Assembly (NCBI GenBank): GCA_030583705.1
Contig: CP129471.1
Location: 114,506-178,505, forward strand
From: Patescibacteria group bacterium
GTDB taxonomy: Bacteria > Patescibacteriota > Patescibacteriia > Patescibacteriales > Patescibacteriaceae
Direction: 5' to 3'
Length of the DNA stretch: 64,000 bases
In this document: in pieces, positions 1-64,000 of the stretch
Position numbering within the stretch: position 1 is the stretch's first letter
Layout of the letters: the number at the start of each line of letters is the position of its first letter
Made by a program: the position numbers and the translations under genes
Notes under the pieces: model-generated
Database searches by the model: none
Told to the model about the DNA's origin: nothing
The model's input: only the letters and a program-made list of their open reading frames with translations

Positions 1-1
1 T

Positions 2-52
2 TCTTCTTTGCAATTAAGAGTTATTGATCTTAAAAGAGGTAAAGAGGATTAA
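2..52 (+). CDS. C-terminal tail of an upstream gene (partial)
   Basis: One frame stays open from the window edge to a TAA and reads SSLQLRVIDLKRGKED. It ends 21 bases before the RNase H start, on the same strand, which fits the end of a preceding operon gene. Sixteen residues are too few to identify the protein. It could also be chance. Confidence 0.35.
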   Translation, partial: SSLQLRVIDLKRGKED

Positions 53-73
53 GAAGATAAATAGTAATAATTT

Positions 74-478
74 ATGAAAAAACTAATCATTCATTCGGAC
101 GGCGGTAGTCGTAATAATCCGGGGCAGGCGGCTATTGGGGTGGTGGTAGCTAACGAACAAGGTGAGGTAATTACCACTATATCTCGTTCTTTGGGAATCG
201 CCACTAATAATCAGGCGGAATATGCGGCCGTTATTGCCGGATTGGAAAAAGCTAAAGAACTTAAAGCCCAAGAAGTAGAATGTTTTTTAGATAGTGAATT
301 GGTGGTTAAGCAACTTAAGGGAGAGTATAAAGTTAAAAACAAAGACTTAGCACCTTTTTTTCTTAAAGCTTATAACCTAAGCGTTAAACTTAAAAAAGTA
401 ACTTTCCGACATATAAGAAGAGAAGAGAATCAAGAAGCAGACAGATTAGTTAATGAGGCGTTGGATAATCTTGAGTAA
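74..478 (+). CDS. rnhA: Ribonuclease HI-like protein
   Basis: This 134-aa protein is a compact RNase H fold enzyme expected to cut the RNA strand of RNA-DNA hybrids in the cytoplasm (removal of primers and R-loops). The four acidic catalytic positions are visible in the expected order: D9 in HSDGGSRNNPG, E49 in TNNQAEY, D73 in FLDSELVV, and D123 in EENQEADRLVNEAL. It is shorter than E. coli RNase HI (155 aa) and lacks the basic protrusion, as in the RNase HI-like family of Gram-positives and archaea. The ATG at 74 is the first plausible start and lies just after the end of an upstream gene. The family assignment is firm; whether it acts on plain RNA-DNA hybrids or chimeric junctions cannot be told. 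Confidence 0.9.
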   Translation: MKKLIIHSDGGSRNNPGQAAIGVVVANEQGEVITTISRSLGIATNNQAEYAAVIAGLEKAKELKAQEVECFLDSELVVKQLKGEYKVKNKDLAPFFLKAYNLSVKLKKVTFRHIRREENQEADRLVNEALDNLE

Positions 479-482
479 TTTA

Positions 483-507
483 TTTAAATATTTTAAAAAT
501 ATTTAAA
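483..507. repeat. AT-only inverted repeat after rnhA
   Basis: A 12-base arm made only of A and T is followed, after one base, by its exact reverse complement. There is no GC core, so it is a poor terminator. It sits in an 80-base AT-rich gap before the pilin gene and may be a bent or easily melted promoter region. Confidence 0.4.
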
Positions 508-559
508 ATATGATATAGTATATAATATAATATTTTAAATCATTATTTATATATGGTAT

Positions 560-1813
560 ATGTTTATTTTTAAAATAAAAAAAGGTTTTACTATTATTGA
601 AATTCTTGTTACTATTGCCATAATTGGAGTACTCTCTACTATGGTTATTTTAGCTCTTAACAACGCCAGAGTTACTTCAAGGGATGCTAAAAAGGTAAGT
701 GATCTTAGTCAAATTTCTAAGGCTCTTGATTTATATTATGCTAACAATAATTCTTATCCAACTACGTTAACTCCTGGCGAACCGCTTGTTGATCCTGAGG
801 GTATTGTTTATATGGAGTCTATTCCTTCTAATACCAAGGCCGATGGTGATTGTGAGGAGGGTGATTACGTTTATAATGTACCAACTGGACAAAATAATCC
901 TCGTGTTTATGTTTTAACAACTTGTCTTGGTTCGTCTTCAGGGCCATATAATGCTGGTTTAACTCCTCGTTATGCTGCTGGGATTTTTGAATGTGAAGAT
1001 ATTATTTATGATACCAACGGAGCTCCTTACAGTACCATTGTTAATGAAAATGCTTGTGAGGTTTTTATTCCTCCTTCTCTTTTGGATAATTTAGTGGTTT
1101 CTGGCTCACCCTTTAATTATTCTTTTTCGTCAAATACCTATACCTATAATGAAGTTAATGTACTTAATGGAGTTTCCTCTGTAGCAGTTACTCCAACCGG
1201 AGTTGGTTCAATTACCGTAGATGGTTCTCCGGTTAATTCAGGTAGTCCTTCTTCATCTATCGCTCTTACCCCTTGGATCGTAAGGCCAATAGAGGTAACT
1301 GTAGCTGAAGATGGAAAAGTTCCTACTACTTATACCGTTAATCTTACAAGAAGAGGTACTATTGGCAGTAGTCATGGTGGTGGTTACGTGGCTTACATAG
1401 ACGGTTCTGGTATACATGGTTTTATTGTTAGCACTGTTGATATTAGTACTACCGCTCCATGGGGTTGTGAAGGAACAAACATTCCTGGAGCAGATGGACA
1501 AGCTATAGGTACAGGTTATCAAAACACTTTGGATATTATGGCCGGTTGTCCAACTGCCGGTATTGCCGCCAGGGTGGCTAGAAACTATACTGGTGGCGGT
1601 TTTAATGATTGGTATCTTCCTTCAAGGAACGAGATTCAGCAAATAAGGAATGTTTCTGGATCTATTCCAGGTTGGGTTAATACGGGATGGATTTGGTCTT
1701 CTTCAGAGGCTAGTGCCACCCAGGGTTGGGAAATGGCTCTTTATGATGCCCAATGGCATGCTTATGCCAAGGGTGCAACCTTTATGAAAGTTAGGGCTAT
1801 TAGAAATTTCTAG
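560..1813 (+). CDS. Type IV pilin-like protein with cadherin-like and DUF1566 lectin-like domains
   Basis: The 417-aa protein begins with a class III prepilin signal: a short basic leader ending in KKG, then FTIIEILVTIAIIGVLSTM, the cleavage site and N-terminal helix that PilD would process. Residues about 30-140 are the pilin head with a conserved SRDAKKVSDL...ALDLYYANNNSYP segment. Residues about 175-265 form a cadherin-like beta-sandwich (LDNLVVSGSPF...YTVNLTR). Residues about 275-417 are a DUF1566/Lcl C-terminal domain of C-type-lectin fold (GGYVAYIDGSGIHGF, DWYLPSRNEIQQI, WSSSEASATQGWEMALYD). The last two domains match the C-terminus of the 1638-aa protein at 5095-10011. It is probably a minor, tip-located pilin with a binding head, assembled by the pilus machinery at 52-64 kb. 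The ligand is unknown. Confidence 0.85.
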   Translation: MFIFKIKKGFTIIEILVTIAIIGVLSTMVILALNNARVTSRDAKKVSDLSQISKALDLYYANNNSYPTTLTPGEPLVDPEGIVYMESIPSNTKADGDCEEGDYVYNVPTGQNNPRVYVLTTCLGSSSGPYNAGLTPRYAAGIFECEDIIYDTNGAPYSTIVNENACEVFIPPSLLDNLVVSGSPFNYSFSSNTYTYNEVNVLNGVSSVAVTPTGVGSITVDGSPVNSGSPSSSIALTPWIVRPIEVTVAEDGKVPTTYTVNLTRRGTIGSSHGGGYVAYIDGSGIHGFIVSTVDISTTAPWGCEGTNIPGADGQAIGTGYQNTLDIMAGCPTAGIAARVARNYTGGGFNDWYLPSRNEIQQIRNVSGSIPGWVNTGWIWSSSEASATQGWEMALYDAQWHAYAKGATFMKVRAIRNF

Positions 1814-1851
1814 TTTTTATAGTTCTTGCCTGTTATAAAAAAAAGATATGT

Positions 1852-4800
1852 ATGGTTTTTCTTTCTAAGAAATTTATAATTTTACAGACATTTTTATTCT
1901 TATTGATAACTTTCTTTTTTATTTTTTCAGTCAAGGAGAATAATAATTTTTTTTATAAAGCTCAAGCTTTCTCAGAAAACAATAAAGATATTTTGTACGA
2001 AGAGGAAACTGAAGAAGAAGCCTTGTATGAAGAAGAAATTTTATACGAAGAAGAGATTAATAATACTAATGACAATGATAACACTATAGAGAATCAACTT
2101 AACCCAGAAGATAATCCAGAAGATCTTGACGAAGATAATAGTAGTCAAGAATCTTTTTTTACCTCCTTCTTCACCCCCAGAGAAAAGAAATCTAAAACAA
2201 ACGATGGATTAACTATCCCAGAATATACCCTAACCAGCTCTCATGAAATAAGTATAAGTCTCACCACAGACGGTGTGGTTAATTTTGGTAATATGGATCT
2301 TGATGATACCCTTGATTCTACCCCCTCAGGACTTAATAAGATTCAGACAGTTAGTGTGGATCAAGGTACAGTAGAGCTAGATATTAGGAGTACGCATTTT
2401 ACTTCTCTTGATCCTAATACTTGGTCCTTATCTAACACTAATGGAGAAGATCAGGTTAAATGGGACTTTTCAACTAACGGCTCCAGTTGGACAACTTTTG
2501 CTGTAGCAGATACTTTATATAATCTAGCTACCAACGTTACTGCTCCTGGCACCAAAAACATTTTCTTTAGATTAACAACCCCTTCTGCTACCAATAGCCT
2601 AAGCTCTCATGAAGCCCAAGTAACCATTGTGGCCAGTGAATATAACTTTATCTGTGGAACTTCTAATATTTACGACCAAGAAGATAATGAGTATGGTACA
2701 GTGGATATTAATGGGCAGTGTTGGATGAAAGAAAATTTAGCCTACCTACCATCGGTTAGCCCATCTAACCAGGGAAGTGAGTCAGATCCACATTATTATG
2801 TTTACGATTACCAAGGAACAGATGTTCAAGCGGCAAAAAACACTGCTAATTACACTACTCATGGTGTTCTCTATAACTGGCCAGCTGCCATGACCGCTTG
2901 TCCTACTGGTTGGAGACTTCCTTCTGAAGAAGAATTTAATGCACTGGAGCAACATACTATAGCTACTATTAACAGCCAAGAAGCTCAATATAGTTGTAAT
3001 AACTCACAAATCGGTTGGCAAAGATGTGCGGATAGTCTTAACGGAGATCAGGGTGGAGCTAAGGGTGTTGGTAAGTCTCTTAAGAAAGTTGGACAAGGCT
3101 CAGGTATTGGAGCTGGTGATGATCTTGTAGGTTTTTCAGCTATGTTATCCGGTTATCGCACAGGCAGTACTTTTAGTGGTCTCTCTGGTTATGCTTTTTT
3201 CTGGTTAACCCCGCAGTCTGGTCCCACCACTGCTTGGTTTAGGCACCTGAACACTACCTTTTCCACGGTTTATCGCGATGCGTTTAATAAGACCCTTGGT
3301 TATAGCGTACGCTGTATTAAAGAACCAGAAACCTATACTTTAACTTATTTGGCCGGAAATAACGGTTCTATTACCGGAGAAACTTCACAAACAGTAGTTC
3401 ATGGTTTAAATGGTACAGCAGTAACGGCCGTTCCTGATGAAGGCTATTCATTTGTTCAATGGAGTGATGCAGTACAAACAGCTGAAAGAACAGATACTAA
3501 TGTTACTCAAGATATTACCGTAACGGCCGAGTTTGAGGAAACCCCTTTCATCTGTGGAACAGATACTGTTGTTGATTTTAGCGGTAATTCTTATAACACT
3601 GTCCAAGTAGGTGCTCAATGTTGGATGGCTTCTCACCTAAACACCAAAATAAAACCAGATGGTACTTGTATTAATGGTGGAGGTAATCCTCCTTGTCCTA
3701 ATGCCTCTTCTAATGATAATAGCCTAGGCAGATCTTGTTATAATAACTCAGAGAGTAATTGTAATACCTATGGCTCTTTATATACTTGGGACGCAGCCAT
3801 GAATGGCTCTACTATTCCAGGAGCCCAAGGTATTTGTCCGGTTGGTTGGCATGTACCATTGGATGAAGAACAACATGTTCTTGAATGGTACCTTAAAGAC
3901 GGTGGGCAAACTTGTGATCCAAATCGTCATGCCATATATGATTGTAATACGGCTGGCACGAAACTTAAATCCGGAGGTTCCTCTGGTTTTAATAGTCTTT
4001 TGTCGGGGTTTAGAAATACTAGCAATTCTTTTTCTGCACTTAATACCTTTGGATATCTTTGGTCTTCTTCAGAGAATAGTACTAACGCAAAAACCCGTAT
4101 TCTGACTTCCACTGAGAGTGGAGTTTCTCGTCACATATCTGCTAGTAAGTTAAATGCCCTACCTTTAAGGTGTATTAAAAATCATAGCACGCACACCTTA
4201 ACCTATTCAGCCGGAGTTAATGGAAGTATTGTGGGAGAGACATCTCAGACAGTTTATAACGGTGGTTACGCTTCGCAGGTTATTGCTTTTGCCAATGAAG
4301 GATATTCATTTGTTCAATGGAGTGATGGTTTAACTATGAACCCAAGAATTGATACTAATATTACTCAAAATATTAACGTAACTGCTATTTTTGGAGCGGA
4401 GTCTTTTACCTGTGGAACAGATACTGTCCTTGATTTTAGCGGTAATTCTTATAACACTGTCCAAGTAGGTGCTCAATGTTGGATGGCTTCTCACCTAAAC
4501 ACCAAAATAAAACCAGATGGTACTTGTATTAACGGTGGAGGTAATCCTCCTTGTCCTAATGCCTCTTCTAATGATAACAGCCTAGGTAGATCTTGTTACG
4601 ATAACTCAGAGAGTAATTGCAATATTCATGGTTCTTTATATACCTGGGCGGCAGCCATGAATGGCTCTACTATTCCAGGAGCCCAAGGTATTTGTCCGGT
4701 TGGTTGGCATGTACCATTGGATGAAGAACAACATGTTCTTGAATGGTACCTTAAAGACGGAGGGCAGACTTGTGATCCAAATCGTAGCGGATATGATTGT

Positions 4801-5043
4801 AATACGGCTGGTACCAAGCTTAAAGTTGGAGGCTCTTCTGGTTTTAATAGTCTTTTGTCGGGGTTTAGAAATAGTAGTAATTCTTTTTCTCAGCTTAGCA
4901 CATTTGGCTATCTTTGGTCTTCTTCGGAAAGTAGTGGCGCTAACGCAATAGTTCGTTATTTAAATTCTTCTAGTAGCCAGGTTTATCGCCACACAGCCGT
5001 TAATAAGTTATTTTCCTTCTCTTTAAGATGTATTAAAAATTAA
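1852..5043 (+). CDS. Giant secreted adhesin-like protein with three FISUMP domains
   Basis: The 1063-aa product has an N-terminal hydrophobic export segment (about residues 7-27), then an acidic low-complexity linker with repeated LYEEE units. Residues about 105-264 are a beta-rich domain shared with the proteins at 5095 and 10161. Three FISUMP domains (Fibrobacter succinogenes major paralogous domain, lectin-like) follow at about 266-491, 566-777 and 852-1063. Each contains CGT...VYD-type starts, GQCWM or AQCWM, a GWH/RLP core, WSSSE and a terminal RC(I/V)K. They are separated by InlB-type beta repeats at about 495-563 and 781-848 (YTLTYLAGNNGSITGE...WSDAVQTAER). No sortase motif or C-terminal anchor is visible. 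It is likely an extracellular adhesin. FISUMP 2 and 3 are nearly identical except near their ends. Confidence 0.82.
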   Translation: MVFLSKKFIILQTFLFLLITFFFIFSVKENNNFFYKAQAFSENNKDILYEEETEEEALYEEEILYEEEINNTNDNDNTIENQLNPEDNPEDLDEDNSSQESFFTSFFTPREKKSKTNDGLTIPEYTLTSSHEISISLTTDGVVNFGNMDLDDTLDSTPSGLNKIQTVSVDQGTVELDIRSTHFTSLDPNTWSLSNTNGEDQVKWDFSTNGSSWTTFAVADTLYNLATNVTAPGTKNIFFRLTTPSATNSLSSHEAQVTIVASEYNFICGTSNIYDQEDNEYGTVDINGQCWMKENLAYLPSVSPSNQGSESDPHYYVYDYQGTDVQAAKNTANYTTHGVLYNWPAAMTACPTGWRLPSEEEFNALEQHTIATINSQEAQYSCNNSQIGWQRCADSLNGDQGGAKGVGKSLKKVGQGSGIGAGDDLVGFSAMLSGYRTGSTFSGLSGYAFFWLTPQSGPTTAWFRHLNTTFSTVYRDAFNKTLGYSVRCIKEPETYTLTYLAGNNGSITGETSQTVVHGLNGTAVTAVPDEGYSFVQWSDAVQTAERTDTNVTQDITVTAEFEETPFICGTDTVVDFSGNSYNTVQVGAQCWMASHLNTKIKPDGTCINGGGNPPCPNASSNDNSLGRSCYNNSESNCNTYGSLYTWDAAMNGSTIPGAQGICPVGWHVPLDEEQHVLEWYLKDGGQTCDPNRHAIYDCNTAGTKLKSGGSSGFNSLLSGFRNTSNSFSALNTFGYLWSSSENSTNAKTRILTSTESGVSRHISASKLNALPLRCIKNHSTHTLTYSAGVNGSIVGETSQTVYNGGYASQVIAFANEGYSFVQWSDGLTMNPRIDTNITQNINVTAIFGAESFTCGTDTVLDFSGNSYNTVQVGAQCWMASHLNTKIKPDGTCINGGGNPPCPNASSNDNSLGRSCYDNSESNCNIHGSLYTWAAAMNGSTIPGAQGICPVGWHVPLDEEQHVLEWYLKDGGQTCDPNRSGYDCNTAGTKLKVGGSSGFNSLLSGFRNSSNSFSQLSTFGYLWSSSESSGANAIVRYLNSSSSQVYRHTAVNKLFSFSLRCIKN
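2163..2727. repeat. 565-bp module shared with the next giant gene, copy 1
   Basis: This segment encodes the linker, the shared beta domain and the beginning of the first FISUMP domain. It is almost the same DNA as 5895-6459, with a constant offset of 3732 and only scattered substitutions. The identity stops at the codons for the GQCWM motif, after which the two genes carry different FISUMP types. This shows a recent duplication or gene conversion. Confidence 0.85.
3548..4085. repeat. Internal duplication of FISUMP domain, copy 1
   Basis: The DNA of FISUMP domain 2 is nearly identical to that of domain 3 (4407-4935) from the first residues up to the WSSSE codons, apart from one small indel near DPNR. 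After WSSSE the two copies diverge sharply for about 100 bases, then converge again at the final RCIKN codons. Confidence 0.8.
4407..4935. repeat. Internal duplication of FISUMP domain, copy 2
   Basis: This is the partner of 3548-4085. Near-identity ends at the WSSSE codons, so the tail of the lectin-like domain is the only part that differs strongly. Confidence 0.8.
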
Positions 5044-5094
5044 ACTGCTTATTAAGTATAGTAAATTTATCCATAAAATGTTATTATAGTAAAC

Positions 5095-8000
5095 ATGAGT
5101 TTATTCTTGCGTAAAAAATCAAGAGTTTTTTTGCTTATCGCCTTTTTATTAATAGGGGTTGCTTTTAGTTTCCCTTCTATTTTTAGCGATTTTATTCTAA
5201 AAGCTCAGGAAGCAGAGGATCTTTGTGATACTGAAAGGGGTTGGGTTAAGCAGGGAGAATATTGCCAGCTTATTTTAACAGCCAATCCAGGTTATAATCA
5301 TTTATTTTTATTACCTGATGATTGGAATAATAATGATAATACTATAGAGGTTATTGGTGGAGGTGGTAGCGGAGCGGTTTCTTCTGGCGAGTTGGAGGAA
5401 TTTCCAACAGGCGGTTTGGCTGGGGAGTATAAAGTTATTTCCAATTTCTCTAATCCAGGTACTTCTCTTGTTTATCGTTTAGGTCTTGGTGGTAGTTCAA
5501 GGTCAAAAACTTCTGGTGTTTGGACTGGTCAACAAGGCGGTGATACTTTTTTTAACAGAGTAGAGGGGGATAGTAATACCTGTGAAGATAATTCATCTGT
5601 ATGCGCTCAAGGCGGAGAAGCCGGATACCTATCCGATAGTCTTTTAAATATGGACGGAGAATCTGTTGTCGCTCAAAATTGGGAAGATCAAGGTTTAGGT
5701 GGTAGTGGTATAAGCGATGAGTTGGATGGATCCTTAACGGCGGATAACGGAGGGCTTTATGGCGGAGGAGGGGGAGCTTGTTATAACTCTTCTCTTAGCG
5801 AAGAAGCTAAATGTTTTAGTGGAGCCGGCGCACAAGGAGTTATAGTAATAACCTATCTTCCTCAAGAGACTAGCGAAGAATCTTCTTCACGCAACTCCTT
5901 CTTCACCCCCAGAGAAAAGAAATCTAAAACAAACGATGGATTAACTATCCCAGAATATACCCTAACCAGCTCTCATGAAATAAGTATAAGTCTCACCACA
6001 GACGGTGTGGTTAATTTTGGTAATATGGATCTTGATGATACCCTTGATTCTACCCCCTCAGGACTTAATAAGATTCAGACAGTTAGTGTGGACCAAGGTA
6101 CAGTAGAGTTGGATATCAGTAGTACGAATTTTACTTCTCTTGATCCTAATACGTGGTCTTTATCCACTACTAATGGAGAAGATCAGGTTAAATGGGACTT
6201 TTCAACTAACGGCTCCAGTTGGACAACTTTTGCCGTAGCAAATACTTTATATAATCTAGCTACCAACGTTACTGCTCCTGGAACCAAAAACATTTTCTTT
6301 AGATTAACAACCCCTTCTACTACTAATGACCTAGGCTCTTATGAAGCCCAAGTAACCATTGTGGCCAGTGAATATAACTTTATCTGTGGAACTTCTAATA
6401 TTTATGACCAAGAAGATAATGAATACGGTACAGTGGATATTAATGGGCAGTGTTGGATGGCTTCTCACCTAAATACTAAGATAAAACCAGATGGTACCTG
6501 TATTAACGGTGGAGGTAACCCTCCTTGCCCTAATGCTTCCTCTGGTGATGATGGACTAGGTAGGTCTTGTTATAATAACTCAGAGAGTAATTGTAGTAGT
6601 CAAGGTTCTTTATATACTTGGGCAGCAGCGATGAATGGTATTCAGGAAGAAGGCGCTCAAGGTATTTGTCCGGTTGGTTGGCATGTGCCAACTGATGCAG
6701 AATGGCACAGTTTGGAACTTCATTTAACCGATAATGAGGAGACTTGTGATCCTAATAGAAATTTTTCCGAAAGTTGTCAAGGAGCTGGTACTAAACTTAA
6801 ACCAGGAGGTTCTTCTAATTTTGAGTTTACTATGGCTGGACGAAGATTGGAAAATAATTCTTTCTCTGATCAGAATTGGCTAGGGTATGGTTGGAGCTCA
6901 ACCGGCAGTAATCAGTGGTTTACTTCTCTGCGGACTCGTACGGTCCATAACAGCCTTAGTACTGTTGGTAGAGCACAATATTCACCAGATTTTGGCTTTA
7001 GTTTACGTTGTATTAAAGACCTCCCCACTTATACTTTAACCTATTCTGCTGGAGATAACGGTTCTATTACTGGAGAAGCTTCACAAACAGTAGTTCAGGG
7101 GTCTGATGGTACAGCGGTAACGGCCGTCCCTGACGTAGGTTATGTTTTTTCTCAGTGGAGCGATGCAGTGCAAACCGCTGAAAGAACAGATACTAATGTT
7201 ACTCAAGATATTACCGTAACAGCTATTTTTGAGGTAGCACCTTTTGTTTGCGGAACTTCAAATGTTTATGACTATGAGGGTAATGCTTATACTACTGTTG
7301 AGCTTGGTTATCGTTGTTGGATGAAAGAGAACCTAAACACCAAGGTTAAACCAAATGGTACTTGTATTAACGGTGGAGGAGCTCCTCCTTGTCCTACTGC
7401 TTCAGCTTCAGACAACGGCCTTGGAAGATCATGTTATTCCAACGACGAAGCAAACTGTACTACTGACGGTTCTCTCTACACTTGGGCTGGAGCTATGGAT
7501 GGTTCTACCACCCCAGGAGCCCAAGGTATCTGTCCCACGGGTTGGCATATCCCAACAGATAATGAATTTAAAGCCATGGAAATGGGCATTGGTATGAGTC
7601 AAGGACAAGTGGATGCTACCGATTGGCGAGGTACAGACGAAGGTAGAAAACTTAAATCACAACGTACAGTTAATGGTAGCCCTCCTCCAGGTATTCCCAC
7701 TAATGACCACCCTCGTTGGAACTATCACACCAACTTTGGTACCGACACCTCCGGTTTTTCCGCTCTACCTGCCGGCTTCAGGAATACGGCTGGCTCGTCA
7801 TTTAATGAGCGTTCCGCGGATGCATATTTTTGGTCTTCTTCTCCTTCTGGGGGTTCGACCTGGGGTCGTGCCTTGGTTTTTTCTGAGGCGAGGGTTTACC
7901 GCGTTGTTTATTTACAGGCTAATAGTTTTTCATTGCGCTGTGTTAAAGATCCCGAAACCTACAACCTTGAATACTCAGCCGGAGCAAATGGTTCAATTAG

Positions 8001-10011
8001 TGGTACTGCTTCTCAGTCTGTGGTCCATGGAGATAATGGATCAACCGTGACAGCTGTACCTGATGTTGGTTATGCCTTCCTTGAATGGAGCGATGGCGTA
8101 CAAACTGCCGCTCGTACCGATATGTATGTTACTGAAAATATTTCGGTAACTGCTGAGTTTTATGAAGCACCTTTTGTCTGTGGAACTTCAAGTATTTATG
8201 ACTATGAGGGTAATGCTTATACTACTGTTGAGCTTGGTTATCGTTGCTGGATGGCTCAAAATTTAAGAACCAAACATAAACCCAATGGTGACTTGCTAAC
8301 AAATCTAACAAATGGATCTGAACGTGATTGTATTTCTTCAAGTAATACTAGAGGCACGGAAGCTGATTGTACTGCCGGCTATGCTTTATATACCTGGGCG
8401 GGTGCTATGAATGGTTCTACTACTCCTGGAGCCCAAGGTATTTGTCCGACAGGCTGGCATGTCCCAACCGATCAAGAACAGCATATGTTGGAACTGTCTT
8501 TAACAGATCAAGCACAAACTTGTGATCCGCAAAGAGCCAGTGCTTGGGATTGTGATTCAGCCGGTACCAAACTTAAAACAGGTGGAAGTTCGGGTTTTAA
8601 CGCTATTTTAACAGGCAGACGTGACGCCACTGGCGCAGCATTTTTCAGTTATGGTGATATGGCCGGTATGTGGTCTTCTTCGGAAAATATTGGCAATCAA
8701 ACCTTGGCTTGGCGCAGAAATCTTTTCCTTGTTAATTCCACTGTTAACCGAAATAGCGTTGATAAACTTATTAGTTTTACCGTTAGATGCGTTAAAGATC
8801 CCGAAACCTACAGCCTTGAGTACTCAGCCGGAGCCAATGGTTCAATTAGTGGCACTGCTTCTCAGTCTGTAGTTCATGGAGATCATGGATCAACAGTGAC
8901 AGCCGTGCCTGATGTTGGTTATGCTTTTCTTGAATGGAGTGACAATGTACAAACCGCCGCTCGTACCGATATGTATGTTACTGGAAATATTTCGGTAACT
9001 GCGCAGTTTTATGAAGCTCCCAGCGTTCAAGAAACTCCAACCTTTAACCCGGCTGGCGGGGCAATAGCCTTTGGTACAACAGTGGTAATTTCTTCACCTA
9101 ATGCTGATGCTATTTATTACACCACTGATGGTTCAACTCCAACCACTTCTTCAACTAATCAGGCGGTTACTCCATTGGTTATTAATTCTAACGTTACAGT
9201 TAAGGCCATAGCGGTTAGGGCCGGTTACTCAAATAGTGAAGTAGCTACTACTTCTTATACTCAAGCAGCAAGCGCCAATCTTACAAATATCGTTTTGTCC
9301 GGTTCACCTATCGCCTATTCTTTTTCAGGAGGTACTTATACCTATAATGAAGTTAATGTATTGAATGGTGTTTCCAGTATAACCGTCACCCCTACTGGTC
9401 CAGGGGCTATTACCGTAGATGGAGTGTCTGTTAATTCAGGTAGTCCTTCCGGCGCTATCTCTTTAACTCCCTGGATTCTTAAATCCATTAATATAACTAC
9501 TACTGAAACAGGCAAGTCTCCCAAAACCTACATTATTAATATTACAAGAAGAGGCAACATTGGGGATAGTCATGCTGGGGGTTATGTGGCCTACATAGAC
9601 AGTTCAGGCATACATGGTTTTGTTGTGAGCACTGCCGATCTAAGCACTACCGCTCAATGGGGTTGCGAGGGAGTTAATATTGCTGGAGCAACTGGACAAG
9701 CTATTGGTACTGGAGCTGCTAATACAACAGCGATTCTTGCCGGTTGCGGAACCTCTGGTATAGCGGCTAGGTTAGCAGCTAATCATAATGGTGGCGGGTT
9801 TTCAGGCTGGTATTTACCATCTAAAGATGAATTGCAGCAAATACGTAATAATTCCGGAGCTATCCCTGGTTGGGTTAATTCAGGATGGATGTGGACCTCT
9901 TCTCAGGCAAGTGCTACTGCTGCTTGGGAAATGGCTCTTTATGATGCCGCATGGCACACTTACGCTAAGAGTGGAAATTTCTTTAAGGTTAGGGCTATTA
10001 GAAATTTCTAA
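5095..10011 (+). CDS. Giant secreted adhesin-like protein: glycine-rich, FISUMP x3, CHB_HEX_C, cadherin-like and DUF1566 domains
   Basis: The 1638-aa product starts with a basic, then hydrophobic export segment (residues about 8-30). Residues about 80-255 are a glycine-rich domain (GGGGSGAVSSG, GLYGGGGGACYN). The beta domain shared with 1852-5043 is at about 267-428. FISUMP domains lie at about 429-643, 716-953 and 1026-1236, each followed by an InlB-type repeat (about 645-714, 955-1025, 1239-1305). Then come a chitobiase C-terminal-like domain (about 1312-1389, IYYTTDGSTPTTSS), a cadherin-like sandwich (about 1394-1484) and a terminal DUF1566/Lcl domain (about 1490-1638, GWYLPSKDELQQI). The last two domains match the pilin-like protein at 560-1813. 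No cell-wall anchor is visible. Likely role: multi-headed adhesion to glycans or a host surface. Confidence 0.82.
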   Translation: MSLFLRKKSRVFLLIAFLLIGVAFSFPSIFSDFILKAQEAEDLCDTERGWVKQGEYCQLILTANPGYNHLFLLPDDWNNNDNTIEVIGGGGSGAVSSGELEEFPTGGLAGEYKVISNFSNPGTSLVYRLGLGGSSRSKTSGVWTGQQGGDTFFNRVEGDSNTCEDNSSVCAQGGEAGYLSDSLLNMDGESVVAQNWEDQGLGGSGISDELDGSLTADNGGLYGGGGGACYNSSLSEEAKCFSGAGAQGVIVITYLPQETSEESSSRNSFFTPREKKSKTNDGLTIPEYTLTSSHEISISLTTDGVVNFGNMDLDDTLDSTPSGLNKIQTVSVDQGTVELDISSTNFTSLDPNTWSLSTTNGEDQVKWDFSTNGSSWTTFAVANTLYNLATNVTAPGTKNIFFRLTTPSTTNDLGSYEAQVTIVASEYNFICGTSNIYDQEDNEYGTVDINGQCWMASHLNTKIKPDGTCINGGGNPPCPNASSGDDGLGRSCYNNSESNCSSQGSLYTWAAAMNGIQEEGAQGICPVGWHVPTDAEWHSLELHLTDNEETCDPNRNFSESCQGAGTKLKPGGSSNFEFTMAGRRLENNSFSDQNWLGYGWSSTGSNQWFTSLRTRTVHNSLSTVGRAQYSPDFGFSLRCIKDLPTYTLTYSAGDNGSITGEASQTVVQGSDGTAVTAVPDVGYVFSQWSDAVQTAERTDTNVTQDITVTAIFEVAPFVCGTSNVYDYEGNAYTTVELGYRCWMKENLNTKVKPNGTCINGGGAPPCPTASASDNGLGRSCYSNDEANCTTDGSLYTWAGAMDGSTTPGAQGICPTGWHIPTDNEFKAMEMGIGMSQGQVDATDWRGTDEGRKLKSQRTVNGSPPPGIPTNDHPRWNYHTNFGTDTSGFSALPAGFRNTAGSSFNERSADAYFWSSSPSGGSTWGRALVFSEARVYRVVYLQANSFSLRCVKDPETYNLEYSAGANGSISGTASQSVVHGDNGSTVTAVPDVGYAFLEWSDGVQTAARTDMYVTENISVTAEFYEAPFVCGTSSIYDYEGNAYTTVELGYRCWMAQNLRTKHKPNGDLLTNLTNGSERDCISSSNTRGTEADCTAGYALYTWAGAMNGSTTPGAQGICPTGWHVPTDQEQHMLELSLTDQAQTCDPQRASAWDCDSAGTKLKTGGSSGFNAILTGRRDATGAAFFSYGDMAGMWSSSENIGNQTLAWRRNLFLVNSTVNRNSVDKLISFTVRCVKDPETYSLEYSAGANGSISGTASQSVVHGDHGSTVTAVPDVGYAFLEWSDNVQTAARTDMYVTGNISVTAQFYEAPSVQETPTFNPAGGAIAFGTTVVISSPNADAIYYTTDGSTPTTSSTNQAVTPLVINSNVTVKAIAVRAGYSNSEVATTSYTQAASANLTNIVLSGSPIAYSFSGGTYTYNEVNVLNGVSSITVTPTGPGAITVDGVSVNSGSPSGAISLTPWILKSINITTTETGKSPKTYIINITRRGNIGDSHAGGYVAYIDSSGIHGFVVSTADLSTTAQWGCEGVNIAGATGQAIGTGAANTTAILAGCGTSGIAARLAANHNGGGFSGWYLPSKDELQQIRNNSGAIPGWVNSGWMWTSSQASATAAWEMALYDAAWHTYAKSGNFFKVRAIRNF
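5895..6459. repeat. 565-bp module shared with the previous giant gene, copy 2
   Basis: Nearly identical to 2163-2727. Directly after it the sequence switches to one resembling FISUMP 2 and 3 of the upstream gene (the ASHLNTKIKPDGTC codons), so the open reading frame is a mosaic joined at the GQCWM codons. Confidence 0.85.
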
Positions 10012-10057
10012 AAAAAGGGTGGTTTTTGCCAAAATAGCCATAAAGAGTTATTAACAC

Positions 10058-10086
10058 TTTACCGAGTTTCTAAAATATGCTATAAT
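10058..10086 (+). promoter_or_regulatory. Predicted sigma70 promoter of the surface-assembly operon
   Basis: An extended -10 (TGC then TATAAT at 10081-10086) lies 17 bases after TTTACC (10058-10063). It is in the 149-base gap before the gene at 10161, with a long AT-rich leader between. Confidence 0.55.
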
Positions 10087-10160
10087 GATTATATTGTGTA
10101 TAAAGTAAATATTAAAGCTCTAGTCAGGCTTTAAATTAATCTAAATATTAATTAATAATT

Positions 10161-10694
10161 ATGAAAATAAAAAAGATACTTTTTGTTCTTCTAGCATCCG
10201 TAATTATAGTCGGACCGTTGGTTGTTTCAAAAGGTAATGCCAGTGAAACCGCTCAGGTTAGCGCCTCGGTTTCCATTAAGTCTATTTCAATTAGTATTGC
10301 TCCAGACTCTTTTACTTATGGTCCTATGGATACCTCGGCCACCAAAAGAGCAACTTCTGTTGTTGGAGTTGATCAAGTAAGAGTTACTAATGACAGTAAC
10401 GTTAACGTTGATTTAGATATATATGGAGGTAATACCACCGGAGGAGGAACCAACTGGACTCTAAGTCCAACGGCGATTGGTGCTGATACCTATATGCATG
10501 AGTTTACCACTAATATTAATGAGCCTGTTTGGACTAAGCTTAATGTGGTGGGGCAATCAGCTGTTCTTGGTACTAATATTGCCCAGGCTGGTACTAGAGA
10601 TTTTGATCTAAGAATGAATACCCCTTCTTCTGTAACAGAGTCAGGCGTTACTTTAACCGTCCCTGTTACAGTGATAGCTTCCGAAAACAACTAA
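10161..10694 (+). CDS. Small secreted WxL-like surface protein
   Basis: The 177-aa protein has a clear signal peptide (MKIKKILFVLLASVIIVGPL, likely cut near GNASETAQ). The rest is one beta-rich domain without cysteines, ending in TVPVTVIASENN. It is related to the domain shared by the giants at 1852 and 5095, which ends in AQVTIVASEYN and has the same GTxNWTL/DPNTWSL and DLRMNTPSS/FRLTTPS elements. The next gene encodes a DUF916-like membrane protein, so this pair recalls WxL proteins and their interacting partners in Firmicutes, although classic WxL motifs are not clear. It is probably a secreted surface subunit. The role is inferred. Confidence 0.7.
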   Translation: MKIKKILFVLLASVIIVGPLVVSKGNASETAQVSASVSIKSISISIAPDSFTYGPMDTSATKRATSVVGVDQVRVTNDSNVNVDLDIYGGNTTGGGTNWTLSPTAIGADTYMHEFTTNINEPVWTKLNVVGQSAVLGTNIAQAGTRDFDLRMNTPSSVTESGVTLTVPVTVIASENN

Positions 10695-10729
10695 AATTCA
10701 AATATAATAAGCCCTGCTAGGGCAAGTCT

Positions 10730-11527
10730 ATGGCTACCAAAAAAATACTCGCCATTTTTTTCTCTATTGTTTTTTTACTGCCTTTGTCTGTAATTTACGC
10801 TCAAAAGGTTGGTGTTGGAGTATCTACCGGCACAATTAGAATTACCGAAGAATTAAGGCCAGGCGATATTTATCAGTTACCGCCCATGACGGTTGTTAAT
10901 ACTGGTGAAGCTGGTGCTTCTTATACTGTTTGGCCCGGTTTTAGGGCAGAACAGGCAGAACTTAGTTTTGATCCGGAATGGCTACAACTTTCTCCAGAAA
11001 CTTTTTATCTTGAACCTAATAAAACTCAAAAGGTTGATATTGTTTTAAAACTACCTTTAAGAGATGTTGAACCAGGAGAATATTTTTCTCTTTTAACCGC
11101 CAAGCCGATTAAAACAGATTCTCCGGGAGCACAAATTGGTGTAGCAGCGGCTACTAAACTATATTTTACGGTTAAACCCTCTAATATTTTACAGGCGATT
11201 TTTTATCGTTCGGGCGTTTTATGGAGAATGATTTATCCTTGGAATTATATAATTCTATCTTTACTTGTTCTTGGTGCTTTATATTATTTTTCTAAAAAAT
11301 TTATTGTTTTTGATATTGCTATTAAGAAAAAAGGGGATAAAAATAGCAGCTCAACCATTGCTGGCTCTAAGAGGAATAAAAAAGATTCAAAAAGTAAAGA
11401 TAGTATTAAGCAAGAGGAGATAAGCGAAGAAAGCGGAGATGAGCACAGTGAAGAAAAGCTTAATGTTAAAAAAACAGCAAGTAAAAAAAAGAAAAAAAGA
11501 GTAATTAAAGAAAAGAATTTAGATTAA
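10730..11527 (+). CDS. DUF916/WxL-interacting-like membrane protein
   Basis: The 265-aa product has an N-terminal signal (about residues 5-24), an extracellular Ig-like region (about 25-160; GTIRITEELRPGDIYQLPP, VVNTGEAGASYTVWPG, LEPNKTQKVDIVLKLP, DVEPGEYFSLL), a transmembrane helix (about 170-195; WNYIILSLLVLGALYYFSKK) and a cytoplasmic tail very rich in Lys, Glu and Ser. This order matches the WxL-protein-interacting family of Firmicutes (DUF916/DUF3324: beta domains, one helix, basic tail). It follows the WxL-like gene by 35 bases, so the two probably act together, holding the secreted subunit at the membrane. The function is inferred from architecture and neighbourhood. Confidence 0.65.
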   Translation: MATKKILAIFFSIVFLLPLSVIYAQKVGVGVSTGTIRITEELRPGDIYQLPPMTVVNTGEAGASYTVWPGFRAEQAELSFDPEWLQLSPETFYLEPNKTQKVDIVLKLPLRDVEPGEYFSLLTAKPIKTDSPGAQIGVAAATKLYFTVKPSNILQAIFYRSGVLWRMIYPWNYIILSLLVLGALYYFSKKFIVFDIAIKKKGDKNSSSTIAGSKRNKKDSKSKDSIKQEEISEESGDEHSEEKLNVKKTASKKKKKRVIKEKNLD

Positions 11528-11536
11528 TTTTTTAAA

Positions 11537-12553
11537 ATGAAGTTTCTTTATTTAATCAGCACAATTTTCTTACTGATTATTGGGTTATTGTATGATAATC
11601 ATGCTTCGGCTGTCGGTTCTTCTTCATTAGAGAGTTTTGTTAGAATTTCTGTTTGTGGTAATGGCATACTTGAGGGTTCCGAACAGTGTGATGGTAATGA
11701 TTTGGGCCAAGCAACTTGCACGAGCCTAAATCTTGGTGATGGTAATTTAAGTTGTAGGATTAATTGCGAGTTCAACACTGAATCTTGTGCGACTTCTCAA
11801 CCTCCGACTTCCCGACCAATTGTCGAAGAGAAAAAAACCGGCGTTATTTTATCAGGTTATACCTCAGCTTTGAGTGATCTTTTTATTTTAAAAGACGGGC
11901 AAACGATTAAGGAGCAAAAAATCGGAGATGATGGAAGGTTTCGCTTTGAACTTACGGATATATCGGCCGGCTCTTATATTTTCGGAGTTTATGTAAGAGA
12001 TAGTGGAGGTCTAAGATCTCCTATTAGAAATGTACCACTTGTTTTGACAAACGGCATGATAACTCATGCTGAAAATATTTTTATAGCTCCTACTTTATCT
12101 GCCGATAAGCTTGAAGTTACACGGGGAGGAATGATAAACTTTTTTGGTTCTTCTTTTCCTTCCGCCCTTATTAAATTTTATATTACCCCATTAGATAGTT
12201 TTTCAGCTTCTTTAAATAGTAATTTTTTAGGTGCTTATTCTTATAATTTTCAAACCGAAAATCTTGCTTTTGGAAATTATACAGTTAGATCACAGGCCTT
12301 TTTAAATAATGAATTAAGTAGTCTTAGTGCGCCTTTTAGTTTTAATTTAGGTGAAAGAACTGTTGAACTAGAAAATCAGCCGGTACTTGATATAGCGGAT
12401 CTTAACGGTGATGGCAAGGTAAATTTAATAGATTTTTCCATCATTGTTTATTGGTATCAAAGATCAAACCCCCCTGTGCATGTTGATTTAAACGATGACG
12501 GCGTGGTTGATTTAGCTGATTTTAGTATTTTGGCTTATTATTGGACCGGTTAA
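11537..12553 (+). CDS. Secreted dockerin type I protein
   Basis: The 338-aa protein has a signal peptide (about residues 1-25), a Cys-rich segment of the DUF4215 type (about 38-90; CGNGILEGSEQCDGNDL and three more cysteine pairs), a central region of two probable Ig-like units (about 100-275), and a C-terminal dockerin (about 285-338). The dockerin has two calcium loops, DLNGDGKVNLIDFSIIVYW and DLNDDGVVDLADFSILAYY, with the D-x-N-x-D-G-x-x-x-x-x-D spacing. Dockerins bind cohesins in a calcium-dependent way. The next two genes encode membrane-anchored cohesin-like proteins, so this is probably their ligand. No catalytic domain is visible, so it is not a cellulosomal enzyme. Confidence 0.85.
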   Translation: MKFLYLISTIFLLIIGLLYDNHASAVGSSSLESFVRISVCGNGILEGSEQCDGNDLGQATCTSLNLGDGNLSCRINCEFNTESCATSQPPTSRPIVEEKKTGVILSGYTSALSDLFILKDGQTIKEQKIGDDGRFRFELTDISAGSYIFGVYVRDSGGLRSPIRNVPLVLTNGMITHAENIFIAPTLSADKLEVTRGGMINFFGSSFPSALIKFYITPLDSFSASLNSNFLGAYSYNFQTENLAFGNYTVRSQAFLNNELSSLSAPFSFNLGERTVELENQPVLDIADLNGDGKVNLIDFSIIVYWYQRSNPPVHVDLNDDGVVDLADFSILAYYWTG

Positions 12554-12554
12554 T

Positions 12555-13445
12555 ATGAGTATTTTGTATAAGGTATTTTTTGTTCTATTCTTTTTATTTT
12601 TCTCTGTCCACTATACTCAAGCGGCTGATTTTTTTATAGGAGAAGAGATTAATGATTTGGGCTTGGGACAGGTTTTTAAGACAGATATTTTTATTAATAC
12701 TGAATCAGAGAACTTAAATACTTTTTCGGCTAAAGTGCTTTTTTCCGATAATTTAAGTTTAAAAAATGTTTATTCTGGAAGTTCTATTATAAGTTTTTGG
12801 ATTAAAAAGCCTGAACTTAGCGAAGATGGTTCATTAACTTTTTCGGGTATTATACCTGGTGGCTATATGGGTCACGAGGGTTTTTTATTTTCACTTGAGC
12901 TTGAAGCGGTTAATGCCGGACAAGCTTTTATTTTAATTGATGAGGCCCAGGTTTTTAAGCATGATGGAACAGGGCAAGCTCTATCAATTGATTCTAAAAC
13001 CTTTGATTTTTTTATTGATCAAGAAACTTCTTTGTTAACTTATGAGAAGCAAGTAGACCAAGAGCCTCCAGAGATTTTTAGTGTTGAGATTATAAGTGAT
13101 GAAAATATTTTTGATGGTCAATGGGTGGCAATCTTTGATACTCATGATAAAGGACTTGGTCTTGATTATTACATGGTTAAAGAGTCTCGTAGTCGGATCT
13201 TGGGATTTTTTAAAAAATGGAGAATAGCTGAGAGCCCCTTGGTCTTAGAAGATCAAGCAAGAAAAAGTTATCTTTGGATTAAAGCGGTTGATAAGGCCGG
13301 TAATGAAAGGGTTTTAACTGTTCCGCCGACGGTTAATAGCTCCTGGTATTCCAATCTTGACATTCTTCTTGTTATATCTTTGATTTTTCTGCTATTATTT
13401 ATTATAAGGGCGTTTAAAAATATTTTATATGTTAAAAAAAGGTAA
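12555..13445 (+). CDS. Membrane-anchored cohesin-like protein 1
   Basis: The 296-aa protein has a signal peptide ending near TQAADFF, a cohesin-like beta-sandwich (about residues 25-155; GQVFKTDIFINTESENLNT, SGSSIISFWIKKPELSEDG, TFSGIIPGG), a second Ig-like domain (about 172-262; WIKAVDKAGNERVL) and a C-terminal transmembrane helix (about 268-290) with a short basic tail. It starts one base after the dockerin gene's stop, so translation is probably coupled. Its cohesin region is clearly related to that of the next protein (shared WIKxP, SLxFxGII, VxxNDG-like elements). Likely role: surface receptor for the dockerin. The cohesin call is by family pattern and is moderately divergent. Confidence 0.72.
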   Translation: MSILYKVFFVLFFLFFSVHYTQAADFFIGEEINDLGLGQVFKTDIFINTESENLNTFSAKVLFSDNLSLKNVYSGSSIISFWIKKPELSEDGSLTFSGIIPGGYMGHEGFLFSLELEAVNAGQAFILIDEAQVFKHDGTGQALSIDSKTFDFFIDQETSLLTYEKQVDQEPPEIFSVEIISDENIFDGQWVAIFDTHDKGLGLDYYMVKESRSRILGFFKKWRIAESPLVLEDQARKSYLWIKAVDKAGNERVLTVPPTVNSSWYSNLDILLVISLIFLLLFIIRAFKNILYVKKR

Positions 13446-14373
13446 AATCTATAATAAAATAATTATATTAGCTTCGCTAGTTCTTTTATTTTATTCTTTT
13501 GATCGGCTTAATGCTGCTGTTTTGTTTTATGAGACAGCGGAAACTTATAAGGCGGGTGATTATTTTGATGTACCTGTTCTTATTTCCAGCCCCGAAGAGG
13601 CGATTAACGCTGTTTCCGTAACTTTGTCTTTTCCAGCTGATCAGCTTAAGTTTATTGAGAGTTCGGTTAATAACTCTATTTTTGACATGTGGATTAAAGA
13701 GCCGACTATTTCTTCTTCAAGTGATAGCCTATCATTTGAGGGTATTATATTTAATCCGGGTTTTTCTTCTTCGGGCGGTAATCTTTTAAATCTTAGATTT
13801 TTAGGCTTAAAATCAGGGGAGGCTAAGCTAAATTTTTCTTCCTCACTTGTTTTAGCTAATGATGGACAAGCTACTCCAGTTAATTTTACAACATCTTCTC
13901 CATCCTTTTTAATTTTATCGTCTCCTGATCAGCCTAATCAAGAAGCTCCTGGGCAGTCCTTAAAAGAAGAGGCGGAGAGCGAGACAACCCAAAAAACAGA
14001 TAAGGATAAGGGTGACAAGGTAGAAAGCGATGAGGAGAATAATCAAAAAGATTCTTATGAGGAAGAAGATCTTTCTTTAGACTCCAGTGAACAAAAAGAA
14101 CTATTTAGTGGCTTAGCTATTTATTTTAGTGAAATGAAGGAGACAGAAAAATGTTTTTTCGGTTTTGAAGATTTATGTTATCGCCTAACACCTTTTTCTT
14201 TAATGCTTTTAGCGCTTCTTTTGGTAGCCACGGGTTTGTTAATTTTTAGAATATTTAAATTTACAGGACTTAACAAGCAAGGGGCAATTAAGGATAAAGC
14301 AAGATTCTTTTTCTATGCTTCAATTCTCTCTTTGGTTATTATTTTATCTCTAATCTTTATAATTAAAGGTTAG
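13429..14373 (+). CDS. Membrane-anchored cohesin-like protein 2
   Basis: The 314-aa product has an N-terminal export helix (about residues 8-28), a cohesin domain (about 30-165; AGDYFDVPVLISSPEEAINAV, SVTLSFPADQLKF, DSLSFEGIIFNPGF, GGNLLNLRF), an acidic Ser/Glu/Lys linker (about 170-235) and two transmembrane helices (about 255-277 and 292-312). The start overlaps the previous gene by 17 bases, so the two cohesins are co-translated. A short cysteine pair (CFFGFEDLC) lies just before the first helix. It is presumably the second docking site for the dockerin protein or for dockerins encoded elsewhere. Confidence 0.75.
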   Translation: MLKKGKIYNKIIILASLVLLFYSFDRLNAAVLFYETAETYKAGDYFDVPVLISSPEEAINAVSVTLSFPADQLKFIESSVNNSIFDMWIKEPTISSSSDSLSFEGIIFNPGFSSSGGNLLNLRFLGLKSGEAKLNFSSSLVLANDGQATPVNFTTSSPSFLILSSPDQPNQEAPGQSLKEEAESETTQKTDKDKGDKVESDEENNQKDSYEEEDLSLDSSEQKELFSGLAIYFSEMKETEKCFFGFEDLCYRLTPFSLMLLALLLVATGLLIFRIFKFTGLNKQGAIKDKARFFFYASILSLVIILSLIFIIKG

Positions 14374-14379
14374 CTTTAT

Positions 14380-15753
14380 ATGACAATTAACCCTTCCATC
14401 TTTAAAGCCTACGATATCCGTGGTGTTTATGGGCGTGATTTTGATGAAGCTTTTGCTTATGATCTTGGTTTGGCTTATTGTAAACTGCGCCGTGAAGAAG
14501 GAGGAAAACAAGAACTTAAGTTGGTAGTCGGTTATGATATGCGTTTGTCTTCACCTGTTCTTAAAGAGAACTTAATTAAGGGCTTGGTGGATGGTGGAGC
14601 CGAGGTAGAAGATATAGGGTTAGTGGGTACTCCAACTTTTTATTTTGCCGTAGCCCATTTTAAATATGATGGAGGTATTATGGTGAGTGCTTCCCATAAT
14701 CCGCAAGAGTATAATGGTTTTAAGTTGGTTAGACAATTAGCTTCCCCGATTGGTGAAGATAGTGGTATACAAGACTTAAAAAGACTTATTATGGAAGAGG
14801 CTTTAGTACCTTATCACAAAAAAGGTTTGGTTAAAAAAAGAGATAATATTATTAAAGATCATGTTGTCTATGATTTATCTTTAACTGAATTTAATAATTT
14901 TAAGCCAATGAAAGTAGTTATTGATACGGCTAATTCTATGGGTGCACCCTACTTTGATGAACTATTAAAACATCTACCGTCCTTACAGGTGGAAAAAATG
15001 AATTGGCAGCTGGATGGTAGTTTTCCAGCGCATGAAGCGGATCCTTTTAAGCCGGAAAACGTTAAAGAGCTTGGAGAAAAGATAGTTGAATTTAAAGCTG
15101 ATTTAGGTATCGCTACCGATGGAGATGCAGATAGAATATTTTTTCTGGATGAAAAAGGAGTTCCAGTTGAACCTGGTATTACTAGGGCTATTCTTTGTAA
15201 GTTGTTTCTACAAGAAAAACCCAATTCAACTATTGCCTATGATGTTCGTCCGGGTAGAATTACCCCAGAAACAATTAAAAAATACGGAGGACAAGCTTTA
15301 GTTACCAGAGTAGGTCATTCGTTAATTAAGCAGGCGGTGATAGATACTGGCGCTTATTTTGCCGGAGAATCTTCTGGGCATTTTTGTCTTAACATGGAAA
15401 AGGAAGGGTGTTATGAAATTCCTGGTATTGTTGCTCTTAAAATATTAAAAGAGTTATCTGAAAGCGGACAAAAGTTCTCGGATTATATAAAACCATACCA
15501 GAAGTATTTCCATAGCGGAGAGATTAATATGAAAGTTAAAGATCCCCAGGCGACTATCATTAAAATTAAACAAGCTTATCAAGACGGGCAACAAAATAAT
15601 TTAGACGGTCTTTCTGTGGAATATCCAGATTATTGGTTTAACCTGCGTTCGTCTAATACTGAACCTCTTTTAAGACTTAACCTTGAAGCTATAAGCCAAG
15701 AAGTGATGGAAAAGCATAGAGATGAGTTATTAGAGATGATAGGGGAAGAATAA
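14380..15753 (+). CDS. manB: Phosphomannomutase/phosphoglucomutase
   Basis: This 457-aa enzyme of the alpha-D-phosphohexomutase superfamily interconverts hexose 1- and 6-phosphates in the cytoplasm, feeding nucleotide-sugar and surface glycan synthesis. The diagnostic elements are all present: N-terminal FKAYDIRGVYG, the phosphoserine loop SASHNP with S105, the metal loop TDGDADR (D247, D249, D251), the sugar loop GESSGH (about 329-334) and the C-terminal phosphate loop RSSNTEPLLRL. Length is typical of bacterial PMM/PGM. It follows the second cohesin gene by 6 bases and closes the operon before a terminator, so it may supply sugars for glycosylating the surface proteins. Whether mannose, glucose or both is used cannot be read from the sequence. 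Confidence 0.93.
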   Translation: MTINPSIFKAYDIRGVYGRDFDEAFAYDLGLAYCKLRREEGGKQELKLVVGYDMRLSSPVLKENLIKGLVDGGAEVEDIGLVGTPTFYFAVAHFKYDGGIMVSASHNPQEYNGFKLVRQLASPIGEDSGIQDLKRLIMEEALVPYHKKGLVKKRDNIIKDHVVYDLSLTEFNNFKPMKVVIDTANSMGAPYFDELLKHLPSLQVEKMNWQLDGSFPAHEADPFKPENVKELGEKIVEFKADLGIATDGDADRIFFLDEKGVPVEPGITRAILCKLFLQEKPNSTIAYDVRPGRITPETIKKYGGQALVTRVGHSLIKQAVIDTGAYFAGESSGHFCLNMEKEGCYEIPGIVALKILKELSESGQKFSDYIKPYQKYFHSGEINMKVKDPQATIIKIKQAYQDGQQNNLDGLSVEYPDYWFNLRSSNTEPLLRLNLEAISQEVMEKHRDELLEMIGEE

Positions 15754-15809
15754 GAGATAACTAAAGGTTTTTGAACAAGAAAGAAGGCTAATAAGTTTAT
15801 AACTACTAA

Positions 15810-15833
15810 AAAAGCCCTATTATAAGGGCTTTT
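15810..15833. terminator. Bidirectional terminator between manB and gdhA
   Basis: A 9-bp stem (AAAAGCCCT/AGGGCTTTT) with a 6-base loop and flanking A and T runs lies between the ends of two convergent genes, so it can stop transcription from either side. Confidence 0.8.
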
Positions 15834-15852
15834 ATTATTTTCAATTCTGAGC

Positions 15853-17097
15853 TTAACCTTTCTTTTCCATCGCTTCCAGTAGTCTTTTAACCGCTGCTAC
15901 GTAGGCGGCAGTGCGGAGGTCTATGGAGTGTTCTTGTGAGTATGTCCAGATTTGTTCAAAGGCTTTTTTCATTAAGTCTTTTAGTTTGTTGTTTACTTCT
16001 TCCAAACTCCAACTTTCTTCCTTAAGATTTTGTTGCCATTCAAAATAAGAAACAGCTACTCCACCGGCGTTAGCTAGCACGTCTGGTATAATAACAATAT
16101 TTTTTTCCGCTAATCTTTTACTAGCTGGCAAACTTATCGGTCCATTGGCTATCTCCACTATAACCGGGGCTTTTATTGCTTCTACATTATTTTCGGTAAT
16201 TACTCCATCTAAAGCCGAGGGTACCAGGATATCTACTTTAAGTTCTAATAAAGCTTCATTGGTAATAGCTTCACTGTTTGGGTAATCGGCTACTGAGCCG
16301 GTTTTTTCTTTATGAGAGATAACTTCTTTTATATTTAAACCTTCGGGATTATAAATACCTCCTTTTGAATCTGAAACAGCCACGATCTTCCAATTTGGTT
16401 TAACCAGCTCGGCAAAGTTAAGTCCGGCGTTGCCAAAACCCTGAATTGCTATAGCTAGCTTAGCATCGCTTTCTCCTCTTTTTTCTAAAAGAGCTTCAAG
16501 AGCGTAAACCGCACCTTGGGCGGTAGCTTTATCTCGTCCGGCTGAACCACCTTGTTCTAAGGGTTTACCGGTAATTACACCCGGAGCTGAGGTTTTAGTT
16601 ATTTTTTCATACTCATCTCTAAACCAAGCCATAATGGCCGGGGTAGTATAGACATCTGGAGCGGGAATGTCTCTGTGTGGACCCACTACCGGCTCAAGAG
16701 CTCTAGCTAAGCTTCTAGTTAGTCTTTCCAGTTCATTTTGACTAAGTTCTTTCGGGTTAACGATAACTCCGCCTTTGCCTCCTCCTAAGGGGATATCAAT
16801 GACGGCGCATTTAACGGCCATCCAAAAGGCCAGAGAGGTAACTTCTTCAAGATCAACTTGCGGATGATAGCGTATACCTCCTTTATATGGACCTCTCGCA
16901 CTATTATACTGTACACGATAACCTTTAAAGATCTTTGTTTCGCCGTTATCCATAGCCACCGGTAGGTTAACCTCCACAATTCTTTCCGCCTCTTTTAAAA
17001 TAGCTAAAAGATTTTTTCTTTCATCAAGCGGCAAAAGATTGTGTCTGACAATTATTTCATAAGCTTCTTCAAGTTGTTTAAGGTTATCTTTCATCAT
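15853..17097 (-). CDS. gdhA: Glu/Leu/Phe/Val dehydrogenase (glutamate dehydrogenase type)
   Basis: The 414-aa enzyme matches hexameric NAD(P)-dependent glutamate dehydrogenases, which interconvert glutamate with 2-oxoglutarate and ammonia. Visible signatures are the dimerisation/substrate segment GYRVQYNSARGPYKGGIRYHP, the catalytic lysine loop PLGGGKGGVIVNP, the DIPAPDVYT element and the Rossmann motif IQGFGNAG (about residues 218-225) followed by DSKGGIYNP. Two adjacent ATGs start the protein; the upstream one is used here. It lies downstream of trpS on the same strand, with a 25-bp tandem repeat between them. Most CPR bacteria lack much amino-acid metabolism, so this is one of few links to central nitrogen metabolism here. 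Glutamate as substrate is likely but not proved by sequence alone. Confidence 0.92.
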   Translation of the reverse strand: MMKDNLKQLEEAYEIIVRHNLLPLDERKNLLAILKEAERIVEVNLPVAMDNGETKIFKGYRVQYNSARGPYKGGIRYHPQVDLEEVTSLAFWMAVKCAVIDIPLGGGKGGVIVNPKELSQNELERLTRSLARALEPVVGPHRDIPAPDVYTTPAIMAWFRDEYEKITKTSAPGVITGKPLEQGGSAGRDKATAQGAVYALEALLEKRGESDAKLAIAIQGFGNAGLNFAELVKPNWKIVAVSDSKGGIYNPEGLNIKEVISHKEKTGSVADYPNSEAITNEALLELKVDILVPSALDGVITENNVEAIKAPVIVEIANGPISLPASKRLAEKNIVIIPDVLANAGGVAVSYFEWQQNLKEESWSLEEVNNKLKDLMKKAFEQIWTYSQEHSIDLRTAAYVAAVKRLLEAMEKKG

Positions 17098-17126
17098 AGG
17101 GTTATAGGGTTAGTTATAAGGTTAGA

Positions 17127-17201
17127 TTATCTTAGGTTGTTATTAAAAAATTATTTAAAGGTTGTTCTTTAATTATATTTCAAAGGTTGATTTTAATTAA
17201 G
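17127..17201. repeat. Three 25-bp tandem repeats before gdhA
   Basis: Three consecutive units at 17127-17151, 17152-17176 and 17177-17201 each carry GGTTG at the same place (17135, 17160, 17185) inside an AT-rich frame such as TATTTAAAGGTTGTTCTTTA. Shorter GGTTA units continue at 17120, 17108 and 17100 toward the gdhA start. The third unit overlaps the trpS stop codon. On the gdhA sense strand this is a row of CAACC boxes. It could be an operator or an mRNA protein-binding site. Confidence 0.6.
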
Positions 17202-18185
17202 ACCCATGGCTTGTTTGACTTTAACCATGGTTTCTTCGGCTAAAGGTAGAACTTTTTTAGCACCAGCTTTAAGAATATCTTTAATGTCATCATCTGAATA
17301 AGTGGACATTCTAGTCTGAAGATTTTGCAAGAAGTCGGCGGTTAAGTTAGCTAGGTCCTCTTTAAACTCTCCATAGCTTTTGTTCTCATACAAGGCTTCT
17401 AGCTCTTTAATATTTTTTTTACTTAAAGCTGAATAAATAGCTAATAAGTTAGAGATGGCCGGTTTCATCTGGGGGTTATAGATTACCCTTGATTCAGAAT
17501 CGGTAATCGCTCGTTTTATTTTCTTATGAGCCGAAAGAGGATCTTCGTTTAGACCAATACAACCGTTTTGGTTACCACTCTTACTCATTTTTTTAGAAGG
17601 GTCAATTAAAGACATAATGCGTGCTCCGGTTTCTTTAATTAAAGATTTGGGAACAACAAAGGTTTCCCCATACACAGTGTTAAAACGCCGCGCTAAAAGA
17701 CGAGTTAGCTCTATATGTTGAACTTGGTCTTCCCCGACTGGTACAACCTCGGTGTTGTACAGTAGAATATCTGCCGCCATTAGGGTGGGGTAGTTAAGTA
17801 GACCAGCACCAGGTCCTTCCTTGCCTTGATCCTTAGTTTTGTCCTTATACTGGGTCATTTTTTCCAATTCGGAAACTTTGGTAATAGTATTAAGCAACCA
17901 ACCCAGCTCGGTATGCTCTTTAATATCCGATTGCTGGAAAATAACCGAATCTTTCGGGTCAATACCGGCAGCCAGGTAAATTCTGGCGATATTTAAAATG
18001 GATTCTCGTAAGACATTTGGGTCTTGATGAACCGTAATGGCGTGATAGTCTACCACACAAAACAGACAGCGGTAGTCTTGTTGCAGATTAAGCCATTGAC
18101 TGATGGCCCCGATGTAGTTGCCCAGATGAAGATTTCCGGAAGGCTTAATAGCGGAAAAAAGGGTCGGACGGTTATTTGGTTTCAT
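17193..18185 (-). CDS. trpS: Tryptophanyl-tRNA synthetase
   Basis: This 330-aa class I synthetase charges tRNA-Trp. The HIGH-type motif is SGNLHLGNY (about residues 16-24) and the KMSKS loop is KKMSKSGN (about 198-205). Between them are the tryptophan-pocket segments VVDYHAITVHQDP and GEDQVQHIELTR. Length equals that of Bacillus/E. coli TrpRS, so it is complete. The gene lies between the slipin and gdhA genes on the minus strand, 27 bases after the slipin stop. No T-box leader or Trp-rich leader peptide is seen upstream. Confidence 0.96.
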   Translation of the reverse strand: MKPNNRPTLFSAIKPSGNLHLGNYIGAISQWLNLQQDYRCLFCVVDYHAITVHQDPNVLRESILNIARIYLAAGIDPKDSVIFQQSDIKEHTELGWLLNTITKVSELEKMTQYKDKTKDQGKEGPGAGLLNYPTLMAADILLYNTEVVPVGEDQVQHIELTRLLARRFNTVYGETFVVPKSLIKETGARIMSLIDPSKKMSKSGNQNGCIGLNEDPLSAHKKIKRAITDSESRVIYNPQMKPAISNLLAIYSALSKKNIKELEALYENKSYGEFKEDLANLTADFLQNLQTRMSTYSDDDIKDILKAGAKKVLPLAEETMVKVKQAMGLN

Positions 18186-18212
18186 AAGGTTATTAATCTT
18201 TATTAACGATTT

Positions 18213-18992
18213 TTATTTATCTTTTTTAGTTAAAGATTCAAAAGCTCTTAAAATTTCTAGAGGAACGGCAAAGACTATGGTATTGGATTGATCAGAGCTC
18301 ATATCATTAATGGACTGCAGGGTACGCAAATGAAGAGCCCCGGGAGCTTCGGATAAGGTATTGGCGGCTTTAGCCATATTGTCTGCGGCTGTTACTTCAC
18401 CTTCGGCGCGAATAATAACCGCTCTTCTTTCTCTTTCTGCCTCAGCTTGCTTGGCAATCGTTCTTTCCATATCTTCAGGTAGAGAAACATCTTTTAATTC
18501 AACATTATCAACTTGTATTCCCCAAGGATCACTGGCTTTGTCTACAATACCTTTAATGCGATCCGAAATCATGTCTCTTTGGCTAAGTAGCTCATCCAAC
18601 TCAACTTCTCCAACGACGTTACGCATAGTGGTTTGGGCTAATTGCGAAACAGCGTAAAAGAAATTTTCAACTTCCAAAACGGCTTTGGCTGAATCTTGGA
18701 CTTTGTAGTAAATAACAGCGTTAACCATTACCGGGATATTGTCTTTAGTGATGGCTTTTTGATCCGGTACGTCAACGGCCTTAACTCTCATATCTATTTT
18801 TTTTAAAGACTGAAAAATCGGAATAACCATGCGCCAACCCGGCTGAACGATGCGGGTGAATTTACCCATGGTAAATAAAAGACCTTTTTCGTATTGATTA
18901 ATCTGTCTTAAGAGGATTATTGTGGCGATAATCACCGCGATAATAAAAACAAAGAATGACATATATGGGAATAAATAATTAGTTAGAGACAA
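18213..18992 (-). CDS. SPFH/Band 7 protein (slipin, stomatin-like)
   Basis: The 259-aa protein has one N-terminal membrane helix (about residues 10-30), an SPFH domain (about 33-195; NQYEKGLLFTMGKF, RVKAVDVPDQKAITKDNIPV, VNAVIYYKV, MRNVVGEVELDELL, WGIQVDNVELKDVSLP), and an Ala/Glu-rich coiled coil (AEAERERRAVIIRAEGE). This is the bacterial slipin pattern. Such proteins oligomerise on the inner face of the membrane and often organise membrane proteases. The NfeD protease partner usual for some slipins is not adjacent. The longest frame begins with TTG at 18992; an ATG at 18962 gives a 249-aa protein beginning at the membrane helix and is equally plausible. Confidence 0.88.
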   Translation of the reverse strand: MSLTNYLFPYMSFFVFIIAVIIATIILLRQINQYEKGLLFTMGKFTRIVQPGWRMVIPIFQSLKKIDMRVKAVDVPDQKAITKDNIPVMVNAVIYYKVQDSAKAVLEVENFFYAVSQLAQTTMRNVVGEVELDELLSQRDMISDRIKGIVDKASDPWGIQVDNVELKDVSLPEDMERTIAKQAEAERERRAVIIRAEGEVTAADNMAKAANTLSEAPGALHLRTLQSINDMSSDQSNTIVFAVPLEILRAFESLTKKDK

Positions 18993-19116
18993 GCTCTAGT
19001 CTATTAACTATAGCTTATTTTTAGCCTTATATCAAGTTTATACTGATTATTAGAAAAGAGAACACCCCATCTATAGGGGTGGGGATAAGAGTTGTCTTAA
19101 GATAAAGCGGGACAGC

Positions 19117-19149
19117 CCCAGAGCTGGAATAGGTGAAACTCAGCCTGGG
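19117..19149. other. GC-rich hairpin between the slipin and ATPase genes
   Basis: CCCAG, one bulged A and GCTG pair with CAGC and CTGGG around a 14-base loop, a 9-bp stem. It lacks a T run on either strand, so it is not a normal terminator. It lies in the 202-base gap 18993-19194, which is much richer in G than its surroundings and holds no gene that I can support. Confidence 0.45.
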
Positions 19150-19152
19150 AGG

Positions 19153-19197
19153 GCGGGGAGATTCATATTAGCGTATAGGAAAAAGCGGGGAGATTCA
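19153..19197. repeat. 13-bp direct repeat at the end of the ATPase gene
   Basis: GCGGGGAGATTCA occurs at 19153-19165 and again at 19185-19197. The second copy contains the stop codon of the ATPase gene (minus strand). A repeated gene end suggests past insertion, deletion or slippage here. Confidence 0.55.
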
Positions 19198-20328
19198 ATT
19201 TATATAATCGGTAAAATTTTGACGAGAGATGACAGCAGTTTTTGCTTGAGGGTAGGCTTCTTTGAAATCCTTAAAAGGAGCTGGCTGTGTAGACCACTTG
19301 CATTCATAGGCCTCAATCTCATCACCTAGCTCAAACACCAAATCAACCTCTTGCCCTTTTTTGTTTCGCCAAAAATATAAGCCGTTGAAGTAGCTATTTT
19401 TTGTGACGGCTTTTTTATATAACTCCATACAAACAAAGTTTTCCCAAAGTGCTCCGATTTCTCTGGAATCACGATTGTCTAATTTTTGAAAGCGATCAAT
19501 TAAAGCATTACGTAATCCAATGTCGTAGAAAAAGTATTTAACGTTTTTACGGATTTCGTTTCGTGGGTTCTTGGCGAAGGCAGGAACTCGTTTTATAATA
19601 AATGATTTTTCCAACAGGTCTAAATAACGGATAATTTTCTTATGGTCTGTTTCACCAACGTCTTTGGCTAGTTTGGTGGCGGAAACCTCGTTGCCGATTT
19701 GCAAGGCCAGAGCTTTAGTTATTTTTAACAGTAGGGACGGAGACTTTAAACGATCAAGCGCTAAAATATCTTTAAATAGATATGAGCTAACCAATTCTTG
19801 CAAGAGCTGTTGTTTTTTAATCTCATTATTTTGTGCCAGGATCTCTGGATAAAATCCATAAAGGAGCAGTGATTCAAGATTATTTTCTTTGTCAAAATTG
19901 TTGCCATCTATCTCATTGAGGGCGATAGGCATAAGCTTTACTTCAAACTGCCGACCCGTTAATGGTTCGCCTATTTTTTGAGCAAGATCGAACGAGGATG
20001 ATCCAGTTAGAATGAGTTTTTTCTCTGGAAAGGCATCAACTATCATTTTTGCCGCCATTCCGATCTTGGGTATTTGTTGGGCCTCATCAATAACAATAAC
20101 ATCATACTGTTCAGCATAGGTAAGAATTTTAGCTCTTCTTTGTCCACTGAGTAACTCTTGTAGATTTAAATCATCGCCAATATCATAGCGAGATTGAACG
20201 TTTTTTGGTAGATTGGCCAGATATTGCTTAACGAGAGTCGTTTTTCCCACTCTTCTTGGGCCATAGAGAACCAGGGCTCTTTTAGGCCAGAGCATGGTTT
20301 CAATAGATTGTTTTCGTTTAAATTTCAT
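19195..20328 (-). CDS. AAA_14/DUF4143 family ATPase
   Basis: The 377-aa protein has an AAA-type domain: Walker A GPRRVGKTT (about residues 24-32), Walker B VIVIDEAQQIP (about 75-85) and sensor LILTGSSSFDLAQ (about 105-117). A winged-helix-like middle follows. The C-terminal DUF4143 part has a nuclease-fold-like strand order ending in GQEVDLVFELGDEIEAYECKWS (written here in two parts: GQEVDLVFEL, EIEAYECKW). Such ATPases are widespread, often stand-alone and mobile, with no settled function. It has its own promoter-like region and is set off from its neighbours by unusual G-rich DNA, which hints at acquisition. Confidence 0.88.
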   Translation of the reverse strand: MKFKRKQSIETMLWPKRALVLYGPRRVGKTTLVKQYLANLPKNVQSRYDIGDDLNLQELLSGQRRAKILTYAEQYDVIVIDEAQQIPKIGMAAKMIVDAFPEKKLILTGSSSFDLAQKIGEPLTGRQFEVKLMPIALNEIDGNNFDKENNLESLLLYGFYPEILAQNNEIKKQQLLQELVSSYLFKDILALDRLKSPSLLLKITKALALQIGNEVSATKLAKDVGETDHKKIIRYLDLLEKSFIIKRVPAFAKNPRNEIRKNVKYFFYDIGLRNALIDRFQKLDNRDSREIGALWENFVCMELYKKAVTKNSYFNGLYFWRNKKGQEVDLVFELGDEIEAYECKWSTQPAPFKDFKEAYPQAKTAVISRQNFTDYIN

Positions 20329-20330
20329 AT

Positions 20331-20372
20331 TTTTAGGGTATCATACACCCGAAAAAATGTCAATTTTAGGGT
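20331..20372 (-). promoter_or_regulatory. Promoter/operator-like region of the ATPase gene
   Basis: On the minus strand a perfect TTGACA lies between two copies of ACCCTAAAA (plus-strand coordinates 20331-20339 and 20364-20372), and a GGGT...ACCC inverted pair spans the expected -10 area. The -10 itself is weak. Repeats flanking the -35 suggest a binding site for a regulator, possibly the ATPase itself. Confidence 0.4.
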
Positions 20373-20386
20373 TTGCCATACTCTGA

Positions 20387-21481
20387 TTATATCTCTACCC
20401 CGGGATCAACTCTTAATTTTGCCCAAGGAGTGGTTTTTTTGGCTTTAAACTTAAAATAAGCAGCAGCAGCGATCATGGCGGCGTTATCGGTAGTGTAGGC
20501 CATAGGGGGCATAGCAAAGGACAAATTAGCCTTAGTTACTTCTTTTTTGAGTCTTTCTCTTAAGGTTTTATTGGCGGCTACTCCGCCGGCCAACATAACC
20601 GATTTTACTTTATAATTTAGGGCAGCTTTAAGGGTTTTATGAACAAGAACATCAACCACCGCTTGTTCAAAAGCATAGGCATACTCTTCCACTCTTTTTT
20701 TATAGTTTTTATCTTTTTTTATTTCATACAGTAAAGCGGTTTTAAGTCCTGAGAAAGAAAAATCATAATCTTTGGAGTACATCATTGGGCGGGGTAGAAT
20801 TATTTTTGTCAGATTAGTTTTTGTTAGATCAGCTTGCTTGCTAGAGTTTTCTTTGTTGGCTGCTTTTATTTTCTTTTTTGTTATATTTTTTATATAACGT
20901 TCTGCCTTTTGGGAAATTAAAGGGCCACCAGGATAACCAAGACCGAGCAGTTGGGCGGCTTTATCAAAGGCTTCGCCGGCTGCGTCGTCTCTGGTTTGTC
21001 CGATAGTTTGGTAATTAAGGTGATCTTTCATTAAAACTAATTGAGTATGTCCCCCTGAAACAGTTAAGATAATGGCTGGTAGTTTAGGAGTATTGTCTAT
21101 AAAGTTACTGTATAGGTGTCCCTCAATATGATTAACGGCTACGATTGGTAGATTCCAAGCATAGGATAATGTCTTAGCGGTTTCTAAGCCGGTCATTAAG
21201 GAGGTAATCAGTCCGGGACCGATAGTTACTCCTATGGCAGATAATTGCTTATGGGCATTTTGTTTATTTAAACCAGCTTCTTTCAAAGCTTCTTCAATTA
21301 TCGGGAGAATGTTAAGCACATGTTCTCTGGCGGCGATTTCCGGTACCACTCCTCCGTATTTTTTATGTAAAGAGATTTGTGAGGCGACTTTATTGGATAA
21401 TAGCTTAAGTTTACCACCTCGCCCTTCAATTACGGCGGCGGCGGTTTCATCACAACTGGTTTCAATAGCAAGGATTTTCAT
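20387..21481 (-). CDS. tsaD: tRNA N6-adenosine threonylcarbamoyltransferase
   Basis: The 364-aa protein transfers threonylcarbamoyl to A37 of ANN-reading tRNAs together with TsaB and TsaE, neither of which is in this window. The Kae1/TsaD hallmarks are seen: start MKILAIETSCDETAAAVIE, metal ligands H118 and H122 in HIEGH, TVSGGHTQLVL, the GEAFDKAAQLLGLGYPGG element, and SGLKTALL. A Lys/Asn-rich insertion of about 40 residues (about 190-235; KKKIKAANKENSSKQ) interrupts the usual sequence before PRPM. Apart from that the length is normal. It has no close upstream partner on its strand. Confidence 0.95.
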   Translation of the reverse strand: MKILAIETSCDETAAAVIEGRGGKLKLLSNKVASQISLHKKYGGVVPEIAAREHVLNILPIIEEALKEAGLNKQNAHKQLSAIGVTIGPGLITSLMTGLETAKTLSYAWNLPIVAVNHIEGHLYSNFIDNTPKLPAIILTVSGGHTQLVLMKDHLNYQTIGQTRDDAAGEAFDKAAQLLGLGYPGGPLISQKAERYIKNITKKKIKAANKENSSKQADLTKTNLTKIILPRPMMYSKDYDFSFSGLKTALLYEIKKDKNYKKRVEEYAYAFEQAVVDVLVHKTLKAALNYKVKSVMLAGGVAANKTLRERLKKEVTKANLSFAMPPMAYTTDNAAMIAAAAYFKFKAKKTTPWAKLRVDPGVEI

Positions 21482-21589
21482 AAATTAAGATAATAGGTAT
21501 ATAATTATAATAGCTATATAATACGGTAATTATTCAAGGTACTCTTTACTATAGCAGAAATTGTGCTAATATGATACTTTAAGAATATC

Positions 21590-21671
21590 GCGGACGTGGT
21601 GAAATTGGTATACACGCCAGCCTTAGGAGCTGGTGCCTCACGGCGTGAGAGTTCGAGTCTCTCCGTCCGCA
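21590..21671 (+). tRNA. tRNA-Leu (anticodon UAG)
   Basis: The 82-base sequence folds as a class II tRNA. The acceptor arms GCGGACG and CGTCCGC pair fully, the D arm contains GGTATAC, the anticodon stem CCAGC/GCTGG encloses loop CTTAGGA with TAG at 21624-21626, there is a long variable arm (TGCCTCACGGCGTGA region), and the T loop is GTTCGAGTC. The discriminator is A at 21671 and no CCA is encoded. Confidence 0.95.
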
Positions 21672-21757
21672 CAATATAAATTTCTATAATTTTTGATTTT
21701 GATTTATTTTTTAGGCCTTGTCTTCGCGATAGTTTTTTGAAGTCAGCTTTTACTTCT

Positions 21758-21786
21758 TTGCGCCTCTTTGTTTTTTATGGTATACT
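21758..21786 (+). promoter_or_regulatory. Predicted sigma70 promoter for the DUF4870 gene
   Basis: TTGCGC (21758-21763) and TATACT (21781-21786) are 17 bases apart, 32 bases before the start codon at 21819. The same TTGCGC box is used in the predicted pilin promoters. Confidence 0.6.
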
Positions 21787-21818
21787 AGGGGTACATTTAA
21801 TTATTAACTTTTATCCCT

Positions 21819-22142
21819 ATGACTCTTAATTCATCCAACATTATTGACCCCGACGTAGAGGCCAATAAAATATATGCTGTTTTGTCCTATCTTTGGATCC
21901 TTTGTCTGATTCCTCTTCTCTTTAGACGTGGCTCTTCTTTTGCACAGTTTCATGCCAAACAAGGTTTTGTTCTTTTTGTCGTTCAGGTTATCGTTAGTCT
22001 TCTGCAGTTTATCCCGATCTTTGGGCAGATTTTATTAGTCTTGGTTATTATTCTATCTGTTGTTGGTATTATTAAAGCCTATAATGGTGAGCGTTGGGAG
22101 ATGCCTTTTATTTACCAATGGAGTAAAAAAATCAGTTTATAA
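21819..22142 (+). CDS. DUF4870/Tic20-like small membrane protein
   Basis: The 107-aa protein has about three hydrophobic helices (residues about 18-36, 47-65 and 70-90) and the signature FAQFHAKQGFVLF followed by GIIKAYNGERWEMPFIY, typical of the DUF4870 family. Members sit in the cytoplasmic membrane; the biochemical role is not established. It is 57 bases upstream of ppsA on the same strand and may be cotranscribed. The start ATG has the predicted promoter just upstream. Confidence 0.8.
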   Translation: MTLNSSNIIDPDVEANKIYAVLSYLWILCLIPLLFRRGSSFAQFHAKQGFVLFVVQVIVSLLQFIPIFGQILLVLVIILSVVGIIKAYNGERWEMPFIYQWSKKISL

Positions 22143-22199
22143 ATCGTAATGACAATAAATATCTTTATTTAAAATTTATTCTTTTTTTATTTTTCTTTT

Positions 22200-24572
22200 A
22201 TGATCTTTACTAAATTCTTTAAAGACTTGACCATTAAGGACGTACCCTCGGTAGGCGGCAAGAACGCCTCTTTAGGGGAGATGTTTAGAACTTTAGGTAA
22301 GCAAAAAATTCACGTACCTAACGGTTTTGCCACTACTGCCGACGCTTACCGATACTTTTTTAAAGAGACAGGTTTAATGGAGAAGATTAGGCAGACTCTT
22401 AAGGGACTTGATACTCATAATGTTACCGACCTGGCTCGTCGCGGTAAAATTATTAGAGCAGCTATTGTTAAAGAAGAATTTCCACTTGATCTTAAAAAAG
22501 CCGTAGTTAAAGCTTATGACGAGTTAAGTCGTTATTATGGAGTTAAAAATCTTCATGTAGCAGTTCGTTCGTCAGCTACGGCTGAAGATTTGCCTGACGC
22601 TTCTTTTGCCGGGCAACAGGAAACTTATCTTAATATTTCTGGTCATGAGGCTCTACTTAAAGCGGTTAAAGAGTGTATTGCTTCTTTATTTACCAATCGG
22701 GCTATTTCTTATCGGGTAGATAAAGGTTTTGATCATTTTGATATTGCTTTGTCTGTTGGTGTGCAAAAGATGGTTCGTTCGGATTTGGCTTCTTCCGGGG
22801 TCATGTTTTCTATTGATACCGAGTCCGGTTTTGCTAACGCTGTTTTAATTAACTCAATTTACGGTCTGGGTGAAAATATTGTGCAGGGTAAAGTTAGCCC
22901 TGATGAGTTTTTTGTTTTTAAGCCAACTGGACAAATTATTTATCGCTCAATCGGCAAAAAGCATTTGAAAATGGTTTATAATACCAAGGGGCCTAGTCCG
23001 GTTAAAGATGTACCGGTTTCTAAAAAAGATCGTCTTAAATCTTCCATCACTGATAAGCAAGTTAAAGAGCTGGCTAGAGCGGCCATGATTATTGAAAAAC
23101 ATTATGGACGACCAATGGATATGGAGTGGGCTTTAGATGGTTTGGATAATAAACTATATATAGTTCAGGCTAGACCTGAAACCATTCACAGTGTTCGTGA
23201 TTACAGTGTTATTGAACATTATCGTTTGTCTAAAACCCCTAAGCCTTTAGTTAAGGGTAAAAGCGTTGGCACGAAAATTGGTTCTGGGGTTGCTAACCGT
23301 ATCATGAGCATTAAAGATATTGCCTCTTTTAAAAAAGGACAGGTTTTGGTAACTGACATGACCGATCCGGATTGGGAGCCGATTATGAAAATCGCTTCGG
23401 CTATTGTAACAGACAAGGGTGGACGAACTTGTCATGCTGCTATCATTTCTCGAGAAATGGGCATTCCTTGCGTAGTGGGTACGGAAAACGCCACTACTAA
23501 ACTTAAGAGTGGAGATAATTTAACGGTTAGTTGCGCTCAAGGTGATGATGGTTATGTTTATGACGGTATCATCCCTTATAAGGTGGAAAAAACCGACATT
23601 AAGAATCTTGGAAAAACTAAAACTAAGATCATGATGAACATTGGTTCACCGGAAATGGCTTTTGAATCTTCTTTTATTCCTAATGACGGAGTAGGGTTAG
23701 CTAGACAAGAGTTTATTATTAATAACTATATTAAAGTACACCCCTTGGCCCTTATTAAATATCCTAATTTGGCCGATAAAAAAGCTAAAGCCAAGATTGC
23801 TCGTTTAACTGAAGGCTATACAGATAAAAAACAATTTTTTATAGACAAATTAGCTGAGGGAGTGGCTTTGATCGCTGCCGCTTTTTATCCCAAGCCGGTA
23901 ATTGTTCGCTTATCTGATTTTAAATCTAACGAATACGCCAACTTAATTGGTGGCAGAGAGTTTGAGCCGATTGAAGCTAATCCGATGATCGGTTGGAGAG
24001 GCGCTAGTCGTTATTATGATCCTGCTTATGAACCGGCCTTTGCTTTGGAGTGCGCAGCCTTAAAAACCGTGCGTGATAAAATGGGCTTAGCTAATGTTAA
24101 AGTTATGATTCCGATTTGTCGGACAGTGGAAGAAGGTAAAAGAGTTATTGCTTTAATGGATAAGTACGGTCTTAAACAAGGTGTTAACGATTTGGAAGTT
24201 TATGTTATGGCAGAAATTCCGGCTAATATAATTTTAGCCGAAGAGTTTGCCAAAGTTTTTGACGGTTTTTCCATTGGCTCCAATGACTTAACCCAGCTTA
24301 CTCTCGGTATTGATCGTGATGCTGGTAATTTAAATATTGCTGGTGTTTCCAATGAAAAGAATGAAGCTGTTAAATCTTTGATTCGTTACTTGATTACTGT
24401 TGGTAAAAGAACCAAAACCAAGGTAGGTATTTGTGGACAGGGTCCAAGCGACTTTCCGGAGTTTGCCCGTTTCTTGGTGGAATGCGGTATTGACAGTTTG
24501 TCCTTAAATCCCGATACTGTCATTAAGACAACTTTGGATATTGTTAAAACCGAAAAACGTCTGAAGAAATAA
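22200..24572 (+). CDS. ppsA: Phosphoenolpyruvate synthase
   Basis: The 790-aa enzyme makes phosphoenolpyruvate from pyruvate and ATP (giving AMP and phosphate). It has the N-terminal ATP-grasp domain (VGGKNASLGEM, RSSATAEDLPDASFAGQQET), the phosphohistidine swivelling domain with GGRTCHAAIISREMGIP (catalytic H412), and the C-terminal TIM barrel with SIGSNDLTQLTLGIDRD and the GICGQGPSD catalytic-cysteine motif. Length matches E. coli PpsA (792 aa). In CPR cells, which often lack full glycolysis or gluconeogenesis, it connects pyruvate with sugar-phosphate supply. It may be cotranscribed with the upstream membrane protein. Confidence 0.96.
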   Translation: MIFTKFFKDLTIKDVPSVGGKNASLGEMFRTLGKQKIHVPNGFATTADAYRYFFKETGLMEKIRQTLKGLDTHNVTDLARRGKIIRAAIVKEEFPLDLKKAVVKAYDELSRYYGVKNLHVAVRSSATAEDLPDASFAGQQETYLNISGHEALLKAVKECIASLFTNRAISYRVDKGFDHFDIALSVGVQKMVRSDLASSGVMFSIDTESGFANAVLINSIYGLGENIVQGKVSPDEFFVFKPTGQIIYRSIGKKHLKMVYNTKGPSPVKDVPVSKKDRLKSSITDKQVKELARAAMIIEKHYGRPMDMEWALDGLDNKLYIVQARPETIHSVRDYSVIEHYRLSKTPKPLVKGKSVGTKIGSGVANRIMSIKDIASFKKGQVLVTDMTDPDWEPIMKIASAIVTDKGGRTCHAAIISREMGIPCVVGTENATTKLKSGDNLTVSCAQGDDGYVYDGIIPYKVEKTDIKNLGKTKTKIMMNIGSPEMAFESSFIPNDGVGLARQEFIINNYIKVHPLALIKYPNLADKKAKAKIARLTEGYTDKKQFFIDKLAEGVALIAAAFYPKPVIVRLSDFKSNEYANLIGGREFEPIEANPMIGWRGASRYYDPAYEPAFALECAALKTVRDKMGLANVKVMIPICRTVEEGKRVIALMDKYGLKQGVNDLEVYVMAEIPANIILAEEFAKVFDGFSIGSNDLTQLTLGIDRDAGNLNIAGVSNEKNEAVKSLIRYLITVGKRTKTKVGICGQGPSDFPEFARFLVECGIDSLSLNPDTVIKTTLDIVKTEKRLKK

Positions 24573-24634
24573 TTTCTTCACTTAATTTGAGTAGTGCTTA
24601 ATTTAAATAATCAAAAAGGAATATAAAAACCCGC

Positions 24635-25222
24635 ATGAAGACTTTTCTTACCCATCTGGCTGAATTTGTTAAAATGGCCATTATTGCCTTGGCTATTATT
24701 CTACCTATTCGTTATTTTATTGTTCAACCTTTTTACGTTAAGGGCGCTTCAATGGAGCCAACTTTTCATGATCATGAGTACTTAATGGTTGATGAGATAA
24801 GTTATAGGTTTAATGAACCCAAGAGAGGCGAAGTCTTGGTTTTTCGTTATCCTTATAATCCAAAAGAATATTATATTAAGAGACTAATCGGCTTGCCCGG
24901 TGAGACGATTTTAATTCAGGATGGAATGGTTTTTATCACTACTGAAGATAATCGGCAGTTTTTACTTAAAGAAAATTATTTACCATCTGATATTTATACG
25001 GTTTTTTCTTCTATTGAGCCTATTAGGCTTTCAGAAGATGAATATTTTGTTTTAGGAGATAACCGTAATAGCTCTAAAGATTCACGAGTTTTCGGACCGA
25101 TTAACAGCTCGCATATTATAGGTAGGGTTTTCTTCAGGGGTTGGCCGTTAAATCGTTTTGGTTTACTTTTAGAGGATGATCCTTATCCGCAAGAAGAATC
25201 TTTTGGTTTAAATGGTTTATAA
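24635..25222 (+). CDS. lepB: Signal peptidase I
   Basis: The 195-aa membrane protease removes signal peptides from secreted proteins. It has one N-terminal helix (about residues 10-30), the nucleophile in KGASMEPTF (S39), the general-base lysine in YYIKRLIGLPGE (K82) and the conserved boxes GDNRNSSKDSR and GRVFFRGWP. Residue pattern and length fit Gram-positive-type SipS/LepB. It can process the many signal-peptide proteins of this window but not the prepilins, which need PilD. Confidence 0.95.
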   Translation: MKTFLTHLAEFVKMAIIALAIILPIRYFIVQPFYVKGASMEPTFHDHEYLMVDEISYRFNEPKRGEVLVFRYPYNPKEYYIKRLIGLPGETILIQDGMVFITTEDNRQFLLKENYLPSDIYTVFSSIEPIRLSEDEYFVLGDNRNSSKDSRVFGPINSSHIIGRVFFRGWPLNRFGLLLEDDPYPQEESFGLNGL

Positions 25223-25262
25223 AAAATTAGCTTTTAACTTTTAATAATTTTTAATCTTACTT

Positions 25263-26600
25263 ATGTCAAAAAATATTAATCGCCCAGCCAAAAACAAGAA
25301 CGTTGTGGTGGCGAAAAAGAAAAACGATCCTCCCTCTCGCCTTAAAGGTTTTCGTGATCTTATTGGAGAAGATAAGCGTTATTGGCGATTGGTTGTTGAT
25401 AAGGCGACACAGTTATCTAAAGTTTATGATTACGAAAGACTGGAGTTACCCCAAATTGAGTCTTTGTCTTTGTTTGAAAAACTTCATGGTAAAAACTCTG
25501 AGGCAATAACCAAAGAGCTTTACAGCTTTACCGATAATGGCAATGAAAAAGTGGCCTTGCGTCATCATTTTAAAGCCCCTCTAGCTAGAGCTTTAATGGA
25601 GCACCTTATTGGTGATGAACCGGTAATGATTAAGACTTGTTTGATTGGCCCTCTTTATCGTTACGTTAAGACTCAGTCTGGTTTTTATCGTGAACATCGT
25701 CAGTGGAATATGGATGTGGCTGGTGTTAGTGGTCCGGTGATTGATGCTCAACTTATTCTTATTGCTTGGAATTTTTTTAGAGAATTGCAAATAGATATTA
25801 CGGTAGAAATTAATAATTTAGGTGATGAGGAGTGCCGTGAGGCTTACAAAGAAGCCTTGGTTGAACATTACAAGGACAGGGCCAAGAAGGTTAAATTGCC
25901 GATTGAGCTTAAGAAACGGTTAACTAAAGATCCTTTTTCTATCTTAACGGATACGGATGAGCGCTTATCTGAATTTAATGAAGACGCTCCCCAGATTGTT
26001 GACTATCTTTCCCAAGAAGATAAAGAAAATTTCTTTTTAACTCTTGAACATCTTGATTCTCTAAATATCTCCTATAATCTTAACCCGACACTTTTCGGCT
26101 CCTTTAATTTTTACTGTGGTACGGTTTTTGAATTTGTTACACCAGAAGAAGAGGGACGCAAACAGCAAGTTTTGGGTACTGGTGGAAGATATTCTGATTT
26201 GTATTCTTGTTTATTTGATAAAGAAGTGCCGGCTGCTGGTTTTTCGGTGGGCTTAGATAGAACCGTTAATCGTTTAAAAAGTCTTAATCTGCCTTTTCAG
26301 AGCGAAGCTCCACCTGATGTTTATTTTGCACAAATCGGGCAACAGGCTAGACACAAAGCTATGGTAATGTTTGAAGAATTGCGAAAATCAGGTTTTAGTG
26401 TTAGCCAAGGATTTTTACATAATGGTCTTAAGGGACAACTTGAGGAAGCTGAAAAAATGCAGGTTCGTTTTACGATTATTTTAGGACAAAAAGAAATGAT
26501 GGATGGAACAATAATCTTAAGAGATATGGAATCAGGAGCCCAAGAGGTGGTTGATGCCAAGAAACTTATAGGTGAACTTGAAAAGAGAATGAAACAATAA
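25263..26600 (+). CDS. hisS: Histidyl-tRNA synthetase, catalytic signatures altered
   Basis: The 445-aa protein aligns along its length with class II HisRS: an N-terminal Lys-rich extension (about 1-24), LKGFRDLIGEDKRYW, the motif 2 region (GPLYRYVKTQSGFYREHRQ), GTVFEFV, GTGGRYSDL, motif 3 (VGLDRTVNRL) and an anticodon-binding domain (about 350-445). Several residues that define histidine activation differ from E. coli HisRS. LRPEGT is LRHHFK (Glu83 equivalent becomes H102). RGLDYY is GSFNFY (Arg259 equivalent becomes G279). GGRYD is GGRYS. It may be a divergent lineage-specific HisRS or a paralogue with another task, such as HisZ-like regulation; no hisG is nearby. The family is certain, the activity is not. 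Confidence 0.8.
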   Translation: MSKNINRPAKNKNVVVAKKKNDPPSRLKGFRDLIGEDKRYWRLVVDKATQLSKVYDYERLELPQIESLSLFEKLHGKNSEAITKELYSFTDNGNEKVALRHHFKAPLARALMEHLIGDEPVMIKTCLIGPLYRYVKTQSGFYREHRQWNMDVAGVSGPVIDAQLILIAWNFFRELQIDITVEINNLGDEECREAYKEALVEHYKDRAKKVKLPIELKKRLTKDPFSILTDTDERLSEFNEDAPQIVDYLSQEDKENFFLTLEHLDSLNISYNLNPTLFGSFNFYCGTVFEFVTPEEEGRKQQVLGTGGRYSDLYSCLFDKEVPAAGFSVGLDRTVNRLKSLNLPFQSEAPPDVYFAQIGQQARHKAMVMFEELRKSGFSVSQGFLHNGLKGQLEEAEKMQVRFTIILGQKEMMDGTIILRDMESGAQEVVDAKKLIGELEKRMKQ

Positions 26601-26605
26601 TATCC

Positions 26606-26634
26606 TTGACTTTTTAATTAAATTATGATATTAT
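26606..26634 (+). promoter_or_regulatory. Predicted sigma70 promoter after hisS
   Basis: TTGACT (26606-26611), a 17-base spacer and TATTAT (26629-26634) begin 6 bases after the hisS stop. The only thing downstream before a terminator is a short non-coding stretch. Confidence 0.55.
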
Positions 26635-26640
26635 TAATAT

Positions 26641-26727
26641 AATAGCTAAAGTGTTGGAAAAGAAAATAGGTTTTTATTAATATTTTCCTAAAAACTCACA
26701 AAAACAGGCAAAATAGCCTGTTTTTGT
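26641..26727 (+). ncRNA. Candidate small RNA between hisS and rpsU
   Basis: A predicted promoter and a strong terminator bracket about 87 bases with no open frame of note. Inside, GGAAAA and TTTTCC can form a further stem. Alternatively the terminator just ends the hisS transcript and the promoter is fortuitous. Confidence 0.35.
26698..26727 (+). terminator. Rho-independent terminator after hisS
   Basis: A perfect 12-bp stem (left arm ACAAAAACAGGC, right arm GCCTGTTTTTGT) closes a 6-base AAAATA loop, with the T run in the right arm. Confidence 0.85.
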
Positions 26728-26766
26728 TATATTGATTGTACCTCAAGCTTGAATTTAGTCCTTTAA

Positions 26767-26795
26767 TTGACAACCGCTTCTTAATGGGATAAAAT
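26767..26795 (+). promoter_or_regulatory. Predicted sigma70 promoter of rpsU
   Basis: A perfect TTGACA (26767-26772), a 17-base spacer and TAAAAT (26790-26795) stand about 80 bases before the rpsU start, giving a leader of about 73 bases. Confidence 0.75.
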
Positions 26796-26875
26796 ACTTA
26801 AGTTGATTATACCTTAATTATATTACTTTATTAACATATAATAACGTATACCACCTAGAAAGGCAGGTGCTAACT

Positions 26876-27121
26876 ATGGTTGAATTTAAACGGAAAAAGG
26901 GTGAAACTTTTGAAAGTTTCTTAAGACGTTTTAATAAGCGATTACAACAGAGTAAGCGCTTGGTTGCGGCTAGGAAAAATCGTTATCATCGTAAAGATAA
27001 AAACGAGAACCAGAAAAAGCAAAGCGCTTTAGTTGGTCTTAAGCTGCGCTCTAAACGTGAATACGAAGAAAAAGTCAGTAAATTTTCAGATAATCTTAAT
27101 AAAACGGGTAATAGATGGTAG
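26876..27121 (+). CDS. rpsU: Small ribosomal subunit protein bS21
   Basis: The 81-aa very basic protein reads MVEFKRKKGETFESFLRRFNK and continues with KR/RK-rich helices, matching the bS21 family (about 60-85 aa), which sits near the 3' end of 16S rRNA at the mRNA exit. The ATG at 26876 is chosen over the in-frame GTG at 26867 because an AGGCAGG ribosome-binding site then has proper spacing. CPR bS21 proteins often carry C-terminal extensions like the one here. It has its own promoter and a terminator on each side, so it is monocistronic. Confidence 0.85.
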   Translation: MVEFKRKKGETFESFLRRFNKRLQQSKRLVAARKNRYHRKDKNENQKKQSALVGLKLRSKREYEEKVSKFSDNLNKTGNRW

Positions 27122-27144
27122 AGTGCTTGTTTAGTAGGTAAAAT

Positions 27145-27175
27145 AAAAACAATGAAGTTTTTCTTCATTGTTTTT
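27145..27175. terminator. Bidirectional terminator between rpsU and rel
   Basis: A 13-bp stem (AAAAACAATGAAG/CTTCATTGTTTTT) around TTTTT lies between the convergent genes and overlaps the last bases of rel. A and T runs on both sides allow use from either direction. Confidence 0.85.
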
Positions 27176-28640
27176 ATTTTTTAAAGCCAGGAAAAAATCT
27201 TTTAATAGATTCAAGCCTTGATTTTTTAGCATACTGTTTTATTTTATCTCTAGCTCTTCTGGTTTTAATAAAGGATAGCCAATCATAGTTAGGACCGGCT
27301 CTGTTTTGATCTGTAATTATTTCCACCACATCACCGTTTTTCAGCTCTTGATCTAGTGGTGCTATGCGATTATTAATTCGTGAAGCTACTGACTTATTGC
27401 CAATATCCGTATGAATGTCATAAGCAAAATCAATTGGCGTAGCGCCTCTTGGTAGATCATGTACATCTCCTTTGGGGGTAAAGACAAAGATACGGTCTTG
27501 GAAGACATCAAATTTTATTTCAGTAATAAAGTCTTGTCCAGTGGCTACACCTCTTTGTATTTCCAAAATTTCTTTAACCCATTTGGGCATAGTATCTGGC
27601 GAGTTGCCGGTGGGTTGTTTGTAATACCAATGGGCGGAAATTCCGTATAAAGATTCTTCATGCATTTTATGAGTACGTATTTGGAACTCCGTTGATTTAC
27701 CTTCAAGTCCAAAAACTGTAGTGTGAATACTACGGTAGCCATTTGGTTTTGGTACGGCAATATAATCTTTAAAACGCGCGTAATTTGGTCTCCAAATAGA
27801 ATGCACCACTCCTAGGCTTTTATAACAGTCCGCCACATTATCAACAACAATACGCAGGGCAAAAACGTCATGGATTTCATCAAAAGCACGATTTTTAATC
27901 TGCATCTTTTGCCAGATACTATATAAATGCTTAAAACGTCCTTCTAGCTCATGTTTAATACCTTCTTGGAGGAGCTTTGTGCCAGCAATTTCTTTCATTT
28001 GGGCAATGTATTCTTTAAGCTCGGCTTTTCTTTCTATCTCATAACGTTGTCTTAGTTTCTCATATTCTTTGGGATGGAGCTCTTTAAAGCAGAGATCTTC
28101 CATTTGCCATTTTAAGCTGGAGATACCTAAAAGTCCGGCAATTGGCGCATAGATTTCCAAAGTTTCCTGGGCAATCCTTTTTCTTTTGTCTTTAACTAGT
28201 CCGCGTAGAGTTCTTAGGTTATGAAGACGATCTGCGAATTTAATTAAAATAACTCTCGGATCTTCAGCCATGGCCAAAAACATTTTCCTAAGATTTTCTC
28301 TATATCTTTTTATACCTCTATATTTTATTTTACCTAGCTTAGTTATACCCTCTACCAGTTTAGCTATTTCTGGTCCGAAATTTTTTTCAAGGTCTTCTAG
28401 TGTTTTATCCGTATCTTCGGGTACATCATGCAATATACCCGCGCAGACAATGGGTAGGTCGGCTTTTATTTCCGAAAGTATATAGGCGGTTTCTAAAGGG
28501 TGTTCAATATAAGGCTCACCCGTTAGTCTGGTTTGTTCTTTATGGGCTTCACTGGCAAAACGATAAGCTCGCCGTAGTATCTTAACATCGGCTTCGGGTA
28601 AGTAGGTTAAAACGTTGTCAACTATCTGCTTGATTGTCAT
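27174..28640 (-). CDS. rel: Bifunctional (p)ppGpp synthetase/hydrolase, short form
   Basis: The 488-aa alarmone enzyme has an N-terminal HD hydrolase domain (H47, H71-D72 in LHDVPEDTD, D137 in KFADRLHNLRTL), a synthetase domain (about 230-345; ARFKDYIAVPKPNGYRSIH, EFQIRTHKMHEESLYG) and a TGS domain (about 385-450; VFTPKGDVHDLPRGATPIDFAY). The RFKD signature is of the RxKD type found in bifunctional Rel/SpoT. It stops soon after TGS, so the helical, zinc-finger and ACT regulatory modules of the usual 700-residue protein are absent. Control by the ribosome is therefore probably altered. A consensus promoter lies upstream. Confidence 0.93.
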   Translation of the reverse strand: MTIKQIVDNVLTYLPEADVKILRRAYRFASEAHKEQTRLTGEPYIEHPLETAYILSEIKADLPIVCAGILHDVPEDTDKTLEDLEKNFGPEIAKLVEGITKLGKIKYRGIKRYRENLRKMFLAMAEDPRVILIKFADRLHNLRTLRGLVKDKRKRIAQETLEIYAPIAGLLGISSLKWQMEDLCFKELHPKEYEKLRQRYEIERKAELKEYIAQMKEIAGTKLLQEGIKHELEGRFKHLYSIWQKMQIKNRAFDEIHDVFALRIVVDNVADCYKSLGVVHSIWRPNYARFKDYIAVPKPNGYRSIHTTVFGLEGKSTEFQIRTHKMHEESLYGISAHWYYKQPTGNSPDTMPKWVKEILEIQRGVATGQDFITEIKFDVFQDRIFVFTPKGDVHDLPRGATPIDFAYDIHTDIGNKSVASRINNRIAPLDQELKNGDVVEIITDQNRAGPNYDWLSFIKTRRARDKIKQYAKKSRLESIKRFFPGFKK

Positions 28641-28647
28641 GGTGGAC

Positions 28648-28676
28648 TTGTGTTATAATTGAAGTAATGATATTAT
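28648..28676 (+). promoter_or_regulatory. Predicted sigma70 promoter of the VirB2-like giant operon
   Basis: TTGTGT (28648-28653), a 17-base spacer and TATTAT (28671-28676) lie 35 bases before the start codon at 28711. Its initiation region falls inside the rel promoter, so the two may compete. Confidence 0.55.
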
Positions 28677-28677
28677 A

Positions 28678-28706
28678 ATTATAAGAGTATTAAACTTCTT
28701 AGTCAA
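28678..28706 (-). promoter_or_regulatory. Predicted sigma70 promoter of rel
   Basis: On the minus strand TTGACT (28706-28701), a 17-base spacer and TATAAT (28683-28678) precede the rel start at 28640. It lies just downstream of, and close against, a plus-strand promoter. Confidence 0.7.
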
Positions 28707-28710
28707 ACGC

Positions 28711-31437
28711 ATGTCTTTATTTAAGGTAACATTGTCTTGGATTTTTGCCGTTTTATTTTTCGGATTATTTCAGCTAGCGGCTGTTTCGGCCGGTACGCCT
28801 GATTTAGGTTTAAATTACGCTGAGCCAATTGGTTTGCCTGGTACTGACCCAAGAATAATTATTGCCAGAATAATCCAAATAGCCTTGGGCTTTTTGGGAA
28901 TTTTGGCTGTCTCTTTGATAATCTATGCTGGTTTTCTTTGGATGACCTCTAAAGGTGATGAAGAAAAAGTTTCTAAAGCTAAAACTATCTTAAAGAATGG
29001 AGTTATTGGTTTAGTGATTATTCTTTCTTCTTTTGCTATTGCTACTTTTGTCTTAAGTCGTTTAATGGCAGCTTTTGGTTCAGGCGGATCTGGTTCAGGC
29101 GGACCAGGTGCCGGTGGAGGCTTAGGTGCTTTGGGTAATGGTATAATTGAAAGTGTTTATCCAGAACCCGGAGCCTTAGGGGTACCTCGTAATACCAGTA
29201 TTATTGTTACTTTTCGTTTACCTATGTCGCCGGGAAGTATTTGTCTTAATGTTGAAAATGATCTTTGTTCTCCGGGAACCAAAATAAGAACCGAGAGTGT
29301 ACAGATAAGGAATACCACTGATCCAAATAATCCTTCTGAGGCTTTAAGTAATGTTCTTGTTAGCTCTAATGATAACCGTACTTTTGTTTTTCGTCCGGTT
29401 GAGCCTTTGGGAGGAAGCCAAAATACCATTTACACCGTTATGTTAACCAATGAAATAAAGACCGCGGCCAACCAAGGAGCTTTTGGTGGTTTGAATAATT
29501 TCAGCTGGAGTTTTGAGGTAAGCAATGAATTTGATTTTATGCCTCCAAGAATTCTTGGTCTTAAACTTTTGGATAATAACCCCCCTATAAATGAAAGTCT
29601 GGGTATTTTTCCTTTACCAGATAATGAACGCGATGAAATAAGCGAGGAAATAGAGCCGACTAGGGCTTTTGGTGCTATTGAAGCTGTTAATTCTACTATG
29701 GTACCAGACACTTATCAAGCGGCTTCTGCCACCATTGAACGTGGAGTTGGTGGTGAACCAGGTACTGTAGGAGCTTCGGTTTCCGGCACTAATCAATGCG
29801 AAAACGGAGAGGTTACTGTTCTTATAGACACCAATGGAACTCATGCCAATATTTCTTACACTCAACCTGGTCAAGAAGGAGATTCTTTGCTTATTTTAGA
29901 TAACAGTGTTCCTTTGGGTCCTTGTGATTTAATGGTACAGTTTCAGTCCGGAGAAGTTGTGGCCGGGCGTTCTTGGATTGTTACAACAGTGGAAGAAAGA
30001 CAAGCAGATACTTTAACGGTTGGTTCAAGAATCTATACCTTTGTGAATGAAAATGCCGGTAATTTTCAAATACAAGTTGGAGCTAATGCTCAACAAACCG
30101 CTGTTGCCATTAGAGATAAGATTAACAGTACTAGTAACCCCCACCCTCAGGTAAGTGCCGCTCTTGATCCTAGAGCACAAACTCCTACTGTAATAATTAC
30201 CGCTAAAATAGCTGGTCCTGGAGGTAACTTTTTGGAGTTATCCGATAGCTCTATAGCACTTATTACCAATGGTATGAGGGGTGGTAATGAAAGACAAGTT
30301 AATTATACGATTAGGGGAGAAAGAGACCAGCCCATGAATACTATTATCCAGATTAATTTTAACGAAGCTATTAATCCGATTACCGTAGCTGGTAATAGCG
30401 AACAGTTAAAGAATAAATTAAGGGTGATTAATGCGCAGAGCGAAGAAGCTTTTGATGGTGCAAGTTGTTCCATGGATAACGAATGTCGTTCATTTAATTG
30501 TTTTGAAGGTTCTTGTCGGGGCGATGTTTTGTCCGGTAATTTTGTGATTGCTAATCAGTATAAGACGGTTGAGTTTATTTCGGATAAGAAATGCGGAGTT
30601 AATGGTTGTGGAGAAAGTATCTATTGTTTACCTAAAGACGCTGAGGTTAAAGTGGAGGCTGAGGCTGCTGAACTTTATGCTTGTACCGATTCTTCACAAT
30701 GCGATCAGTTTTCTTACACACAATGTGTTAACAGTCTTTGCCAAGATCCCGGCGTTGGACAGAATCCTCCAAGAAATAATCCTCAGGCCAGTATAATTAA
30801 CGGTATAGTTGACGCTGCTAGTAACTCTTTTGATGGTAATCGTAACATGGATGCCGAAGGTAGACGTTCTTATTACAGTCAAAATGACGATGAACTTCTT
30901 AACCGAGGAAAGGGAGATCATTATAATTGGTCTTTTTGGGTGAGTGATCGTTTAGATCTAACACCACCTAAGATTGATAGTGTTTCAGTTGTTAATAACC
31001 AACCTAAGGTTCATTTATCTTTACCTATTAAAATAACTTTCAGTAAGTTAATGATGTCTTCCACTATGACCACCGGTATTCGTATGGTTGATACTGGTTT
31101 TGAACAAGTAGCTCATCGTTTGATTAACCTTTGGTCTGCCGGCAATCATTTAGTGGGTTATTGGGTACGTAGTCAAAATATTGATTCCAACTCAAGTGGA
31201 GAAACAGATAAAACAGAAGCGTTTTTGGAGCATGGATTTTTCAGAGACTCCACAGTCTACAACAGCCAAGTCGGTTCCGGGGTTAAGGATCTTTATCAGA
31301 ATTGTTATAAACCATCCAGTGGGCCTGGTTGCATAGCTACTGCGCAGAATCCTTCATGTTGTCGTGACGGTAACGGTAACTTGCTGGCTACTGCCACTTT
31401 AACGGCTGACGGTAAATGTCCGATTGTTAGCAATTAA
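28711..31437 (+). CDS. VirB2/TrbC-like pilin-type protein with large extracellular Ig-like region
   Basis: The 908-aa protein begins with a signal-like helix (about 5-27), then a segment of the type IV secretion pilin type: two hydrophobic helices joined by a short basic loop (IIYAGFLWMTSKGDEEKVSKA, written here IIYAGFLWMTSKGDEEKV, then ILKNGVIGLVIILSSFAIAT; about 48-115). A Gly/Ser hinge follows. The rest is extracellular: a Big_5/SbsA-like Ig domain (ESVYPEPGALGVPRNTSIIV), further beta domains, and two short Cys clusters (about 588-605 and 650-680). Standard VirB2 proteins are about 100 aa, so this is a fusion in which the pilin-like part probably serves as membrane anchor or assembly unit. 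The neighbour at 31444 has the same N-terminus. Confidence 0.75.
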   Translation: MSLFKVTLSWIFAVLFFGLFQLAAVSAGTPDLGLNYAEPIGLPGTDPRIIIARIIQIALGFLGILAVSLIIYAGFLWMTSKGDEEKVSKAKTILKNGVIGLVIILSSFAIATFVLSRLMAAFGSGGSGSGGPGAGGGLGALGNGIIESVYPEPGALGVPRNTSIIVTFRLPMSPGSICLNVENDLCSPGTKIRTESVQIRNTTDPNNPSEALSNVLVSSNDNRTFVFRPVEPLGGSQNTIYTVMLTNEIKTAANQGAFGGLNNFSWSFEVSNEFDFMPPRILGLKLLDNNPPINESLGIFPLPDNERDEISEEIEPTRAFGAIEAVNSTMVPDTYQAASATIERGVGGEPGTVGASVSGTNQCENGEVTVLIDTNGTHANISYTQPGQEGDSLLILDNSVPLGPCDLMVQFQSGEVVAGRSWIVTTVEERQADTLTVGSRIYTFVNENAGNFQIQVGANAQQTAVAIRDKINSTSNPHPQVSAALDPRAQTPTVIITAKIAGPGGNFLELSDSSIALITNGMRGGNERQVNYTIRGERDQPMNTIIQINFNEAINPITVAGNSEQLKNKLRVINAQSEEAFDGASCSMDNECRSFNCFEGSCRGDVLSGNFVIANQYKTVEFISDKKCGVNGCGESIYCLPKDAEVKVEAEAAELYACTDSSQCDQFSYTQCVNSLCQDPGVGQNPPRNNPQASIINGIVDAASNSFDGNRNMDAEGRRSYYSQNDDELLNRGKGDHYNWSFWVSDRLDLTPPKIDSVSVVNNQPKVHLSLPIKITFSKLMMSSTMTTGIRMVDTGFEQVAHRLINLWSAGNHLVGYWVRSQNIDSNSSGETDKTEAFLEHGFFRDSTVYNSQVGSGVKDLYQNCYKPSSGPGCIATAQNPSCCRDGNGNLLATATLTADGKCPIVSN

Positions 31438-31443
31438 AATTAT

Positions 31444-34400
31444 ATGAAAACCCCTTTTAAGACTTTAATCATTTCCTTTACTTTATTAGCTTCATGTTTG
31501 GCTATTATTTTATTTGGGGCGACTGAACCTTTGATGGCTCAAGAGACTGAGTTCGGAATAACCCAAAATCAAGGGGTTGATACAGGTCTTGAATTTGCCG
31601 AAGGTATAGGTCTTTCTAAAACAGACCCACGGATTATGGCTGCTCGTATTATTCAGATTGCTTTGGGCTTCTTGGGTATTTTGGCGGTTGGTTTAATAAT
31701 CTATGCCGGTTTTATTTGGATGACCTCCAAGGGGGATGAAGAAAAAGTTTCTAAAGCCAAAACTATTTTAAAAAACGGAGCTATTGGTTTGGTTATAGTA
31801 TTAGGTTCTTTTGCCATTGCTACTTTTGTTTTGGGTAGATTACAGCAGTCTCTCGGTGGTGGCTCGGGTGATCCTGGTAGCGGTGATCCAGGAACCGGTG
31901 GGACTACAGTTTTTGCGGTACAAAGCACTACACCAGCCAATAACATGCAAAACGTTCCCCGTAACGCGATTATCCGGTTTAGTTTCACTAAAAATCTTCA
32001 AGAATCTTCAGTTAATGCCAATTCATTTATTGTCTCTTATGTTAATCAAACAGGCGGTAATTCAGTGATAGATGGTGCAATTTCTATTGTTAACGGTAGA
32101 TACGTTGAATTTACCCCTTCTGCAACTTGTGATGAACCAAATCAGAACATTAACTGTTTTGAGGCTGGTAGGCAAGTTTCAGTAGAGGCGGCTGGTAGCT
32201 TGGGTGGTATTTTAAGTATTAATAATGAAACTCTATTTTGTTCAGGTTCATATAATTGTAGTATTCTTTTTACAGTCGGTAATTGGCTTGATACCGAGGC
32301 ACCTAGGGTTAATATTTTAAATCGTCAGATTTGTGCGGCGGCTGAAAATATTATTGAAGCCAGCAGTATAGATAATTATGGTGTTTCTCATATAGATTTT
32401 TATGTTAATGAAGAATTTCTAGATAGACGACAAAATGATTCCAATCCTTTTGTTGGTAGCCCTTTTAATACTTCCGCTATTTGGAACTCTACTGGTTATG
32501 AGGTTGGACAAGTTGTTGGTTTAAAAGTTACGGCTTATGACTTAGACAATAACACAGGTACGGCCGAGGAATTTATTAGCCTTTCTCCATCACATTGTTG
32601 TAATGGTATACAAGATGGTGATGAAACTGGTATTGATTGTGGAGGTAGTTGTTTAGCTTGTACTGGTCAGGCTTGTGCGGTAGATAATCAGATCCCTGAG
32701 CAATGTAGTGATGATCTTTGTTCTTCCGGTCTTTGTTCAACCCTTGGTTCTTCCTCTGAGATTTGTGATGATGCTGGTTACGGGGGAGATATTTCATCAT
32801 GTTGTCTTTGTCAGGGTAGACCAAAAATAGAATGGATTAGTCCAATGGGAGGTTTTTGTAGTAATGATGTTAATCAGTACTGTCGGGATGATCAAGTTTG
32901 TGGTTCAGACGGTCATTGTGAAAGAGGCGTACCCAATGGAGCGCCAGGTAATTTTGTTACCATTGGCGGACAAGGTTTTGGAGCCCAAAAAGGTAAGGTT
33001 TTCTTTACCGACAATAATGGTAATTTAGTTGAAGCGGCTTTAGCGGATGATCCTGGTTTGGGTAATGCTCAGTGTACGGGTCAAGCCTGGAGAGATGAGC
33101 AAATTATAGCTGTTGTGCCATCTAGTGTAGGTAACGGCGGTATTACGGTGGAATTAGCCAATGGACAGGTCAGAGACGCTTCTAATGATGCTTTTGGCCC
33201 CTTGGTTAACGACTTTGTTCGTAATAATATTGAAAGACCGGGTGTTTGTCTTATTTCTCCAGACTCCGGAGTTTTTAATCAGAATGTTCAGTACCAAGGA
33301 GTTAAGCTAAATGCTTCTGAGGCTTATTTTGGTAATCTTTATCAAAATATAAAATCACCTCTTTCTTCTTTCTCGGACAAATCTGGTACTGCTTCAGTGC
33401 CAAATCTCCAAGACGGACAAACCACTACTTTTGTAGAAAAGGTTGGTGTAGAAAGTAACTTCCTGGGTTTCGTTAAAGACCCTGAGCCATATACCGGACC
33501 GATTATTTCCTCTATTGAGCCATCCAGTGGTCCGATTGGTCAATATGTAACCGTTCGTGGTTCTGGTTTTGGTCATATAAGAGGTACGAGTAATCTTTAT
33601 TTTGGTCCGACAGATGGAATTTTAGCTGATTATAATTTCCCTGAAATTTGCGCAGACAGTGTTTGGAGCGATAATCAGATTATAGTTAAGGTTCCTAGTG
33701 GAGTCAGTCTTGGAGAATTTTATAAACTTACTTTATCAGCCTCAGGTTATCCGCCGGTAGACAGCGGTACACTACGTTTCCAGGTTATGGAAGGTACACC
33801 TGATCCCGGTATTTGTCGTGTTTCTCCGATAATCGGACAACCTAACCAATTTATAAATATTTACGGAGAATATTTCCGTGATAAAGACGAAAACAGTGCA
33901 GCTCGTTTTTATAACCAACAAAATCAGTCCGGTAATGCCTTAGCGGAGTGGGCCATAGACCAGAGCGCTTCAGGTATTAAGCCTTGGAAAGTCTTAACTT
34001 CAGTTCCGCAAAATTCTCAAACCGGTCCTTTGCGTATTTTGGCCGGCTCACCGATGCAATTAAGTAACAGTGTTAATTTCGCAGTTGGTAGTTGTCAGCA
34101 AAATGCAGATTGTGGTGGTAGTCAAGTTTGTTGTTTAGCCGGTTTACCAGAAGGTGGTAAGTGTAAAGATAATGAAATGCAATGTTATGGTAATATTTTA
34201 ACTAGTGTTTATGAGTGGCGTTTTAATACTGGCTCAGAGTTTGCTTGTGCTGCAGATCAAGAACAATGTGGTACGGTTTGTTGTGCTACTGGTTCTTGCG
34301 AAAGAGATCCTGAAACCGGAGAGCCGCAAAATAAGTGTGAGGGTTGTTTAGAAGATCAAAATAAGTGCGGTAATGGGCAGTGCTGTAATGGCGCTTGCAA

Positions 34401-37400
34401 TCCTGGTAATAACGGGCAGCCAAGTTACTGCGATGATCCGCCATCTTGCAGCGGCTATAATTTGTTGCAATGTATGGAAAATTATTTCTGTCCCAATTCT
34501 CCGGGTAACTGTTCCCCAGTACAAGCCAGTGGGCAGGTGATTGTTACCGGTCAATGTGGAAACCAAGCTTGTGCTGATCTACCTGGTTGTGAGCTTGGAG
34601 GTTGTGTTTATAATAATTCTCTTAACAAATGTGTTAAGAGTGGTTCCGGTGTTTATGATTGTAGTCGTCGTGCCATGCTTGACACCCAACAAAATACGAT
34701 TTTATTGAATAACCAGCCAGCTATGGGTACTTGTGAAACTTTCCAGGGAACCCCACGTTGGCATATTAATTGGAACGGTACCAGTTGTCCGCAGGGCTGG
34801 GGAGGTGTTACTAGTGGTAACAATCGTTGTGTTGAAAATTTAACCAATATTAACGGACCCTGTTCTCTTTGTTCTTCTCCCGGTAGTTGTTTAAGTGTTG
34901 GTAATAACGGTGTTTGTGCTGTGGGAGATAATATTTGTGACGCTGACTCGGAATGTAATGCAAATACTAATCAATGTGAAAAATTGGATGCCGGCAGTTG
35001 TGAATGTTGTTGTGATAAAAATAAAAATACTCCGGAAGGTAATCCAGGCTGCTGCTATGGTCTAAGTTGTGGTTATTCTTGTGGACAGGGACAAACTAAT
35101 AATGCGGATTTTGGTTTTTGCAGCGGTTGTGCACCAAACGGAGTACCAAACGATGCTCTATGTAATTGTGAAAACTCTTCCGGTAAGTTTTGTGCCTATG
35201 ATCCCGTTAAATACCCCACAGGCGCTTGTATGGACTGTTCGTCTATTACCGATCCTTATGAATGTTCCCAAAGACCGGGTTGTTGTGTGGATGCTATGGA
35301 TAATAATCGTTGTACCGGCTTAGGAGATAGAGATTATATTATTGAAGAAGGCGAGCCTGGCGGTCAATTAAGAGGCGGTAACAGTCTTTATCAAGGCAGA
35401 GACGAGGGGGCTAGAGAGTCAATTATTATTGAAAGAGGTGAGGGGCAAGTGGGAGAGAGGGGTGATGGAGAAGTAGGGTCTGGTTCGCTTAAATTCTGCG
35501 GTTATTATAATTGTACCAATCAATACCCAGAAAACAGTTGTAGTCCTTTGGTTTTTAAAGAAGGATCTTATATCACCAGACAAATTTGTGAATCTTCTTG
35601 CCCAGCTGCTCAAATTCCTTGTAGTGCAGATATGAACACTTGTTCAAATCCTAGCTGTCCATCTGGTATGAAATGTGACGGTTCAAGCTGTAATTGTGTG
35701 CCTGATACGACCGGTCCCGGTAATCCTTGTAGAGATGGAGAAACCGGCGCTTGTACTATAACCTGTAGCCTGGGTCATCAATGTATGGTTAAAAATCCTT
35801 ATAGTGGAGGAGATATAGGTAGTACAGGAGATGATGACACTTGTCGTTGTTGTTGTAAGCCACCGACAGCCGATGATCCAACCGATTCATGTCATAATTT
35901 ACACCCTAGTTTATCTTGTTTGGCTGATCAGGGATCTTGCAGTGGAGGAGAGCGTGGTTTGTGTTGTGGTTGTACTAGTGATGGACAATGCGGAGATGTC
36001 GCTACCACCGGTTGCGGTACCAGAGGTAATCGTTGTTGCCAGGCACGTCCGAGGGTTGAAGTAGATAGTCATAGTCCGGCTCCTGAATCTTTGGACGTTT
36101 GTCGTAATACAGCAATTACTGTTATTTTTGATCAGGAAATGGATATTTCTAGTTTTAGTAATGATAAAATTGTGGTTTTCGGGGATTACGGTAGAGATGT
36201 CTGTCCATTAGGTATGGCACCAGTTATGCCGACCGGCGGACAGGCTTCTCAGCCAGTAAGTTGGTGGAGAAAAATAGCTTCAACACTCTTACCTAGCTTT
36301 GATTTTGCCAGAGCTAATAATACCAATAGTTCATACTGTTATGTTCAAGGCAATGTTACTGGTGTTAAAATTTCCATGGGTCGTACTCGCGCTAACTTTA
36401 ACTTAACTAAGGCGCTTGATCCTAATAGAGATTATTATGTAGCTGTTAGGGGAGATGCTGATTTGGCTCAGGTTACTCCTGGTAATAATAAACCTTATTA
36501 CAATAACGGAATTACTAATATTGCTGGTGTTGGTATGATTGGTCGTTCTTGGCTAAGAGGAGGAGGTAATATAGTTAAGTTTAATAATGTTGATTTTAGT
36601 AATGCTGAAGTTTGGAAATTTAGGACAGGCTCAGATGTTTGCCGTTTAAATAGTGTTAGGATTGATCCTTCATTCCGTCTCTTTAACAGAATTAATCAGT
36701 CTGAGAATTTTATTGCTGAGGCTCGTTCAAGTAATGGTTCCTTGATACAGTCCATTCCTGGTGTTTACAGTTGGTCATGGACTTGGTCTTCAGCTAACAA
36801 TGAAGTGGCTTCGGTTACACAGTCTCCTTCGGCCTTGGATACCGCTTTGGTTAAACCGGGTAATAGAAGAGATGCTCAAACTGTAGTGAGGGCTACTTCG
36901 GAAATCACCTTTGATGATATCGGGGGTAGTGGAACGAATTCCACTGTCGGACAAACTAGGACAGGGACGGCGCAAATCAGAGTTTTCTTGTGTGAGAATC
37001 CTTGGCCACCTTATTCCATTTGGTTATTAGGCTCTTGGCCTTGGTCTGACCAAAGAACTGGTATCGAATTTTATTATTGTCGTGATGCTGGAGGTTTTGG
37101 CACCCAGGACGATTTACCAGCCCTTGATGAAAATCCGGTTACTAGAGATCCAGATAATAAAATCTGTATGATTGGCTCAAATGCCGGACAAAGTTGTAAT
37201 AATGATGGAGATTGTGGAGGAAATATTCTGGGCTCTTGTTTACCTGCTCTACTAAGAGAATACTTCTTCTTTAGAGCCCCTATGCCGGCAGGTGCTCCAG
37301 TGCTTGATAAAGAAAATTCAATTATTAATCCCCTAGGCAGAGAAGTTACTTTAAATTGGAGCGCAGTCTCTGATGCTGTTAAGTATAAAGTATATTATGG

Positions 37401-38118
37401 CTTAGCTTCTCGTTCTTATAACAGATCTTTTGAAACCGAGAGTACCAGCGAAACTATTAGCGGTTTGTCTAATGGAGCTAGATATTATTTTGCTGTTACG
37501 GCCTTAACTGCTCAAAACCAAGAAACAGATTTCTCTAATGAAATATCATTGATACCTCGTGATATAACACCACCCCCGGTTCCCCAAATTCAAGCCAGTG
37601 CTGGCAATGAAGCTATTTCTCTTTTCTGGGAACCGGCGAGTGATGCCAGGAAATATATTGCTTATATAGGTATTTCAAGCAATAATTATCTTCATAATAT
37701 GGTAACCACTTATCCTTTTTCTTCCACTGGTACTCCAAAAGTTGTTTTCCCACTACTTAATAATAACACCGATTATTATTTAGCTGTTCGTTCGGTGGAT
37801 ATGTACGGTAATGTTAGTGACTACTCTAATCAGGTTACTTGGCGACCTAATCGCCCAAATCTTATTTCAGCTACACCAGGTGGTAGTTCTATTACTTTAA
37901 GATGGTTGCCTTTTGTGGGCGCTCAGGGGTATACTGTCTATGTGAGTGGCGGGCAGTCTGAACCTTTGGAAATTAACGCTTCAGGTACCCAGTTAACAGT
38001 TTCTAACCTTGTTGATGGTACTAATTATAACTTCTCTATTAGGGCTAGATTTGGACAGAATCAGTTAAGTGAACCGTCTAACAGTTTAAATGCTACTCCT
38101 GGAGGTATAAGACCTTAA
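31444..38118 (+). CDS. 2224-aa VirB2/TrbC-like protein with TIG, Cys-rich and fibronectin III regions
   Basis: This is the largest gene of the window. It repeats the signal helix plus pilin-type double helix of its neighbour (about residues 50-140; GFIWMTSKGDEEKVSKAKT). Then come Ig-like domains, at least three IPT/TIG-like units (about 460-830; PGNFVTIGGQGFG, GPIGQYVTVRGSGFG, GQPNQFINIYGEYF), a long Cys-rich region (about 880-1540) with many CxxC and CC motifs that recall EGF- or granulin-like disulfide stacks, a Big_5-like domain (about 1540-1700; ITVIFDQEMDIS) and three fibronectin type III domains (about 1955-2224). The number of cysteines implies an oxidising outside location. It follows the 908-aa gene by 6 bases. 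Likely a very long surface fibre or contact protein. Confidence 0.75.
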   Translation: MKTPFKTLIISFTLLASCLAIILFGATEPLMAQETEFGITQNQGVDTGLEFAEGIGLSKTDPRIMAARIIQIALGFLGILAVGLIIYAGFIWMTSKGDEEKVSKAKTILKNGAIGLVIVLGSFAIATFVLGRLQQSLGGGSGDPGSGDPGTGGTTVFAVQSTTPANNMQNVPRNAIIRFSFTKNLQESSVNANSFIVSYVNQTGGNSVIDGAISIVNGRYVEFTPSATCDEPNQNINCFEAGRQVSVEAAGSLGGILSINNETLFCSGSYNCSILFTVGNWLDTEAPRVNILNRQICAAAENIIEASSIDNYGVSHIDFYVNEEFLDRRQNDSNPFVGSPFNTSAIWNSTGYEVGQVVGLKVTAYDLDNNTGTAEEFISLSPSHCCNGIQDGDETGIDCGGSCLACTGQACAVDNQIPEQCSDDLCSSGLCSTLGSSSEICDDAGYGGDISSCCLCQGRPKIEWISPMGGFCSNDVNQYCRDDQVCGSDGHCERGVPNGAPGNFVTIGGQGFGAQKGKVFFTDNNGNLVEAALADDPGLGNAQCTGQAWRDEQIIAVVPSSVGNGGITVELANGQVRDASNDAFGPLVNDFVRNNIERPGVCLISPDSGVFNQNVQYQGVKLNASEAYFGNLYQNIKSPLSSFSDKSGTASVPNLQDGQTTTFVEKVGVESNFLGFVKDPEPYTGPIISSIEPSSGPIGQYVTVRGSGFGHIRGTSNLYFGPTDGILADYNFPEICADSVWSDNQIIVKVPSGVSLGEFYKLTLSASGYPPVDSGTLRFQVMEGTPDPGICRVSPIIGQPNQFINIYGEYFRDKDENSAARFYNQQNQSGNALAEWAIDQSASGIKPWKVLTSVPQNSQTGPLRILAGSPMQLSNSVNFAVGSCQQNADCGGSQVCCLAGLPEGGKCKDNEMQCYGNILTSVYEWRFNTGSEFACAADQEQCGTVCCATGSCERDPETGEPQNKCEGCLEDQNKCGNGQCCNGACNPGNNGQPSYCDDPPSCSGYNLLQCMENYFCPNSPGNCSPVQASGQVIVTGQCGNQACADLPGCELGGCVYNNSLNKCVKSGSGVYDCSRRAMLDTQQNTILLNNQPAMGTCETFQGTPRWHINWNGTSCPQGWGGVTSGNNRCVENLTNINGPCSLCSSPGSCLSVGNNGVCAVGDNICDADSECNANTNQCEKLDAGSCECCCDKNKNTPEGNPGCCYGLSCGYSCGQGQTNNADFGFCSGCAPNGVPNDALCNCENSSGKFCAYDPVKYPTGACMDCSSITDPYECSQRPGCCVDAMDNNRCTGLGDRDYIIEEGEPGGQLRGGNSLYQGRDEGARESIIIERGEGQVGERGDGEVGSGSLKFCGYYNCTNQYPENSCSPLVFKEGSYITRQICESSCPAAQIPCSADMNTCSNPSCPSGMKCDGSSCNCVPDTTGPGNPCRDGETGACTITCSLGHQCMVKNPYSGGDIGSTGDDDTCRCCCKPPTADDPTDSCHNLHPSLSCLADQGSCSGGERGLCCGCTSDGQCGDVATTGCGTRGNRCCQARPRVEVDSHSPAPESLDVCRNTAITVIFDQEMDISSFSNDKIVVFGDYGRDVCPLGMAPVMPTGGQASQPVSWWRKIASTLLPSFDFARANNTNSSYCYVQGNVTGVKISMGRTRANFNLTKALDPNRDYYVAVRGDADLAQVTPGNNKPYYNNGITNIAGVGMIGRSWLRGGGNIVKFNNVDFSNAEVWKFRTGSDVCRLNSVRIDPSFRLFNRINQSENFIAEARSSNGSLIQSIPGVYSWSWTWSSANNEVASVTQSPSALDTALVKPGNRRDAQTVVRATSEITFDDIGGSGTNSTVGQTRTGTAQIRVFLCENPWPPYSIWLLGSWPWSDQRTGIEFYYCRDAGGFGTQDDLPALDENPVTRDPDNKICMIGSNAGQSCNNDGDCGGNILGSCLPALLREYFFFRAPMPAGAPVLDKENSIINPLGREVTLNWSAVSDAVKYKVYYGLASRSYNRSFETESTSETISGLSNGARYYFAVTALTAQNQETDFSNEISLIPRDITPPPVPQIQASAGNEAISLFWEPASDARKYIAYIGISSNNYLHNMVTTYPFSSTGTPKVVFPLLNNNTDYYLAVRSVDMYGNVSDYSNQVTWRPNRPNLISATPGGSSITLRWLPFVGAQGYTVYVSGGQSEPLEINASGTQLTVSNLVDGTNYNFSIRARFGQNQLSEPSNSLNATPGGIRP

Positions 38119-38149
38119 TCAGAAATCAGATTAAAATAATATTAATTAT

Positions 38150-38686
38150 ATGCCTTTTAGTAAAAACAACAAAAAACCAGACACAAGTAGGAGAGCCCCT
38201 ATTAGCTCGCCGTCTTTTGAGGAATTCTTAGACGATGGTACGCCGGGAGGTTTTAAAGGTATAATTTCTTTAGTAATAATTTTATTGGTATTAATCGGTC
38301 TTTTTACTACTTATGTTGTTCGTCAATCTTCTTTTGGTTCTTCTGAAGAAAAAATTGCTCAAGATGATAAACCAGGTATTCTAGATAGAATTTTTTCTCT
38401 TGGACAAAGAGAAGACCCAATCCCTCCCCTAGATAGTGATGGTGATGGTCTTTCGGATATCGAAGAAGCTGAATACGGAACAGATCCTTTTAAGTCTGAC
38501 ACGGACGGAGACGGCTTAACCGATTGGGAAGAAATTTTTGTTTACGGCACAGATCCTCTAAATCCGGATACGGACGGTGATGGAATGAGTGATGGAGATG
38601 AAATAGATAATCGTCGAGACCCGCTTAACCCTGATCCTAACGCTTCTTGGCCACCAGCTATTGAGGTTGTTTTAAGAAATCAATAA
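38150..38686 (+). CDS. Membrane protein with thrombospondin type 3 calcium repeats
   Basis: The 178-aa protein has a cytoplasmic N-terminus, one transmembrane helix (about residues 43-62; [20 protein letters not shown]) and three Asp-rich calcium repeats (about 98-165) of the form [31 protein letters not shown] and [12 protein letters not shown]. Thrombospondin type 3 repeats bind many calcium ions and form stiff spacers. It lies 31 bases after the giant gene and 3 bases before a second protein with such repeats, so all four probably form one operon. No enzyme domain is visible. Confidence 0.8.
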
Positions 38687-38689
38687 TCT

Positions 38690-40024
38690 ATGTTTAATAA
38701 GCAACAAATTAACGAAGCAGCTCCCGCGGAAACCCTTAAGCCTCTAGCTAATGAGCAGATAGGTAAGGTTGAGGTTGATCCTGAAACCGCCGACATCTAT
38801 TACATGCCTGAGGATTTTCATAGTATTAAAAAAATTGCCGGTTCCCAATCTCATATTTCTGGAGCCCTGGTTTTGGTTGGAGGTATAATTTTCTTACTAG
38901 GCTTTAGTGTTAGTTTATATTTTTACTTTTTCAGCTCTGGTACTATTAGCGCTCTGTTCGGCGGTAAAGAAAACGAAGAAACGCCACTTACTGAGGAGTC
39001 TTTAAAGGTTGAGCCCGTTATTGAAGAAAATCTTATGCCCGGTCTTGAGTCATCTGAATCGACTATGCCTTCAATTAGCGCTGTTTCTGTCTATAGATCA
39101 CTAAGAGCTGAGCTTGAAACAGCTGATACGGTAACAGCTTTTATGGCGGTGTTTAACAAATATGGTAGTACTTCCATGTTAGCTAATTTAAATACTCGCT
39201 TTGATCAATTGGATAAAAGCTTATCAGAAGACAGACAAATTGAAATTTTAAGGGGCAATAATATGCCAAAATTAGATGACAATGAAATGATTAGTGAAGA
39301 AGTGAGAGATACCAGGTCAATAATAACTATTAGAAAAACCGGTGGTGGACAAATAGGTACAGCTACTTTTTTGCCGGAAAGAGGGGAATGGAAATTCTTT
39401 GAAGAGGTTTGGAGCGGTTTAGTGGTGGTAACCGAACCCCTTAATCCAGGAGACGAGGATCCGACTGTTTTAACTACGCCTGATGATGATAATGACGGCT
39501 TAACCAACCTTGAAGAAATAGCCCTAGGTACTGATCCGAGTAATCCTGATACTGACGGCGATGGTTATCTTGATTTAGAAGAGATTAATAACAATTATAA
39601 TCCAGTTGGTCCTGGCCCTTTGATTGAAAATCCTAATTTAACCATGTATCTTAATTCTACTTTTGGCTTTAGTTTTCTTCATCCATTAGCCTGGCAAAGA
39701 TCGGTTATGTCTTCTGAAGATTCAATAACAATAACTACGCCAGAGGGTCATTTTATGCAAATGATTATTCAGCCTAATTCCGATCAATTAGATATTATTA
39801 GTTGGTATCGTACGACTTTTGCTGTTAATAATGTGCCAACTTCCAGCTTAGTGGTTAGTAACACCTGGGACGGAGTTCGTTCACCAACTGGACACACTGT
39901 TTATCTGACCGGTAAAGACAGGAATTATATCTATACTTTTACTTATAATTTCAGTACCAATAATACCTTAAGTTATCCCAATATTTTTGAAATGATGTTA
40001 AGGTCTTTGACTTTAGGGATATAA
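38690..40024 (+). CDS. Membrane protein with calcium repeats and a PsbP-like C-terminus
   Basis: The 444-aa protein has a cytoplasmic N-terminal stretch (about 1-60), one transmembrane helix (about 62-85), an acidic linker, a helical domain (about 120-250; MAVFNKYGSTSMLANLNTRF), thrombospondin type 3 repeats (about 262-305; PDDDNDGLTNLEEIALGTDP, DTDGDGYLDLEEI), and a C-terminal domain (about 320-444) that begins STFGFSFLHPLAWQ, as in PsbP/MOG1-like modules. It is paired with the previous gene. The two may form a calcium-dependent complex at the surface beside the VirB2-like giants. The function is unknown. Confidence 0.75.
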   Translation: MFNKQQINEAAPAETLKPLANEQIGKVEVDPETADIYYMPEDFHSIKKIAGSQSHISGALVLVGGIIFLLGFSVSLYFYFFSSGTISALFGGKENEETPLTEESLKVEPVIEENLMPGLESSESTMPSISAVSVYRSLRAELETADTVTAFMAVFNKYGSTSMLANLNTRFDQLDKSLSEDRQIEILRGNNMPKLDDNEMISEEVRDTRSIITIRKTGGGQIGTATFLPERGEWKFFEEVWSGLVVVTEPLNPGDEDPTVLTTPDDDNDGLTNLEEIALGTDPSNPDTDGDGYLDLEEINNNYNPVGPGPLIENPNLTMYLNSTFGFSFLHPLAWQRSVMSSEDSITITTPEGHFMQMIIQPNSDQLDIISWYRTTFAVNNVPTSSLVVSNTWDGVRSPTGHTVYLTGKDRNYIYTFTYNFSTNNTLSYPNIFEMMLRSLTLGI

Positions 40025-40039
40025 TAAACTTAGAAGAAT

Positions 40040-40462
40040 ATGACCGTGGAAGTTGTTAATATCACGCCTGGGCGTGTTCAACAATCTTTAATCAAGCGGG
40101 CCGCCTTGGCTACGCTTGATCATTTTAGGGAAAAAAGAACGGTTACGGTAGCAGTGGTCGGGGAAAAAAGAATAAGAGAACTTAATAGAGTTTATCGGCA
40201 AAAAGACTATGCGACGGATGTTTTATCTTTTGTTGAGGCTGAGGCTGAAGCTAGCGATCCTTCCACTCTGGGAGAAGTAGTTATTAATTATAAGCAGGTT
40301 AAAAAACAAGCCGCTGCCTATGGGCATGGCTTACGTTATGAGTTGGCTTTTATCGTTATTCATGGAGTCTTACATCTTCTTGGTTATGAAGATAAGACTA
40401 AAAAAGGAGTTACCACTATGGAAGAGCTTGGTCATAAAATAGTTAAAAAATTAAAATTATGA
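40040..40462 (+). CDS. ybeY: Endoribonuclease YbeY (rRNA maturation), altered metal site
   Basis: The 140-aa protein is the size of YbeY, a metal-dependent RNase for 16S rRNA 3' end maturation and ribosome quality control. It has YATDVLSF (normally PTDVLSF), LGEVVIN, and the metal motif at residues 108-118. In this motif HGVLHLLGYED replaces HGxLHLLGYDH, so the third histidine ligand is D118 and the preceding Asp is Glu. Aspartate can bind zinc, so activity may remain. It overlaps dgkA by 4 bases (ATGA), showing translational coupling. ybeY next to dgkA is a common bacterial arrangement, which supports the identification. Confidence 0.88.
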   Translation: MTVEVVNITPGRVQQSLIKRAALATLDHFREKRTVTVAVVGEKRIRELNRVYRQKDYATDVLSFVEAEAEASDPSTLGEVVINYKQVKKQAAAYGHGLRYELAFIVIHGVLHLLGYEDKTKKGVTTMEELGHKIVKKLKL

Positions 40463-40836
40463 CAAAAAAATATCATCATTATAAAAAAAGCTTTTCTTTT
40501 GCCAAAAGAGGCTTACAAAAAGTTTGGCGTGAAGAAGCTAATTTTAGATTGGAATTTATTATAGCCATTTTAGTTATTGCTTTGGCGATCTTTTTAAAAC
40601 TCAGCCTTGATCGTTTAGCGGTAATTATTTTAGCTTGCGGAGCTGTTTTAGCCTTAGAGCTTTTTAATACCATGATTGAGTTTGTTAGTGATCTATTAAA
40701 GCCAAGACTAAATCATTATGTTCAGCATATTAAAGATATTGCCGCTGCCGCTGTGCTAGTAGCTTCCTTAACCGCCATTGCCATCGGAGCCTTGATTTTA
40801 GTGCCACCGCTCTGGCGTTTGATTTGGCAAGTTTAG
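40459..40836 (+). CDS. dgkA: Diacylglycerol/undecaprenol kinase
   Basis: The 125-aa integral membrane kinase has three to four hydrophobic helices and the family signatures EANFRLEF (about residues 28-35), LELFNTMIEFVSDLL (about 66-80) and HIKDIAAAAVLVAS (about 90-103). The Gram-positive-like members phosphorylate undecaprenol, recycling the lipid carrier of cell-wall and glycan synthesis. Start and the ybeY stop overlap (ATGA). The ftsA promoter lies in its last codons. Confidence 0.92.
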   Translation: MTKKYHHYKKSFSFAKRGLQKVWREEANFRLEFIIAILVIALAIFLKLSLDRLAVIILACGAVLALELFNTMIEFVSDLLKPRLNHYVQHIKDIAAAAVLVASLTAIAIGALILVPPLWRLIWQV

Positions 40837-40852
40837 CTTGTTGTGCTATACT
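40824..40852 (+). promoter_or_regulatory. Predicted sigma70 promoter of ftsA
   Basis: TTGGCA (40824-40829), a 17-base spacer and TATACT (40847-40852) overlap the end of dgkA and stand 34 bases before the chosen ftsA start. This supports starting ftsA at 40886 and not at the upstream in-frame TTG at 40838. Confidence 0.75.
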
Positions 40853-40885
40853 ATAAGGGCTTTGTATACAATTTTTATTCAGCTT

Positions 40886-42145
40886 ATGAAAGATTCAATT
40901 ATTGCCGGTTTAGATATCGGATCAACAGAAACCCGACTGGTAGTCGGGCAAAGAATGCAGACTGATCAGGGAGATCGTCTGCAAATTGTCGGTGCCTTGT
41001 CCGTGCCTTCAGCTGGAGTAAGCAGGGGAATTATTAATAGCATTGAAGATGCTACTGCTTGTATTTCGGCAGTCCTAGAAAAGGCCGAGAGGCTTTTAGG
41101 AACAAATCTAGAGTCTGTTTGGGTGGGTATTAACGGGCCTAGTGTTAAGTGTCAGAACAGTCGTGGGGTAGTGGCAGTTAGTCGCAGTGATAGTGAAGTC
41201 AATCAGGAAGATTTTGCGAGAGTTATTGAAGCCGCCCAAGCCTTAGCTACCCCTCCCAACTACGAGATTTTACATGTTATACCTCTTAAATTTATTGTAG
41301 ATAATCAAGAAGACGTAAAAAATCCTATTGGTATGACTGGTATTCGTTTAGAGGCTGTTACTTTGATCGTACAGAACTTATCCAGTCAAATTAAGAATTT
41401 TACTAAGGCGGTTGATCATACTTCTTTATCCATAGATGATATTGTTTTCTCACCAATGGCGGCTGCTAGTGTAGTGGTTAGTAATAAGCAAAAAGAGTTA
41501 GGTGTGGCGGTTATTAATATTGGCGCTTCTACCACCAGTTTAGCGGTTTTTGAGGAAGGTGAGCTGATTCATGCAGCGGTTATTCCTTTAGGTTCTTCTC
41601 ATATAACCTCAGACATTGCCATTGGACTTCGTTGCTCTATTGGTTTAGCTGAGAAGATTAAGATTAAATATGGTAGTTCTCGTTCTGATCTTTTTACCAA
41701 AAAAGATGAAGTAGATATTTCCGACTTACTGGAAGAAGAGGATGGCGATGATAACCCGATTATCTCTCGTAAGTTTATTGCCGATATTATTGAAGCCAGA
41801 GTTGAAGAGATTTTTGAAAAGGTGGACGCTGAACTTAATAGGATAGAACGTTCAGGCATGTTGCCGGCTGGACTTTGCCTGATCGGTGGCGGAGCTAAGC
41901 TTTCCGGTTTAGTAGAAACTGCTAAAAAGAAAATGCGTTTGCCTGCTCATCTTGGCGCTAACCGCAGTGTAGCGACGGTGGTTGATAAGGTTAATGAGCT
42001 TGAATATTTAACTGCTCTTGGTTTAGCTGTTTGGGGTGATCAGATGTCTTTAGATAGTCAGTCTCCAAAAAGATCTTTGGAAATACCAGCAGTAGGTAAA
42101 GCGGTGAATATGGTTAAGGGTTGGCTTAAGAATTTAAAACCTTAA
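40886..42145 (+). CDS. ftsA: Cell division protein FtsA
   Basis: The 419-aa actin-like protein anchors FtsZ filaments to the membrane. It begins MKDSIIAGLDIGSTETRLVVG (phosphate 1 loop, given here as GLDIGSTETRLVVG), has the SHS2/1C region (GALSVPSAGVSRGIINSIEDA, about 37-57), phosphate 2 (VAVINIGASTTSLAVFEEG), the adenosine motif LCLIGGGAKLSGL, and a C-terminal amphipathic helix (KAVNMVKGWLKNLKP) that fits the membrane-targeting helix. The ATG at 40886 is preferred to the longer frame because the predicted transcript starts after 40838. ftsZ follows after 135 bases and a strong hairpin. Confidence 0.95.
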   Translation: MKDSIIAGLDIGSTETRLVVGQRMQTDQGDRLQIVGALSVPSAGVSRGIINSIEDATACISAVLEKAERLLGTNLESVWVGINGPSVKCQNSRGVVAVSRSDSEVNQEDFARVIEAAQALATPPNYEILHVIPLKFIVDNQEDVKNPIGMTGIRLEAVTLIVQNLSSQIKNFTKAVDHTSLSIDDIVFSPMAAASVVVSNKQKELGVAVINIGASTTSLAVFEEGELIHAAVIPLGSSHITSDIAIGLRCSIGLAEKIKIKYGSSRSDLFTKKDEVDISDLLEEEDGDDNPIISRKFIADIIEARVEEIFEKVDAELNRIERSGMLPAGLCLIGGGAKLSGLVETAKKKMRLPAHLGANRSVATVVDKVNELEYLTALGLAVWGDQMSLDSQSPKRSLEIPAVGKAVNMVKGWLKNLKP

Positions 42146-42199
42146 ATAGAATTTTTATCTGTTGAACAATATTTGTGTTCAGTAAGACTTGCTAATTTT

Positions 42200-42232
42200 A
42201 ACCGTCTGACATATAATATATGTCAGACGGTT
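42200..42232 (+). terminator. Strong hairpin between ftsA and ftsZ
   Basis: A perfect 15-bp stem (left arm AACCGTCTGACATAT) with a 3-base loop is followed by CTTTATTTAT. It looks like a terminator but the T tract is broken, so it may be a partial stop or an mRNA processing site that sets the FtsA to FtsZ ratio. Confidence 0.65.
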
Positions 42233-42280
42233 CTTTATTTATCCTTAAAATAATTTTACTCTTATTTTTAAATTACTCAT

Positions 42281-43462
42281 ATGGCAGAAGTTAAACCAAT
42301 GGTGGAAAGTTTCGCCAAGATAAAAGTTGTCGGAGTTGGTGGTTCCGGCGGCAGTGCTTTAAACCGCATGATTGAAAGCGGTATTAAGGGCGTGGAATTT
42401 ATCGCCATCAACACTGATGTGCAAGCCTTGCATTATAATAAAGCTTCTAAGAAAATTCATATCGGTAAGACCATTACTAAGGGATTGGGAGCTGGTATGA
42501 ATCCTGAATTGGGAAGAGCGGCAGCTGAAGAAGCACAAAACGAAATTCGTGATTCTCTTAAAGACGCTAACATGGTTTTTATCACTTGTGGATTAGGTGG
42601 AGGAACAGGTACCGGGGCAGCTCCGGTAGTTGCTGAGTTAGCCAGAGACATAGGCGCTTTAACTGTAGCGGTGGTTACCAAACCTTTTTCTTTTGAAGGT
42701 GGACAAAGAAAACAAATTGCTGAAAGAGGTATGGCTGATATTAGCGACAAGGTAGATACTATTATTGCTATTCCTAATGATAAGATTTTACAAGTTATTG
42801 AAAAAAAGACTTCTATCCTTGATGCCTTTATGGTGGTTGATGAAGTTTTAAGACAAGGAGTTCAAGGAATCTCCGAAATTATTACCGTACCACAATCCAT
42901 TAACTTGGACTTTAAAGACGTCTCGGCTGTTATGTCCGGCTCTGGTACTGCTTTAATGGGCATTGGACAGGCTTCTGGTGAGAATAGGGCGATTGAAGCT
43001 GCCAAGATGGCTATTAACTCTCCTTTACTCGAAACTTCCATTGAGGGTGCTCGTGGTATTCTCTTTATTGTGGTTGGTGGAAATGATTTATCTATGCACG
43101 AAGTAAGTGAAGCCGCCAAAGTAATAACCTCCTCAGCTGACGAAGACGCTAAGGTAATTTTCGGAGTTATGATAGATCCGAAATATAAAGATGAAGTAAA
43201 AATTACGGTGGTAGCTACTGGCTTTAACGGCAAGAGACCGGTGGGAACTTCTTCAACTATTGATCAGGTACCCCAACGTTCATATAGCCCAACGCCTTTT
43301 ATTGAAGAAGATCAAAACAAAGTCTCTCCTCCTCCTCCTAAAAGTAAACCATCGGCTTTAAAAATGGCTCAGTCTGAACCAGCTAATAAGAAGCCCTCAG
43401 CCGAGGAAGAAGAAGATGATGAACTATCTATTCCGACTTTTATCCGTAAAAAGATGATGTAA
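42281..43462 (+). CDS. ftsZ: Cell division protein FtsZ
   Basis: The 393-aa tubulin-like GTPase forms the division ring. The nucleotide motifs are VGVGGSGGSALNRM (about 17-30), the tubulin signature GGGTGTG (106-112) and the T7 loop NLDFKDVSAVM (about 205-215). A variable Pro/Ser/Lys linker (about 325-380) leads to the conserved C-terminal peptide IPTFIRKKMM, which binds FtsA. No other division gene is adjacent. Upstream is a hairpin but no clear consensus promoter, so expression may depend on read-through from ftsA. Confidence 0.97.
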   Translation: MAEVKPMVESFAKIKVVGVGGSGGSALNRMIESGIKGVEFIAINTDVQALHYNKASKKIHIGKTITKGLGAGMNPELGRAAAEEAQNEIRDSLKDANMVFITCGLGGGTGTGAAPVVAELARDIGALTVAVVTKPFSFEGGQRKQIAERGMADISDKVDTIIAIPNDKILQVIEKKTSILDAFMVVDEVLRQGVQGISEIITVPQSINLDFKDVSAVMSGSGTALMGIGQASGENRAIEAAKMAINSPLLETSIEGARGILFIVVGGNDLSMHEVSEAAKVITSSADEDAKVIFGVMIDPKYKDEVKITVVATGFNGKRPVGTSSTIDQVPQRSYSPTPFIEEDQNKVSPPPPKSKPSALKMAQSEPANKKPSAEEEEDDELSIPTFIRKKMM

Positions 43463-43522
43463 ACCAGAGAGTTTTTTCTTGAATTTTCTAGTCATCTAAT
43501 TAAACCTTAATTAAAGAAGATA

Positions 43523-43554
43523 TTTAAACCCGTCAAGTATTTGGCGGGTTTAAA
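43523..43554 (+). terminator. Terminator after ftsZ
   Basis: A 14-bp stem with one G-T pair (left arm TTTAAACCCGTCAA) closes a GTAT loop about 60 bases after the ftsZ stop, just before the rpsB promoter. Confidence 0.75.
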
Positions 43555-43575
43555 TTATAGTAATAACTGGCCAAC

Positions 43576-43604
43576 TTGACACAAAAAAGAAACTAGCCTA
43601 TAAT
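43576..43604 (+). promoter_or_regulatory. Consensus sigma70 promoter of rpsB-tsf
   Basis: TTGACA (43576-43581), a 17-base spacer and TATAAT (43599-43604) are a perfect consensus match, fitting a strongly expressed ribosomal operon. The leader before rpsB is about 110 bases. Confidence 0.88.
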
Positions 43605-43614
43605 TCCAATAGTT

Positions 43615-43698
43615 AATTGGCTTTAGCCAATTTATTTATTTACTAATCTCTCATGTTTCAAATGGATTTTCCTTGCCGATTTATCGGTAATTGAAACA
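43615..43698 (+). promoter_or_regulatory. Structured rpsB leader
   Basis: The 5' untranslated region holds three complementary pairs. A 7-bp hairpin AATTGGC/GCCAATT (43615-43632) comes first. An outer stem TGTTTCAA (43654-43661) pairs with TTGAAACA (43691-43698). Inside it is a hairpin TTGCCGAT/ATCGGTAA with one G-U pair (43673-43690). Such leaders in rpsB operons are sites for S2 feedback; here that is inferred. Confidence 0.55.
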
Positions 43699-43720
43699 GA
43701 GGTTTAAAGGAAAAAAGCTT

Positions 43721-44449
43721 ATGTCAAAAAAAATATCTGTCGAGTCACCGAGTGTGGCCGACATGCTTGAAGCAGGTATGCATTTCGGACACCGCACTTC
43801 CAAGTGGCATCCGAAAATGAAGCCTTATATCTTTGAAGCCCGTAAGGGTATTCATATTATTAACCTGGATATTAGCAGGGAAAAATTTCAGACAGCTCTT
43901 GATTTTATCTCGCAGTCTGTTGCCCAAGGAAAAAATATTCTATTGGTTGGAACTAAGCAGCAGGTTAAACAAAAGATTCAGGAATTGGCCGAGGAAGTCG
44001 GTATGCCTTACGTTAACCAACGTTGGTTGGGAGGTACTTTAACTAATTTTAATGTAATTAAAAATTCCATTAGAACCTTCCGTGATTTAACTGAAGATCA
44101 GGCAGCTGGTAAGTTGGAAAAATATACCAAAAAAGAACAACTTCAGTTTAATCGTAAGATTACCAAACTATCCAAGTTGGTTGGGGGTTTATCTACTTTA
44201 AATCGTGTACCGGACATTATTTTTATCTGGGATATTAAGCAAGAAAAAACCGCTTTAACCGAAGCTAAAAAAAGAGGTTTGCCAATTGTCGCTATTTGCG
44301 ATACTAACGTTAACCCAGATGGTATTGACTACATTATCCCCGGTAATGATGACGCTTCTAAAACCGTGGATTTGGTATTGGCAGCCATTAAAGGGGCCAT
44401 TAAAGAGGCCGGACAAAGAAAAGAAGAAGAAATTAAGGATAAGGAATAG
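43721..44449 (+). CDS. rpsB: Small ribosomal subunit protein uS2
   Basis: The 242-aa protein carries the S2 signatures DMLEAGMHFGHRTSKWHPKM (about 12-31), GKNILLVGTKQQ, VNQRWLGGTLTNF and PIVAICDTNVNPDGIDYIIPGNDD (quoted in part: VAICDTNVNPDGIDY). S2 joins late in 30S assembly and contacts S1 in many bacteria. The ATG at 43721 is preceded by AAAGGA; the longer frame from a TTG at 43691 would translate part of the structured leader and is rejected. tsf follows after 48 bases, the universal rpsB-tsf order. The C-terminus has a charged KEEEIKDKE tail. Confidence 0.97.
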   Translation: MSKKISVESPSVADMLEAGMHFGHRTSKWHPKMKPYIFEARKGIHIINLDISREKFQTALDFISQSVAQGKNILLVGTKQQVKQKIQELAEEVGMPYVNQRWLGGTLTNFNVIKNSIRTFRDLTEDQAAGKLEKYTKKEQLQFNRKITKLSKLVGGLSTLNRVPDIIFIWDIKQEKTALTEAKKRGLPIVAICDTNVNPDGIDYIIPGNDDASKTVDLVLAAIKGAIKEAGQRKEEEIKDKE

Positions 44450-44497
44450 GATAGTTTTCTTTTCTTAAAAACTTTTAACTAATATTAAAATAAACAT

Positions 44498-45292
44498 ATG
44501 GAAATGATTAAAAAACTTCGCGAGAGAACTGGCGCTGGTATTGTAGATTGTAAGGCAGCCTTAGAAGAAGCCGGTGGAGACCTTGAACAGGCAGTAGAAA
44601 TTCTTCGTAAGAAGGGTATAGCCAAAGCCGCTAAAAGAGGTGACCGGGAAACTAACCAGGGCTTGGTAATGGTTTTTGCTGATAATAATAAAGGATATAT
44701 TTTTGAGATGAACGCTGAAACAGATTTTGTTGTTCGTAATGACCAGTTCCAGTCTTTAGCTAAAGAAATTAAAGAAGCTATTTTAGTTAATTCACCTACC
44801 GACAAAGAAGCTCTTTTGGGTATGACTTTAGGAGACAGTACGGTTAGTGAAAGATTAGAACTTTTATCCGGGGTGATTGGAGAGAAGATTACTTTGGGTA
44901 ATTACCAAATGATCAGTACCGAGGGCACTATTGGTGTTTATGCTCATCCTCAAGGTAATATCGGAGCTTTAGTGGCTCTAAATCAAGCGGGGCAAGAAGC
45001 TTTGGCTCAAGACATTGCTATGCATGTAGCTGCCGCTGCTCCTCGCTATATTCTTCCTGAAGAGGTCGCAACAGAGGAACTAGATAAAGAAAAGGAGATA
45101 TATCGCGAACAATTACTTAAAGAAGGCAAACCTGAAGAAATGGTAGAGAAGATTCTAGGTGGTAAGGTTAATAAGTATTATGAAGAAATTTGTTTAGTTA
45201 AACAAGAATATATTAAGGAAGACAAGAAAAAGGTTGAAGAGATTCTTAATGGTATTAGTATTGAAGCCTTTGTACGTTTTGCTTTAAGCTAA
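44498..45292 (+). CDS. tsf: Elongation factor Ts
   Basis: The 264-aa factor exchanges GDP for GTP on EF-Tu. It has the N-terminal UBA-like part (KKLRERTGAGIVDCKAALEEA, in which RTGAGIVDCKAAL is the signature), the second signature with ETDFVVRNDQF, and a C-terminal coiled region (YKEQ-type: EKEIYREQLLKEGKPEEMV). It is somewhat shorter than the 283-aa E. coli factor. It is cotranscribed with rpsB and ends before a clear terminator. Confidence 0.96.
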   Translation: MEMIKKLRERTGAGIVDCKAALEEAGGDLEQAVEILRKKGIAKAAKRGDRETNQGLVMVFADNNKGYIFEMNAETDFVVRNDQFQSLAKEIKEAILVNSPTDKEALLGMTLGDSTVSERLELLSGVIGEKITLGNYQMISTEGTIGVYAHPQGNIGALVALNQAGQEALAQDIAMHVAAAAPRYILPEEVATEELDKEKEIYREQLLKEGKPEEMVEKILGGKVNKYYEEICLVKQEYIKEDKKKVEEILNGISIEAFVRFALS

Positions 45293-45397
45293 AGTAAAAA
45301 ACTGAAACACAATATTCTTTAATTATTTAGATTTAAAGAATTACTAAGTAAGAGCAAGAACCAAGTAAGCAAGTAAAATTAATAAGATTAGGATAAT

Positions 45398-45423
45398 AAA
45401 GACTCGCCTTAGGGTGAGTCTTT
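45398..45423 (+). terminator. Terminator of the rpsB-tsf operon
   Basis: An 11-bp stem with one G-T pair (AAAGACTCGCC/GGTGAGTCTTT) around TTAG ends in a T-rich stretch. The rest of the 275-base gap 45293-45567 is AT-rich and holds nothing else that I can support. Confidence 0.85.
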
Positions 45424-45567
45424 ATTATATACTTTAGATTAAAAAGAACAAATCAGCCCTGCTTTTTTAATACTTTTTATTTAAAGATTTATATGATAAA
45501 CTAATAGGGTAGTAATGAATGATTATCATTTATTAAACTTAAAGCCTCTTAAAGATTAAAAGATTAT

Positions 45568-46281
45568 ATGAATAAAAGAAATATTAAAAAAGTAAGTGAA
45601 AGCCAGACGGAAGAAGAGGATTTTGTGGCAGTAGCTTCTCATCAGCTACGTACACCTCTAACCATTATGAATGGCTATCTGGCCATGATTTTGGCTGGAG
45701 ATTTTGGTTCTTTGGATGATAAACTAAAAGCTGCCCTTACCGCTGTTTGGCAGGCTAATGAAAGAATGCTTAGATTGGTGGAGAATCTTTTAAACGCTTC
45801 AAGGCTGGAAGATGGAAAATTAAAAGTTTTTAAGACTAAGATAGAGTTAAGTAGCTATATTAAAGCTTTAGTTGAAGAAATAAAACCAAAAGCCGAAGGA
45901 AAGAATCTTTATCTACGTTCTAAGGTTTTAGGAAAAAAGACTATTTTAGCGGATGAACTATTGCTTCATCAGGCAATAGTTAATTTATTGGATAATGCGA
46001 TTAAATATACCAAGCAGGGTGGAGTAATGATTGAAGTTAAGGCTTTAACAAAACATGTACTTATTATAGTTAGTGATTCAGGACCAGGACTTAACCAAAA
46101 ACAACTTAAAGATCTTTTTAGTAAGTTCTCAAGATATAAAGTCAAAGGTTCAAGTGAGAAAGGCTTTGGTTTGGGTCTATATGTTTCAAAAATGATCATT
46201 GAAGCCCACCAAGGAACAATTAAAGCCGAGAAAAACCAAAAAGGAGGTTTAAAGATAACGATTAAATTACCAATTAAGTAA
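45568..46281 (+). CDS. Soluble sensor-less histidine kinase
   Basis: The 237-aa protein consists almost only of a HisKA dimerisation domain (VASHQLRTPLTIM, phospho-acceptor H25) and a HATPase_c domain (N box NLLDNAIKYT, G1 SDSGPGL, G2 GFGLGLYVSK). It has no transmembrane helix and no PAS, HAMP or GAF sensor, so the input must come through partner proteins or it is a phosphorelay part. No response regulator is adjacent; the only one in the window is the CheY-like protein inside the pilus operon (58152-58526), a possible partner. Flanked by terminator and a pilin promoter, it appears monocistronic. Confidence 0.9.
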   Translation: MNKRNIKKVSESQTEEEDFVAVASHQLRTPLTIMNGYLAMILAGDFGSLDDKLKAALTAVWQANERMLRLVENLLNASRLEDGKLKVFKTKIELSSYIKALVEEIKPKAEGKNLYLRSKVLGKKTILADELLLHQAIVNLLDNAIKYTKQGGVMIEVKALTKHVLIIVSDSGPGLNQKQLKDLFSKFSRYKVKGSSEKGFGLGLYVSKMIIEAHQGTIKAEKNQKGGLKITIKLPIK

Positions 46282-46284
46282 GTA

Positions 46285-46313
46285 TTGTATTAGCGCCTAT
46301 TAAATGGTATTAT
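46285..46313 (+). promoter_or_regulatory. Predicted sigma70 promoter of the FISUMP pilin gene
   Basis: TTGTAT (46285-46290), a 17-base spacer and TATTAT (46308-46313) lie just after the kinase stop codon and about 80 bases before the longest reading frame. Confidence 0.55.
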
Positions 46314-46394
46314 AATAATATAGATAAGTATAAATAATACAGACAAGTCTCCTTTTGAAACAACATTCTTAACTTTAACCTTAGTTATACTGTC

Positions 46395-47702
46395 ATGCTA
46401 TATAAACAGAATAAGGAAAACCAAAAAATAAAGAAAACACCTCAACGATTTGAGGTGTTTAACAGTGGGGTAGGTACTAGACTAAATAGTATGTTAAATA
46501 GCAAGTTAAATAAAAAATTATATAATAATAAAGCTTTTATTCTACAATCTAATAAAACAGTAAAAGCCTTCACCCTCATTGAACTTCTAGTAGTCATAGC
46601 TATTATAGGTATATTATCTACTCTAGTAGTAGTAGCCCTAGGTAATTCTCGTACTAGTGCTAGAGACGCTAAAAGACTAAATGATCTAAAAGCTATGGCT
46701 AATGCCCTAGAGTTATATTATGCAGATAATAATGAATATCCTTCCTCTATTACCCCAGGACAACCCCTAGAACAAGGTGGAGTAGTATATATGAACAAAG
46801 TACCTGAAAACCCCACTCCCAGAACAGATGGTATCTGTCCAGATAGTGAATATACCTATACAGAAATTGCTCATAAACCAGGACATTATCAATTCTCAGG
46901 TTGTATAGGTAGTAGTAGTGGTTCTTTTACAGCAGGACCCGTTAGTTATCAAACAGATGCAGGGGTTATTAACTGTGGAGGTCAAATCACTGATCTAGAT
47001 GGCAATATTTATAATACTGTACAAATAGGTTCACAATGCTGGATGAAGGAGAATATGAATATTGGTACTATGTTAGCCTCAGCCGCTACTATGCCTTCAA
47101 ACGATAATATTATAGAAAAATGGTGTTTTAATAATAGTACATCTAACTGCGGGGTTACTCCAGCTGTTAACCATGGAGGGCTCTACACTTGGGCAGAAGC
47201 TATGAATCTACCAACCACTTGTTTAACGACAGATTGTTCCGCCCAAATTCAAACCCCACACCAAGGAATTTGCCCAGATGGATTTCATATTCCAACAGAT
47301 CAAGAGTTCAATACCTTAGAGCAATACACTGTAGCAACAATTGCTAGTACTGCAAATCAATATTCTTGTACTTTAATTGATTCGTATGCGCGGTGTGGAG
47401 ATGATAATGGTACTAATGGCGGTGGGCCTAAAGGAGCTGGTAAATCTCTAAAGAAAGTCGGACAAGGTTCAGTCAATGGAGCAGGTGATGACTTAGTTGG
47501 TTTTTCCGCTATATTATCTGGCTATCGAACCACTGGTGACTTATTTAGTAATCTATCGAGTACCAACTTCTTCTGGTCATCACTTCAGTCTAGCTCTGTT
47601 AATGCTCGTTATCGGTCTCTTAACACAGGTTTTTCGACGATTCTTCGGTATCCAACTAATAAGGGCGCTGGCTTTTCCGTACGTTGCCTCAAAGACTCTT
47701 AG
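46395..47702 (+). CDS. Type IV pilin-like protein with a FISUMP lectin-like domain
   Basis: The 435-aa reading frame contains a prepilin helix [20 protein letters not shown], with cleavage expected between A58 and F59, then a pilin head (about 80-190; SARDAKRLNDLKAMANALELY) and one FISUMP domain (about 195-435; GSQCWMKENMN, GICPDGFHIPTDQEF, LVGFSAILSGYR, FFWSSLQSS, GFSVRCLKD). The head is closest to FISUMP 1 of the protein at 1852-5043. The 58-residue leader is very long; the in-frame ATG at 46491 would give 26 residues. Leu is mostly CTA and Val mostly GTA in the pilin part, unlike the major pilins at 60 kb. Probably a minor, adhesive pilin. Confidence 0.85.
   Translation: MLYKQNKENQKIKKTPQRFEVFNSGVGTRLNSMLNSKLNKKLYNNKAFILQSNKTVKAFTLIELLVVIAIIGILSTLVVVALGNSRTSARDAKRLNDLKAMANALELYYADNNEYPSSITPGQPLEQGGVVYMNKVPENPTPRTDGICPDSEYTYTEIAHKPGHYQFSGCIGSSSGSFTAGPVSYQTDAGVINCGGQITDLDGNIYNTVQIGSQCWMKENMNIGTMLASAATMPSNDNIIEKWCFNNSTSNCGVTPAVNHGGLYTWAEAMNLPTTCLTTDCSAQIQTPHQGICPDGFHIPTDQEFNTLEQYTVATIASTANQYSCTLIDSYARCGDDNGTNGGGPKGAGKSLKKVGQGSVNGAGDDLVGFSAILSGYRTTGDLFSNLSSTNFFWSSLQSSSVNARYRSLNTGFSTILRYPTNKGAGFSVRCLKDS
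46435..46460 (+). other. 11-bp hairpin in the 5' part of the FISUMP pilin gene
   Basis: AAACACCTCAA and TTGAGGTGTTT pair perfectly around CGAT. It falls inside the first 25 codons of the longest frame. If translation really begins at the ATG at 46491, the hairpin is in the leader and could regulate the gene. No T run follows. Confidence 0.6.
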
Positions 47703-47777
47703 TTATTGAATTATTTATCTTTATCCTTAGTAAGTAATTAAAGATATAAGGTAATAATTATCTACCAAATAATGTCA

Positions 47778-47806
47778 TTGACAAACCCTTTAATTTGCGC
47801 TATAAT
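47778..47806 (+). promoter_or_regulatory. Consensus sigma70 promoter of the KH gene
   Basis: TTGACA (47778-47783), a 17-base spacer and TATAAT (47801-47806) precede the KH gene by a leader of about 80 bases. Confidence 0.82.
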
Positions 47807-47891
47807 GATAATGAGAGGCTAATTATTAAGTTTCTTGACGAATTGTCGCTTTTAAAAAATAGTCAATACGGCAAGAATTATTTAAAAATCT

Positions 47892-48242
47892 ATGTCAGAT
47901 ACGCAAGACAAGGATTTCCTGGAATCAATCGTTAAGACGATTGTTGGTCATCCGGAAGATGTTGTTGTTGAACGAACTGTTGATGAAATGGGCGTTCTCC
48001 TAACTTTAAAAATCAACCCGGAGGATATGGGTTATGTTATTGGTCGCCGCGGACAAACCGCTCAGGCTATTCGCACCCTTCTTAAAATAGTTGGTGCCAA
48101 GAATAATGCTCGTGTTAACTTAAAAATCTATGAACCGGAAGGCTCTGTTCGTCCACCTCGCCGCCGTGATGAAAATCAGGCACGCGCTAATGACGATGTC
48201 GACACTTCTGTGATTGATGATTTGGACAGTTTAACCATCTAA
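47892..48242 (+). CDS. KH-domain RNA-binding protein (KhpA-like)
   Basis: The 116-aa protein has one KH domain (about residues 28-85) with the RNA-binding GRRG loop in MGYVIGRRGQTAQAIRTLL and the following strand ARVNLKIYEPEG. A disordered Arg-rich then acidic tail follows. The family (KhpA/YlqC) binds RNA broadly and in Firmicutes acts with KhpB. It sits upstream of trmD, as in many bacteria, but is separated here by a terminator. Confidence 0.9.
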   Translation: MSDTQDKDFLESIVKTIVGHPEDVVVERTVDEMGVLLTLKINPEDMGYVIGRRGQTAQAIRTLLKIVGAKNNARVNLKIYEPEGSVRPPRRRDENQARANDDVDTSVIDDLDSLTI

Positions 48243-48260
48243 TCTTACATTAGAATTAAT

Positions 48261-48284
48261 AAGACCCCGTTAAAGCGGGGTCTT
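48261..48284 (+). terminator. Terminator after the KH gene
   Basis: AAGACCCCG and CGGGGTCTT form a 9-bp stem around a 6-base loop, followed by a T tract. The 160 bases after it are pyrimidine-rich with no visible gene. Confidence 0.88.
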
Positions 48285-48445
48285 ATTTTTTCTTCTTTTT
48301 CTTTTTGTGCTTTTCTCTATTATTCTTTGATATCTTTCTATTATATTTCTTCTTTTTCTTTTTTCTTACTTTTGTGCTATCTTTATAATACTATAACCTT
48401 CATAAAAAGTTTTATTTTTCTTTATAATTTTTAATGTTTTAACTT

Positions 48446-49222
48446 ATGATTTTCAATATCTTAACCATCTTTCCTAAAATTATTGAAGAATATTTTTCTT
48501 CGGGTGTTTTAGGGCGGGCTTTGAAACAAAAAAAGATTGTTGTTAAACCAATTGACATCCGTGCTTATGCTGAAGATACTCATGGTACAGTGGATGACAC
48601 CCCTTACGGTGGAGGCGCTGGTATGGTAATGAAAGTTGAACCTATTTATCGCGCGTTGAAAGACAACAAGCTCTATCCGAAGAAGAGGAAAAAGAGCAAG
48701 AATAGTAAGAAACAGGCTATTATTCTTTTATCTGCCTCTGGGCGACGCTGGGACCAATCTTTAGCGAGACACTATTCTTCTTTTTCTTCTCTAACTTTTA
48801 TCTGTGGACGTTATGAGGGTATTGATGAAAGAGTTTTGTCCTTAGTGGATGAAGAAATATCTTTAGGTGATTTTGTTATGACTGGGGGAGAGGTGGCGGC
48901 TTTGGCGATGGTTGACTCGGTAGCTCGTCTTTTACCTGCTGTCTTAGGAAATAGCCAAAGCTTAGTGGATGAGTCTCATAATACTCCCGGACAACTTGAG
49001 TACCCGCATTACACTAAGCCTGAGATTGTTAAATTTGGTAATAAAAAACATTTGGTACCAGCTGTTTTATTATCTGGTCATCACGGGGAAATTGCCAAGT
49101 GGCGTAAAGCAATGGCTACGCAAAAACTTCATGATAAAAAAGTTTTAGCTAGAGATACGTCAGTTAAAAAGTCTAAGTCTAAAAAGATAACCGGAGAAAA
49201 AACTAAGAAAATAAAGCGTTAA
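48446..49222 (+). CDS. trmD: tRNA (guanine-N1)-methyltransferase
   Basis: The 258-aa SPOUT enzyme methylates G37 of tRNAs with S-adenosylmethionine and prevents +1 frameshifts. Signatures are MIFNILTIFPKIIEEYF, DDTPYGGGAGMVMKVEP, FICGRYEGIDERV, the knot loop SLGDFVMTGGEVAALAM and LEYPHYTKPEI. A Lys-rich tail (about 235-258) extends past the usual end, and its last 20 bases overlap the convergent radA gene. Confidence 0.96.
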   Translation: MIFNILTIFPKIIEEYFSSGVLGRALKQKKIVVKPIDIRAYAEDTHGTVDDTPYGGGAGMVMKVEPIYRALKDNKLYPKKRKKSKNSKKQAIILLSASGRRWDQSLARHYSSFSSLTFICGRYEGIDERVLSLVDEEISLGDFVMTGGEVAALAMVDSVARLLPAVLGNSQSLVDESHNTPGQLEYPHYTKPEIVKFGNKKHLVPAVLLSGHHGEIAKWRKAMATQKLHDKKVLARDTSVKKSKSKKITGEKTKKIKR

Positions 49223-50525
49223 GATCTTCCAGTTTCTTAATTTGTTTTTGTTCAATTTTAACACTTTTTTCCGGACGAGGTAGAGCGGCTTCACTAAAGC
49301 CTAACTTAAGGCCCTCTTTAAGACGCAGCGTTGTTTGTGGAATGGCTCTTATCTCTCCACCTAAGCCAACTTCACCCATGATTAGGCGCCCAGTGGGGAG
49401 AGGGCGATCTAAAAAGGAGGAAATAACCGCTGCGCAAACCGCCGCATCCAAGGCTGGATCCGTGGTTTTAAATCCTCCAACTACGTTAAGAATAATATCT
49501 TGATTACTTAAATTAAACTTGGTTCTTTTATTAATAACGGCGGCTAAAACTTGCAGTCTGTTTAGGTCAAAGCCTGAGGTTTTTCTTTGCGGATAACCGA
49601 AAACGGTTTTAGTTACTAGGGCTTGGATTTCCACTAAAAATGGACGACTGCCCTCAATAATACAACCCACGGCCGATCCGCTAATCTTTAGATTTTCATC
49701 TTTTAACGAGATAGCTGTTGGATTGGTTACTTCTTTAAAGCCAAGACCGGTCATTTCCAAAAGACCTATTTCATCGGTTGAACCAAAACGATTTTTAGCT
49801 GCTCTTAAGACTTGGTATCCACCGGAGTTTTCTTGTTCAAGATAAAGGACAGTGTCTACCAGATGCTCAAGAGATTTTGGACCAGCTAAATTACCATCTT
49901 TGGTAATATGACCGATTAAGATCATAGCTATATCATTTTTCTTAGCTGTTTCCAAACAACGAGAGGCGGCGGCTCTAATTTGATTAAGACTACCGGCTTC
50001 TTGCGGTATTAGTGGACTATGTACTGTTTGGATTGAATCTATAATCACCAACGAAGGGTGATTCTTTTCTATAGCCTTAGCCACTGCTTCAATGTCCGTA
50101 TCAGTAATACAATTAAACTTAGATAAGTCACAATTAAGTCTTTCAAGTCTCATCCTTATTTGCCCTAAAGATTCTTCGCCGGAAACGTAAATTATTTTAT
50201 GATTTTTAGATAAATTATTGGCAATCTGCGCTACCAGGGTGGACTTTCCAATACCCGGTTCGCCGGCTAAAAGAGTTAATGAACCAACTACTAGACCACC
50301 TCCGAAAACTCTGTCTATTTCTTTAACTTCGGTTTTTAGACGATTAAGATTAGCTTGCTTAGCTGAGGATAATAAAACAACCTCAGCCTCTTTAGATGAA
50401 GTAGAAGAAGATTGTTCGGTGGGTACTAAAGAGCCCCAAGCACCACACTCTGTGCAACGACCTTGCCACTTGGCGGATTGTGCATCGCAGGCGGTGCAAA
50501 CATAAAGAGATAAGTTTTTAGGCAT
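49203..50525 (-). CDS. radA: DNA repair protein RadA
   Basis: The 440-aa protein is a RecA-related helicase that helps branch migration in recombination. It has the N-terminal four-cysteine zinc finger (C10, C13, C24, C27), the ATPase with GEPGIGKST (88-96) and VIIDSIQT, the RadA-specific KNRFG (244-248) and a Lon-like C-terminal domain (LGGEIRAIPQTTLRLKEGL, given in part). The tail overlaps trmD by 20 bases in convergent direction. Complete and ordinary otherwise. Confidence 0.96.
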   Translation of the reverse strand: MPKNLSLYVCTACDAQSAKWQGRCTECGAWGSLVPTEQSSSTSSKEAEVVLLSSAKQANLNRLKTEVKEIDRVFGGGLVVGSLTLLAGEPGIGKSTLVAQIANNLSKNHKIIYVSGEESLGQIRMRLERLNCDLSKFNCITDTDIEAVAKAIEKNHPSLVIIDSIQTVHSPLIPQEAGSLNQIRAAASRCLETAKKNDIAMILIGHITKDGNLAGPKSLEHLVDTVLYLEQENSGGYQVLRAAKNRFGSTDEIGLLEMTGLGFKEVTNPTAISLKDENLKISGSAVGCIIEGSRPFLVEIQALVTKTVFGYPQRKTSGFDLNRLQVLAAVINKRTKFNLSNQDIILNVVGGFKTTDPALDAAVCAAVISSFLDRPLPTGRLIMGEVGLGGEIRAIPQTTLRLKEGLKLGFSEAALPRPEKSVKIEQKQIKKLEDLNALFS

Positions 50526-50593
50526 ATATATAATTAATAACGGAGAGATTTTTTAAGAACTTGAATTAAGTAACAGAATTTATTAAAGATCTG

Positions 50594-51826
50594 TTAAAGA
50601 TTTATTCTCATTAAGCGTCCGCTTATAGGGTCAATGTAGTAGAGATAATTACCGTCCGGTGAGAGACGAAGGTTAGTCATCGGGTGATTTAAGTTAGTAT
50701 TAATCATTTCTCTTAGGCCGGTTTGTAAATTAATGCGATAAAGAACATCTGGGGTATTGGCGGCGATTTCTGGCAACATACCAGCTCCTCTTTCCAGTCT
50801 TTGCGGTACCGCGCAGTATAAACCGTTATTTCCCGCGAAAGTACATTTATCTGCCCAAGTATTTAAATTAAGTGGTCGACGATTAGCTCCAACAGCGTCT
50901 CCATGAGCGTCTACCGTCCACAGGGTTGGTTTATAGTCATTATCTGAAGAATAAACACTGTAGACCAACTGTTGCCCAGTTGGGGACCAAAGAGGACGAA
51001 AATCTCTTCCTTCGGTAATGATTGATTTAAAGTTTTCATTATTTTGTCCGACAAAGAAAACTTCTTTACGATTAAAGTCAACTCCTTGTACATACATGGC
51101 AACCATTTGATTATTGGGTGACCAAGAAGAAATTACCATTCTTTCGTTATCTCCCAAGGGTTCAATGGCTTTAGATTGTGAGCCATCGTCGGAAGAGACG
51201 ATCAGCCAACGGTTTTGGGGGTCAAGACCTATGCTTTTAGAAACTATTTGGTCACCGTTTGGTGAGAAATCAAAATCTTTCCAGTGTTTTGGTAGGGTAA
51301 CTTGTCTATTGGTTTGAAAATTATAGTTTATCTTATTACCGTCCGGGTATTCAATAATAGCTTTGTCTCCATCCGGTGCCCAAATAACGTTTGAGACATT
51401 AAAAAATTGTTGATCCGCCAGCATTTGTATTTCTCCATTAGCGTTAACCGTATAAAATCTATTGTCGGCGGGGTTGTAGAATTGAAGTTTTTGTTGATTA
51501 TTCATGGTCGCAAAAGCGCTTCTGGGAGCTATTTCACTTGGGTCTGTTGGACTAGAAGGGTCGGATGATAGGGGCGGTTGAGAAATAATAGGGTCAGTTC
51601 CTGGAAATATTCCTTCACCCTCGGGATCAAATTCTCCCGGTATTCCAGGGCCTGCTTGAGGAAAGCCATCACCAAGGCTTGGATCGTCCTCAGGGAAAGT
51701 TTCACTGATTGGTGAAGTGAAGAAAAACATCCTAAAAATAGCGTAGCCGATTAAAACGGCAACAGCCAATAAAAGAAGGCTTAAGAGGATTTTTTTCCCC
51801 ATTCCTGGAGGTATTGTCATTGGCAT
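50594..51826 (-). CDS. Membrane-anchored WD40-like beta-propeller protein
   Basis: The 410-aa protein has one N-terminal transmembrane helix (about residues 10-30), a Pro/Gly/Ser-rich linker (about 35-100) and a TolB-like/PD40 propeller of about six blades. The blades show repeated motifs such as VIWAPDGDKAIIEY, DFSPNGDQIVSK, SWSPNNQMVAMY, LWSPTGQQLVYS and RLSPDGNYLYYI. The propeller should lie outside the membrane and act as a protein-interaction platform. It is divergent from pilM, with 121 bases between. No enzymatic residues are seen, and the partner is unknown. Confidence 0.82.
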   Translation of the reverse strand: MPMTIPPGMGKKILLSLLLLAVAVLIGYAIFRMFFFTSPISETFPEDDPSLGDGFPQAGPGIPGEFDPEGEGIFPGTDPIISQPPLSSDPSSPTDPSEIAPRSAFATMNNQQKLQFYNPADNRFYTVNANGEIQMLADQQFFNVSNVIWAPDGDKAIIEYPDGNKINYNFQTNRQVTLPKHWKDFDFSPNGDQIVSKSIGLDPQNRWLIVSSDDGSQSKAIEPLGDNERMVISSWSPNNQMVAMYVQGVDFNRKEVFFVGQNNENFKSIITEGRDFRPLWSPTGQQLVYSVYSSDNDYKPTLWTVDAHGDAVGANRRPLNLNTWADKCTFAGNNGLYCAVPQRLERGAGMLPEIAANTPDVLYRINLQTGLREMINTNLNHPMTNLRLSPDGNYLYYIDPISGRLMRINL

Positions 51827-51846
51827 ATGTTTTTAATAAAAATAAG

Positions 51847-51875
51847 TTGTTTAATTAAAACGTCTATGGTATAAT
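51847..51875 (+). promoter_or_regulatory. Predicted sigma70 promoter of the pilus operon
   Basis: TTGTTT (51847-51852), a 17-base spacer and a perfect TATAAT (51870-51875) lie 72 bases before the pilM ATG at 51948. Confidence 0.65.
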
Positions 51876-51947
51876 TTAGAGTGTATTGATTATAGTATAT
51901 AATTTATTGTTTCCCGTGTCAAAGCGGTGCAATTATCTTTACATTTT

Positions 51948-53006
51948 ATGGGACTATTTTCTTCTTCGCCCCAAGGTTACTTGGGCATTGACATTAGTGC
52001 TCCTAGCGTTAAGGTGGTAGAGCTAAGACGCAATGGCGGCAAGGTGGCTTTAGCTACCTACGGTTTTAGCGAACGCTTCGCTGATGCGGTAACGCCTAAT
52101 CAGGCACAGCTCGATGTTGTTAAAACCTCTGATTTGATCAAAAAGATTTGCCATAAGGCAAAAACTTCTTCAAATTCGGTTTTGGTTTCCTTGCCGACTT
52201 TTTCGGTTTTTTCTTCAATTATTAACATTAACGATAGCGTGGCTAAAAAAGATATTACAGCTGCTATTAACTGGGAGGCTAAAAAGGTTATTCCTTTGCC
52301 GTTGCAAGACATTGTTTTAGATTGGCAGAAGATTAGCTTTGGTGCCACCGAAGAAGAAAAGGGTAGTAGCCGTATTCTGTTAACTGGAGCCCCTAAAGCC
52401 TTGATCCAAAATTATGTGAGTGTCTTTAAAGCGGCTGAAATGAACTTGTTAAGTTTAGAAACGGAGATTTTTGCTCTAATTCGTTCTTTGTTAGGTAATG
52501 ACAGATCCCCGGTAATGATTGTGCAACTTGGTTCAACCACCACTAATATTTTTGTAGTGGATAAAAGCGTACCGGTTATTAATAGAAGTATTGCCGCTGG
52601 CGGTATTAATATTACCCAAGCGATTGCTGCCCAAGCTAATATTCCTTTAATTCAAGCGGAGCAGTTTAAACATGACTTAGTTCACAAACAAGATCCGGAC
52701 GGGCAAGTTATGCCGGCTATGATTATAGAAGCGTTAGCACCGGTGGTTAATGAAATAAAATATATTTTGGATGTTTTTGGTGGCAAAGACGGACGTCGGG
52801 TGGAAAAAATAATGTTAACCGGTGGCGGTGCTCTTTTGCCTGGTCTGTCAGATTACTTGAGTGATTATTTTAATATTAATACAGTGGTCGGAGACCCCTG
52901 GTTTAGAATAGCTTATCCTTTTGAACTTAAGCCCATTCTTGAGAAAATAGGTCCTCGTATGGCAGTGGCCATTGGTCTAGCTATGCGGGAGTTTGATAGG
53001 AATTAG
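51948..53006 (+). CDS. pilM: Type IV pilus inner-membrane platform protein PilM
   Basis: The 352-aa cytoplasmic actin-like protein starts MGLFSSSPQGYLGIDISAPS, has INWEAKKVIPLPLQDIVLDW, a second phosphate loop VQLGSTTTNIFVV, SIAAGGINITQAIA and MLTGGGALLPGL. PilM binds the cytoplasmic tip of PilN and connects the membrane platform with the motor. The ATG at 51948 is preferred over an in-frame GTG at 51927 because MGLF is the usual beginning of PilM. First gene of the pilus operon. Confidence 0.94.
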   Translation: MGLFSSSPQGYLGIDISAPSVKVVELRRNGGKVALATYGFSERFADAVTPNQAQLDVVKTSDLIKKICHKAKTSSNSVLVSLPTFSVFSSIININDSVAKKDITAAINWEAKKVIPLPLQDIVLDWQKISFGATEEEKGSSRILLTGAPKALIQNYVSVFKAAEMNLLSLETEIFALIRSLLGNDRSPVMIVQLGSTTTNIFVVDKSVPVINRSIAAGGINITQAIAAQANIPLIQAEQFKHDLVHKQDPDGQVMPAMIIEALAPVVNEIKYILDVFGGKDGRRVEKIMLTGGGALLPGLSDYLSDYFNINTVVGDPWFRIAYPFELKPILEKIGPRMAVAIGLAMREFDRN

Positions 53007-53020
53007 CGAGTTTGGCTAGT

Positions 53021-55276
53021 ATGGCTTTTATTATCCCTTCCCTAAAGCATAAGCAAACACCGCCCGGTAAGGCTCCGGGAGGTTTTTCAAGGTGGCTAAG
53101 AAAAAAAATGTATAAACTACGAACTCTTAAGCATCGCTTAAGAGCCGCTCGTTTAAAGTGGGAGATTAATAGTTTTGAAAAACGTCGAGCTAAAGAGGCT
53201 GAGAGACTTGATAAAAAAAGACATATTTCGCAAGCGTCGGGTGGGCAAAAGCAAGAAAAAAACTTTTTTAAAGAAAGAACAATTAAACAAGAAAAAAATC
53301 ATGAAGTTAAAGAAATAAAAAATGATGAAGTTAAAGACCTAAAGCCAGAGATAAAGGAAGAGCCCATTAAAGAAACTTCTTTTTTTAATAATGACCCTAA
53401 GGTAGAAGATAAAAATTCTAAAACAGAGATAGGTAAAATACATTCTTTAACTTTTTTTGAAAAACTTTTTGCTGCTTTTGGTGTGTCTCGAGAGAAAGAA
53501 AAAATTAATAAAGAAGAAAAACATCCTGAAGTTAAAGTTCCTGAGATTAAGGAGATAAAGACCGAGACAAAAGAGGAAGTAAAGCAAGAAACAAAAGAAG
53601 AGCCAACTAAGGAAGTTTCTGTTTTAAGTAATAACTCTAAGTCACAAGATAAAAGCCTTAAGACAGAGATAGATAAAGCACAAAAAAAAGATAAAGCAGA
53701 TTCTTTAACTTTCTTTGAAAAATTACTGGCTGCTTTTGGTATGTCCCAAAAGAAGGAAAAAATCAATGGAGAGGAAAAGTTTCATGAAGTTAAAAAAGAA
53801 AAGACCCATGAAGTTGAAGAAGAAAAATCTCATCAAACTACTGAGGTAAAATCGGAAATAGAACAAGAAAAAGAAATTAAAGATAATTCGAATAAAGAGT
53901 CAATTATCTTATTTGGAGAGCCTACAAAAGAAGATGAGGAAGAGCCGATAAAAGCAGCTTCACCGATTTTGGAAAAAAAATCTTTATCACCCATTGGTCT
54001 TGAAAAGCCTCCTCGGCCCAAGACTGGTATTTTTTCCGCTCTTTCCGCCTCATTATCTTTCTTCTTTTCTTCTTTGTCTTTGTTTAAAAAATCCAAAACA
54101 AAGGAGAATGAAGAAAATAATGAGTCTATTAAAGCACCAATTGTTGTCTCTGATTTTAAAGAGGGTGGTTTTGTTAAAAAAGTTAGTGAGGATAATCAAG
54201 AGGGTAAAGAAACTAAAGAGAGTTTTAGAGATAAAAAAATTGAGGTAGGTAATCAACTTGAAAAAAACAAGGAATCTCATGAAGATAGCAGAAAGCTTAG
54301 TGAAGATAATAATGAACTCAATGATAATTATAAAAACGATCTTGTCTTGGATAATGATATTCCTACAGTTTTTCTTGACTCTGACGAGTTTAGTAGGGAG
54401 ATTAAAAAAAGTGATATTAAGGAAAAAGAAGGTGTTCCTTTGGAAAATTCTTTACCTAAGGATCTGAATGATAAAAAAATTCAAGACAAGCAAGCTCAGT
54501 CGGTAAAGGATTCAGTAAATGTAGATAGTAGTGATTTATTAGCTGGGAAAAAAAGCAAATTAGCCCTTAAGCTTTCCAAAGAAAGAGAAGAGGAAGAGGT
54601 AGTTAGACACCGACTTTCTGTAGAAAACCGTTTTTGGCAATCTTACAGGGGGCCACAAACCAACTTGGTTAAAAATCAACAGGTAGTTTTCTTTAATTGG
54701 AAACAAAAGACCTTGGTGTTATCTTTATCGGTAATATTGTGTTGTTTGATAATCAGTGTCGCCTATATCGGCTTATTAATTTGGCAAAAAGATATTATTG
54801 ATAAAAGCCGAGAATCACAAATTAATTATCAGGCGATCAATAAACAAATTGCTGAAAAAGAAACTGAACTGCGTGAAGTGATTGATTTTAACAATTCTTT
54901 GGTTTTTGTAAGCTCCATTATAAAAAATCATGTGTCTTGGGTGGGATTTGCTTTAATGTTGGAGGAAACAACTTTAACTGATGTTTATTGGGAGCGTTTT
55001 TCGGGAGATATTTCCGGCAAGTATGTTATTCCCGGTATAGCCAGAAATTTGGCTGCTCAGACTTCTCAAGAAGAAGTATTAAGAAAACACAAATGGGTTA
55101 AAAGTGTTACGACCCAAAACAGTCAGGCCCTGGTTGGTGGCAATGAGACTCAACAGACTTCTTCTGAAGAAGAGAATAAAGATGAAAATCAGGCACCTTC
55201 TTCAGGTGGTGATAATAGAATAATGTTTAATTTAGAGATTGAGATTGACCCTTTAATTTTTGTTGGGGGTAATTAG
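53021..55276 (+). CDS. pilN: PilN-like pilus assembly protein with very long charged N-terminal extension
   Basis: About 751 aa from the ATG at 53021. The last 200 residues look like PilN: one transmembrane helix (LVLSLSVILCCLIISVAYIG), a coiled coil (INYQAINKQIAEKETELREV) and a periplasmic-type domain. Before it stands a region of about 530 residues dominated by Lys, Glu, Asp and Ser, predicted cytoplasmic and mostly disordered. Within it SLTFFEKLFAAFG and SLTFFEKLLAAFG appear as two near-identical helices about 260 bases apart, and a Phe-rich LSFFFSSLSLFKK may be a third. PilN is normally about 200 aa. Position between pilM and pilO supports the call. Confidence 0.72.
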   Translation: MAFIIPSLKHKQTPPGKAPGGFSRWLRKKMYKLRTLKHRLRAARLKWEINSFEKRRAKEAERLDKKRHISQASGGQKQEKNFFKERTIKQEKNHEVKEIKNDEVKDLKPEIKEEPIKETSFFNNDPKVEDKNSKTEIGKIHSLTFFEKLFAAFGVSREKEKINKEEKHPEVKVPEIKEIKTETKEEVKQETKEEPTKEVSVLSNNSKSQDKSLKTEIDKAQKKDKADSLTFFEKLLAAFGMSQKKEKINGEEKFHEVKKEKTHEVEEEKSHQTTEVKSEIEQEKEIKDNSNKESIILFGEPTKEDEEEPIKAASPILEKKSLSPIGLEKPPRPKTGIFSALSASLSFFFSSLSLFKKSKTKENEENNESIKAPIVVSDFKEGGFVKKVSEDNQEGKETKESFRDKKIEVGNQLEKNKESHEDSRKLSEDNNELNDNYKNDLVLDNDIPTVFLDSDEFSREIKKSDIKEKEGVPLENSLPKDLNDKKIQDKQAQSVKDSVNVDSSDLLAGKKSKLALKLSKEREEEEVVRHRLSVENRFWQSYRGPQTNLVKNQQVVFFNWKQKTLVLSLSVILCCLIISVAYIGLLIWQKDIIDKSRESQINYQAINKQIAEKETELREVIDFNNSLVFVSSIIKNHVSWVGFALMLEETTLTDVYWERFSGDISGKYVIPGIARNLAAQTSQEEVLRKHKWVKSVTTQNSQALVGGNETQQTSSEEENKDENQAPSSGGDNRIMFNLEIEIDPLIFVGGN

Positions 55277-55287
55277 AAAATATTCAT

Positions 55288-55953
55288 ATGGCTAATATAA
55301 TTGTTGAAAAAAAAGTAGCACCAAAAAGTCATGATGAGAAATCTTCGGTTTTTGATTTTTTTGTCCGGTTTTTTGCTTGGTTTATTGTTATTGTTTGTTT
55401 GGCTATTCTTTTCTCCGGTTATTGGTTTTTATTAAAACCCAAGGTTGATTCAATTACCGTTGATAGGGAAAATCTTTCAAGAGACGAGGATTATTTAGCT
55501 AAATCTGATTATTTAATAGAAATGAACAAGATTATTAAAATGTATAATGATATTTCAAGGGAAGATAAAAATCGTATTGAATATATCTTATCATCAAAAT
55601 ATGACTTTCCTCGTTTAAAAACCGTTATTACGAGAGAGTTGAATGTTTTAGTGGAAAGCCTTAATCCAAAGGACAAGCCCCCTATAGTAAACATAGAGTC
55701 CATTGAAGTGGTGGATCTAGATAATCCTGCAGATAAATTTCCTTCAATTGTGCAAGTAGATCGAGGGCCCTTGGTTAATCAGATAGGTATTGCGGAAACC
55801 TCGGTAACCATTAGCGGCTTGGATTATATTCAATTCAAGGAGATTATGAAAGAATTACGTACCAATTTACGTTTAATGGATGTGATTCATTTAGAGTATG
55901 ATCCAGTAGCCGTAATCGCCAAATTAAAGATTTTGGTATATTATAAGAAGTAG
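55288..55953 (+). CDS. pilO: PilO-like pilus assembly protein
   Basis: The 221-aa protein has a short cytoplasmic N-terminus, one transmembrane helix (about residues 27-50; FFAWFIVIVCLAILFSGYWF), a coiled region and a ferredoxin-like alpha-beta domain (about 110-220). This is the PilO/GspM-like design, which pairs with PilN to form the alignment complex. Sequence identity to known PilO is low, so the call rests on topology, length and position 11 bases after the PilN gene. Confidence 0.75.
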   Translation: MANIIVEKKVAPKSHDEKSSVFDFFVRFFAWFIVIVCLAILFSGYWFLLKPKVDSITVDRENLSRDEDYLAKSDYLIEMNKIIKMYNDISREDKNRIEYILSSKYDFPRLKTVITRELNVLVESLNPKDKPPIVNIESIEVVDLDNPADKFPSIVQVDRGPLVNQIGIAETSVTISGLDYIQFKEIMKELRTNLRLMDVIHLEYDPVAVIAKLKILVYYKK

Positions 55954-55990
55954 GACATTATTTTTATTATAGTTTGATTATTAAATCATT

Positions 55991-56326
55991 ATGACTCAAG
56001 AAAATAAACAACTTTTAGCTCTCTATCTCAGCGCCTTGTTAGTGGCTGGTGCTTTATTTTTTCTTATTATAAATGTTGAGAAATGGTTTAATCCTTTGGA
56101 TATAGATAGTCAGTCTGGTGAAAAAGGCCCCAGTGCTTTACTTGAACAAAAGGATCTTAACTTTGGTCTTTTTGATGATGATACTTTTAAAAATCTTCAA
56201 CCAGTATTATCAGATAAAGATATTAGAGATATTGAGGAAGAATTTGCAGAGGAGGATAGAGAGAAACCTGTTGCTGACTCAGGTAGCAAGGTAAGATATT
56301 CCAACCCCTTCCTACCTTTTTATTAA
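55991..56326 (+). CDS. Small membrane protein in the PilP position
   Basis: The 111-aa protein has one N-terminal transmembrane helix (about residues 9-27), then an acidic stretch and ends in KVRYSNPFLPFY. The NPF-P ending resembles the peptide in PilP that precedes its beta domain, but the beta domain is missing and there is no lipobox. It may be a reduced PilP or a lineage-specific subunit. It lies between the PilO-like and pilB genes. Confidence 0.65.
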   Translation: MTQENKQLLALYLSALLVAGALFFLIINVEKWFNPLDIDSQSGEKGPSALLEQKDLNFGLFDDDTFKNLQPVLSDKDIRDIEEEFAEEDREKPVADSGSKVRYSNPFLPFY

Positions 56327-56348
56327 TAGTGATTTTCTTATTGATTGT

Positions 56349-58124
56349 ATGGCCAACGATAAAGTTAGACAAGGTAATGACAAAGAAAAAGCTCTGCTGG
56401 ATAATTTAGTAGCGCGTCGTTTTATTTCCGAAGCTACAGCTACTACTATCTTATCCGAGTCCTCCTCTTCCGGTAAAAATATAGAAGATATAATTTTAGA
56501 AAAAAACCTTTTGGCAGTTGAAGATTTTATTAAAGCCAAAGCTGAGTTTTTTGGTTTTCCTTATATTGATCTAATGGATAGGGTGGTTGAAGAAGAGACA
56601 CTTAATTTGGTGCCACCAAATATTGCTGAGCATTATAAGATTGTGGCTTTTGAAAAAGAGGGTAACCGTATTAAGGTTGGCTTAGTTGATTCTGAAAACG
56701 TTAAAGCTAAAGAGGCCATGCAGTTTTTAGCCCAGAGGGGTAAATTTGTTATTGATTATTACCTTATTTCTTTAGCCAGCTTTAATACGGTTTTTAAACA
56801 ATATAAAGATATTAGTAAGGAAGTTTCTAGTGCTTTAGCCCTTAAAGCAAAAAAAGACGAAAAAGACAGAGAGGCTGTTAAAAAACTTGAAGACACCTCA
56901 ACTGTTGAAGGGGTGGTTCAAGATGCTCCAGTAGCTAAAATCGTTTCAGTAATTATTCGTCATGCGATTGAAGGTGGTGCTAGCGACATTCATATAGAGC
57001 CTTTGCCAAAAGAGTGCCGTGTTCGCTACCGTATTGACGGTATTTTACATACTTCTTTGGTTTTACCAAAAGATGTTCATTCTTCAGTAATAGCTCGTAT
57101 TAAGGTTCTTTCTGATCTTAAGCTTGATGAAACTCGCATACCGCAAGACGGACGTATACGTTTACGTATTAATGAAAGAGATGTTGACTTTCGTGTTTCT
57201 TCTATGCCTCTTTTGGACAATGAAAAAGTTGTTATGCGTGTGCTCGACACAGCCAGGGGAGTTACTGACTTGGAAAAATTGGGCTTTGCTGGTCTTTCTT
57301 TAAAAACCCTAAAGAGTAATTTAGATAAAACTGGTGGTATTATGCTAGTAACCGGTCCGACCGGTTCCGGTAAGAGCACAACTCTTTATTCTTTACTGCA
57401 TATTTTAAACCAAGAATCCAGAAATATCATTACCCTGGAAGATCCAGTAGAATATTTTGTTAAAGGCGTTAACCAATCACAGGTTCATCCGGAGGTTAAT
57501 TTTACCTTTTCCAGCGGTTTACGTTCTATTTTGCGTCAGGACCCTGATATTATCATGGTTGGAGAAATTCGTGACAATGAGACGGCTGAATTGGCTATTC
57601 ATGCCGCGCTAACTGGCCACTTGGTTTTATCCACCTTACACACTAGAGATGCTATTGGTACTATAGGGCGTTTACTTGATATGAAAATTGAACCTTTCCT
57701 TTTAGCTCAAGTCCTTAATCTTTGTTTGGCACAGCGTTTGGCTAGATGTATTTGTACATATTGTAAGAAAGAAACTAAGTTAGAGGAGGGATTTTTTGCG
57801 CAAATAAAGGCTAAAATAGCTGAAATTCCCGAGGCAGCTATTAAGGCTATTATTCCTGATTTTGATCCGACTAAAGTAGTTTTTTATACTGGAGAAGGTT
57901 GCTCTCATTGTGGTAAAACCGGCTATCGTTCTCGAGTAAGTATTTCCGAGTCAATTGATGTTAATAATGAAATGAAAGAGTTAATTTTAAAAAACAAAGG
58001 ATCTATTTCTGTTGACGAGGTAAGAGAAAACCAGTCTTTCATTACCATGGAACAAGACGGTTTAATTAAGTCTATTCAGGGCATTACTACTCTTGAAGAA
58101 GTAATGAGAGTTATTCAAAATTAG
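56349..58124 (+). CDS. pilB: Type IV pilus assembly ATPase PilB
   Basis: The 591-aa motor has a GspE/MshEN N-terminal domain (about 10-150) and the hexameric ATPase core with GASDIHIEPL, the Walker A box GPTGSGKSTTL (residues 336-346), the Asp box ITLEDPVEYF, Walker B DPDIIMVGEIRDNE and the His box LSTLHT. A four-cysteine zinc element is present (CICTYCKKE and CSHCGKTGY, about 465-522). It drives pilus extension. No pilT retraction ATPase is visible in this window. Confidence 0.96.
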   Translation: MANDKVRQGNDKEKALLDNLVARRFISEATATTILSESSSSGKNIEDIILEKNLLAVEDFIKAKAEFFGFPYIDLMDRVVEEETLNLVPPNIAEHYKIVAFEKEGNRIKVGLVDSENVKAKEAMQFLAQRGKFVIDYYLISLASFNTVFKQYKDISKEVSSALALKAKKDEKDREAVKKLEDTSTVEGVVQDAPVAKIVSVIIRHAIEGGASDIHIEPLPKECRVRYRIDGILHTSLVLPKDVHSSVIARIKVLSDLKLDETRIPQDGRIRLRINERDVDFRVSSMPLLDNEKVVMRVLDTARGVTDLEKLGFAGLSLKTLKSNLDKTGGIMLVTGPTGSGKSTTLYSLLHILNQESRNIITLEDPVEYFVKGVNQSQVHPEVNFTFSSGLRSILRQDPDIIMVGEIRDNETAELAIHAALTGHLVLSTLHTRDAIGTIGRLLDMKIEPFLLAQVLNLCLAQRLARCICTYCKKETKLEEGFFAQIKAKIAEIPEAAIKAIIPDFDPTKVVFYTGEGCSHCGKTGYRSRVSISESIDVNNEMKELILKNKGSISVDEVRENQSFITMEQDGLIKSIQGITTLEEVMRVIQN

Positions 58125-58151
58125 AATCATATTAAAATCATTTAATTCAAT

Positions 58152-58526
58152 ATGAAACGTAAAATTAAAATTTTTTTAGTGGAAGATGACAAATTTTTAA
58201 TGTCAATGTACAGTCAAAAATTTTTGGCTGAGGGTTTTATTATTCAAGGTGCAGCCAGTGCCGAAGAAGCTTGGCCTGAAATAAAGGCTTTTAAACCGGG
58301 TCTTATACTTTTGGATATTATGTTGCCAGGGCAAGATGGTTTGTCTCTTTTAAGATCTTTAAAAAGAGAGCCTTCTTTAGCGCCTATTCCAGTGGTTTTA
58401 ATGACCAATTTGAGCCGTCCTTCAGATAGAGAGCAGGGTTTAATGCTTGGAGCGGCTGATTATTTGGTTAAAGCTCATTTTTTACCCTCGGAAATTGTTG
58501 ATAAAGTTAAACAAATATTAGCCTAA
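58152..58526 (+). CDS. CheY-like single-domain response regulator
   Basis: The 124-aa receiver domain has the acidic pocket E11-D12-D13, phospho-acceptor D55 in LILLDIMLPGQDGL, the switch T85 in VLMTNLS and K107 in YLVKAHF. There is no output domain. It is inserted between pilB and pilC with gaps of 27 and 4 bases, so it is cotranslated with the motor and platform and probably acts by binding a pilus protein when phosphorylated, as PilG/PilH do elsewhere. The sensor-less kinase at 45568-46281 is the only visible possible donor. Confidence 0.93.
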   Translation: MKRKIKIFLVEDDKFLMSMYSQKFLAEGFIIQGAASAEEAWPEIKAFKPGLILLDIMLPGQDGLSLLRSLKREPSLAPIPVVLMTNLSRPSDREQGLMLGAADYLVKAHFLPSEIVDKVKQILA

Positions 58527-58530
58527 GATT

Positions 58531-59739
58531 ATGCCTCTTTATAAATTTAGAGCCTATAATAACGAAAGTGGCCATGAAGAAGTTGGTAAAGTTGAAGCGC
58601 TTGATGAAAATCAGGCGTTGGAGACTTTGGCTTCAAAATCTTACCAGGTTATTTCTCTTGAATTGACAACTCAAGGTAAGAGTTGGAGTAATTTGGAATT
58701 TTTAAACAGGATTAATGCTAAAGATTTAGTAGTTTTTTCTAGACAATTTTCCGTTATGGTCTCGTCCAGTGTTCCGGTGGTGGAAACTCTGAAAATCTTA
58801 TCCCAGCAGTTACCTAAACCTAAATTACGTAGAGTAGTAGGAGAAATCGCTGATGAAGTTGACGGAGGAGATCGTCTGTCTGATTCTTTAGCTAAACGTC
58901 CGGGTATTTTTTCAAACTTTTTTGTTAGCGTTATTAAATCTGGTGAACAGTCCGGTAAGCTTGATGAAACATTGAATTATATTGCTGATCAGATGGAAAG
59001 AGATTTTGAAATGAATTCCAAAATAAAAGGCGCCATGATTTACCCGATCTTTGTGGTGATTTTAATGGTTAGTATGGGTTTTTTGGTAATGATCTTTATT
59101 GTGCCGAAATTAACTGAGATTCTTATTGAAACAGGCGGAGAATTACCTATTGCCACCAGAATTTTGATTGGTACTTCTGATTTTTTAGTTGCTTTTTGGT
59201 GGGCAGTTATAACTGGTTTAATTGGCCTTATTATTGCCTTTAGGCTTTATTTTAAAACTTCTTTGGGAAGACTTAATATTCACTATCTCATCTTAAAAGT
59301 GCCTATTTTCGGTAATCTTTTACAAATGATCTATCTTGTTCGTTTTACCCGTTCTATGAGTACTTTAATCGCTGGGGGTGTTAATATCTCAGAGAGTTTG
59401 GCGGTAGCTGGTGAAGTTACTAATAACGCTTATTATCAAAAAATTGTGGAAAAGACTATGATTGAGGTACAAAGTGGTAATTCAATTTCTTTAGTTTTTA
59501 CTAAAACACCAGAAATTCCCACTATGGTTTCTCAGATGATGATGGTTGGCGAGAAGACTGGTAAGCTGGATCTGTCTTTTGAAAAAATAACTTCTTTCTA
59601 TAATAGAGAAATTACCAATATGTTAGGTAATTTAATGTCTTTAATTGAGCCTATTTTAATGGTGGTTATGGGTTTGGGTGTGGGTATTATGGTAGCAGCT
59701 ATTTTGTTGCCGATGTATAATGTAGCTAGCCAATTATAG
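58531..59739 (+). CDS. pilC: Type IV pilus platform protein PilC
   Basis: The 402-aa polytopic membrane protein of the GspF/PilC family starts MPLYKFRAYNNESGHEEVGKV (first 20 residues MPLYKFRAYNNESGHEEVGK). It has two GspF domains (about 65-190 and 270-390; FSRQFSVMVSSSVPVVETL, FTRSMSTLIAGGVNISESL) and three main helices (about 170-192, 220-240 and 372-396). It is the rotor-like platform that receives pilins above PilB. The family hallmark MMMVGEKTGKLD is present. Confidence 0.96.
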   Translation: MPLYKFRAYNNESGHEEVGKVEALDENQALETLASKSYQVISLELTTQGKSWSNLEFLNRINAKDLVVFSRQFSVMVSSSVPVVETLKILSQQLPKPKLRRVVGEIADEVDGGDRLSDSLAKRPGIFSNFFVSVIKSGEQSGKLDETLNYIADQMERDFEMNSKIKGAMIYPIFVVILMVSMGFLVMIFIVPKLTEILIETGGELPIATRILIGTSDFLVAFWWAVITGLIGLIIAFRLYFKTSLGRLNIHYLILKVPIFGNLLQMIYLVRFTRSMSTLIAGGVNISESLAVAGEVTNNAYYQKIVEKTMIEVQSGNSISLVFTKTPEIPTMVSQMMMVGEKTGKLDLSFEKITSFYNREITNMLGNLMSLIEPILMVVMGLGVGIMVAAILLPMYNVASQL

Positions 59740-59766
59740 TTATCCACAAGTGTTTTTTAAAGGCTC

Positions 59767-59795
59767 TTGCGCCTAATTGTAAAAAAGTGTATAAT
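59767..59795 (+). promoter_or_regulatory. Predicted promoter of pilin gene 1
   Basis: TTGCGC (59767-59772), a 17-base spacer and TATAAT (59790-59795). The leader then holds an imperfect palindrome CTGGTAC/GTTCCAG (59808-59825) and a strong ribosome-binding site AAAGGGGGTGA (59837-59847), which fits high expression. Confidence 0.75.
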
Positions 59796-59851
59796 TTTAT
59801 TATATGTCTGGTACGTGTGTTCCAGTCTAAAAATAGAAAGGGGGTGACATT

Positions 59852-60259
59852 ATGACACAAAATACAAATCGTAAGGGTTTTACTTTGATTGAATTGTTGG
59901 TGGTTATCGCCATTATTGGTATTCTTTCAACTTTGGCTGTCGTTGCCCTCGGTAATGCCAGAATGAAGTCTCGTGACGCTAAGCGTGTTTCTGATGTTCG
60001 TCAGATTCAGACTGCTTTGGAGTTACACTTGAATGATCAATCAACTTATCCGGCTAACCTTACCAGCGGTATTCCTACCTATATGCCGGTTATTCCAACT
60101 AATCCAGCACCTCAAAATGATGGAAGTTGTCCCGGTGGTCCTTATACCTATACCCAGACAAACGCAGGTGCTTCTTACACTTTAAGATTCTGCCTTGGTG
60201 CAGATACCGGAAGTATAGGAGCTGGCACTCGTACACTCACCCCGGTGGGTATTCAGTAA
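59852..60259 (+). CDS. pilA: Major type IV pilin, copy 1
   Basis: The 135-aa prepilin has a short basic leader MTQNTNRKG, cleavage before F10, and the hydrophobic helix [21 protein letters not shown] helical extension ([20 protein letters not shown]) and a small beta head with one cysteine pair ([10 protein letters not shown]...LRFCLG) follow, the probable disulfide loop. Its own strong promoter, ribosome-binding site and terminator, and the location after pilC, mark it as the main fibre subunit. The mature protein is identical to that of copy 2. Confidence 0.93.
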
Positions 60260-60280
60260 TTTATTTTTCAAAAAATATAT

Positions 60281-60320
60281 AAAAATACAGATAATGAGAT
60301 ATTCTCATGATCTGTATTTT
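60281..60320 (+). terminator. Terminator of pilin gene 1
   Basis: AAAATACAGAT pairs with ATCTGTATTTT, and ATGAG with CTCAT inside it, separated by an A/G mismatch. In copy 2 this mismatch is a C-G pair. Confidence 0.82.
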
Positions 60321-60468
60321 TATATAATTAAACTTTTTTATCTTTTCTATGTTTCCATGATTATTTTGTTTTATACTCTCCTCTAGTGAAGCTATGATTT
60401 TATAAGTAACTCCTCATATAGCTTAGCTGAATAATTCATGGTTATCCACAAGTGTTTTTTAAAGGCTC

Positions 60469-60497
60469 TTGCGCCTAATTGTAAAAAAGTGTATAAT
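60469..60497 (+). promoter_or_regulatory. Predicted promoter of pilin gene 2
   Basis: TTGCGC (60469-60474), 17 bases, TATAAT (60492-60497), identical to the copy 1 promoter, followed by the same leader palindrome and ribosome-binding site. Confidence 0.75.
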
Positions 60498-60553
60498 TTT
60501 ATTATATGTCTGGTACGTGTGTTCCAGTCTAAAAATAGAAAGGGGGTGACGCT

Positions 60554-60961
60554 ATGATAAAAAATACAAATCGCAAGGGTTTTACTTTGATTGAATTGTT
60601 GGTGGTTATCGCCATTATTGGTATTCTTTCAACTTTGGCTGTCGTTGCCCTCGGTAATGCCAGAATGAAGTCTCGTGACGCTAAGCGTGTTTCTGATGTT
60701 CGTCAGATTCAGACTGCTTTGGAGTTACACTTGAATGATCAATCAACTTACCCGGCTAACCTTACCAGCGGTATTCCTACCTATATGCCGGTTATTCCAA
60801 CTAATCCAGCACCTCAAAATGATGGAAGTTGTCCCGGTGGTCCTTATACCTATACCCAGACAAACGCAGGTGCTTCTTACACTTTGAGATTCTGCCTTGG
60901 TGCAGATACTGGAAGTATAGGAGCTGGTACTCGTACACTCACCCCGGTGGGTATTCAGTAA
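60554..60961 (+). CDS. pilA: Major type IV pilin, copy 2
   Basis: The 135-aa prepilin differs from copy 1 only at residues 2-3 of the leader (MIKNTNRKG in place of MTQNTNRKG), which are removed by PilD. All mature residues are the same, with a few silent changes in the DNA. Two independent transcription units for one subunit raise gene dosage. Head, helix and cysteine pair are as in copy 1. Confidence 0.93.
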
Positions 60962-60982
60962 TTTATTTTTCAAAAAATATAT

Positions 60983-61022
60983 AAAAATACAGATCATGAG
61001 ATATTCTTATGATCTGTATTTT
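60983..61022 (+). terminator. Terminator of pilin gene 2
   Basis: Same hairpin as after copy 1, with a stem that is now paired throughout apart from one G-T pair. It ends 8 bases before the next gene, so the ligase-like gene may depend on read-through. Confidence 0.82.
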
Positions 61023-61030
61023 GTAGGAAT

Positions 61031-63340
61031 ATGAAAAAAGAGGTGCTTATAAAAATTTCTTCGTTAGTTGTTGATTGGGGATTACGATTGTCGGTCTTTT
61101 TAGTACCAATTTATTTTGCTTGGTTTAAGGAGAATTACGGTGTTTTTGATCTTAACAAGGTTTTTCTTCTGGGCTTTTTAAGTGTTTTTATTTTGTCCGC
61201 TTGGTTTCTTAATCTTTCTTTAACTCGTTCTTGGTCTAGAGTTAGACAGACAAGAGTTTTTTTACCCTTTTCTTTAGTGATTCTCTCTTGGGGTTTAGCT
61301 ACTTTAGTAGCTATTAATTCTGAAATGGCTCTGTGGGGATCTTATGGCAGAAAACAGGGTCTTTATGCTTTACTTAATTACGCTTTAATATTTTTTATTG
61401 CTGTTAATTGGCTTAAGGATAGACGAAGTTTTGAGAAAATTTTAGCTTGGTGGTTGGCCGGGGTTTTCTTGTCTTGTTATTATGGTTTGATTCAGCTTGC
61501 GGGGCTTGATCCTTATAATTGGCTTGTAGTGTCAAACTATCGTATTTTTTCAGGGTATGGGCAGACTAATTTTTTTGCCCATTATTTGGTTGTTTCTATT
61601 CCGCTGACTGTTTATTTTATTTTTCAGGTGGCTAAAAAGAGGTTAATTATTTTTGCTTTATGGAGTCTTTTGGCCATGGAGTTTACTTGCTTACTCTTTA
61701 CTTATAGTCGCGGTGCTTGGTTGGCCTTACTGGCAGCTGGTTTTACTGCTTTTCTTTTTTGGTTGATTAGGAAAAAATATTTTAAAACTTTAACCACCAT
61801 TCTTGTTTTATCTGCTTGCTCAATTTTTTTATTATTTTTTACACCTCTTCGTTCTTTGGTTACTTCTTTTACCGATACCGAAGAGCACTCTTTTTTTGTA
61901 GTAAGAATTTCCAGTATTCTTGATTTTAAAAATGATACTATTAAAGCCAGGCTCCAATATTGGGAGCCTACTTTACCCACTTTTTTCAAAGAAACTCCTT
62001 TACGTAATCAACTATTTGGCTATGGTCCAGATAATCAGGAATTTTTTTATAGTCGCTTGTACCAAGCTGATTGGGCTTATTTTGAGGCTATTAACTCTTT
62101 TCCAGATAGGGCACACTTGGTTTTTTTTGATATTCTTTTACATTTCGGAATTTTGGGCTTATTGGCCTTTACTTGGTTTAGTTTTCTAATTATCAAAAGG
62201 CTATTTCTTTTTATTCTAAGATCACCCGAGCAAGGTAATTACTTTCTCGCTCTGACGGTTTTTGTTTCCTTAGTCGCTTATTTTGTTAATAACCTTTTTA
62301 GTTTTTCTACCACTGCTATGAGTCTTTTGTGGTTTATTTTAATGGCCATAGCTTGGTTAATTCCCGATAATTACCGATTAACAATTAAGCCAATAAAGTC
62401 TTTTAGTTCAATTTCTCTTTATTTTATTACTTTTTTTGTTTTCTTGACCACTTTTTTTGTTTGGTATATGCATGGGTTAAGTGCTTATGTAGCTGATCAT
62501 TATTTATATGAAGCTAAAAAGTTGGGTCACAAAGCACCATGTGCACAAGTTTTACCGAAAATAAATAAAATGCTTGATTGGTATTTTGTTGAACCTCTTT
62601 ATAGGGAAAATTATCTAAGTTATTATTCTAGATGTTTATCTTCTATTGATAAACAAGAGGATAGGCTATTGGTAGCTTCTTTAATGGATGAGGTTTTTGA
62701 CAGTTTAAAGAAAAATTATCAGCTTTATAACCATAATTTAAGCATAGCTTTAAGCTATACTACCTTGGGTGAATATCTTGATAAAAAATACTATGAGGAG
62801 GCTGAAGAAATTTATTTTGATTTAATCAATTTAAATCCTTGGCTTACTTCCACTTACCAAGATTTTGGTATAATGAGAATTAAACAGCAGAGATTCGAAG
62901 AAGCTATTGATATTTTCCAGGAAGGTTTGAATAGATCTCCAGATTCTTATAAATATGATACTATAAGAAGGGAATTAATTAAGAGATCTTTAGCTAACTT
63001 TCATGAATTAATTGGCAGTGTTTATTTTATGAAGAATGAGCTTGGCCTTTCTTTGGAGTCTTATCAAAAGGCGGTGGAATTAAATCCTAAGTTAGCCACT
63101 GCCTATAAAAAAATTGCTGATATCGCTTATGCCAGAGGAGAGTTTGAGGAGGCGATAAGATTAACCTATTTAGGTTATAGTCAATTTCCCAATGACTATA
63201 CTTGGTCATATGCTTTAGCCATTCTTTATCATGAAAAAAAAGACACGGAAAAGGCTTTAGAGTATTCTTATAAAGCTTTGTCTTTAAGCCCAGAGAATGA
63301 ACAGGTTAAGGAGCTTTTGGAAATTATTGAAAACCAATAG
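61031..63340 (+). CDS. O-antigen ligase/Wzy-like membrane protein with C-terminal TPRs
   Basis: The 769-aa protein has about ten to twelve transmembrane helices in its first 475 residues, with a Wzy_C-like core (WGSYGRKQGLYALLNYALIF, SGYGQTNFFAHYLVVSIPLT, TYSRGAWLALLAAGF) and a large external loop (about 290-360; FGYGPDNQEFFY). Residues about 560-769 form TPR repeats (LESYQKAVELNPKLATAYKK, ALEYSYKALSLSPENEQVKE). This class joins glycans to lipid or protein, including pilin-glycosylating PglL/TfpO-type enzymes. Its place between pilin genes and pilD suggests pilin or surface-protein glycosylation. Substrate and acceptor are inferred. Confidence 0.8.
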   Translation: MKKEVLIKISSLVVDWGLRLSVFLVPIYFAWFKENYGVFDLNKVFLLGFLSVFILSAWFLNLSLTRSWSRVRQTRVFLPFSLVILSWGLATLVAINSEMALWGSYGRKQGLYALLNYALIFFIAVNWLKDRRSFEKILAWWLAGVFLSCYYGLIQLAGLDPYNWLVVSNYRIFSGYGQTNFFAHYLVVSIPLTVYFIFQVAKKRLIIFALWSLLAMEFTCLLFTYSRGAWLALLAAGFTAFLFWLIRKKYFKTLTTILVLSACSIFLLFFTPLRSLVTSFTDTEEHSFFVVRISSILDFKNDTIKARLQYWEPTLPTFFKETPLRNQLFGYGPDNQEFFYSRLYQADWAYFEAINSFPDRAHLVFFDILLHFGILGLLAFTWFSFLIIKRLFLFILRSPEQGNYFLALTVFVSLVAYFVNNLFSFSTTAMSLLWFILMAIAWLIPDNYRLTIKPIKSFSSISLYFITFFVFLTTFFVWYMHGLSAYVADHYLYEAKKLGHKAPCAQVLPKINKMLDWYFVEPLYRENYLSYYSRCLSSIDKQEDRLLVASLMDEVFDSLKKNYQLYNHNLSIALSYTTLGEYLDKKYYEEAEEIYFDLINLNPWLTSTYQDFGIMRIKQQRFEEAIDIFQEGLNRSPDSYKYDTIRRELIKRSLANFHELIGSVYFMKNELGLSLESYQKAVELNPKLATAYKKIADIAYARGEFEEAIRLTYLGYSQFPNDYTWSYALAILYHEKKDTEKALEYSYKALSLSPENEQVKELLEIIENQ

Positions 63341-63378
63341 CCTTGTCTTTGATTGGTTTTTCCTATATTATTATAATA

Positions 63379-64000
63379 ATGAGTTTTATGGAATTATTTG
63401 TTTTAATTATCTTATTTGGATTGATTATCGGCAGTTTTTTAAATTGTCTTATTTGGCGTCTTTATGCTGGAGAAACTTTGCTTGGCCGATCTTATTGTCC
63501 CCATTGCAGGGTTAATATCGGCTGGTATGACAATATTCCTTTTTTAAGTTATTTAATCCTTTTGGGTAAGTGTAGACATTGTAGAAAAAGTATTCATTGG
63601 CATTATCCGCTGGTTGAAGTTTTAACGGCCGGTATTTTTGCTTTGGTGTTTTATTATTTAAGTCGTTTTAACGGCTTGGCTTTTGATTGGGATTGGACGG
63701 TCTGGTTAACCTTAGCTCGTGATTTATTTATTGTCTGTATTTTTTTGGTGATTTTAATTATGGATATGCGTTGGTATGTGGTTTCCGATCTTGTAACCAT
63801 ACCAGCTATAGTGATAATTACAGTTATTAATTTACTCTTAGGGTACAGTTGGAGTATTATCGGCTTAGGTGCTTTGGTTGGTGGTGGTTTTTTCCTTTTG
63901 CAATATTTAATTTCCCGCGGTCGCTGGATAGGTGATGGAGACATTAGGATAGGTTTACTACTTGGTGTCTTTTTTGGTTGGCCGATGGTAATATCTTCTA
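63379..64000 (+). CDS. pilD: Prepilin peptidase PilD (3' end beyond the window)
   Basis: The frame is open from the ATG at 63379 (or MELF at 63388) to the window edge, about 207 residues. It reads LFGLIIGSFLNCLIWRL, then two CxxC pairs in SYCPHCRVNI and GKCRHCRKSIHWHYPLVE, the first aspartate in LIMDMRWYVVSD and the second in GDGDIRIG. These are all features of the bifunctional aspartic prepilin peptidase and N-methylase. It cleaves the leaders of the pilins in this window. Only the C-terminus is missing. Confidence 0.92.
   Translation, partial: MSFMELFVLIILFGLIIGSFLNCLIWRLYAGETLLGRSYCPHCRVNIGWYDNIPFLSYLILLGKCRHCRKSIHWHYPLVEVLTAGIFALVFYYLSRFNGLAFDWDWTVWLTLARDLFIVCIFLVILIMDMRWYVVSDLVTIPAIVIITVINLLLGYSWSIIGLGALVGGGFFLLQYLISRGRWIGDGDIRIGLLLGVFFGWPMVISS

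Follow-up and report, generated by a model that had tools for sequence, protein, structure and literature searches.

What does a dockerin gene with two cohesin genes directly downstream do in a Patescibacterial genome: does the set specify a cellulosome, or does it hold surface proteins on the cell? The question is raised by a locus in a window of 64,000 nucleotides, by which we mean the whole stretch of DNA that was analysed, taken from a genome of one contig (869,590 bases, completeness 95%). How CPR bacteria hold proteins and present them to hosts is largely unknown, and the locus offers a concrete envelope unit of three to five genes. We consider it quite likely that this unit is a module with which Patescibacteria tether proteins to their surface by a dedicated, non-cellulosomal pairing of dockerin and cohesin. 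In it, the plug-and-socket joint of the cellulosome probably serves to hold surface proteins and not to digest plant fibre.

Layout of the locus

Three open reading frames on the forward strand form the core of the locus. We refer to them as DOC, COH1 and COH2, and to two neighbours upstream as U1 and U2. The features, in window coordinates, are as follows.

1852..5043, + strand: large secreted protein; its three Fib_succ_major domains are accompanied by a U2-related region (Pfam, U2 clustering)
5095..10011, + strand: another large secreted protein, 1638 aa; here Lcl_C and a U2-related region accompany three Fib_succ_major domains (Pfam, U2 clustering)
10161..10694, + strand: U2, small secreted beta-rich protein, 177 aa; relatives lie upstream in 63 of 101 loci
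10730..11527, + strand: U1, WxLIP-like membrane protein, 265 aa; relatives lie upstream in 71 of 101 loci
11537..12553, + strand: DOC, secreted dockerin protein, 338 aa (ORF, signal peptide, Pfam Dockerin_1)
11657..11788, + strand: Cys-rich head of DOC, CGNGILEGSEQCD...C, about residues 41-84, DUF4215-like (weak DUF4215 match)
11831..12352, + strand: two Ig-like modules of DOC, about residues 99-272 (Big_6, conserved columns)
12392..12550, + strand: C-terminal dockerin of DOC, ending ...YYWTG (loop 1 at 12398-12433, loop 2 at 12485-12520)
12555..13445, + strand: COH1, 296 aa, with signal peptide, predicted cohesin, Ig-like domain and C-terminal membrane helix (AlphaFold2 and Foldseek, hydropathy)
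12627..13028, + strand: predicted cohesin domain of COH1, residues 25-158 (AlphaFold2 model, Foldseek against the PDB)
13429..14373, + strand: COH2, 314 aa, with signal peptide, putative cohesin at about residues 30-160, acidic linker and membrane helices (homology to COH1, hydropathy)

A single base separates DOC from COH1, and COH1 and COH2 overlap by 17 bases. Reading frames, spacing and overlap agree with the initial annotation, which had described an operon with a dockerin gene and then two cohesin genes in a CPR-like genome; the genome is indeed Patescibacterial.

A secreted protein that ends in a dockerin

The annotation had also called the first gene product a secreted protein with a two-loop calcium dockerin, and this is borne out. 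Residues 287-333 of DOC matched the type I dockerin of Pfam, Dockerin_1 (PF00404), at 2.9e-6, over the curated cut-off; the canonical calcium ligands are present in both F-hand loops, DLNGDGKVNLID and DLNDDGVVDLAD; and the hydropathy profile showed a signal peptide and no other membrane helix. Among the relatives, 100 of 106 dockerin matches ran to the very end of the protein, which is usually WTG. At least one canonical loop was found in 98 of 100 dockerins and two in 50 of 100, and in the consensus the putative recognition faces of the two dockerin halves are almost the same (LVDFSI and LIDFSI).

The part ahead of the dockerin is more variable. The Cys-rich head of the window protein matched DUF4215 only weakly (0.0079), and a head of the form CG[DN]..E..E.CD occurs in 57 of 101 DOC proteins. 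The Ig-like modules, which have many conserved columns in the family alignment, matched Big_6 at 0.0045 in the window protein, as did 66 of 78 DOC relatives. Elsewhere the DOC slot is occupied by a 2391-aa protein with TIG domains, or by open frames rich in fn3 repeats that exceed 5400 and 4100 aa within the fetched stretches. The giant fn3-rich frames of loci L156 (3719-19999) and L158 (3-12401) both have a dockerin end directly before COH1; another count puts them at about 6440 and 6475 aa.

Two membrane-anchored proteins with cohesin-like domains

The cohesin character of the two downstream proteins could not be read from Pfam directly, as neither window COH1 nor window COH2 matched Cohesin (PF00963). 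At the family level, 16 of 21 COH2 members matched it (best 1.7e-9), and 3 of 21 COH1 members did so weakly; COH2 itself is homologous to COH1 (BLASTP 3e-9). Single-sequence searches of the PDB with COH1 and COH2 gave nothing useful, and a profile search of the PDB returned only borderline cohesin matches, so a structure model of COH1 was needed. AlphaFold2 run on the COH1 alignment gave a pLDDT of 87.4. When this model was compared with the PDB by Foldseek, nearly all the best matches were cohesins, with TMt up to 0.79: the top match was 2w1n (1.5e-10), a non-cellulosomal cohesin of Clostridium perfringens, 6kgc and 2vo8 followed among the leading cohesins, and 2xdh, the cohesin of Archaeoglobus fulgidus, ranked fifth. 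According to the model, COH1 has the cohesin beta-sandwich (jelly-roll) fold; for the window COH2 the same fold is inferred by homology. A predicted fold other than that of a cohesin would have refuted the annotated cohesin-like domains, and since nearly all the best PDB matches of the COH1 model are cohesins, this test was passed.

Hydropathy likewise confirmed the C-terminal membrane helices that had been assigned to both proteins, at residues 268-286 in COH1 and near residues 249-278 and 294-312 in COH2. The relatives of COH2 are mostly about 590 aa long and consist of a signal peptide, a cohesin, two Ig domains, a membrane helix and a cytoplasmic coiled coil; the window COH2 is shorter than most of them, the difference being the two Ig domains and the coiled coil. 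One COH2 relative bears a PG_binding_1 domain.

The trio recurs across Patescibacteria

A scan of named genomes with DOC alone found 191 relatives, while the same scan with COH1 alone found nothing. The best 80 of the 191 are named as Patescibacteria (Wolfe-, Nomura-, Kaiser-, Magasanik-, Komeili-, Falkow- and Uhr-bacteria, among others), the exceptions being unclassified bins and one genome labelled Methylomirabilis. After removal of duplicates, we compared 101 non-redundant DOC loci. A cohesin gene directly follows DOC on the same strand in 98 of them, the other three being contig ends, and the dockerin gene is followed by two cohesin genes in 84. About twenty loci had been fetched for their COH1 and are thus not independent of this linkage; the named loci were retrieved with DOC as the only query. 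The recurrence of a dockerin gene with two cohesin genes is more than chance.

Within the order, a COH1 relative is present in 35 of 111 genomes and 22 of 59 genera. Matches to the COH1 profile, which include other cohesins, occurred in 94 of 286 genomes of a class sample and 87 of 380 of a phylum sample. All 35 genomes of the order with COH1 also contain a Pfam dockerin, against 7 of the 76 without COH1 (Fisher 3e-22, although the species are not independent). A further family, f120, consists of a protein of 177-199 residues with a similar Cys-rich head and a divergent dockerin, encoded directly before the gene of a membrane cohesin (best Pfam match 3e-9) that has an extra Cys-containing N-terminal part. 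On account of this gene pair, the pairing of dockerin and cohesin can be said to recur with a different cohesin architecture. Judged by these comparisons of sequence and gene order, the DOC-COH1-COH2 trio appears to be an ancient module that is conserved widely in Patescibacteria.

Two variants may be recorded here. The f120 cohesin frames of loci L205-L208 begin with a two-helix membrane part that contains a CxxC...CxxC zinc-ribbon-like loop. The second loci of three families (L171, L172 and L159, of f5, f2 and f19) represent a second operon type, in which COH1 is absent and a single COH2-like protein accompanies the dockerin protein, whose length is about 600 or 2391 aa.

Evidence for contact between dockerin and cohesin

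In one locus, L060, DOC and COH1 lie in the same frame, which made the locus usable for a single-chain tandem model. With the stops read through, dockerin and cohesin form one chain, joined by a stretch of linker and signal of about 60 residues. The model had a pLDDT of 85.1 (about 94 for the dockerin and for the cohesin) and a pTM of 0.76, where by our own estimate an unplaced dockerin would give 0.62-0.70. A Foldseek search with the tandem model matched only single cohesin chains and gave no interface information. The model supports docking of the dockerin on the cohesin, with the reservation that the support is a summary score (pTM) without PAE or coordinates, and that there are no binding data. 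To the annotation's second ground for refutation, the absence of a dockerin-cohesin interface, the model thus gives only an indirect answer. Correlations of distance trees were 0.15 for dockerin and COH1 and 0.14 for dockerin and WxLIP, and there was none for dockerin and COH2; this result is weak and not specific to COH1, so we do not count it as support. That the joint depends on calcium is inferred.

The same data bear on the alternative that there is no joint at all. The dockerin could be a mere folded C-terminal cap, a calcium-stabilised end of DOC, while the cohesin-like domains bind peptidoglycan, glycan, U2 or each other. The seven genomes of the order that have dockerin-like pairs without COH1, the PG_binding_1 domain of one COH2 and the weak tree correlation would all fit such an arrangement. 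Nevertheless, neighbourhood and co-occurrence are near-absolute, f120 provides a second dockerin-cohesin gene pair with another architecture, and the tandem model points to docking, which leaves the cap improbable, if not quite negligible.

Probable partners encoded upstream

The initial annotation took the unit to be three genes. The trio itself stands, but its extent does not: in most relatives the unit also includes two kinds of upstream gene, one for a membrane protein resembling WxLIP and one for small secreted beta proteins. U1 is built of a signal peptide, one Ig-like domain, a membrane helix (residues 174-192) and a lysine-rich tail. The window U1 had no Pfam match to PF06030 (WxLIP_PGBD), while 4 of 29 U1 relatives matched it (best 7.1e-8) and the U1 family profile matched EfmWxLIP1 in the PDB (7e-4). 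The window U2 was without a Pfam match; 3 of 29 U2 relatives weakly matched SCPU and none matched the WxL domain of Pfam. U2 clustering placed a U2-related domain also inside both large Fib_succ_major proteins. We infer that U1 and the small beta proteins probably belong to the DOC/cohesin surface complex as well. Membership of the two large proteins as further surface components is possible and likewise inferred.

These neighbours recall the WxL gene clusters, in which a membrane-anchored WxLIP (DUF916-DUF3324) lies beside small and large surface proteins (PMC10599100). Could the locus be a cluster of this Gram-positive type, with WxLIP and small and large WxL proteins forming the complex and the dockerin and cohesins only adding an anchor? 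U1 is homologous to WxLIP, and the small (177 aa) and large (1063 and 1638 aa) proteins with a U2 domain mimic the small and large WxL proteins of that paper. The details do not follow, however. A WxLIP of the known clusters has a PGBD, an HBD and a membrane helix, whereas in the window U1 there is a single Ig-like domain and the second WxLIP domain is lacking; U1 was not seen in 30 of 101 loci; and that paper describes no cohesin or dockerin. WxL clusters also have two or more proteins with a dual W-x-L motif; here Pfam gave no WxL match, and W-x-L occurs in 47 of 111 U2 proteins, which is the frequency expected by chance, so that U2 as a WxL domain was rejected and membership in the WxL clusters is not claimed. 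We regard this origin of the complex as unlikely, slightly more so than the cap.

Why the locus does not look like a cellulosome

The presence of dockerin and cohesin domains is the signature of a cellulosome, and the cohesin and dockerin genes that a CPR bacterium, Ca. Shapirobacterales, expresses in situ have been read in this way (PMC9123182); the passage on these genes describes no operon, anchors or partners. A search of the present genome with Pfam and with family-specific profiles found exactly one dockerin and two cohesins, which speaks for a dedicated pair or trio and not for a hub with a list of cargo. The further dockerins that the annotation had expected elsewhere in the genome as a cargo list did not materialise. 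Its other expectation, that no hydrolase is present, held for the approximately 90 dockerin partners scanned (78 and about 10 more), none of which carries a hydrolase or a carbohydrate-binding module. A cellulosome or minicellulosome, in which cohesins held by the cell collect dockerin-tagged enzymes that degrade polysaccharides, is rejected as very improbable, since there is a single dockerin, the dockerin proteins scanned carry no hydrolase, each cohesin protein carries one cohesin where a scaffoldin would have several, and the dockerin gene adjoins its own cohesin genes.

A proposed surface tether

The single dockerin, the lack of hydrolases and the anchored cohesins support the annotated non-cellulosomal docking system that fastens a secreted protein to the cell. 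In the tethering module as we propose it, DOC would be secreted, and its calcium-stabilised C-terminal dockerin would plug into the cohesin of COH1, of COH2 or of both. The two cohesin proteins would be held in the cytoplasmic membrane by their C-terminal helices and face outwards. DOC would thereby be retained at the cell surface and would expose to the outside its variable N-terminal part, the Cys-rich head and a stalk of Ig, fn3 or TIG domains. The WxLIP-like protein and the small beta proteins would sit alongside as probable components. Use of the module for adhesion or host contact is an inference.

A more far-reaching version is conceivable and remains speculative. Here one dockerin would clamp both COH1 and COH2, with WxLIP-held proteins beside them, as a phylum-wide presenter for host contact required for the epibiotic lifestyle, and SEML1_0315 would be its Saccharibacterial form. 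SEML1_0315 is a dockerin protein of Southlakia epibionticum (Saccharibacteria) that was essential by Tn-seq for growth on the host (PMC10633639). Both it and DOC are Patescibacterial envelope dockerin proteins, while the text of that report mentions no cohesin partner. Our results suggest a class of cohesin partners to seek around this essential protein in a genetically tractable species.

Relation to known dockerin-cohesin systems

No description of the DOC-COH1-COH2 operon was found in the literature searched. The closest solved folds to COH1 belong to the cohesins and dockerins of C. perfringens glycoside hydrolases (2w1n, 2vo8, 2jh2), which also pair outside cellulosomes; like COH1, 2w1n has a further domain after the cohesin. 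In C. perfringens the modules are carried by hydrolases or toxins, whereas here the proteins are non-enzymatic surface proteins, the cohesins are anchored in the membrane and the genes are adjacent. A. fulgidus (2xdh) likewise has few modules per genome and is non-cellulosomal. Its cohesin gene has a dockerin gene as a neighbour, like the module described here. A. fulgidus is, however, an archaeon and is not known to have a recurring three-gene unit with WxLIP partners. The module is found in many Patescibacteria, its joint (calcium dependence being inferred) is testable, and it provides a non-cellulosomal reading for cohesin and dockerin annotations of CPR bacteria that have so far been taken as cellulosomes.

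Other large surface proteins and a retroelement

The genome of 0.87 Mb contains 21 Fib_succ_major domains, several of them in frames of about 400 aa. In the one such frame that was checked, at window positions 46395-47702, the N-terminus is that of a type IV pilin. In two other large proteins of the window (28711-31437 and 31444-38118), a T4SS pilin-like helix domain occurs together with a Big_5 Ig domain; fn3 and TIG domains are present as well in the larger one, at 31444-38118.

We also observed a diversity-generating retroelement. Its reverse transcriptase lies at C1:827979-828659, and its two 179-base repeats lie at 3414-3592 and 4159-4337 of L219 (about 828913-829091 and 829658-829836 of C1). 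The repeats differ at 15 positions; at every one of these the copy closer to the reverse transcriptase has a T, which is an A on the opposite strand. The variable copy sits inside a Fib_succ_major frame.
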